From: Tateyamaria pelophila
GTDB lineage: Bacteria; Pseudomonadota; Alphaproteobacteria; Rhodobacterales; Rhodobacteraceae
Direction: 5' to 3'
Length of the DNA stretch: 32,047 bases
NCBI RefSeq assembly: GCF_019966495.1
Contig: NZ_JAIMIA010000055.1
Location: forward strand, 1 to 32,047
Made by a program: the position numbers and the translations under genes. The notes beneath the pieces are model-generated. The model saw only the letters and a program-made list of their open reading frames with translations, had not been told where the DNA came from and ran no database searches. Positions 1 to 32,047 of this stretch are shown here, one piece after another (position 1 is the first letter of the stretch; every line of letters begins with the position of its first letter).

Positions 1-1
1 A

Positions 2-46
2 GACGATGTCATCAAGCAGTACCTGGAATTACATTCCGACAAATGA
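2..46 (+). CDS. Possible C-terminal tail of a gene entering from the left
   Basis: In the frame starting at base 2 there are 14 codons (DDVIKQYLELHSDK) ending in TGA at 44-46. The residues look protein-like: charged, with an amphipathic helical pattern. A short hairpin follows immediately. The other two plus frames also run open to stops at 82-84 and 92-94, so the frame choice is uncertain. Too little is present to name a family. Confidence 0.3.
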   Translation, partial: DDVIKQYLELHSDK

Positions 47-51
47 TGCCT

Positions 52-65
52 CCGGCGTCAGCCGG
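52..65 (+). terminator. Short hairpin after the left-edge gene, weak terminator candidate
   Basis: CCGGC at 52-56 pairs with GCCGG at 61-65 around a GTCA tetraloop. Only scattered T residues follow (TGGTCCTTCACTTC), so the U-tract is poor. Its position six bases past a possible stop codon is the main support. Confidence 0.2.
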
Positions 66-94
66 TGGTCCTTCACTTCAGTAAAACCAGGCCA

Positions 95-178
95 ATGAAA
101 GAAGAATTTGGTCTGAACAACGATGTTTGGAACAACAAGCCGATCAAAGAAGAAAAAGCCGTGCGTCAAACGAAATGA
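95..178 (+). CDS. Small hydrophilic ORF, 27 codons, doubtful
   Basis: An ATG at 95 opens a 27-codon frame ending in TGA at 176-178. The peptide begins MKEEFGLNNDVWNNK and is rich in Lys, Glu and Asn. The stretch is AT-richer than its surroundings. A weak CAGG lies 4 bases before the start, which is a poor ribosome site. There is no recognisable family. It may be a real small protein or chance, and the divergent position relative to ugd says nothing about function. Confidence 0.15.
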   Translation: MKEEFGLNNDVWNNKPIKEEKAVRQTK

Positions 179-235
179 ACGCCCGGAAAATCGTGCTTCC
201 TGCAATTGCAGCGCTATTGACTGGATCAGGCCGCG

Positions 236-1564
236 CTAGCTTTCCTCGGCGCGAAATGCAGCGCGACCGATGCTGTCATAGGCGACAAACCCCGCACGTT
301 TCGCATCTTTGACAGTGTAGATATTGCGCAAGTCTGCCATCCGCGGTGACGCCATGCGCCGTGCCAGTTTCTTGAGATCGAGGGCGCGAAACTCGTTCCA
401 TTCCGTGAGGATCACAATCAGGTCCGCGTTCTGCGCTGCCTTATAGGCATCATCCATCCACTGCACGCCAGGCAGCAACGCCTCGCCTTCATGGCGCCCT
501 TGCGGATCCGTCACGCGAACCTTGGCGCCTGCGCCGACCAATGCAGGGACGATCGTCAGCGCGGGCGCGTCACGCATGTCGTCAGTATTGGGTTTGAACG
601 TGACCCCAAGTACAGCCACGGTCTTGCCGTTCAGCGCCCCGTCGTACAGATCAAAGATCTTGTCGATCATGCGGCGTTTGGTTTCCTCGTTCACTTTGAT
701 TACGGTTTCGGTGATCTGCATCGGAACGGCATGGTCTTGGCCGATCCGCGCCAAGGCTTTGGTATCCTTGGGGAAACATGACCCGCCATAGCCGGGACCC
801 GCATGCAGGAACTTGTTTCCGATCCGCCCGTCCAGCCCCATGCCCTTGGAGACCTGTTTGATATCCGCTCCTGTGCGCTCGCACAGGGCAGCAATTTCGT
901 TTATGAAGGTAATCTTGGTCGCCAGAAACGCGTTTGCGGCGTATTTGATCATCTCGGCGCTTTCCAGATCGGTGGTCACGATGGGAAAATCGCGCAGGAA
1001 GAGAGGCCGGTAAATTGCGTTCATGACGTCTGCCGCCCGGTCGGATTGTACACCGACAACGACCCGGTCGGGTTTCATGAAATCGTCAATTGCAGCGCCT
1101 TCGCGCAGGAATTCCGGATTGGACGCGACATCAAAGTCGAGTGCGGGATTGGCTTTCCGGATCGTTTTTTTCACCTGCCGGTTGGTCCCGACCGGGACGG
1201 TGGATTTGGTCACGATGACGACATAGTTTCTGGCAAGTTGCGCGATCTCCGCCGCGGCGGCCATCACATAGGTCAGATCGGCATGACCATCGCCGCGTCG
1301 CGTCGGTGTGCCCACAGCGATAAAGATCGCTTCGGCGCCGTCGATGGCCTTGGCCAGATCAAGTGTGAATGACAGACGTCCCGCCTCGACATTCTTGGCC
1401 ATCAAGGCGTCCAGCCCCGGCTCATAGATAGGGACTTCGCCCCGTTCCAGCTTGGCGATCTTTGCAGGGTCCTTGTCGACGCAGACCACGTCGTGCCCGA
1501 AATCGGAAAAACACACCCCTGAGACGAGGCCGACATAGCCCGTCCCGATCATCGCAATTTTCAT
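236..1564 (-). CDS. ugd: UDP-glucose 6-dehydrogenase
   Basis: A 442-residue cytoplasmic enzyme that oxidises UDP-glucose to UDP-glucuronate with two NAD+, supplying uronic acid for exopolysaccharide or LPS. The N-terminal Rossmann motif GTGYVGL is at residues 7-13, EFLREG at 151-156, the conserved Lys near 207, and the catalytic Cys263 sits in GGSCFPKD (260-267). The C-terminal UDP-binding domain with GVTFKPNTDDMRDAP is complete. Length is normal for the bacterial single-domain family. A 207-base gap separates it from the next minus-strand gene, so it probably has its own promoter. It is an anabolic gene at the edge of a uronate catabolic cluster. Family assignment is firm. The UDP-glucose substrate is the usual one for this subgroup. 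Confidence 0.93.
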   Translation of the reverse strand: MKIAMIGTGYVGLVSGVCFSDFGHDVVCVDKDPAKIAKLERGEVPIYEPGLDALMAKNVEAGRLSFTLDLAKAIDGAEAIFIAVGTPTRRGDGHADLTYVMAAAAEIAQLARNYVVIVTKSTVPVGTNRQVKKTIRKANPALDFDVASNPEFLREGAAIDDFMKPDRVVVGVQSDRAADVMNAIYRPLFLRDFPIVTTDLESAEMIKYAANAFLATKITFINEIAALCERTGADIKQVSKGMGLDGRIGNKFLHAGPGYGGSCFPKDTKALARIGQDHAVPMQITETVIKVNEETKRRMIDKIFDLYDGALNGKTVAVLGVTFKPNTDDMRDAPALTIVPALVGAGAKVRVTDPQGRHEGEALLPGVQWMDDAYKAAQNADLIVILTEWNEFRALDLKKLARRMASPRMADLRNIYTVKDAKRAGFVAYDSIGRAAFRAEES

Positions 1565-1745
1565 GGCTGCCTGCCTTGTTCGTTATACCTGGTTTTGTCT
1601 GTCGTAGGGTGCGGGGGGGCGGCCCGTCAACCTTTCGGGCGCGATGATGTTCGTCAAACTGTGTATTTCAAAGACCACAAAGATGCTCATGGCGCCGTCG
1701 CACTCCGTGAAAAACTCAATGACTGTGATTCCAAGAGGCAACGGC

Positions 1746-1761
1746 CGGGCAATGTCGCCCG
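1746..1761 (-). terminator. Hairpin downstream of the 2-hydroxyacid dehydrogenase, weak terminator
   Basis: CGGGC (1746-1750) and GCCCG (1757-1761) form a 5-bp stem with a 6-base loop, 11 bases past the end of the minus-strand operon. Read on the minus strand it is followed by GCCGTTGCCTCTTGG, which is not a clean U-tract. It may end the operon, but the call is weak. Confidence 0.25.
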
Positions 1762-1771
1762 ACCACTGTGT

Positions 1772-2704
1772 TCAGGCGTTCAGGTGAGCTGTCTCCGGAA
1801 CCGGGGTCAACACTTTGCCTTTTCCGAGGTGCTCAAGCAGGTTGTCCACCACCAGCCCTCCCATCGCGGCGCGGGTTTCATGCGTGGCACTTCCCACATG
1901 TGGCAGCAGAACGACGTTTGGCATGGTTTTGAGCGCATCGGGGATCTTTGGCTCCGCCTCGAAGACATCCAAAGCTGCATAGCCCAAGCGCCCGTCCTGT
2001 AGCGCAGATACCATCGCTGGCTCGTCCACGACAGAACCACGCGATACGTTGATCAAGCGACCCTCCGGGCCCAACGCGTCCATCACCTCCGTGTTGACGA
2101 TATGGTGCGTCGACGGGCCACCGGGGGTGATGCAGATCAGAACCTCGACCGCCTGCGCCATGTCTGTCAGCGAGGCGTGATAGGTGTACGGCACGTCTCT
2201 TTTGTTGCGGGTGTGGTAATGAATTTCAGCGTCAAAGGCTTTGAGCTTGCTTGCGATGGCCTGTCCTATGCGGCCAAGACCCAGGATACCCACTTTGCGA
2301 TTGTCGGCGCTGCGCGACAACGGTGCGCCGCCGTTTTCCCACGCGCCCGAACGCGCATGAGCTTCATCCGCCAGAAAGTTGCGGTAACTGGCGAGCATCA
2401 GCAGGATCGTGGTGCTGGCCACTTCGGCGTTCAAAACATCAGGCGTATGAGTGACCAGAATACCGCGCTCGGCCGCCGCCTTGGTGTCGATGGCGTCATA
2501 ACCCACACCGTAACAGCTGATCATCTTTAGGTTCGGCAAGGCGGCCATCACATCTGCTGGAATCCCGTCATGTCCATTGGTCGCCACATGCGTGATCTTG
2601 TCCGCCGGGTAATCGCCGTCGCTGAGTCTATGGATCGTAAAGACGGCTTCCAGACGCTCGCGCATGGCGTCGGTGATGCCCCCGATTTGCAACAGATCAT
2701 GCAT
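1772..2704 (-). CDS. D-isomer-specific 2-hydroxyacid dehydrogenase (GhrB/HPPR-like)
   Basis: A 310-residue NAD(P)-dependent dehydrogenase that would interconvert a 2-keto acid and a D-2-hydroxy acid, such as glyoxylate/glycolate, hydroxypyruvate/glycerate or a 2-ketoaldonate. The nucleotide motif GLGRIG is at 142-147. The catalytic triad is visible as Arg222 (NVSRGSVVDE), Glu251 (FEAEP) and His269 (LLPHVGSAT). Length fits the family. It is the last gene of the minus-strand operon and overlaps the FAH hydrolase gene by 8 bases, so the two are probably co-translated. In context it may reduce a 2-keto acid released by the diketo-acid hydrolase. The exact substrate cannot be read from sequence. 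Confidence 0.85.
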   Translation of the reverse strand: MHDLLQIGGITDAMRERLEAVFTIHRLSDGDYPADKITHVATNGHDGIPADVMAALPNLKMISCYGVGYDAIDTKAAAERGILVTHTPDVLNAEVASTTILLMLASYRNFLADEAHARSGAWENGGAPLSRSADNRKVGILGLGRIGQAIASKLKAFDAEIHYHTRNKRDVPYTYHASLTDMAQAVEVLICITPGGPSTHHIVNTEVMDALGPEGRLINVSRGSVVDEPAMVSALQDGRLGYAALDVFEAEPKIPDALKTMPNVVLLPHVGSATHETRAAMGGLVVDNLLEHLGKGKVLTPVPETAHLNA

Positions 2705-3539
2705 CTATGCGCACCTCTTGGCGCTGCTTGCCCAAACCTTCGATTTCAAGCTCCATGACGTCGCCGACTTTGAGATAGGTCTGTGGCTTCATGCCGTCGC
2801 CAACGCCCGGCGGCGTGCCTGTGGTGATGATGTCGCCGGGGTGAAGGGTCATCAGGCCACTCAGGTGTTCGATGATTTCCGCCACGGTAAAGATCATGGT
2901 GGCGGTGTTCCCTGTCTGCATCCGCTTGCCATTCACATCCAGCGACATGGCGAGGGCCTGCGGATCAGGAATTTCATCGCGGGTGACAAGATACGGACCC
3001 GTGGGGCCAAAGGTGTCGCAGGATTTGCCCTTGGTCCACTGACCGGTGAGGTTTTGCTGATACTCCCGTTCGGACACATCGTTCACGATGCAGTAGCCCG
3101 CCACATAGTCGAGGGCGTCTTCTTTCGAGACGTATTTGCAGGTCTTGCCGATCACGACCCCAAGTTCAACTTCCCAGTCGCTGCGGGTCGATCCACGGGG
3201 CATGACCACATCATCATTGGCGCCGACGATGGCCGAATTCGCCTTGAAGAACAGGATGGGATGCGCGGGGATGGGCAGGCCCTGTTCGGCGGCATGGTCG
3301 GAATAGTTCAGACCGATGCACAGGAATTTGCCGAAGTGGCCGACGCAGGCCCCGAGGCGCGGATTGCCATCCACAGCGGGAAGCGTTGTGGGGTCGATGC
3401 TGCGCAACCGGTCCAGCGTTTCGTCGTCAAGCGTATCGCCCGTGATGTCGTCAATCACGCCGGACAGATCACGCAGGGTGTCGCCGTCCATCAGGCCGGG
3501 CCGTTCGGAACCTACGTCGCCGTATCGTACTAGTTTCAT
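2697..3539 (-). CDS. Fumarylacetoacetate hydrolase family protein, probable 2,4-diketo-3-deoxy-aldonate hydrolase
   Basis: A 280-residue FAH-fold, metal-dependent C-C bond hydrolase. The N-terminal lead-in (MKLVRYGDVG) is typical of the subgroup that cleaves 2,4-diketo-3-deoxy-L-fuconate or -rhamnonate to pyruvate and lactate. GLNYSDHAAE at 76-85 and the metal-ligand region DWEVELGVVIGK at 121-132 with NDVSER at 153-158 are present, as are KGKSCDTFGP (170-179) and TGTPPGVG (240-247). An AAGGA ribosome site precedes the ATG. With the SDR and IlvD/EDD genes upstream it completes a dehydratase, dehydrogenase, hydrolase trio. The sugar itself (fuconate, rhamnonate, arabinonate or other) is an inference. 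Ureidoglycolate lyase is the common but less likely label for this family. Confidence 0.85.
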   Translation of the reverse strand: MKLVRYGDVGSERPGLMDGDTLRDLSGVIDDITGDTLDDETLDRLRSIDPTTLPAVDGNPRLGACVGHFGKFLCIGLNYSDHAAEQGLPIPAHPILFFKANSAIVGANDDVVMPRGSTRSDWEVELGVVIGKTCKYVSKEDALDYVAGYCIVNDVSEREYQQNLTGQWTKGKSCDTFGPTGPYLVTRDEIPDPQALAMSLDVNGKRMQTGNTATMIFTVAEIIEHLSGLMTLHPGDIITTGTPPGVGDGMKPQTYLKVGDVMELEIEGLGKQRQEVRIDA

Positions 3540-3583
3540 TTTCGGATATCCTTGTTCGTGTCGGTTTTTTTGCGCGGGAGGCG

Positions 3584-7122
<3,539 letters not shown>

Positions 7123-7126
<4 letters not shown>

Positions 7127-8106
7127 AACGAATTTTGATCTTGGGCGGGCGTGGAATGGTGGGTCAGAAACTGGCCAACCATCTGGAAACGCAGGGTTTG
7201 GCGAGTGGCGAGGCCTTTGAGTTGACGCTGCACGACATCGCACCGCCAAGCGACGTCACGGCAGAGGATAACCGACGCCATCTTGTCGGCAATCTCGCGG
7301 TAGCGGCGGAGGGCGCAGCACTTGCTGCGGAACGGTTTGACCTGATCTTTTTTCTTGCCTCGATCGTCTCGGGAGAGGCGGAAACGGATTTTGACAAAGG
7401 CTGGCAGACGAACCTGTGGCCGATGTGGCATTTCCTTGAAGCGTTGCGTGCGCAGCATCGGGCGATGGACGGGGCCTATGTGCCCCGTGTGATCTTCACC
7501 TCGTCGATTGCCGTGTTTGGCGGGCCTTATCCGGACAAGATTTCGGATGAATTCCTGCAATCCCCACAAACGAGTTACGGCGCGCAAAAGGCAGCGTGCG
7601 AATTGATGATCCAGGACTTCAGCCGCAAGGGGTTCATCGATGGCATGTCCCTGCGTCTGCCGACGATCTGCGTGCGGCCCGGCAAGGCAAATCTTGCGGC
7701 CTCGTCGTTCTTTTCCGGGATCATCCGCGAACCGTTAAACGGAGTCGAAGCCATTTTACCCGTGCCCGATACCGTGCGGCACTGGCATGCGTCACCCCGG
7801 TCAGCGGCCGGGTTTCTTGCCCATGCGGCTGGGTTGGATACAGCGCTGTTGGAGGGTCGGCGTGCGCTGAACCTTCCGGGAATCAGTTGCACCGTGGCCG
7901 AACAGATCGAGGCACTGCGGGATGTCGCGGGCAACAACGTGGTCGCTTTGATCAAGCCCCAACCCGACCAGGCGATCGCCAAGATCGTCGAAGGGTGGCC
8001 GCGCAATTTTGCACCTGAACGCGCCAAAGCGCTGGGATTTGTGGCAGAGTCGACGTTCCGGGAGATCATTGACGTGTACATTGAGGATGATCTGCCGGAA
8101 CGGTGA
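7123..8106 (+). CDS. NAD-dependent epimerase/dehydratase family, DenD-like D-erythronate dehydrogenase
   Basis: A 327-residue extended SDR. GGRGMVG at 8-14 is the Rossmann motif, SSIAVFG follows at 127-133, and the YxxxK pair is Tyr152/Lys156 (SYGAQK). The segment ASIVSGEAETDFDKGW at 79-94 is characteristic, as I recall it, of the DenD branch, which oxidises D-erythronate at C2 or C3, rather than of nucleotide-sugar epimerases. It is coupled to the upstream dehydrogenase by a 4-base overlap and faces the GntR gene 40 bases away. The kinase and aldolase that normally complete an erythronate pathway are absent, so the substrate may be a different sugar acid. Family assignment is firm, function moderate. 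Confidence 0.78.
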
Positions 8107-8146
8107 TAAACTCCGGGCGCCACGGTGGGAGATGCCCTGCCGTCCC

Positions 8147-8803
8147 CTAACTTGGTTGCAACGCCGGTCCGTCGATGAGGTGCCGGGCCAGATGGTCGTG
8201 TATTTTGGCGCGGGTCAACGCTTCGTCCCCGGCCATGGCGGCATCCAGGATTTGCTGATGGTGTTTGATATTGCCTGAAATGAAATCAAAGGCGCGGTCT
8301 TCGACCATCAATTGCTGGCGGAAACGACCATAGATCTGTCGATGCGTCGTGATCAGTACGTCCGACCCGCAAGCCGAGATGAGGGTCTCATGAAACTGTC
8401 GTTCGGCTGCGAACCACAGATCGATGAAGGGTTCCGAATCCTTGGAAGTGTGCAGTCGCATTTCAAGGTGGCTGAGCTGGTGGTGCGCGGCGGTCAATTG
8501 CGCCTCCCATGCAACGCCGCCGCGCTTGATCGACATCGCCGTGCCTTCGGCTTCGAGCAGGACGCGCAAATGCGTGAGCTCATGCAACAGGCGCGCAGAT
8601 TTTTCCGGGACACGGAAACCGCGCTGCTCCTGAAACTGGACCAGGCCAAGGGTGGACAGGCGGAACAGAGCCTCGCGGATCGTGCTGGCGGAGCAGTCAA
8701 ATTCCTGCCGCAGATGTTCTGCCCTGACCTTCTCTCCATGCTCAAATCCGTTGGTCATCAAGCGATGGCGCAAGGTTTCAAATATATCTGTTTCGTAGGG
8801 CAT
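8147..8803 (-). CDS. GntR family transcriptional regulator, FCD (FadR-type) effector domain
   Basis: A 218-residue regulator. The winged helix is at about 5-66, with the recognition region CSASTIREALFRLSTLGLV (37-55). An all-helical FCD domain (73-205) binds small acids; likely metal ligands are His138 (QFHETL), His182 (KHHQQI) and His204 (HDHLARH). The frame is open to 8866. I chose the ATG at 8803 because the upstream stretch overlaps direct repeats that look like operator DNA; no clear ribosome site supports either start. FCD regulators commonly respond to uronates and related acids (ExuR, UxuR). It lies divergent from the TRAP operon and is the only regulator in the window. Confidence 0.85.
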   Translation of the reverse strand: MPYETDIFETLRHRLMTNGFEHGEKVRAEHLRQEFDCSASTIREALFRLSTLGLVQFQEQRGFRVPEKSARLLHELTHLRVLLEAEGTAMSIKRGGVAWEAQLTAAHHQLSHLEMRLHTSKDSEPFIDLWFAAERQFHETLISACGSDVLITTHRQIYGRFRQQLMVEDRAFDFISGNIKHHQQILDAAMAGDEALTRAKIHDHLARHLIDGPALQPS

Positions 8804-8849
8804 TTGAGCATTCAGAAATTTCGTTGATCGTAAATGTGTAAAGCGCAAA

Positions 8850-8880
8850 ATCACGAAATTCCACACAAATCACGAAATTC
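8850..8880. promoter_or_regulatory. Tandem direct repeats upstream of dctP and the GntR gene, candidate operators
   Basis: ATCACGAAATTC occurs perfectly at 8850-8861 and again at 8869-8880, a 19-base period that puts the copies on nearly the same helical face. Partial relatives flank them: GCCGAAATTTCA at 8881-8892, and GAAATTTCGTTGAT at 8815-8828 in the reverse orientation. They sit in the divergent region between the GntR gene and the TRAP operon. Binding by the adjacent GntR protein is the simplest inference. Confidence 0.5.
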
Positions 8881-9002
8881 GCCGAAATTTCATTTTTTTG
8901 TTGTCGTAAGGGGGCGTCTCCGACTAGCCTTTGGTTACTTTGTGCGGAAGGCGGGCAAGAGACCCTCTAATTTGCACGTAAAAAATGTCTGGGAGGATGA
9001 TC

Positions 9003-10028
9003 ATGACATTCATTAAGAAGGCGGCGTCCATCGCCGTTGCAACGGCACTTGTGGCAGGCACGGCGATGTCCGCCAGTGCACAGCAAACCAAGCTGCGTAT
9101 TCAGACGCATTACGCACCCGAGACGGTCTCGGGACGGTTGGCGGCCCAATATATCGAAGATATTCAGTTGATGTCCGGCGGCGAAATCGAAGTAGAGATG
9201 TTCTACAGTTCGTCAGTCGTGAAGTCGGTCGAAACATTCGACGCGGCGGCCACGGGTATCCTTGATTGTGACATGACAGGCGGTGCCTATCAGACCGGCA
9301 AGAACTCGGCGTTTCAGTTCGTGGGCGACATCATGGGCGGCTATGAGACTCCCTATCAGCAGCTCAGCTGGCTCTACTACGGCGGCGGCCTCGAAGCGGC
9401 GGCACCCTTGTACAACAAATACGGCATGGAATTGATCGGTTGGTGGGTCTATGGGCAGGAAAGCTTTGCCTCCTCCAAGCCAATCGCTAAAGTTGCAGAC
9501 TTCGAAGGTTGGAAATTCCGGTCGCCCCCCGGCATGGAAACCAAGATATTCGAGAAATTGGGCGCCTCGCCCATCGTGATGGACTTTACCGAAATCTTCA
9601 CCGCCCTGGAAACCGGTATCATCGACGGTGCGGACGCATCAGGCCTGGCCAACAATGTCGGTCTCGGCCTCTATGACATCGTCGGCTACGCGAATTTCCC
9701 AGGCTTCCATTCGATGCCTTCCGATCACCTGGCGTGCAACAAGGAAGTGTTTGACGCGATGCCCGAAGCGCATCAACGCATCATGAAGGTTGCCATGGAA
9801 GCACTGGCGCTGCGCACCGCCCTGACCTTCGAAAAGGCCAATGCGGAAGCGGCTGCAATGTTGCGCGAGCAGGGCGTTGTCCTGTCGCAGTGGGAAGCCG
9901 AAGAACTGCAAAAGTTCCGTGACGCAGCGCAGTCTACATGGCCTGAGTTCGCCGATACGCCAGAAGCCAAGGCATTGGTCGAATCGCATATGGCCTACTT
10001 GACCCAGCTTGGTTTCGTATCTCAGTAA
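9003..10028 (+). CDS. dctP: TRAP transporter substrate-binding protein (DctP family)
   Basis: A 341-residue periplasmic receptor for a tripartite ATP-independent transporter. A signal peptide covers residues 1-26 (Lys-rich start, Ala/Val core, ASA cleavage before QQ). KFRSPPG at 171-177 contains Arg173, the family arginine that binds the ligand carboxylate. The loop DGADASGLANN at 208-218 resembles the TakP-type subgroup. The start at 9003 has GGGAGG six bases upstream; earlier ATGs at 8985 and 8997 overlap that site. In context the ligand is probably a uronate, aldonate or other acid sugar. A strong terminator follows, allowing more receptor than membrane subunits. The symbol is a family symbol; the ligand is unproven. 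Confidence 0.9.
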   Translation: MTFIKKAASIAVATALVAGTAMSASAQQTKLRIQTHYAPETVSGRLAAQYIEDIQLMSGGEIEVEMFYSSSVVKSVETFDAAATGILDCDMTGGAYQTGKNSAFQFVGDIMGGYETPYQQLSWLYYGGGLEAAAPLYNKYGMELIGWWVYGQESFASSKPIAKVADFEGWKFRSPPGMETKIFEKLGASPIVMDFTEIFTALETGIIDGADASGLANNVGLGLYDIVGYANFPGFHSMPSDHLACNKEVFDAMPEAHQRIMKVAMEALALRTALTFEKANAEAAAMLREQGVVLSQWEAEELQKFRDAAQSTWPEFADTPEAKALVESHMAYLTQLGFVSQ

Positions 10029-10040
10029 GCGAACCGATCC

Positions 10041-10074
10041 GGGGCTCCGACCATTGTGTTGGAGCCCCTTTTTT
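10041..10074 (+). terminator. Strong intrinsic terminator between dctP and dctQ
   Basis: GGGGCTCC (10041-10048) pairs perfectly with GGAGCCCC (10061-10068), a 12-base loop lies between, and six T residues follow at 10069-10074. It starts 12 bases after the dctP stop, inside a co-directional operon. Partial readthrough would set receptor protein well above the permease subunits. Confidence 0.85.
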
Positions 10075-10130
10075 GCCGTAAAACGCGCCTTTGTCGCGCA
10101 AGGGCATGTCCACTACAGGGGGTATTTCTG

Positions 10131-11021
10131 ATGCAGGCGCGCTCCGGCACTCCGGTTGAATGGCTTGTGCCATTGGCTTTTATTTTCTGCGCGGGGTGGG
10201 TGATCTGGCATATGCCTGCCTTTACCCTCGACTTTTATCCGCCTTCGGATCCGTCAGAATTTGACAAGCTCTCCGCTTTGTTTGGACGCATTGACGTCAG
10301 TTCCGGCATGGGCGGACTGTTTGGCGGGTTTGCCGATATCTTTGATTGGGCCGCTCTGATCTGTCTTCCGATTTTTGGCTACATTGGCGTCCGCACCGTG
10401 CGGCGTGCGGGCATGGAGTTTGAAAGCTGGCGCGCAGCCGACCGTCTGGCTGTATTCATCGGCCGTGTCACCATGATGTTGATCGTGTTGTTGACCGGCG
10501 TCATGCTCTACGAAGTCATCTTGCGCTATGTGTTCGAGGCTCCGACCTTGTGGGCAAACGAAATGTCGCTGTGGCTGGCCGGGTTCGTGTTTCTGTGTGC
10601 CGGTCTTTACGCCATGCAACAGCGCAGCCACATCCGTATCGTTTTGCTCTATGATGCCGTCCCTCGCTGGGTGCAGCGGATATTTGACTGTATCTCGACA
10701 CTCCTGATCGTAACCTTCGCCTTTTTCCTGATCTATGGCGGATACGGCGAAGCCTTCGACAAATTCTATCGTTGGGAAACGTTTGGCACGGCTTTTGACC
10801 CGCCGATTCCCGCAACCCTGAAGCCCATGGTGTTGTTGGTTGTCGGCCTGGTTGCGTTGCAGGCGGTCGTGAACCTGATCTCTGACTGGAACAAGGAAGA
10901 GGTTCACTACGGTGGCGACGATCTGGACGAAGAAGAGATCGAGCGCATCAAGGCCCAGGTCGGTGTGGGTGGCGTCAGCGACATCGATGTAACCGGCCAA
11001 CACGTTTCGGCAAAGGACTGA
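10131..11021 (+). CDS. dctQ: TRAP transporter small permease (DctQ family), N-terminally extended
   Basis: The small membrane subunit of the TRAP transporter, 296 residues with six apparent membrane segments near 11-27, 72-88, 110-130, 145-162, 185-203 and 232-250. The last four form the normal DctQ core, including RYVFEAPTLWANEMSLWLAG from 132. The first two segments and about 100 residues are extra; usual DctQ proteins are 160-200 residues. The C-tail (255-296) is highly acidic. The start at 10131 follows a GGGGG-rich ribosome site, and the codons before it run through the terminator region. It lies four bases before dctM. Confidence 0.85.
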   Translation: MQARSGTPVEWLVPLAFIFCAGWVIWHMPAFTLDFYPPSDPSEFDKLSALFGRIDVSSGMGGLFGGFADIFDWAALICLPIFGYIGVRTVRRAGMEFESWRAADRLAVFIGRVTMMLIVLLTGVMLYEVILRYVFEAPTLWANEMSLWLAGFVFLCAGLYAMQQRSHIRIVLLYDAVPRWVQRIFDCISTLLIVTFAFFLIYGGYGEAFDKFYRWETFGTAFDPPIPATLKPMVLLVVGLVALQAVVNLISDWNKEEVHYGGDDLDEEEIERIKAQVGVGGVSDIDVTGQHVSAKD

Positions 11022-11025
11022 CCCC

Positions 11026-12648
11026 ATGGATATCGGAACCATTTCGCTTGTCCTGATGCTGGGGCTGATCTTGCTCCTGGCCATCGGGATGCCGTTGGGA
11101 CTTGCCTCTGCAATCCTCGCCGTGCTGGTGCTGGTGATGAAGTTCGAGCCGGAATTGCTGCTGGCCCCCTGGACCTTTGGTGACGGCATTTTGACCGGCA
11201 GGCCCGGATCGGGGCCGCTCAACATTCTGGCCCAGAAAATATACGGGCTCTTAACGGACTACGTCCTCATATCCATTCCGCTCTTTATCTTCATGGCGGC
11301 CTTGCTGGAACGCTCGGGCATCGCCAAGGAAATGTACTCCTCGCTGAGTGTCTGGCTGAACCGGACCCGTGGCGGCATCGCCATCGTTACTTCGATCATG
11401 GCCGTGATCATGGCGGCGATGTCCGGGATCATCGGGGGCGAGGTTGTCTTGCTGGGCCTGATCGCGCTGCCGCAGATGTTGCGGCTGGGCTATAACCAGA
11501 ACCTCGCGATCGGTGTGATTTGTGCCAGTGGTTCGCTGGGGACCATGATCCCTCCGTCGATCGTTCTGATCATCTATGGCCTGATCACCGAAACGTCGAT
11601 CAAGGCTCTGTTTACCGCGTCCTTCGTGCCGGGCTTCATGCTCGCCTCCTTCATCATCATCTATATCATCATCCGCACACAACTCCGTCCCGAAGACGCA
11701 CCGCTGCCTGACCCTGTGCCCGGGGAACCTGTGGGCCGCGAAAAGGGAAAATTGTTTCTGGCGTTCATGACGGTTCTGTTTGCCGGGTTCGGAACGGCGT
11801 TGTTCCTGCGCGCAAGCTTCTTTGAATTCTCTGGCTCGAACGCGGCCAATACCGGCGCACCCGCGTTCTGGGGCACGGCAGAGTACATCTGGAGGTTCGG
11901 CATCATGGTGGCCGTGAGCCTCGCGCTGATCTTCTTTTACTTTGGTAAGGAGTTAACGGCGCGGGGCTGGTCTTTGGGCAAGGGTCTCGTGCCACCCATC
12001 GTCGTGATTGGCGTCGTTATGGGCTCGATCTATGGTGGCATCACCGGGATTACCGAGGCCGCTGGCATGGGGGCGATGGCCGTCTTTGTCATCGCGCTCT
12101 TGCGCGGCGAGGCCTCAACGGAACTTGTGTGGGATTCGTTGATGCGGACCCTGAAGTCGACCGGGACCATCATCTGGGTCACTATCGGTGCGGCGACCCT
12201 TGCGGGGGCGTACACCATCGCGGGCGGGCCAACCTATGTGGCCGACTTTATCGTTGGGTCCGAGTTGCCGACGATGTTGGTGATCTTGCTGATGATGTTG
12301 ATCCTGCTGTTTATGGGGGCCTTCATGGACTGGGTCGGCATTGTGTTGCTGATCATTCCGGTGTTCCTGCCCATCGTGCTCAAGTTGCCGCTGGAAGAGA
12401 TTGGTGTGTTTGGCGAGTTGGAACGCCGCCATGTTGCGATCTGGTTCGGTGTGGTATTCTGTATGAATATGCAGGTCAGCTTTTTGTCGCCGCCCTTCGG
12501 TCCGGCTGCCTTCTATCTGAAATCCGTGGCCCCGCCACACATCACGCTGACCGATATCTTCAAGGGCTTCTTGCCCTTCATAGGCATCCAGTTGGTTGCG
12601 CTGTCGGTTCTTCTGATCTGGCCGCCGATCGTCACGCTGCTGCTGTAA
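11026..12648 (+). CDS. dctM: TRAP transporter large permease (DctM family)
   Basis: The large, translocating subunit, 540 residues and almost entirely hydrophobic helices. Family hallmarks are GVICASGSLGTMIPPSIVL (165-183) in the first half and SFLSPPFGPAAFYLKSVAPP near the C-terminus, the two pseudo-symmetric substrate/sodium-site loops. It is longer than the 425-residue type because of an insert around 225-310 containing a charged loop and two helices, as in the larger DctM subclass. It is followed after 12 bases by a PhyH dioxygenase gene. Transport is driven by a sodium or proton gradient. The substrate is presumed to be an acid sugar from context only. Confidence 0.9.
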   Translation: MDIGTISLVLMLGLILLLAIGMPLGLASAILAVLVLVMKFEPELLLAPWTFGDGILTGRPGSGPLNILAQKIYGLLTDYVLISIPLFIFMAALLERSGIAKEMYSSLSVWLNRTRGGIAIVTSIMAVIMAAMSGIIGGEVVLLGLIALPQMLRLGYNQNLAIGVICASGSLGTMIPPSIVLIIYGLITETSIKALFTASFVPGFMLASFIIIYIIIRTQLRPEDAPLPDPVPGEPVGREKGKLFLAFMTVLFAGFGTALFLRASFFEFSGSNAANTGAPAFWGTAEYIWRFGIMVAVSLALIFFYFGKELTARGWSLGKGLVPPIVVIGVVMGSIYGGITGITEAAGMGAMAVFVIALLRGEASTELVWDSLMRTLKSTGTIIWVTIGAATLAGAYTIAGGPTYVADFIVGSELPTMLVILLMMLILLFMGAFMDWVGIVLLIIPVFLPIVLKLPLEEIGVFGELERRHVAIWFGVVFCMNMQVSFLSPPFGPAAFYLKSVAPPHITLTDIFKGFLPFIGIQLVALSVLLIWPPIVTLLL

Positions 12649-12660
12649 ACGAGGCGCATC

Positions 12661-13605
12661 ATGTTAAGCGACACGCAGATCACCGAGTTTCGCACCCAAG
12701 GGTATTTCGCCATGGAAGACGTCATACCCGGTTCGGTGCTGGATGCCATACGCGCAGAGTACGCGGCGCTGATGGACGGGCTCTATGCGGGCTGGCAGGC
12801 AGAGGGGCGGGTGCCGGATGGTGACCCCCTGGATTTTTGGGGCAAGCTGAGTGCGTCCTATGCAGCCGGGTGCGACTGGTTCCAGCCGATGGATATCAGC
12901 CTGCCCGGCGGTGAGATCGCGGCCGATTGCCCGATGCATTTTGGCCCTGCGATCTTTGATCTGGTGGTGCAGGAGCGCCTGTTGGACATCATTCAGGATC
13001 TGATCGGGCCAGAGATCACGTCAAACCCGATCCAGCATGTGCGCATCAAGCCGCCCAGCCCGCAATTGGCCGCAAACGAGGTGCGCGCGCACATCACCAG
13101 CACCGACTGGCATCAGGATCGCGGCGTGGGTCACGAAGATGCAGATGCCACGGACATGATCACGGCCTGGGTCGCCATCACCGACGCCACCGTCGCAAAC
13201 GGGTGCTTGCAAGTGGTGCCCGGCATTGACGATGGGCTGCTGCCCCATTGTCCGCAGGTGCAAACGGCGATTGCGCCACGGCATCTGGATACGACCCGCG
13301 CCGTGCCTTTGCCGGTGAAGGCCGGGGGTGTCGTGCTGTTTCATCCGCTGGTGCCGCATGCGTCGCTGCCGAACACATCTGATGATTTTCGCTGGTCCTT
13401 TGATCTGCGTTATAACGTGACCGGGCAAAGCACCGGACGCGATCATTTCCCCAGCTTTGTCGCCCGCAGCAGGGCCGCGCCCGAAACCGAGTTGCGCGAC
13501 TGGCGCGTCTGGCGTGACGCGTGGTTTTCGGCACGTGACAAACTGGCCGTGTCCCCGCATATTCCGATTCACCGTTGGGCGTCTGACGCCCCTTATTGTG
13601 CGTGA
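12661..13605 (+). CDS. PhyH-type Fe(II)/2-oxoglutarate dioxygenase, first copy
   Basis: A 314-residue protein of the phytanoyl-CoA dioxygenase family. The facial triad is visible as His151 and Asp153 (DWHQDRG) with the distal His233 (LVPHASLPNT), and Arg244 or Arg250 (FRWSFDLRYN) is the likely 2-oxoglutarate anchor, so it should be catalytically competent. Such enzymes hydroxylate or oxidatively demethylate small molecules. The position between dctM and the altronate dehydratase gene (6 bases away) implies a role on the imported sugar acid. It is not needed by any standard hexuronate pathway. Oxidative removal of an O-methyl group is my hypothesis; hydroxylation of another compound is the alternative. 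Confidence 0.85.
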   Translation: MLSDTQITEFRTQGYFAMEDVIPGSVLDAIRAEYAALMDGLYAGWQAEGRVPDGDPLDFWGKLSASYAAGCDWFQPMDISLPGGEIAADCPMHFGPAIFDLVVQERLLDIIQDLIGPEITSNPIQHVRIKPPSPQLAANEVRAHITSTDWHQDRGVGHEDADATDMITAWVAITDATVANGCLQVVPGIDDGLLPHCPQVQTAIAPRHLDTTRAVPLPVKAGGVVLFHPLVPHASLPNTSDDFRWSFDLRYNVTGQSTGRDHFPSFVARSRAAPETELRDWRVWRDAWFSARDKLAVSPHIPIHRWASDAPYCA

Positions 13606-13611
13606 GCCCCC

Positions 13612-15111
13612 ATGGATTTCATCCGACTAGACCCGACCGATACCGTTGTGACTGCTACCCGTGCGCTTGAGGTTGGCGTTCCGATCGACGGGGCATCCAC
13701 ACGTGCGTTGATCCCATCCGGGCACAAGATCGCAACCCGCGATATGGCTGTTGGCGATGTCATTCGTAAGTACGCGCAGGTCATTGGATATGCGGCGCAG
13801 CCCATTGTGGCGGGTGATCATGTGCATACGCATAACGTGGAATTTCGCGGCACCGACGTGGCCTATGAATATGGGACGAACCTACGCCCTGCCACTCGGG
13901 CAACAGGCGACACGTTCATGGGTTATCGCCGCGAGAACGGGCAGGTGGGCACGCGGAACTACATCGCGATTGTCACCTCGGTCAACTGTTCGGCGACGGC
14001 GGCACGCATGATTGCGTCGAATTTCACGCCCGAAGTTCTGGCGGACTACCCCAATGTTGACGGTGTTGCTGCGTTTGTCCACGGAACCGGTTGTGGCATG
14101 GCCGGTGATGGTGATGGGTTCGAGGCGCTGCAACGGGTCATGTGGGGCTATGCGGCGCATCCCAACCACGCGGGCGTTTTGATGGTCGGCCTGGGGTGCG
14201 AGATGAACCAGATCGACTGGCTGCTTGAGGCCTGGGGACTGAAACAGGGGCCGACATTTCAGACAATGAACATACAGTCTGTTGCAGGCCTGCGCCAGAC
14301 AATCGAAAAGGGCATCGAGAAAGTGGCCGCAATGCTGCCGATCGCAAATGCGGCGCAGCGGACGGAATGCCCGGCGTCGGACCTGAAGGTGGCGCTTCAA
14401 TGCGGCGGCTCGGACGCGTGGTCCGGGATTACGGCAAACCCGGCATTGGGCTATGCCACGGACCTGTTGGTGGCGCAGGGCGGCACCGGTGTGCTGGCCG
14501 AAACGCCGGAAATTTACGGGGCGGAGCATCTGTTGACCGCTCGCGCCGTGGACCGTGCGACTGGCGACCGGCTGATTGACCTGATCCATTGGTGGGAGGA
14601 TTACACCGCCCGCAACAAGGGCTCGATGGACAACAACCCAAGCCCCGGAAACAAGACCGGTGGTCTGACCACGATCCTTGAAAAGTCTCTGGGGGCGGCA
14701 GCCAAGGGCGGAACGACACCGCTGACCGGCGTCTACAAATACGCAGAGATTGTACGGGCCAAGGGCTTCACCTTTATGGACAGCCCCGGCTACGACCCGG
14801 CCTCGGTTACCGGTCAGATCGCGGGCGGATGCAATCTGGTGTGCTTCACGACCGGGCGCGGATCGGCCTTTGGATCCAAACCTGCCCCGACGATCAAGGT
14901 TGCCACGAACACAGAGATGTTCAACCGGATGACCGAAGACATGGACGTAAACGCAGGCGCCATGATGACCGACGGCGTCTCTCTCGAAGACAAGGGCCGC
15001 GAGATTTACGAGTTGTTCTTGCGCGTGGCGTCTGGCGAAATGTCCAAGTCCGAAGCGCAGGGCCTTGGCGACTATGAGTTCGTCCCATGGCAGATTGGTG
15101 CGGTGATGTAA
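13612..15111 (+). CDS. uxaA: UxaA/GarD family altronate dehydratase
   Basis: A 499-residue dehydratase, close to the length of characterised UxaA. An N-terminal SAF domain (about 10-76, ending AGDHVHTHN) is followed by the large GarD-type domain beginning YRRENGQVGTRNY (105-117), with Cys126 (SVNCSATA) and HGTGCGM (157-163, Cys161). UxaA converts D-altronate to 2-keto-3-deoxygluconate in the galacturonate branch, with iron or manganese. KDG would go to the kinase encoded later in this operon. Galactarate-type or other sugar-acid dehydratase activity is possible, because UxaA and GarD share this fold. A dedicated tagaturonate reductase is not obvious in the window. Confidence 0.87.
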   Translation: MDFIRLDPTDTVVTATRALEVGVPIDGASTRALIPSGHKIATRDMAVGDVIRKYAQVIGYAAQPIVAGDHVHTHNVEFRGTDVAYEYGTNLRPATRATGDTFMGYRRENGQVGTRNYIAIVTSVNCSATAARMIASNFTPEVLADYPNVDGVAAFVHGTGCGMAGDGDGFEALQRVMWGYAAHPNHAGVLMVGLGCEMNQIDWLLEAWGLKQGPTFQTMNIQSVAGLRQTIEKGIEKVAAMLPIANAAQRTECPASDLKVALQCGGSDAWSGITANPALGYATDLLVAQGGTGVLAETPEIYGAEHLLTARAVDRATGDRLIDLIHWWEDYTARNKGSMDNNPSPGNKTGGLTTILEKSLGAAAKGGTTPLTGVYKYAEIVRAKGFTFMDSPGYDPASVTGQIAGGCNLVCFTTGRGSAFGSKPAPTIKVATNTEMFNRMTEDMDVNAGAMMTDGVSLEDKGREIYELFLRVASGEMSKSEAQGLGDYEFVPWQIGAVM

Positions 15112-16007
15112 TGGAATGCCTGAGCGCCGTACAGAAAGCGCATTTCGAAGAACACGGGTATTTGCTGGTCGAAAACCAGGTTCCGCCCGACTGGCTGACG
15201 AAAATCCGCGACGAAATCTCACGATTCGAGGCCGAAGCCGCCACGATGACCGAGAGCAACGAGCGGCTTGATCTCGAAGACAGTCATACGACTGACGAGC
15301 CGCGCCTGCGCCGGATCAAACTGCCGCATACAATTTCGGACGTGATGCGGGAGCTAATGTATTCCGATCATGTACTGGCCCCCGCCCGTGATCTGATCGG
15401 CCCGAACCTGCGCTTGCATACAACCAAGCTGAACATGAAATCAGCCGGTTACGGGGCGGCCGTTGAGTGGCATCAGGACTATGCGTTCTATCCCCACACC
15501 AATGATGACATCCTTGCCATTGGCATTTGCATTGATGACATGGCCGCTGAAAACGGGCCGCTGATGGTCTATCCCGGCTCGCACAAAGGGCCGGTCTATG
15601 ACCATCACGTCGACGGCGTTTTTGCAGGTGCGATGCTGCCCCAGGAAAACGGCCTGAACTCGGCGGACGCGGTGCAACTGACCGGCCCGGCCGGGTCGAT
15701 CAGCATTCATCACGGGCGGATTGTCCATGGGTCTGCCCTCAACCGTTCTGATCGTGCGCGGCGCATTTTGTTTTACGAGATGATGGCCGCGGATGCTTTT
15801 CCGATCATGGGCAGCATGACGAAATGGGATGGCATCGAGGATTACAACACGCGGATGCTGTGTGGTGAGGCGACCTTGACGCCGCGGCTCAAGGATATAC
15901 CCATCCGCATTCCACAACCGCAACCGGATGTGCCGATATCGATCTATGAAATTCAAAAGGGCCTGAAATCGCGGGCTTTCGATACAATTCCGTCCAAGGA
16001 GACATGA
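15111..16007 (+). CDS. PhyH-type Fe(II)/2-oxoglutarate dioxygenase, second copy
   Basis: A 298-residue phytanoyl-CoA dioxygenase family protein, only distantly similar to the copy at 12661. The iron ligands are His121 and Asp123 (VEWHQDY) with His206 in RIVHGSALNRSDRARR; the arginines that follow could bind 2-oxoglutarate. MVYPGSHKGPVYDHH at 152-166 is the usual loop after the core strand. The start at 15111 shares a base with the uxaA stop (TAATG), so translation is coupled. The pair of intact dioxygenases flanking uxaA suggests two related substrates or two successive oxidations. Function beyond Fe/2OG oxidation is inferred. Confidence 0.86.
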   Translation: MECLSAVQKAHFEEHGYLLVENQVPPDWLTKIRDEISRFEAEAATMTESNERLDLEDSHTTDEPRLRRIKLPHTISDVMRELMYSDHVLAPARDLIGPNLRLHTTKLNMKSAGYGAAVEWHQDYAFYPHTNDDILAIGICIDDMAAENGPLMVYPGSHKGPVYDHHVDGVFAGAMLPQENGLNSADAVQLTGPAGSISIHHGRIVHGSALNRSDRARRILFYEMMAADAFPIMGSMTKWDGIEDYNTRMLCGEATLTPRLKDIPIRIPQPQPDVPISIYEIQKGLKSRAFDTIPSKET

Positions 16008-16008
16008 G

Positions 16009-16896
16009 ATGAGCAAACCTACAATCGGATTTATCGGGCTTGGCCTGATGGGCGGAGCAATGGTCGGCCGTTTGCAGGATCAGGGCTATGCCCTGACAGT
16101 AATCGCCAACCGGACACGGACATATGTGGATCAGGCGGTTGCACGCGGTGCAACCGAAGTAAAAACGGCCAAGGCCGTTGCCGAAGCGTCCGATATCATC
16201 ATGCTCTGCATGGATACATCCGCCAATGTCGAAGCCCGGATGCACGGAGAAGACGGCGTGATCGCTGGCCTCAAACCGGGTGCTGTGGTGATCGACTTCG
16301 GGACGTCCTTGCCCGGTTCAACCCGCGCATTGGGCGATGAAGTGGCCGCCGCCGGGGGGCATTATCTGGACGCGCCGCTGGGCCGCACGCCCAGCCACGC
16401 CAAAGACGGTTTGCTCAACATCATGTGCGCGGGCGACGAGGCTGCCTTTGCCAAGGTGCGCCCCGTGCTGGATGATCTGGGTGAGAACGTCTTTCACCTA
16501 GGCGCACTGGGATCAGGGCACACCATCAAACTGATCAACAACTTCTTCGGGATGACCGTGGCCAATGCCATGGCCGAAGCCTTTGCGATGGCCGATGTGG
16601 CGGGTGTGCCCCGGCAGGACCTTTATGATGTGATGGCTGCGGGTCCGCTCAAGTCCGGCATGATGGATTTTGTGAAGGGCTACGGCGTGGACGGTGACCC
16701 CAACCAACTGGCCTTTGCGATCAAGAATGCGGCCAAAGACGTCGGGTATTACGCGCAAATGGCATCAGATGCTGGCGTCGAGTCGGTCATGTCAAAAGGC
16801 GCGTTGGCGGCTTTGAGCGAAGCACGCGACAGCGGCCGTGCCGATGATATGGTTTCGCAAATGGTCGATTTCTACGCCGACAAGTTCAAAGGCTAA
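16009..16896 (+). CDS. Beta-hydroxyacid dehydrogenase with a YihU-like GRT motif
   Basis: A 295-residue NAD(P)-dependent dehydrogenase of the 3-hydroxyisobutyrate family. GLGLMG at 10-15 binds cofactor, Lys174 is the catalytic lysine, and Asn177/Asn178 follow (IKLINNFF). The usual PVSGG substrate motif is replaced by PLGRTPSHAKDG (123-134) with Arg126. The E. coli sulfolactaldehyde reductase YihU has a similar VGRT segment and KLINN. AAGGAG lies seven bases before the ATG, and the start is one base from the preceding stop. It may act on a semialdehyde or sugar acid carrying an extra anionic group. The substrate is undetermined. Confidence 0.85.
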   Translation: MSKPTIGFIGLGLMGGAMVGRLQDQGYALTVIANRTRTYVDQAVARGATEVKTAKAVAEASDIIMLCMDTSANVEARMHGEDGVIAGLKPGAVVIDFGTSLPGSTRALGDEVAAAGGHYLDAPLGRTPSHAKDGLLNIMCAGDEAAFAKVRPVLDDLGENVFHLGALGSGHTIKLINNFFGMTVANAMAEAFAMADVAGVPRQDLYDVMAAGPLKSGMMDFVKGYGVDGDPNQLAFAIKNAAKDVGYYAQMASDAGVESVMSKGALAALSEARDSGRADDMVSQMVDFYADKFKG

Positions 16897-16900
16897 GCCA

Positions 16901-17794
16901 TTGGCCATCGCCGCCCAGGCCACACAAGACCGCGCGACACTTGGGATTGTGATGACCCTGGGGGCGTATGTATTTTTCGCCATGATCGACACGTCGGTGA
17001 AGTGGCTTGTGTTGGCGGGTCTGCCGGCGTTTCAACTGGCATTCATGCGGTATTTGCCGCATTTTGTGATCTCGACCGTGCTTTTGCTGCGCAAGGGCGA
17101 TGGGTGGAACAGCTTTCAATCCGCCCATATGGGCCTGGTTTTCTTGCGGGCGTTTCTTTTGGCATCGGCGACGTTGTTCAACTTCATCACGCTCAATTAC
17201 CTGTCGCTGACCGTGACCGGATCGATCATGTTTTCGGCGCCGGTGGTCGTGTGCGCCCTGTCCTGGCCATTGCTCGGAGAGCGGGTCGGCCCGTGGCGAT
17301 GGTTTGCCATTATCCTCGGGTTCATGGGGGTGCTGGTGGTCATCCGGCCCTTTGATGCGGCCTTTCACTGGATCGCGCTGCTCAATGTCTACAACGCATT
17401 TTCGCTGGCGCTTTATTCGATCATTACGCGAAAGATATCAGGGATCGTCGCCCCCGAGACGATGCAATTCTACATGGGCGCATTCGGGGCGATTACGCTC
17501 TTTCCGTTCGCATGGTGGGTCTGGACGCCACCGGCAAACGGATTGGAGTGGGGTGTGATGGTGGCACTTGGCCTATGGGGCTGGGCCGGGCACGAGATTT
17601 TTTCGCGCGCGCATCTCTATGCACCTGCGAATACGCTGATGCCCTACACATACAGCTTTCTGCTGTACCTCGCGGTTGCCAGCTATTTTGTTTTTGACGA
17701 TGTGCCGGATCAATGGACGATGCTGGGGGCGTCGATCATCGTGATGTCCGGGCTGATTATTTGGCGGCGCACCGCCAGAAAGGACATCGCATGA
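16901..17794 (+). CDS. EamA (DMT superfamily) transporter
   Basis: A 297-residue inner-membrane protein with about ten hydrophobic helices in two EamA repeats, as usual for the drug/metabolite transporter superfamily. I favour the TTG at 16901, which has AAAGG eight bases upstream and starts four bases after the preceding stop. An ATG at 16952 would place the start at the edge of the first helix, and one at 16838 would lie inside the upstream gene. It overlaps kdgK by 4 bases. The family exports or imports small metabolites; here it might export a toxic intermediate or import a second sugar acid. The start is the least certain point. Confidence 0.8.
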   Translation: MAIAAQATQDRATLGIVMTLGAYVFFAMIDTSVKWLVLAGLPAFQLAFMRYLPHFVISTVLLLRKGDGWNSFQSAHMGLVFLRAFLLASATLFNFITLNYLSLTVTGSIMFSAPVVVCALSWPLLGERVGPWRWFAIILGFMGVLVVIRPFDAAFHWIALLNVYNAFSLALYSIITRKISGIVAPETMQFYMGAFGAITLFPFAWWVWTPPANGLEWGVMVALGLWGWAGHEIFSRAHLYAPANTLMPYTYSFLLYLAVASYFVFDDVPDQWTMLGASIIVMSGLIIWRRTARKDIA

Positions 17795-18669
17795 AAGTTG
17801 CTGCGATTGGCGAGGCGATGATCGAGCTGTCGATGGATGGCGATACGGCGGCGGTCGGCGTGGCGGGCGATACGCTGAATTCTGCGATCTACCTCAAGCG
17901 GTCCGCGCCGGATATTCAGGTGGATTACGTCACCCGACTTGGAGCAGAGCCGTTTTCCCGCAAGATCCATGATTTTATCGCGGCACAAGACGTCGGGACA
18001 GGCGCGATTGAGACTGACCCGGATGGCACGCCGGGCCTTTACGCGATCACCACGGATGCAAGCGGCGAACGCTCTTTCACTTATTGGCGAGACCGTGCGG
18101 CCGCGCGTTCCGTTTTCACGGGACCGGGCGGGCCGGATTTTTCCGTGTTGGAGGGGTATGACGTTGTCTACTTGTCCGGCATTTCGCTCGCCATTTTGCC
18201 CGAACAGACGCGGGGCGCGCTGATGAATTGGCTGGGTGGATTTCGGGAAGGTGGTGGGCGGGTCGTCTATGACAGCAATTACCGCCCGCGCCTTTGGCAG
18301 GACAAAGCGACGGCGCAAGCGGTGAACGCCGCGATGTGGGCGTTGTCGGACATTGCCCTGCCGTCGATTGATGACGAACAGGCGATCACGGGCGAAAGCG
18401 CCGATGCAGTTGCCGCCCGCTTTGTGGCGATGGGCAAGACCGGCGCGTTAAAACGTGGGCCGTCCGGGCCACTCTGTCTCGCGACGGGGACCTTCGGCGA
18501 TTATGTCCCCGCGCTCCGTGTCGTCGATACAACCGCAGCGGGCGACAGTTTCAATGGCGCTTATCTGGGTGCCGTGCTGAGCGGTTTGGATCAGGCGGCG
18601 GCCTTGCAGGCGGGCCATGATCTGGCCGCCCGCGTTGTGGGCCATAAAGGGGCGATCCTGCCCGCTTAG
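17791..18669 (+). CDS. kdgK: 2-keto-3-deoxygluconate kinase (PfkB family)
   Basis: A 292-residue sugar kinase that phosphorylates KDG to KDPG. The N-terminal GEAMIELSMDG (7-17), the KDG-kinase type SFTYWRD (95-101) and DSNYRPRLW (161-169), and the PfkB signature DTTAAGDSFNGAYL (246-259) with catalytic Asp252 are all present. The ATG at 17791 overlaps the upstream stop (ATGA). It joins the uxuA and uxaA branches, both of which yield KDG. KDPG aldolase is not in the window. It converges on uxuB with a 4-base tail overlap. Confidence 0.92.
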   Translation: MKVAAIGEAMIELSMDGDTAAVGVAGDTLNSAIYLKRSAPDIQVDYVTRLGAEPFSRKIHDFIAAQDVGTGAIETDPDGTPGLYAITTDASGERSFTYWRDRAAARSVFTGPGGPDFSVLEGYDVVYLSGISLAILPEQTRGALMNWLGGFREGGGRVVYDSNYRPRLWQDKATAQAVNAAMWALSDIALPSIDDEQAITGESADAVAARFVAMGKTGALKRGPSGPLCLATGTFGDYVPALRVVDTTAAGDSFNGAYLGAVLSGLDQAAALQAGHDLAARVVGHKGAILPA

Positions 18670-19856
18670 CTTGCCCCGATCAGAGCGCGCAACGCGGCGT
18701 CAGGGTCGCTTGATGTGCAGGCTTTGAGGATCTCATCGGCCCTTGGGTCGTCTAGCGTGCGGCCCTCCGCGACCTCTTGTTGCACGAAGGCTATCCACGC
18801 CGTGACCGCCGCGGTCAGGGCAGGGCTGTCTACTCCGGATCTGTCGGTCAGCGTGGCCAAGATGCGGATCGGCAATTTTTGGCTGCCGTCCATGGCGATC
18901 TGGCGCAGACGGTGATGGAGGTTCGGGTTCTCGAACCTTGCGATCAGGGCCGCGGCATAGTCCTTGGCTTGGCGCTGGACATCGGCGGGCAAAGTAGCAG
19001 CGGCCTCTGTCATGATTCCCGACGCGCCTGCGCGCAGGACCGGATCGGCGATGGCCTCATGTACGAATGTGTGGCCGCGCAGTACCCCGGCATAGGCCAG
19101 ATAGGAATGTGCGCCGTTGAGCATCCGCAATTTGCGCATCTCGTGGGGAGCGACGTCCGATACCCATTGGACGCCGGGCCAGTCGGGGCGGGGTGCGGCA
19201 AAATCGTCGTCGATGACCCATTCGGTGAACCCTTCGGTGGGCACGGCCATGTCATCACCGGCTTCGCCCCGGATTGCGTCTGTCGTTGCAGGTGTGATCC
19301 GATCGACCATGCAGGACGGGTAGGTGACAGTGGCACGGATCGTCAGGTTGGCCGCTTTGGCAAAGGCTTTTATTGCATCACCAAGTTTGCGCCCGTTGTC
19401 CGGCAGGTTATCACAAGACAGCACGGTGACAGGTGTTGTGCGACCCGCCAGCCCGCGCACCAGAGCACCGATCGGCGTCAGGCTGCCGCCATCAATGTCG
19501 GCGCGAATGGCCGGGTTATTCTTGTCCAAAGCCCCATCGGAGGCGAGGCAGTACGCTTTCTCTGTCACCGTCAGGGTGATGACGTCGACCGCGGGGTCGG
19601 AAATGGCGGAAATGACCGCCATCGGGTCCTCGGTCATCACCAACATGCCATCGAGACAGGTGATCCTTTCGATTTTTGTCCCGGCGGCGTCCTTGATCAC
19701 AAGCGAATAGGTGTAATCCTGCGCAGCTAGGCGATCCCGGACCGCACCGGAGCGAAAGCTGACACCGGTGACCCGCCAATCGGGGCAACGTTGCGTGTAC
19801 CAAGCCTGATGGGCGCGAAAAAAGTTGCCGACCCCAAGGTGCAGAATACGTGGCAT
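18666..19856 (-). CDS. uxuB: Mannitol dehydrogenase family, probable D-fructuronate reductase
   Basis: A 396-residue polyol-specific long-chain dehydrogenase. The cofactor motif HLGVGNFFRAHQ is at 6-17, TVTEKAY at 96-102, and the catalytic group KLRMLNGAH gives Lys242, Asn247 and His250 in the family spacing. UxuB reduces D-fructuronate to D-mannonate with NADH. It is shorter than typical UxuB or mannitol dehydrogenase (about 480-490), chiefly at the N-terminus, but the core is complete. The ATG is 2 bases past the uxaC stop, in a uxaC-uxuB operon. Tagaturonate reductase or D-arabinitol/mannitol activity remains possible; context favours fructuronate. Confidence 0.86.
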   Translation of the reverse strand: MPRILHLGVGNFFRAHQAWYTQRCPDWRVTGVSFRSGAVRDRLAAQDYTYSLVIKDAAGTKIERITCLDGMLVMTEDPMAVISAISDPAVDVITLTVTEKAYCLASDGALDKNNPAIRADIDGGSLTPIGALVRGLAGRTTPVTVLSCDNLPDNGRKLGDAIKAFAKAANLTIRATVTYPSCMVDRITPATTDAIRGEAGDDMAVPTEGFTEWVIDDDFAAPRPDWPGVQWVSDVAPHEMRKLRMLNGAHSYLAYAGVLRGHTFVHEAIADPVLRAGASGIMTEAAATLPADVQRQAKDYAAALIARFENPNLHHRLRQIAMDGSQKLPIRILATLTDRSGVDSPALTAAVTAWIAFVQQEVAEGRTLDDPRADEILKACTSSDPDAALRALIGAS

Positions 19857-19858
19857 GT

Positions 19859-21214
19859 TTATCCCAGTTTATAGGTGTTGCGCGCCAGATCCGTCGCCAG
19901 AAGTCCCGCGAGCATTTCGGCGCTGGATTTTGAAAAATACCCCCGGTCAACCTGCTCCGCCAGATGCAGGCTAACCGAACGGCGCCACAAATCATGACGC
20001 GCCGGGATCGACAGGAATGCCCGTGTATCATCATTGAAGCCTGCGAGGTTCCAGTATCCGGCCGTTTCGACGACCTGATCGAAATAGCGCGCGATGCCTG
20101 CCGCACTGTCGTGAAACCACCACGGTGGCCCGATCCGCAGACAGGGCCAATGCCCGGCCATCGGGGCCAGTTCGCGCGCGTACGTGGTTTCGTCCAGAGT
20201 GAACAGGATCAGCGTCAGGTCCGGATTGTTGCCAACGCGATTGAGCAAAGGCTCCAGTCCGCGCACCCAATCGGTGGGCACAGGGATATCGGCCCCCATA
20301 TCGCGCCCAAACGCATCCTTGATCGCGTGATTTGTGTTGCGGCGACTGCCTGCATGCAACTGCATCACGAGGCCGTCCTCGATCGACATTTGCGCCATTT
20401 CCACCAGCATATGCCCGTGAAAGGCCGCTGCATGTGTCATATCGCCCGCCATCAGCTGATCAAAAACCGCGCCGGGGGCATCCAGCCAGCACAGGTTAGG
20501 CATCTCGATGGCGTGATCTGTGGCCGTCGCTCCCATCGCCTTAAAGAACGCGCGGCGCGTGCGCAGCGCCTCAACGTAACCGGGGAATGTTTGTGTATCC
20601 TGCTGGGTCAGGCGGCCAAGGCGCATGACCGCATCCGCCCATCCTTGCATATGTGGATCAAGCACGGCGTCCGGCCGGAAGGTGGGAACCACCCGGCCAG
20701 CCCAGTCCGACTGCTGGATGGTGGCATGGTCGTCCAGCGGGTCCAGCGCACCATCCGTCGTCGCCAGCACTTCGATATCAAAGCGGTCAAACAAGGCGCG
20801 GGGTGTATTGGCCGGATTTCCGACCCATTCGGCAATCTGGTCATAGAGATCATTCGCCGTTTCCGGACCAAGAGGAGTGTCGGATCCGATTGTTTCTTCC
20901 AGCACGTAGGTCATCCAGGTCGCGCTGGGTGTGCCCAGAAACAGATGCCAGTGATCCGCGAGGATTTGGAAGATGCGGCGTGGGTCGCGGCGCTCGGGAG
21001 CAACGCCAATCCCAAGATCGGTCAGGGGGACGCCCTGGGAATACAGCATCCGGAACACGTAGTGATCCGGGATTACCAACAGCTCTGCGGGGTTCGCAAA
21101 GGCTGCGTTCGTGGCAAACCATGCGGGGTCACAATGCCCATGGGGAGAGACGATGGGTGCGTCCTTAATGCCCTCGTAAAGCGTGCCCGCCAGTCCTGAA
21201 AGTTGCCTCGCCAT
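19859..21214 (-). CDS. uxaC: Glucuronate isomerase (uronate isomerase)
   Basis: A 451-residue amidohydrolase-fold isomerase that converts D-glucuronate to D-fructuronate (and galacturonate to tagaturonate). HGHCDP at 25-30 supplies metal-binding His25 and His27. The C-terminal region with WNLAGFNDDTRAFLSIPARHDLWRR is typical of UxaC. The ATG at 21214 has GGAGGA six bases upstream; the in-frame ATG at 21220 directly abuts that site. The frame stays open far upstream only as antisense to the divergent gene. It is the first gene of the uxaC-uxuB operon and diverges from the Gfo/Idh/MocA operon across 90 bases. Confidence 0.93.
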   Translation of the reverse strand: MARQLSGLAGTLYEGIKDAPIVSPHGHCDPAWFATNAAFANPAELLVIPDHYVFRMLYSQGVPLTDLGIGVAPERRDPRRIFQILADHWHLFLGTPSATWMTYVLEETIGSDTPLGPETANDLYDQIAEWVGNPANTPRALFDRFDIEVLATTDGALDPLDDHATIQQSDWAGRVVPTFRPDAVLDPHMQGWADAVMRLGRLTQQDTQTFPGYVEALRTRRAFFKAMGATATDHAIEMPNLCWLDAPGAVFDQLMAGDMTHAAAFHGHMLVEMAQMSIEDGLVMQLHAGSRRNTNHAIKDAFGRDMGADIPVPTDWVRGLEPLLNRVGNNPDLTLILFTLDETTYARELAPMAGHWPCLRIGPPWWFHDSAAGIARYFDQVVETAGYWNLAGFNDDTRAFLSIPARHDLWRRSVSLHLAEQVDRGYFSKSSAEMLAGLLATDLARNTYKLG

Positions 21215-21255
21215 GTCCATTCCTCCGATTTCGGGCGAACCTACCACGAATGGGT

Positions 21256-21283
21256 CTTGGCGCACCCGGTAAATACCGCCAAG
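21256..21283. promoter_or_regulatory. Nested inverted repeats between uxaC and the Gfo/Idh/MocA operon, candidate operator
   Basis: CTTGGCG (21256-21262) and CGCCAAG (21277-21283) form perfect 7-bp arms. Inside lies a second perfect palindrome, CGGTA-AA-TACCG at 21267-21278. The GGTA/TACC half-sites resemble UxuR/ExuR-type GntR operators (GGTNTACC). It occupies the middle of the 90-base divergent promoter region, so a single regulator could control both uronate operons. Confidence 0.5.
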
Positions 21284-21304
21284 CTGGCCCTCGGGAGGAC
21301 GAAA

Positions 21305-22342
21305 ATGAATGTGTTGATGATCGGAATGGGCATGGTGGCCCAAACCCATCTTCTGGCCTTGCGCGACTCTGCGGTCAGTTTGCGACTGGGGGTGGTTCTT
21401 GGTCGCGACATGGATCGGGTCGCGGCGTTTTGCGATGTGGCCCAAGGCATTCTTGGATACCCTGTTTCCGGCTTTACGACACTGTCCGATGCAGCGGCGA
21501 CGCAACCGGACATGGCCATCGTTTTGACGCCCCCAAATGCTCGTTTGACCTATGCGCAAGATCTGGCCCAAGCAGGCATTCCGACCCTTATGGAAAAACC
21601 GGTCGAGCGCACGTTGGAGGATGCTCGGGCGATTGTCGAGATTTTCGAGCGCGCGAAGGTGCCGCTGGGCCTGTGTTTTCAGCACCGGACACGGGCGGCG
21701 GCCGTTAATTTGAAGGAACGCCTCGGCCGGGGCGATCTGGGCGATGTCGTTCATGTGGAAATGCGGGTACCCTGGTGGCGGGGTCAGGATTATTACGACG
21801 CGCCGGGACGGGGCAGTTACGCGCGCGACGGTGGCGGCGTGATGATCAATCAGGCGATCCATACGCTGGATCTTGCGCTCTGGCTGCTGGGGCCGGTGAC
21901 GCGGGTGCAGGCGATGATGCGCACCAGTCCGTTGCACCGGATGGAGGCGGAGGACATTGCGGCGGCTTTGATGGAATTTGCATCCGGCGCAACGGGCGTT
22001 TTGAGTGCAACAACTGCAACATACCCCGGGGATGCAGAGAGCATCGCCATCACAACGGCCAACGCGCAGGTCACGTTGCAGGGCGATCATTTGAGCATTC
22101 ATTGGCATGACGGACGCACCGAAACCACGGCTCCTGATGACGCTGGAGGGACAGGGGGCGGTGCGGATCCGATGGCGTTCACACATGCGTGGCATCAAGC
22201 GGTGATCGAGGATTTTGCACGGTCTGTGCAGGTTCGCAGACTGCCTTTGGCACCGGGGCGCGAAGCGTTGCATGTTCACGCGGTGATCCACGCGATGGAG
22301 CAGGCGGCCCGGTCCGGAACCCTTGCGGAGGTCTCGCTGTGA
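21305..22342 (+). CDS. Gfo/Idh/MocA family oxidoreductase, first of four
   Basis: A 345-residue NAD(P)-dependent sugar oxidoreductase. GMGMVA at 7-12 is the Rossmann motif, EKP at 97-99 carries the conserved Lys98, and GGGVMINQAIHTLD at 177-189 holds His186 and Asp189 of the catalytic region. The ATG at 21305 has GGGAGG six bases upstream. It begins a run of five genes joined by 4-base overlaps and diverges from uxaC. Family members oxidise or reduce a sugar hydroxyl/keto group, often as partners in epimerisation. The substrate is probably a uronate or sugar acid from context. Confidence 0.86.
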   Translation: MNVLMIGMGMVAQTHLLALRDSAVSLRLGVVLGRDMDRVAAFCDVAQGILGYPVSGFTTLSDAAATQPDMAIVLTPPNARLTYAQDLAQAGIPTLMEKPVERTLEDARAIVEIFERAKVPLGLCFQHRTRAAAVNLKERLGRGDLGDVVHVEMRVPWWRGQDYYDAPGRGSYARDGGGVMINQAIHTLDLALWLLGPVTRVQAMMRTSPLHRMEAEDIAAALMEFASGATGVLSATTATYPGDAESIAITTANAQVTLQGDHLSIHWHDGRTETTAPDDAGGTGGGADPMAFTHAWHQAVIEDFARSVQVRRLPLAPGREALHVHAVIHAMEQAARSGTLAEVSL

Positions 22343-23346
22343 CGCTGGCATTTGTCGCACTTGGTCTCGATCACAGGCACATCTACGGCATGACCGAAAA
22401 CATGATGCGCATCGGGGCGCGATGCCTCGGGTTTTGGACGGAAGGTGCGCCGCAACCTCTTGAGGGTTACGTGAAACGCTTTCCTGACTTACATCGCTTT
22501 ACGACTATGGATGAGGCCCTGAATGCCGGGGCTGACTTGGCTTTGGTGTCTGCAATTCCGGCGGATCGGGCGGGTTTGACCATCCGTGCCATTCAATCCG
22601 GTCACGACGTCATGACGGACAAACCCGGTTGTACCGATCTGGCGCAGTTGGCCGCGATCAAGGGGGCAGTGGCCGAGACGGGCCGCATCTGGTCGATCAA
22701 CTTTTCCGAGCGTTTCGAGGTACCTTGTGTGACGTTGGCCGATCAACTGGTGCAAGAGGGCGCAATCGGCAAGGTCGTGCACACAACCGGGTTGGGACCA
22801 CATCGGTTGAACCGGTCAACCCGGCCGGATTGGTTCTTTGACCGCTCCAAGTACGGGGGTATTTTGACGGACATCGGTGTGCATCAGATCGACCAGTTTC
22901 TGCACTTTACCGGGTCGAAGACGGCGCAGATCACGATGGCGCATGTGGCCAATCATGCCAATCCCGACGACCCCGGTTTGCAGGATTTCGGAGAGATGGC
23001 CCTGCGGTCAGATCACGCATCCGGTTACATTCGCGTCGATTGGTACACGCCGGATGCCTTGCCGAATTGGGGCGACGGGCGACTGACGCTGTTGGGCACG
23101 GATGGCTATATCGAATTACGCAAATATGTCGATGTGGGGGGGCGTGACGGAACGGATCACCTTGTTTTGGTAAATGGCACGCATTGCGAAACGATTGATG
23201 CCCGCGAAGCGGGATTGCCTTACTTCGACCGTTTGGCGCATGATATCGCGCACCGAACAGAAACGGCGATGCGGCAAGACCACTGTTTTGAGGTGATGGA
23301 ACTTGCTTTGCATGCCCAAGCCATGGCCGAAGGGCATGCGCCGTGA
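22339..23346 (+). CDS. Gfo/Idh/MocA family oxidoreductase, second, with atypical cofactor motif
   Basis: A 335-residue member starting at GTG 22339, which overlaps the preceding stop and has GGAG eight bases upstream. The usual GxGxxG is replaced by VALGLDHRHIYG at 6-17, with histidines in the nucleotide loop. EKP becomes DKP (94-96, Lys95 kept). GGILTDIGVHQID at 173-185 keeps His182 and Asp185. The divergent N-terminus may mean altered cofactor handling or tightly held NAD. Otherwise its length and order follow the family. Its place in the middle of the coupled run suggests a dedicated step, but the substrate is unknown. Confidence 0.83.
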   Translation: MTLAFVALGLDHRHIYGMTENMMRIGARCLGFWTEGAPQPLEGYVKRFPDLHRFTTMDEALNAGADLALVSAIPADRAGLTIRAIQSGHDVMTDKPGCTDLAQLAAIKGAVAETGRIWSINFSERFEVPCVTLADQLVQEGAIGKVVHTTGLGPHRLNRSTRPDWFFDRSKYGGILTDIGVHQIDQFLHFTGSKTAQITMAHVANHANPDDPGLQDFGEMALRSDHASGYIRVDWYTPDALPNWGDGRLTLLGTDGYIELRKYVDVGGRDGTDHLVLVNGTHCETIDAREAGLPYFDRLAHDIAHRTETAMRQDHCFEVMELALHAQAMAEGHAP

Positions 23347-24386
23347 TCCGGGTCGCTGTTCTTGGTGGCGGGATTGGAGCGCAACACCTTGAGGCCTACC
23401 GGGCTTTGCCGGAGTTTCAAGTGGATATGCTTGTGGATCAGGATCAAGCTCGGCTCGAAGCGCTGGCAACGGGGGATATCCGCCGTGCGACCGATATACA
23501 GGCCGCATTGGATGCGGACGTGGATGTTATCGACATTTGCTTGCCGCCCCGCCTGCACGCGCCAATTGCGCAAGAGGCGTTGCAGGCTGGCAAACACGTG
23601 ATCTGCGAGAAGCCGCTTGCGACGTCGCTGGCCCAGATCGATGCCCTCAGGGAGGCGGTGCAAGTATCAGGCCGCCAGATTTTCCCGGTGTTTCAATACC
23701 GGTTTGGGCCCGGCTTTTCCCGGTTGCAGACATTGCGCGCCGCCAGATTCACCGGTGCGCCACGGGCCGCGGCGATTGAAACGCATTGGAACCGTGGGTC
23801 TGACTACTACGCCATTCCGTGGCGTGGCACCTGGGCCGGGGAGCAGGGTGGTGCAATCCTGGGTCATGCCATCCATGCGCACGATTTGGTCGCACATTTC
23901 ATGGCGCCTGTTGTCGCGGTGAGCGCCCGCCTCGGCACGCTCATCAACCCGATCGAGACGGAGGATACGGCGGCGTTGATTTTCGAGTTGGAAGGTGGTG
24001 GGTTGGTTACGAGTTCCGTGACGCTCGGGGCTGCGCGTGACGAAACGCGGCTGAGATTTGTCTATGAGCATATGACAGTGACGTCGGATACGACTCCGTA
24101 TGCGCCAAGCGAAGGGGTTTGGCAATTCCTAGCGCGCGATGCTGATCAGCAGAGCGCTATCGATACTGCCATTGACAACACGACACCCGATTTGTCGGGC
24201 TTCTGTGGGTTCTTATCAGAGGTGGCCAACGCGATTGCGGGGCAGCCGAACCGAGCGGTGACATTTGACGACGGCGCGGCCTCCATCGCTTTGGTGACCG
24301 CAATTTACGAGGCGCACCGCAGCGGTGCACGGGTGGAATTGCCTTTGGCGACGAATCACTCTCTTTGGCAAGGATGGCAACCATGA
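23343..24386 (+). CDS. Gfo/Idh/MocA family oxidoreductase, third
   Basis: A 347-residue member starting at GTG 23343, overlapping the previous stop by 4 bases. GGGIGAQH at 8-15 is the cofactor loop, EKP at 89-91 carries Lys90, and GGAILGHAIHAHD at 169-181 holds His178 and Asp181. The segment RGSDYYAIPWRGTW (151-164) is similar in pattern to the first copy, so these two may act on related substrates. The next gene, uxuA, begins inside its last codons. Sugar or sugar-acid oxidoreductase is the firm level of assignment. Confidence 0.85.
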   Translation: MIRVAVLGGGIGAQHLEAYRALPEFQVDMLVDQDQARLEALATGDIRRATDIQAALDADVDVIDICLPPRLHAPIAQEALQAGKHVICEKPLATSLAQIDALREAVQVSGRQIFPVFQYRFGPGFSRLQTLRAARFTGAPRAAAIETHWNRGSDYYAIPWRGTWAGEQGGAILGHAIHAHDLVAHFMAPVVAVSARLGTLINPIETEDTAALIFELEGGGLVTSSVTLGAARDETRLRFVYEHMTVTSDTTPYAPSEGVWQFLARDADQQSAIDTAIDNTTPDLSGFCGFLSEVANAIAGQPNRAVTFDDGAASIALVTAIYEAHRSGARVELPLATNHSLWQGWQP

Positions 24387-25573
24387 TCGAATGTTGGCGC
24401 TGGTTTGGACCGGACGATCCCACGACCCTTTCGGACCTGCCGCAAGTGGGTGCAACGGGTGTCGTCACGGCGTTGCATCAATTTGCACCAGGCATGCCGT
24501 GGCCGGAGGCTGACATCGCAACCCGCAAGAGGATGATCGAAGGCGCCGGGCTGACTTGGGCGGTAGTCGAAAGCCTCCCGGTGTCCGAAGCAATCAAGAC
24601 CCAAGGGCCTGATATCGCGTCTCATCTCGCGCATTACTTGGGCAGCTTGGAGGCATTGGCACGGCAGGGTGTTCAGACAATCTGTTACAACTTCATGCCA
24701 ATCCTGGACTGGACACGAACCAACACGCATGCGCCTCAACCCCACGGCGGTACAGCGATGTTATTTGATCTGGTGGATTTCGCAGCCTTTGACCTGCACA
24801 TCCTGGAGCGGTCAAGCGCCGTCGATGATTATTCAGAGGCTGTGCAAGACGCGGCTTCGGTTGCATTTGAAGCGATGGATGATGTCAGTAGGAAGCGATT
24901 GACCCGTACAGTCATTGCCGGGCTGCCCGGCGCCAATGACGGCTGGACATTGGAAGATGTGCGCGCGCGTCTGGAAACCTATGACGGGATCACCGCAGAC
25001 CGTCTCAGGCAGAACCTGATCGACTTTCTGTCCGAGGTGGTACCAACGGCTGAACGCTTGGGCTTGCGACTGTGCTGCCATCCAGATGATCCACCCTTTC
25101 CGCTGCTGGGGCTGCCGCGGGTGATGTCGTCGGCTGATGACTACGGCAGAGTTTTGGACGCAGTAGATACGCAGGCGAATGGCGCGACGCTCTGTACTGG
25201 GTCATTGGGTGTGGGTGCGGACTTTGATGCGCCGGAGTTCGTGCGTCGCTTCGGCCCACGCATCCATTTCGCCCATTTGCGCAACACCAAGCGGCTACCG
25301 TCACCTGACCCGAGCAGGCCGGGCTTTTTCGAGGCTGCGCATCTGGAAGGCGACACGGATATGGTCGCCACGATCACGGCATTGATGGATGAGCAAGCGC
25401 GCAGGCGCGCCGAAGGGCGCAGTGATCACGCAATTCCGATGCGTCCGGATCATGGGCAGGAATTATTGAGTGATCGGGAACGCGACAGCCTGCCCGGATA
25501 TCCACTGATCGGGCGGATGCGCGGTTTGGCCGAGTTGCGCGGGATCATGGCGGCAGTCGAGGCGCGTGGATGA
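24383..25573 (+). CDS. uxuA: D-mannonate dehydratase
   Basis: A 396-residue TIM-barrel dehydratase converting D-mannonate to 2-keto-3-deoxygluconate. Metal and active-site motifs are CCHPDDPP (231-238, His233), CTGSLG (271-276), HFAHLRN (295-301, His298), AAHLEGD (318-324, His320) and RPDHGQE (354-360). Length equals characterised UxuA (about 394). The ATG at 24383 overlaps the upstream stop and has AAGGA upstream; ATGs at 24365 and 24374 lie before it. It completes the glucuronate route with UxaC, UxuB and KdgK. Unusually it is embedded among Gfo/Idh/MocA genes rather than next to uxuB. Confidence 0.93.
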   Translation: MIECWRWFGPDDPTTLSDLPQVGATGVVTALHQFAPGMPWPEADIATRKRMIEGAGLTWAVVESLPVSEAIKTQGPDIASHLAHYLGSLEALARQGVQTICYNFMPILDWTRTNTHAPQPHGGTAMLFDLVDFAAFDLHILERSSAVDDYSEAVQDAASVAFEAMDDVSRKRLTRTVIAGLPGANDGWTLEDVRARLETYDGITADRLRQNLIDFLSEVVPTAERLGLRLCCHPDDPPFPLLGLPRVMSSADDYGRVLDAVDTQANGATLCTGSLGVGADFDAPEFVRRFGPRIHFAHLRNTKRLPSPDPSRPGFFEAAHLEGDTDMVATITALMDEQARRRAEGRSDHAIPMRPDHGQELLSDRERDSLPGYPLIGRMRGLAELRGIMAAVEARG

Positions 25574-26580
25574 CGCGCATAGGTGTTGCGGGTGCGGGCC
25601 TGATCGGCAAGCGCCATATCGACGCAATTGCTCGGACACCAGGCGTAGAACTGGGCGGCGTGCTTGATCCCGGATTGCAGGGCGCTGAGAGTTTGCCAAT
25701 GGTAACAGACTTGGCGGCGCTGGCTGCGTGTTCGGACGGAGTTATTCTCGCAGTGCCAAATGCGTTGCACGCGCCGATGGCAATTGAACTGCTGGAGGCG
25801 AACTGCCCGGTTCTGGTTGAAAAGCCATTGGCAGGGACTGCGGCAGAAGGGGCCAAGATTGTGGCGACCGCAGAACGCACGAATGTGCCGCTGCTGGTCG
25901 GTCATCATCGCCGCCATAACCCACTGATCGCAAAAGCGAAAGAGATCATTGAACGTGGAGATCTGGGTCAGATAACAGCCGTGCATGGCCACTGCTGGCT
26001 GCCCAAACCGGACAGTTATTATGATACTGAATGGCGGCAAAGCTCCGGCGCGGGACCGTTGTTTATCAATCTCATCCATGACGTGGATGTGTTGATGTAT
26101 CTGTGTGGTCCGATCACGCGTGTTCAGGCGTTTGAAAGCAACGCCATCCGTGGCGCAGAGGCAGAGGAAGTCAGTGTTGCCATTCTGCGCTTTGCCAGCG
26201 GCGCCCTGGGAACGGTCAACCTGAGTGATGTTTCGCTTGGGCCGTGGAGTTGGGAGCTGACTGCGGGCGAGAACCCGGCCTATCCCGCCACGGACCAATC
26301 CAGCTATGTGATTGGCGGGCGCAAGGGGTCGCTCGCCTTGCCAAACCTGACGCTGTGGAACCAGAGCGACGGACCGGATTGGTGGGCGCCGATATCTGCC
26401 ACGCGGATGCCGCTCGAGGCCGCCAATCCGCTGGAGGCGCAGATCGCGCATTTTGCCGACGTCATCCGTGGCGCTGCAACACCGCTGGTGAGCGGGGCGG
26501 ATGGATTGCGCGCGGTTCAGGTTGTCGAGGCGATCAAGCAGGCGGCTCAAACCGGCGCATTCGTCACCATCGCATGTTAG
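25570..26580 (+). CDS. Gfo/Idh/MocA family oxidoreductase, fourth
   Basis: A 336-residue member with a classical GAGLIG (8-13), EKP at 84-86 (Lys85), GHHRRHNP at 111-118 and the catalytic segment INLIHDVD (166-173, His170 and Asp173). The ATG overlaps the uxuA stop by 4 bases. It is more like inositol or sugar dehydrogenases of the family than the first three copies. A 154-base gap with hairpins follows, so it may be the last gene of this transcript. Its substrate cannot be read from sequence. Confidence 0.86.
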   Translation: MTRIGVAGAGLIGKRHIDAIARTPGVELGGVLDPGLQGAESLPMVTDLAALAACSDGVILAVPNALHAPMAIELLEANCPVLVEKPLAGTAAEGAKIVATAERTNVPLLVGHHRRHNPLIAKAKEIIERGDLGQITAVHGHCWLPKPDSYYDTEWRQSSGAGPLFINLIHDVDVLMYLCGPITRVQAFESNAIRGAEAEEVSVAILRFASGALGTVNLSDVSLGPWSWELTAGENPAYPATDQSSYVIGGRKGSLALPNLTLWNQSDGPDWWAPISATRMPLEAANPLEAQIAHFADVIRGAATPLVSGADGLRAVQVVEAIKQAAQTGAFVTIAC

Positions 26581-26620
26581 ATTTTTCTCGCGGCTTGCAT
26601 ATCCTGTGTTAGCGTTGGAG

Positions 26621-26676
26621 GGCGCACTGACAACGGTGCGCCGCGATAGGGCAGGGGGTGTCTTTTGGACCTGCCC
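26621..26676 (+). other. Two hairpins in the leader before the LtnD-like gene
   Basis: GGCGCAC (26621-26627) pairs with GTGCGCC (26636-26642), and GGGCAGG (26649-26655) pairs with CCTGCCC (26670-26676). Neither is followed by a clear U-tract. They lie in a 154-base gap in an otherwise overlapping gene run, so they may protect RNA ends, act as a weak terminator or form a leader. No named riboswitch is recognised. Confidence 0.35.
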
Positions 26677-26734
26677 GGCGCCCGCGCATGGCGTGAAACC
26701 CCACCAGAAACCGTAGCACGAAAAGGAGCAGCTG

Positions 26735-27646
26735 ATGATGTCGGTTGGTGTTGTTGGATTGGGGGATATGGGCAGCGGGATTGCCAAGAACCTCATCGCA
26801 AACGGGTTTGAAACATGGGGGATCGATCTGATCCCATCGCGCAATCAGGCCCTTGTCGATATGGGCGGACATACGGCACTGTCTGTTGCCGAAGTCGGAC
26901 GCAACGCGCAGGCCGTTTTCGTGATGGTCATGCAAGGGGTTCAGGCGCATGAGGTGATTCTGGGTAAAGACGGTCTGGCCGCGACCATGGCGCCGGGCGG
27001 GATCATCCTTTTGACGTCCACGATCAAACCGTCAGAGGCGCGCGCGATTGGGGCCGGGCTGCAAGGCTCAGGGTTGCATCTGATCGACAGCCCTGTGTCC
27101 GGGGGGTATCCGGGTGCGCAAGGCGGCACGCTGACCTTGATGGCAGCGGGGACGGACGCGGCACTGGCGCAAGCCAAGCCCGTGATGGAGGCCGTGTCGG
27201 CGGCAATTCACCGGGTCGGCACGGAGCCGGGTGAAGGACAGGTGGTCAAGGCGTGCTTGCAGTCGCTGATCGGATCGATCTTTTCTGCGACCTTCGAGGC
27301 GGCGGCCCTTGCAGCCAAGGCGGGTGCGCCGGGTCAGGTCATTCTGGATGTATTCTCGACCTCTTCCGCGGGGTCCGGCATCACCAACAACGCGTTGCAA
27401 AAGATCATCGACCGGCAATTTGAAGGCACCGGCAGTCATATTAACACGATGCACAAGGACCTGACCATTTCGATGGCCCTGGGCGAGGAATTGGGCGTGC
27501 CCTTGCACACCGCGGCCGCCGCGATGCAGATTTTCCATGCGGGCCGCACACGGCATCCAGATGGCGACAACTGGATTTGCACAAAGGTGATCGAAGAGAT
27601 TGTGGGGGCCGAGTTGCACCGCGATACGGCCAAGGTGACGCGATGA
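26735..27646 (+). CDS. Beta-hydroxyacid dehydrogenase, LtnD-like (L-threonate dehydrogenase type)
   Basis: A 303-residue NAD-dependent dehydrogenase. GLGDMG at 8-13 binds cofactor, SPVSGG at 119-124 is the substrate motif, and Lys172 (VVKACLQ) is catalytic. The overall pattern, including GSGITNNALQKIIDR, resembles L-threonate/D-threonate dehydrogenases. GGAG lies six bases before the ATG at 26735; a second ATG follows at once at 26738. It overlaps the isomerase gene by 4 bases, the same pairing seen in C4 sugar-acid loci, but the usual DUF1537 kinase and the aldolase are missing. A wider sugar-acid role is possible. Confidence 0.84.
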   Translation: MMSVGVVGLGDMGSGIAKNLIANGFETWGIDLIPSRNQALVDMGGHTALSVAEVGRNAQAVFVMVMQGVQAHEVILGKDGLAATMAPGGIILLTSTIKPSEARAIGAGLQGSGLHLIDSPVSGGYPGAQGGTLTLMAAGTDAALAQAKPVMEAVSAAIHRVGTEPGEGQVVKACLQSLIGSIFSATFEAAALAAKAGAPGQVILDVFSTSSAGSGITNNALQKIIDRQFEGTGSHINTMHKDLTISMALGEELGVPLHTAAAAMQIFHAGRTRHPDGDNWICTKVIEEIVGAELHRDTAKVTR

Positions 27647-28509
27647 AACTGGGTGTCATTTGTGACGGGATAAGCCGCGATCTGGCACATGCGGTAGACG
27701 TCATGGACGAATTTGATCTCGACTATGCCGAGTTGCAATTCGTCGGAGACACGGAGGTCGGAGACCACTCCAAGGCGGAAATCCGGGAGATTGACACCTT
27801 GTTGCGGGACCGGGGCAAGCCTGTCAGCTGCCTCAGCCGCCATGTCTTTGCCGGAACCACGTCTGCGAACCGTCCCGGCGATGCGCTGCACATCCAACAC
27901 ATGGACGCGCTCAAGCGGGTGATCCACATGGCGCATGTCGTGGGCAGTCCGCTGGTCCGCATCATGACTCAGAAGAAAGAGCAGATCCTGTGGGGTAAAA
28001 ACGGGGCCGAACGGTGGAATGTCGCCCATGGTGCGTGGGATGCCATGGCCCCGATGATTGCGCCTGCCGTCGATCTGGCCCGGGCCGAAGGGGTGACGCT
28101 GGTGGTCGAAACCGGAAACGGTACGATGGTAAATTCCAACTATACCGCCCGTCGTTTGATTGACGAATTGGATGCGACGGACGCACTCAAGGTCTTGTGG
28201 GACCCGGCCAACAACTGCTGGTGCCACGAGTTGGCCTTTCCGGATGGCTACGGCGAAGTCAAAGACGGGTATCTGGGTCACATCCATATCAAGGACGTAC
28301 AGGTGGACACACCGCGCGCCACGCTTGAGGTTCGCCGGATGGGCAAAGGTCAGCTTGGCCCCTTGTTTCAACCGATGGCCGATGCCTTGCGGATGGACGG
28401 ATACGATGGCGTGATTTCGTTCGAAAGTGTCTATCACCCCGGCAATGGCGATTTCGAAGCGGGGTTTCGGGCCTCCATCGATCACTTCAAGGCGATCTTT
28501 GGCCCCTGA
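27643..28509 (+). CDS. Sugar phosphate isomerase/epimerase family TIM-barrel protein
   Basis: A 288-residue member of the xylose-isomerase-like (AP endonuclease family 2) fold. Metal ligands are visible as Glu156 (VVETGNG), Asp187 (LWDPANN), His215 (GHIHIKD) and Glu261 (SFESVY). Family members isomerise or epimerise sugars and sugar acids; some partner with Gfo/Idh/MocA enzymes in oxidation/epimerisation or in glycoside cleavage. The start ATG at 27643 overlaps the preceding stop. Presence beside an LtnD-like dehydrogenase suggests a 3-oxo acid isomerase, while the nearby Gfo/Idh/MocA set suggests a keto-sugar substrate. No closer assignment is supported. Confidence 0.84.
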   Translation: MKLGVICDGISRDLAHAVDVMDEFDLDYAELQFVGDTEVGDHSKAEIREIDTLLRDRGKPVSCLSRHVFAGTTSANRPGDALHIQHMDALKRVIHMAHVVGSPLVRIMTQKKEQILWGKNGAERWNVAHGAWDAMAPMIAPAVDLARAEGVTLVVETGNGTMVNSNYTARRLIDELDATDALKVLWDPANNCWCHELAFPDGYGEVKDGYLGHIHIKDVQVDTPRATLEVRRMGKGQLGPLFQPMADALRMDGYDGVISFESVYHPGNGDFEAGFRASIDHFKAIFGP

Positions 28510-28520
28510 AAGGTATCAAT

Positions 28521-28551
28521 GCGCGTGTCCGCTATCATTTCGGACGTGCGC
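28521..28551 (+). terminator. Stable hairpin after the isomerase gene, candidate operon end
   Basis: GCGCGTGTCCG (28521-28531) and CGGACGTGCGC (28541-28551) pair over 11 positions as RNA, with two adjacent G-U wobbles and a 9-base loop. It starts 11 bases past the isomerase stop. No good U-tract follows, so it could be a terminator aided by Rho or an RNA-end stabiliser. Confidence 0.4.
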
Positions 28552-28615
28552 GCTCATATTGCGCTTGGCGGCCACGCTGGATAGGCAGGGGCCGTACGGA
28601 GTGTAAGGACGGCCC

Positions 28616-29917
28616 ATGACGAACATCGCTGAATTGCCCGCTTTGCAAGACCTCCGCGTCGCTGTGATCGGGTTGGGATATGTGGGCCTGCCGCTGGCTG
28701 TTGAGTTCGGCAAACAGCGCCCCACAATCGGCTTCGATTTGAACGCCGATCGGGTGTCGGCTTTGCAAACCGGGCGTGACAGCACGGGCGAGGTCGACCC
28801 CGAGGACATGTCAATGGCGCATCACCTGAGATATTCAAGCGATCTGGCCGAGATTGCCGATTGCAACGTCTATATCGTCGCCGTGCCCACGCCCATCGAT
28901 CAACACCGCCAGCCCAATCTGGGGCCGCTCTTGTCCGCCTCGCGCATGATCGGTTCGGTGATAAAGCGCGGCGATATCGTGGTGTTCGAAAGTACGGTTT
29001 ATCCTGGTGCCACCGAGGAAGACTGTTTGCCATTGGTCTCGGAAGGGTCCGGTCTGATCCTCAATACAGATTTTTTCGCCGGCTACAGCCCCGAGCGGAT
29101 CAATCCGGGCGACAAGACACGCCCGCTGCCCAAGATCGTCAAAGTCACGTCGGGCTCGACGCCTGAGGCAGCGGACCTGATTGATGCGCTTTACGGCACC
29201 ATCATCACGGCTGGTACGTTCAAGGCGGCCTCGATCCGGGTGGCCGAGGCATCAAAGGTGATTGAGAACACGCAGCGTGACGTGTCCATCGCTCTGATCA
29301 ACGAATTATCGATCATCTTTTCGCATCTGGATATCGACACCAGCGCCGTGCTTGATGCGGCGGCGACCAAGTGGAACTTCAACCGACTGTCGCCGGGTCT
29401 GGTGGGTGGGCACTGTATCGGCGTCGATCCCTATTACCTCGTTCATAAATCCATAACGGCGGGACATATCCCCGACATCATTCGAATGGCGCGAGAGATC
29501 AACGATGGCATGGCGCGTCATGCGGTGACGCTGTTGATCAAGAAGATGATCCAAAAGCAAGCGCGCGTGAATGGCGGGCGGGTCTTGCTCTTGGGGCTGA
29601 CCTTCAAGCAGAACTGCGCCGATATCCGCAACACCAAGGTTGTCGATATGCTGGATGAGTTGGCGAGCTACGGACTGAGTATCGATATGTTCGACCCTTG
29701 GGCCGATCCATCAGAACTGCGGTCTGAGTATGACGTGGAAATGCTGCCAGAGATGCCTACACCTGAAGGGCGTTATGATGCAATCGTTCTTGCTGTTTCC
29801 CATGACACTCTGGTTGAAATTGGCGCAGACGGGATGCGTGCCTATCTGACAGGGCAAGGTGTGTTCTTTGATATGAAGGCCGTTTTTGATCAAGATGACA
29901 GCGATTTACGTCTCTGA
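28616..29917 (+). CDS. UDP-N-acetylhexosamine 6-dehydrogenase (WbpO/TviB type)
   Basis: A 433-residue nucleotide-sugar dehydrogenase. GLGYVGL at 19-25 binds NAD, YSPERINPG at 158-166 is typical of the WbpO/TviB/WecC branch, and catalytic Cys267 is in GGHCIGVDPYYL (264-275). The C-terminal GLTFKQNCADIRNTK is intact. It would oxidise UDP-GlcNAc or UDP-GalNAc at C6 to a UDP-HexNAc uronate for surface polysaccharide. It differs clearly from the ugd gene at the left edge. It stands outside the catabolic genes, separated by a hairpin. The exact amino sugar is unproven. Confidence 0.9.
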   Translation: MTNIAELPALQDLRVAVIGLGYVGLPLAVEFGKQRPTIGFDLNADRVSALQTGRDSTGEVDPEDMSMAHHLRYSSDLAEIADCNVYIVAVPTPIDQHRQPNLGPLLSASRMIGSVIKRGDIVVFESTVYPGATEEDCLPLVSEGSGLILNTDFFAGYSPERINPGDKTRPLPKIVKVTSGSTPEAADLIDALYGTIITAGTFKAASIRVAEASKVIENTQRDVSIALINELSIIFSHLDIDTSAVLDAAATKWNFNRLSPGLVGGHCIGVDPYYLVHKSITAGHIPDIIRMAREINDGMARHAVTLLIKKMIQKQARVNGGRVLLLGLTFKQNCADIRNTKVVDMLDELASYGLSIDMFDPWADPSELRSEYDVEMLPEMPTPEGRYDAIVLAVSHDTLVEIGADGMRAYLTGQGVFFDMKAVFDQDDSDLRL

Positions 29918-29950
29918 GGCGCGAGCGGGCCAATAGATTTGCCTCAAGGG

Positions 29951-31009
29951 CTAGTTTAGCAAAGTCGCAGCCTTGCGCGCGGCGTCGAGGCCGGTCTCAA
30001 TCGCGCCTTCAATAAGGCCTCCATGTCTTTGGGACACCTCGGCGCCAGCGAAGAGCAGACGATCACATATTACGTGTGACAGTTCTGGCGCGCCGTATGG
30101 GGGATGGCCCATTGGTGGCGTTTGATCGGCCTTCGTTGCGGTAAACGGCTCTGCCGCCCAGTCCATGATCCGCAGTGTTTTCGGATTGGCCGCTTGCGGT
30201 CCGAACAGGCGCGCCAGTTGGGCCAGCGTGGCGTCGCGCAATGCGACTTGATCCTGCCGCTGGGTAAAGGGCCAACCAACGAACCCGAACAAACCAAATT
30301 GGCCCAGATCGGGATCACTTTGGTCGGCAATCTCGACCAATGGGCCGATCTGGCTGACTGCACTACCGGACAGTTCGGCCTCACGCCAGAACGGACTGTC
30401 ATACAGAGCAACAACCTTGGCATGCGCCGCCATCCAGGTGGGCCAGCGCGTCATGGCCATTTGCAGAGGCGCTGTCCAAGCCGGTATCACATCCCATGTA
30501 GCGGCGATCGGGGGTGGAGCGGTATTTATGATGACGTCACCACTCCATGTGATGCCGTTCGCGGTTGTGATCTGCGGATTGCCAGTGAGGTCCAACGCGG
30601 AAACGGCTTGGTCAAAGTGCAGACTGCCTGGCGGGAGTGCCGCGTACAACGCATTCGCCAAGGCACCGACACCGCCTCTGATGCGCGCGGCATCGCCATA
30701 TCGCTTTGGGACATTGCCGCGCTGAAGGCCTTGTGCTGTTTCATAGACAAATATGCCGTCTTCGAACTGGGGCAGCGTCATCAATCCAAGATCATTGAGT
30801 AAAGTGCAAACATTCGGCTGAGCGCCGGGCCAGATCCACGCGGGCCCGAGATCAACGGCGCCTTGACCTGCCGGCAAACTGACAGCGCGACCGCCAACGC
30901 GCGCACGCGCTTCGAGCACGGCGACCTCATGGCCGCGCGCAATCAGGTTTCGGGCGGCGACGAGACCCGCGAGGCCCGCGCCGATTACAACGACTTTAGA
31001 GCCGCTCAC
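29951..31009 (-). CDS. FAD-dependent amine-oxidase-like oxidoreductase
   Basis: A 352-residue flavoprotein. VVVIGAGLAG (6-15) and EARARVGGR (33-41) form the FAD-binding dinucleotide fold, and the C-terminal LLFAGAEVSQRHGGLIEGA closes around FAD. It is shorter than typical flavin monoamine oxidases (about 450 residues) and lacks an obvious signal peptide. The GTG start at 31009 overlaps the cupin stop by 4 bases, so it is coupled to it. Substrates may be amines or a desaturation/oxidation target; protoporphyrinogen oxidase-like activity is less likely. It is not clearly part of the sugar cluster. Confidence 0.84.
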   Translation of the reverse strand: MSGSKVVVIGAGLAGLVAARNLIARGHEVAVLEARARVGGRAVSLPAGQGAVDLGPAWIWPGAQPNVCTLLNDLGLMTLPQFEDGIFVYETAQGLQRGNVPKRYGDAARIRGGVGALANALYAALPPGSLHFDQAVSALDLTGNPQITTANGITWSGDVIINTAPPPIAATWDVIPAWTAPLQMAMTRWPTWMAAHAKVVALYDSPFWREAELSGSAVSQIGPLVEIADQSDPDLGQFGLFGFVGWPFTQRQDQVALRDATLAQLARLFGPQAANPKTLRIMDWAAEPFTATKADQTPPMGHPPYGAPELSHVICDRLLFAGAEVSQRHGGLIEGAIETGLDAARKAATLLN

Positions 31010-31677
31010 GCCTCGACCATTTGCCGCAGATGTCCTGTTTTGACCCAGATACGGGCGCCCGTGGGCCCTGCGGTCAGTATGGTTGCGCTGTCAGGTGGGA
31101 GGCGTAGCCAGTCCCTTGCCTGCAAGGTCTGTCCATCTTCGATCAAACTGCCTTCCAGTACCAGAATTTCTGCACCATCCGGCGCCTGAAAAGGATGTGC
31201 CGTGGTCTTGTTCCAGGCTTCAACGACAACCTGTTCCTGCGCGTCTTTGAACAAGGCGAACGTCTCGACTCCATCGCGTTTCGGATCGGGCACCAGATCT
31301 ACAGTGTTCATGTCAATACGAACATGTTTCCTGTCTTCGGGGGTGAACTGCCAGAGCTTCACAAAGATCGTTGCTCCGGGCGCAGAGCTTGGTGTGTGCC
31401 GAGAAGTCGGGGGGTTGCGCACGTACGTGCCGACCGGGAAATCGCCAGACTCGTCTTGAAAGACTCCGTCGAGCACAATGTATTCTTCGCCCCCGTCATG
31501 AGTGTGAGGCGCAAACGCGCTGCCGGGTGCAAACCGCACGATTGTCGTGGCACGTGCAACCTCATCACCGACACGATCGAGCATTTTGCGTTCAACCCCG
31601 GCGCTTGGCGAAGCCCGCCACTGGTTGTCCCTGTCGTGGATGCATATCTTTTGAGCGAAATCGGAATTCAATTGCAT
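31006..31677 (-). CDS. Double-cupin protein, ChrR-like cupin without the sigma-binding domain
   Basis: A 223-residue bicupin. The first domain has His58, His60 and Glu64/65 (PHTHDGGEEYIVLDG) and His94 (PPTSRHTPSS), a complete metal-binding cupin motif; the second (about 140-215) is degenerate, with HPFQAPDGAEILVLEG. ChrR anti-sigma factors have a cupin like this, but the N-terminal zinc anti-sigma domain is missing and no ECF sigma gene is adjacent. AGGAG precedes the ATG at 31677. It leads the cupin-FAD oxidase operon. It may be a metal-dependent dioxygenase/isomerase or a sensor of oxidants. Confidence 0.78.
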   Translation of the reverse strand: MQLNSDFAQKICIHDRDNQWRASPSAGVERKMLDRVGDEVARATTIVRFAPGSAFAPHTHDGGEEYIVLDGVFQDESGDFPVGTYVRNPPTSRHTPSSAPGATIFVKLWQFTPEDRKHVRIDMNTVDLVPDPKRDGVETFALFKDAQEQVVVEAWNKTTAHPFQAPDGAEILVLEGSLIEDGQTLQARDWLRLPPDSATILTAGPTGARIWVKTGHLRQMVEA

Positions 31678-31694
31678 TGTGCGCTCCTGTTCGG

Positions 31695-31720
31695 TGATAC
31701 TCTGGTAAACCTAGGTATCA
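31695..31720. promoter_or_regulatory. Inverted repeat upstream of the cupin gene, candidate operator
   Basis: TGATAC (31695-31700) and GTATCA (31715-31720) are perfect 6-bp arms 15 bases apart, centred 30 bases upstream of the cupin start codon. The spacer contains CCTAGG, itself a palindrome at 31710-31715. The placement fits an operator or an activator site for the cupin-FAD oxidase operon. Confidence 0.35.
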
Positions 31721-32047
31721 TTGATTGAGTGGGCAACGCGAGCGCTCTGTATTTTGCGCGGGACGATATTTTTATGCTAAAAATATTTGGTCCCTCAGTT
31801 GGGCGAAGTCGCGTCAAATACAGCAAATGCGTTGCTCGACAGAGCTGAATATTGCATGGGTCTGTACGGATGTGATGCGATTAGCTTTGCGGTTCTTTGG
31901 TGCAATCAGTCGAATTGCATCAGGGGTTGAGATCATCGCCTTTGATGTTGGAATTGCCGTCGTCGCACGTCAGGGGAATCGCGTTTGGAACTGAAGGCGT
32001 GAACGGTCACTCTTGCCTGTGAGGGCGAGATGGATTCTGAAGTGGGG
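31721..32047. other. About 330 bases with no supported gene
   Basis: The stretch is AT-richer than the rest and holds only weak open frames. An 89-codon frame at 31725-31994 on the plus strand has no recognisable family, unusual composition and no ribosome site, so I do not call it. An ATG at 32030 preceded by GAGGGCGAG may open a gene that leaves the window after six codons. The AT-rich palindrome at 31760-31794 is listed separately. Confidence 0.5.
31760..31794. repeat. 35-base AT-rich palindrome
   Basis: ATATTTTTA (31766-31774) and TAAAAATAT (31778-31786) are perfect 9-bp arms around TGC. Outer arms GGGAC (31760-31764) and GTCCC (31790-31794) extend it, with a 1-base and a 3-base mismatch bulge. 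Nothing like it appears elsewhere in the window. It could be a protein-binding site, a terminator-like structure or the remains of a mobile element. Confidence 0.55.

Follow-up and report, generated by a model that had tools for sequence, protein, structure and literature searches.

What would two Fe(II)/2-oxoglutarate (2OG) oxygenases do in a gene cluster for the breakdown of sugar acids? The stretch of Tateyamaria pelophila DNA analysed here (32,047 nucleotides; hereafter the window) carries two genes of the PhyH type, PhyH1 and PhyH2, and to our knowledge the textbook route of uronate breakdown contains no Fe/2OG oxygenase step. Organic matter from algae and plants often contains sugars capped by methyl or other groups, and we know of few enzymes that uncap them. 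Literature searches found no description of a PhyH pair in sugar-acid islands. The analysis suggests that this pair of roseobacter-type bacteria probably acts on sugar acids after their import, trimming or oxidising them ahead of the usual enzymes.

Two oxygenases in a sugar-acid island

Both PhyH reading frames are intact and lie on either side of a gene of the altronate/galactarate-dehydratase family, between TRAP genes upstream and KdgK-, UxaB-, UxaC- and UxuA-type genes downstream, broadly as in the original prediction (Table 1). PhyH1 and the UxaA-family gene are separated by the expected gap of 6 bases. The second junction, described originally as 1 base, is indeed tight but proves to be a 1-base overlap (TAATG), in which the stop codon TAA of UxaA gives its last A to the ATG of PhyH2. 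The list of open reading frames also holds an alternative in-frame start of PhyH2 upstream, at 15087; the residue numbering used originally matches the start at 15111.

Table 1. Features of the island in the window; frames and lengths of the PhyH1, UxaA-family and PhyH2 genes, and the start at 16009, are from a reading-frame check.
Feature	Coordinates	Strand	Remarks	Matches
Companion arm: 2-hydroxyacid dehydrogenase, FAH hydrolase, IlvD/EDD dehydratase, SDR	1772..6126	-	SDR named by eye	NF053535 428 bits (< 500); PRK13017 1005 bits (> 684)
DenD D-erythronate dehydrogenase	7123..8106	+		NF043036 344 bits (> cut-off 325)
GntR-type regulator	8147..8866	-	Divergent from TRAP genes; named by eye	
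TRAP substrate-binding protein DctP	8985..10028	+		NF037995 92 bits (> cut-off 50)
TRAP permeases DctQ and DctM	10056..12648	+		DctM: TIGR00786 240 bits (cut-off 268 not reached)
DctQ	within 10056..12648	+	Named from position and size	No NCBIfam match at limit used
PhyH1	12661..13605	+	Fe(II)/2OG oxygenase by family, 314 aa; subfamily usually directly after DctM	PF05721 94 bits
UxaA-family (SAF + GD_AH) putative sugar-acid dehydratase	13612..15111	+	499 aa	PF20629 337 bits; PF04295; PF08666
PhyH2	15111..16007	+	Second Fe(II)/2OG oxygenase by family, 298 aa	PF05721 129 bits
HIBADH2, beta-hydroxyacid dehydrogenase family	16009..16896	+	Recurrent PhyH2 neighbour	2-hydroxy-3-oxopropionate reductase 156 bits (cut-off 397 not reached)
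EamA transporter family protein	16922..17794	+	Start chosen; ORF open from 16838	PF00892 79.5 bits
KdgK-like 2-keto-3-deoxygluconate kinase	17788..18669	+	Start chosen	NF052444 270 bits (cut-off 400 not reached)
UxaB/fructuronate reductase-like, mannitol dehydrogenase family	18666..19856	-		NF011611 241 bits (cut-off 603 not reached); PF01232/PF08125
UxaC glucuronate isomerase	19859..21220	-	Start inferred	NF002794 459 bits (> cut-off 387)
UxuA mannonate dehydratase	24365..25573	+		TIGR00695 437 bits (> cut-off 200)

Judged by family, PhyH1 and PhyH2 are intact Fe/2OG oxygenases, both exceeding the gathering cut-off of the Pfam PhyH family (22 bits) and showing the PhyH-type fold. The predicted iron triad HxD...H can be read from the translations as His151/Asp153/His233 in PhyH1 and His121/Asp123/His206 in PhyH2, and it is invariant, together with an arginine, in 18 of 18 aligned relatives of PhyH1 (R244) and 25 of 25 of PhyH2 (R217). 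This arginine lies 11 residues past the distal histidine in both proteins, and we take it to be the usual 2OG-binding arginine of PHYH. The AlphaFold models have pLDDT values of 79.9 for PhyH1 and 71.7 for PhyH2, the latter with low confidence in parts of residues 116–131 and 227–269. SyrB2-type halogenases have the triad aspartate replaced, making space for chloride; this identity was rejected for PhyH1, which retains Asp153 and scores 48 bits against the 226 of TIGR01762.

The name altronate dehydratase, given originally to the gene between the oxygenases, holds at family level only: the protein has the SAF, second and C-terminal domains of the GD_AH family (PF08666, PF04295, PF20629) and is the sole GD_AH_C match in the genome. 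Its closest PDB entry is the galactarate dehydratase GarD (6u7l); identity with GarD was rejected at the equivalog level (TIGR03248, 365.6 versus 730.85 bits). The nearest PDB entries to DctP are 4pe3 and 2zzv, neither with a ligand in its name, followed by entries named as ketoacid-binding (7ug8) and lactate-binding (7e9y). That the oxygenases form part of a uronate/sugar-acid catabolic island is borne out by UxaC and UxuA, which exceed their cut-offs, and by linkage in relatives.

Linkage and exchange across related genomes

The neighbourhood comparison proposed with the original prediction was carried out, and the PhyH genes are linked to uronate genes in relatives; the lack of linkage that was to count against the prediction was not found. 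It covered 394 genomes of the window's family, about one per genus, with PhyH1 matches counted at E 1e-50 or stronger, PhyH2 at 1e-70 or stronger, and the UxaA subfamily taken as the 107 matches listed (above about 849 bits) of 200 genomes with any match; the UxaA counts below refer to those listed matches. Of 70 PhyH1 matches, 48 have UxaA no more than 500 bp away, always with PhyH1 upstream and on the same strand, where chance would give about 0.08 (59 genomes with both; 4.3 Mb genomes assumed); another 20 have no UxaA within 3 kb. PhyH2 follows UxaA within 3 kb in 22 of 36 matches, with order and strand fixed in all 22, and is not within 20 kb in the other 14. Both PhyH1 and UxaA occur in 59 genomes, PhyH1 without UxaA in 9 (of 68 with PhyH1), UxaA without PhyH1 in 48 and neither in 278 (Fisher p ~9e-31, a rough value because the species are related). 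The PhyH1-UxaA linkage is real.

Gene order was then read at 138 loci (80 + 20 + 38), with genes from a codon-usage caller and with GntR, SDR, LysE, AzlCD and transketolase names in relatives assigned by eye or similarity. The 80, taken as the best of 185, lean towards close relatives, the 38 were picked for carrying PhyH2 or its lower-scoring relative PhyH2b (scores of at least 485 versus 285–327), and the sources overlap (L030 and L140, for example, hold the same PhyH2), so that the counts are of loci, not of independent genomes. DctM stands immediately 5' of PhyH1 in 52 of 64 PhyH1 genes examined, a position directly behind the transporter that points to an early step for PhyH1. In a survey of the class, PhyH1 was matched in 3 of 385 sampled genomes, the window's own among them, and both others have DctM and then PhyH1. 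A dehydratase of a listed family lies within 6 kb of 56/64 PhyH1, 72/102 PhyH2 and 15/22 PhyH2b genes; none was seen within that distance of 30/102 PhyH2 genes, where several loci are short or stop at the edge of a contig and adjacency counts are lower bounds. A HIBADH-family dehydrogenase lies directly 3' of PhyH2 in 49 of 102 genes and directly 5' of PhyH2b in 16 of 22. A relative of the GntR-type regulator with more than 40% identity was present in 42 of 80 loci (best 80 of 185). Three relatives (L101, L102, L112) carry a uronate dehydrogenase-type gene, the L102 copy scoring 250–294 bits and the others clustering with it.

The dehydratase beside the oxygenases varies between UxaA, enolase-superfamily cycloisomerase relatives and IlvD/EDD. 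UxaA is replaced or accompanied by members of the 3,6-anhydro-L-galactonate cycloisomerase family (548 bits) or the galactarolactone cycloisomerase family (314 bits), each score coming from a single copy; one representative per exchanged dehydratase was compared with PDB or NCBIfam, and the others were named from their similarity to that representative or to the gene in the window. At one locus (L148) PhyH2 adjoins an L-arabinonate dehydratase that exceeds its cut-off, and thus its substrate is not bound to glucuronate. Whatever the chemistry, conserved oxygenases with three unrelated dehydratases swapped around them make a clear and testable genomic pattern.

The oxygenases themselves seem to be accessory enzymes that tailor imported sugar acids, since 32 of the 107 UxaA genomes (among the matches listed) have no PhyH1, PhyH2 or PhyH2b match and TRAP-UxaA-HIBADH2 islands occur without either oxygenase (L114–L118), there with the companion arm adjoining TRAP-UxaA whole or in part. 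Some PhyH2 genes that lack a neighbouring dehydratase stand among unrelated genes, a Pantoea plasmid holds a PhyH1-like/PhyH2-like pair in an apparent biosynthetic cluster, and at L067 a gap of 49 bp separates PhyH2 from the preceding ABC genes of the BPD_transp_2 type. In a tree of 117 of 124 sequences (retained by length; bootstrap unsettled, long branches flagged), the lone PhyH2 copies of Roseibium, Ruegeria and Granulosicoccaceae nest in the UxaA-linked part, although support for the fork uniting them is weak.

Candidate reactions

The preferred reading, at a rough probability of 0.4, is that PhyH1 and PhyH2 serve a TRAP-fed island as accessory oxygenases of the entry step, acting chiefly by O-demethylation or other O-dealkylation. 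The TRAP transporter, recognised by homology, would import the sugar acids, and PhyH1 and PhyH2 would oxidise a decorated sugar acid, a substrate class suggested by their neighbours, with Fe(II), O2 and 2-oxoglutarate. The likeliest reaction would be O-dealkylation, chiefly O-demethylation, with hydroxylation of the ether carbon and collapse of the resulting hemiacetal to give a free hydroxyl group plus an aldehyde, for example formaldehyde. The freed sugar acid may then be dehydrated by the strain's own dehydratase (UxaA, an enolase-superfamily cycloisomerase relative or IlvD/EDD), the 2-keto-3-deoxy acid leaving via KdgK or the SDR-FAH arm, and formaldehyde may pass to the glutathione-dependent formaldehyde dehydrogenase of the genome (605 bits, cut-off 544). 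That gene weakens an objection raised originally, the lack of a formaldehyde gene in the window, which does extend to the relatives in that no dehydrogenase of this type was found at any of the 138 loci. On the other hand, the proposed substrate, 4-O-methylglucuronate from xylan, finds no support: a Pfam search for GH115 gave no match in the genome, PhyH2 adjoins the L-arabinonate dehydratase at L148, and DctP is near ketoacid and lactate binders. If the preferred reading is right, one roseobacter-type gene module opens capped sugar acids to catabolism, and two oxygenase subfamilies gain a function. A broader and slightly more tentative version holds that two dedicated PhyH subfamilies, recombined in evolution with three unrelated dehydratase families, form a modular O2-dependent entry that removes or oxidises substituents, such as O-methyl groups, of TRAP-imported uronates and aldonates; bacteria with such a module would reach a methylated or anhydro sugar-acid pool closed to the textbook pathways.

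Oxidative demethylation as originally proposed has a PhyH precedent on a sugar, in the part of PMC12709175 available, while the HIBADH partner offers the main rival. The recurrence of this gene beside PhyH2 and PhyH2b, superfluous for demethylation, could mean that PhyH2, and PhyH1 with it, acts on a sugar acid that is unsubstituted or deoxy, hydroxylating or oxidising its carbon skeleton, and that HIBADH2 completes the oxidation or reduces the product to a stereoisomer or keto acid for the dehydratase. This relay is somewhat less probable than the preferred reading: HIBADH2 occurs in the PhyH-less islands too (L114–L118) and is therefore not a dedicated PhyH partner, ordinary dehydrogenases could oxidise an alcohol without O2, and no deoxy or other candidate substrate can be named.

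The three dehydratase families share a 2-keto-3-deoxy product, and PhyH2 or PhyH2b adjoins all three of these unrelated families, as it might if PhyH2 worked after dehydration on that common acid and hence with any of them. Such a late step is improbable, given that these products already have possible outlets in KdgK and the SDR-FAH arm, that we know of no need to oxygenate them, and that the position of PhyH1 behind the transporter indicates an early step for that enzyme. Still less probably, PhyH2 would be a demethylase of 2'-O-methyl nucleosides, akin to FJS/PHYHD1 and carried in sugar islands by chance; it shares its Pfam family with the demethylases that have been tested, and the ABC genes at L067 would suit this role, but they reach NCBIfam models below cut-off only, which leaves the nucleoside link unsupported, sugar-acid dehydratases are near 72 of 102 PhyH2 genes, and the lone copies nest in the UxaA-linked part of the tree (subject to the weak fork). 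Finally, the lone PhyH2 copies among unrelated genes could suggest mere hitchhikers with no pathway role, a very remote prospect given the fixed order and strand of 48/48 close PhyH1-UxaA and 22/22 UxaA-PhyH2 pairs, the short or overlapping junctions and the invariant catalytic residues.

Relation to known systems

The island resembles the hexuronate (Ashwell) pathway in having UxaC and UxuA above their NCBIfam cut-offs and UxaA-, UxaB- and KdgK-like genes. It differs in that the latter three fall below the best-matching equivalog cut-offs, UxaB and KdgK standing as family-level matches, and in adding TRAP uptake, the two PhyH oxygenases, HIBADH and several Gfo/Idh genes. EctD, the GriE leucine hydroxylase and proline hydroxylase H11 act on substrates of amino-acid type, and we know of no sugar-acid linkage for them; PhyH2 misses the EctD equivalog (TIGR02408, 86.9 versus 336.5 bits), and ectoine hydroxylase was rejected as its identity.

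Relatives of the enzymes of the 3,6-anhydrogalactonate and galactarolactone cycloisomerase pathways (PMC5698469) stand beside PhyH genes here, whereas the available portion of that source names no PhyH oxygenase. FJS/PHYHD1, which according to the accessible part of PMC12709175 O-demethylate 2'-O-methyl nucleosides, share with PhyH1 and PhyH2 the PF05721 Fe/2OG family and the HxD...H triad, and their demethylation of a sugar is the reaction type proposed for the pair; the ribose contacts given there for human PHYHD1 are K102, H105, Q139 and W277. In contrast, the neighbours of PhyH1 and PhyH2 are sugar-acid rather than nucleoside genes, and the similarity is modest: PHYHD1 is the second-best PDB profile match to PhyH1 (47 bits) and the eighth to PhyH2 (52 bits), and in structure comparison several other PhyH-family enzymes equal or outrank it for each protein. 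A parallel in outcome is the cytochrome P450 of marine bacteria that acts on 6-O-methyl-D-galactose, for which the available text of PMC10033563 describes oxidative removal of an O-methyl group with release of formaldehyde, as proposed here; that system employs a haem P450 on a neutral algal sugar, whereas in the island the sugar would be an acid and the enzyme a PhyH oxygenase.

Composition of the island and its genome

The island is formed on one side by a divergent GntR gene, TRAP genes DctPQM, a UxaA-family dehydratase between two Fe(II)/2OG oxygenases of family PF05721 (PhyH1 and PhyH2), the beta-hydroxyacid dehydrogenase-family gene HIBADH2, EamA, a KdgK-like kinase, a UxaB-like gene, UxaC, Gfo/Idh genes and UxuA, and on the other by a 2-hydroxyacid dehydrogenase-FAH-IlvD-SDR arm, HIBADH1 and DenD. 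UxaC, UxuA and DenD score above curated cut-offs; for the UxaA-, UxaB-, KdgK- and HIBADH2-type genes the match extends only to the family. The closest named loci are those of Tateyamaria (PhyH2 identity 93%). The 5.65 Mb genome holds five PhyH matches and a single GD_AH_C match, the UxaA-family gene of the window. A different PhyH of this genome, on contig C258, may also be sugar-linked because of its neighbours (locus L092 in the table).

Features of the window and of comparison loci (L-numbers)
Locus	Coordinates	Strand	Feature
Window	236-1564, 28616-29917		Nucleotide-sugar dehydrogenase genes (one UDP-glucose dehydrogenase-like) flanking the catabolic island at both ends; named by eye
Window	12661-13605	+	PhyH1
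Window	13612-15111	+	UxaA-family dehydratase
Window	15111-16007	+	PhyH2
Window	16009-16896	+	HIBADH2
Window	29951-31677	-	FAD amine-oxidase-like gene and ChrR-type cupin, 4-base overlap; named by eye; no tie to the PhyH finding as far as seen
L092 (C258)	440-8022		PhyH near LacI, sugar-type ABC transporter, Gfo/Idh and TIM-barrel isomerase; names by eye
L067 (Granulosicoccaceae MAG)	6448-10870		PhyH2 49 bp after ABC ATPase and two BPD_transp_2 permeases
L148	4104-12177		PhyH2 relative (60-65% identical in L148, L149, L145 and L146) immediately 3' of IlvD/EDD dehydratase
L149	571-8361		Gene order as in L148
L145	4064-8425		Gene order partly as in L148; family search covered L148 only
L146	123-2919		As L145
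L159 (Pantoea dispersa plasmid)	11068-15395		PhyH2-like gene (35% identical) adjoining PhyH1-like gene (40%), then B12-binding radical SAM protein and TylF/MycF-type O-methyltransferase

Linkage to UxaA across the family

The family was sampled at about one genome per genus. Of these 394 genomes, 68 have PhyH1, 107 the window's UxaA subfamily (among the matches listed), 36 PhyH2 and 35 its diverged relatives, PhyH2b. In 48 of 70 PhyH1 matches UxaA is no more than 500 bp away, on the same strand and with PhyH1 upstream in all 48; by chance, the 59 genomes carrying both genes should yield roughly 0.08 such close pairs. PhyH2 follows UxaA on the same strand within 3 kb in 22 of 36, and DctM directly precedes PhyH1 in 52 of 64 loci examined. 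The linkage is real, and the original prediction's placing of the PhyH pair among uronate genes withstood this comparison. Exceptions are 20 of 70 PhyH1 matches with no window-type UxaA inside 3 kb, nine of 68 PhyH1 genomes lacking the UxaA subfamily, and 14 of 36 PhyH2 with no window-type UxaA inside 20 kb.

The oxygenases are optional parts of the island, since PhyH1 goes unmatched in 48 of the 107 UxaA genomes and no PhyH of any type searched for turns up in 32 (both among the matches listed), and loci L114-L118 keep TRAP-UxaA-HIBADH2 with PhyH1 and PhyH2 both missing. A uronate dehydrogenase-type gene is added in relatives L101, L102 and L112 (L102 copy tested), and PhyH2b is directly preceded by its own HIBADH in 16/22 cases, usually with an SDR too. 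Some islands carry, beside PhyH2, an optional quinate/shikimate-dehydrogenase-family gene or FAD-oxidase-like gene (the latter named by eye; nine loci each, e.g. L079, L081, L082), and the substrates of these enzymes would help to name the pathway.

Exchange of the dehydratase and outlying copies

At other loci the dehydratase differs and one or both oxygenases are retained. That of L046 is related to 3,6-anhydro-L-galactonate cycloisomerase (548 bits to 5xd7), and that of L054 to galactarolactone and 3,6-anhydro-D-galactonate cycloisomerases (314 bits to 4ggb, 285 to 5olc, the latter so identified in excerpts of PMC5698469). The L148 enzyme is an L-arabinonate dehydratase (1068 bits vs a cut-off of 882), in an operon of the order IlvD-PhyH2-DapA-RraA-FAH-aldehyde dehydrogenase-KdgD-like, a predicted pentonate setting for a PhyH2-type oxygenase; in each case that locus's own copy was tested. 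A dehydratase of the UxaA, cycloisomerase-relative or IlvD/EDD family lies within 6 kb of 56/64 PhyH1, 72/102 PhyH2 and 15/22 PhyH2b. Silicimonas and Boseongicola islands (L046, L054, L057, L059, L061) combine the 3,6-anhydro-L-galactonate cycloisomerase relative (L046 copy tested) with Zn-ADH, SDR, TRAP, PhyH1 and PhyH2, UxaA being absent from the fetched stretches.

Lone PhyH2 copies of Roseibium, Ruegeria and Granulosicoccaceae nest within the UxaA-linked part of the PhyH tree (117/124 sequences kept by length; bootstrap not settled, long branches flagged), so their isolation looks derived; the fork gathering them is weakly supported (84/38). Outside the family, a PhyH2 relative (46% identical) on two Skermanella plasmids adjoins TRAP genes and sugar-acid enzymes, e.g. 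galactonate dehydratase, and the surroundings of the L159 pair resemble a biosynthetic cluster.

Possible reactions of the oxygenases

Because they are optional, stand at the transporter end, tolerate varied downstream dehydratases and occur with both hexonate- and pentonate-type pathways, the oxygenases are best explained as putative tailoring enzymes acting on the imported sugar acid. Removal of an O-substituent would be the simplest account, since it explains both optionality and dehydratase independence, and O-dealkylation is given a probability of about 0.4. PhyH enzymes have been shown to demethylate 2'-O-methyl nucleosides with release of formaldehyde (PMC12709175), and the genome encodes a formaldehyde dehydrogenase scoring above its cut-off. 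Against O-dealkylation count the occurrence of that dehydrogenase type in 0 of 138 (overlapping) loci, the lack of any named methylated ligand, and the HIBADH partner recurring beside PhyH2 and PhyH2b; an oxidation relay of PhyH oxygenase and HIBADH is rated only somewhat less probable. The originally proposed substrate, 4-O-methylglucuronate from xylan, gained no support, as the genome has no GH115 match and the relatives of the TRAP binding protein reveal no ligand.

Among the matches listed in the open full-text literature, no description was found of PhyH oxygenases recurring in sugar-acid islands with exchangeable dehydratases. A few candidate substrates would allow a direct test of their chemistry, and every single component falls in a known family.
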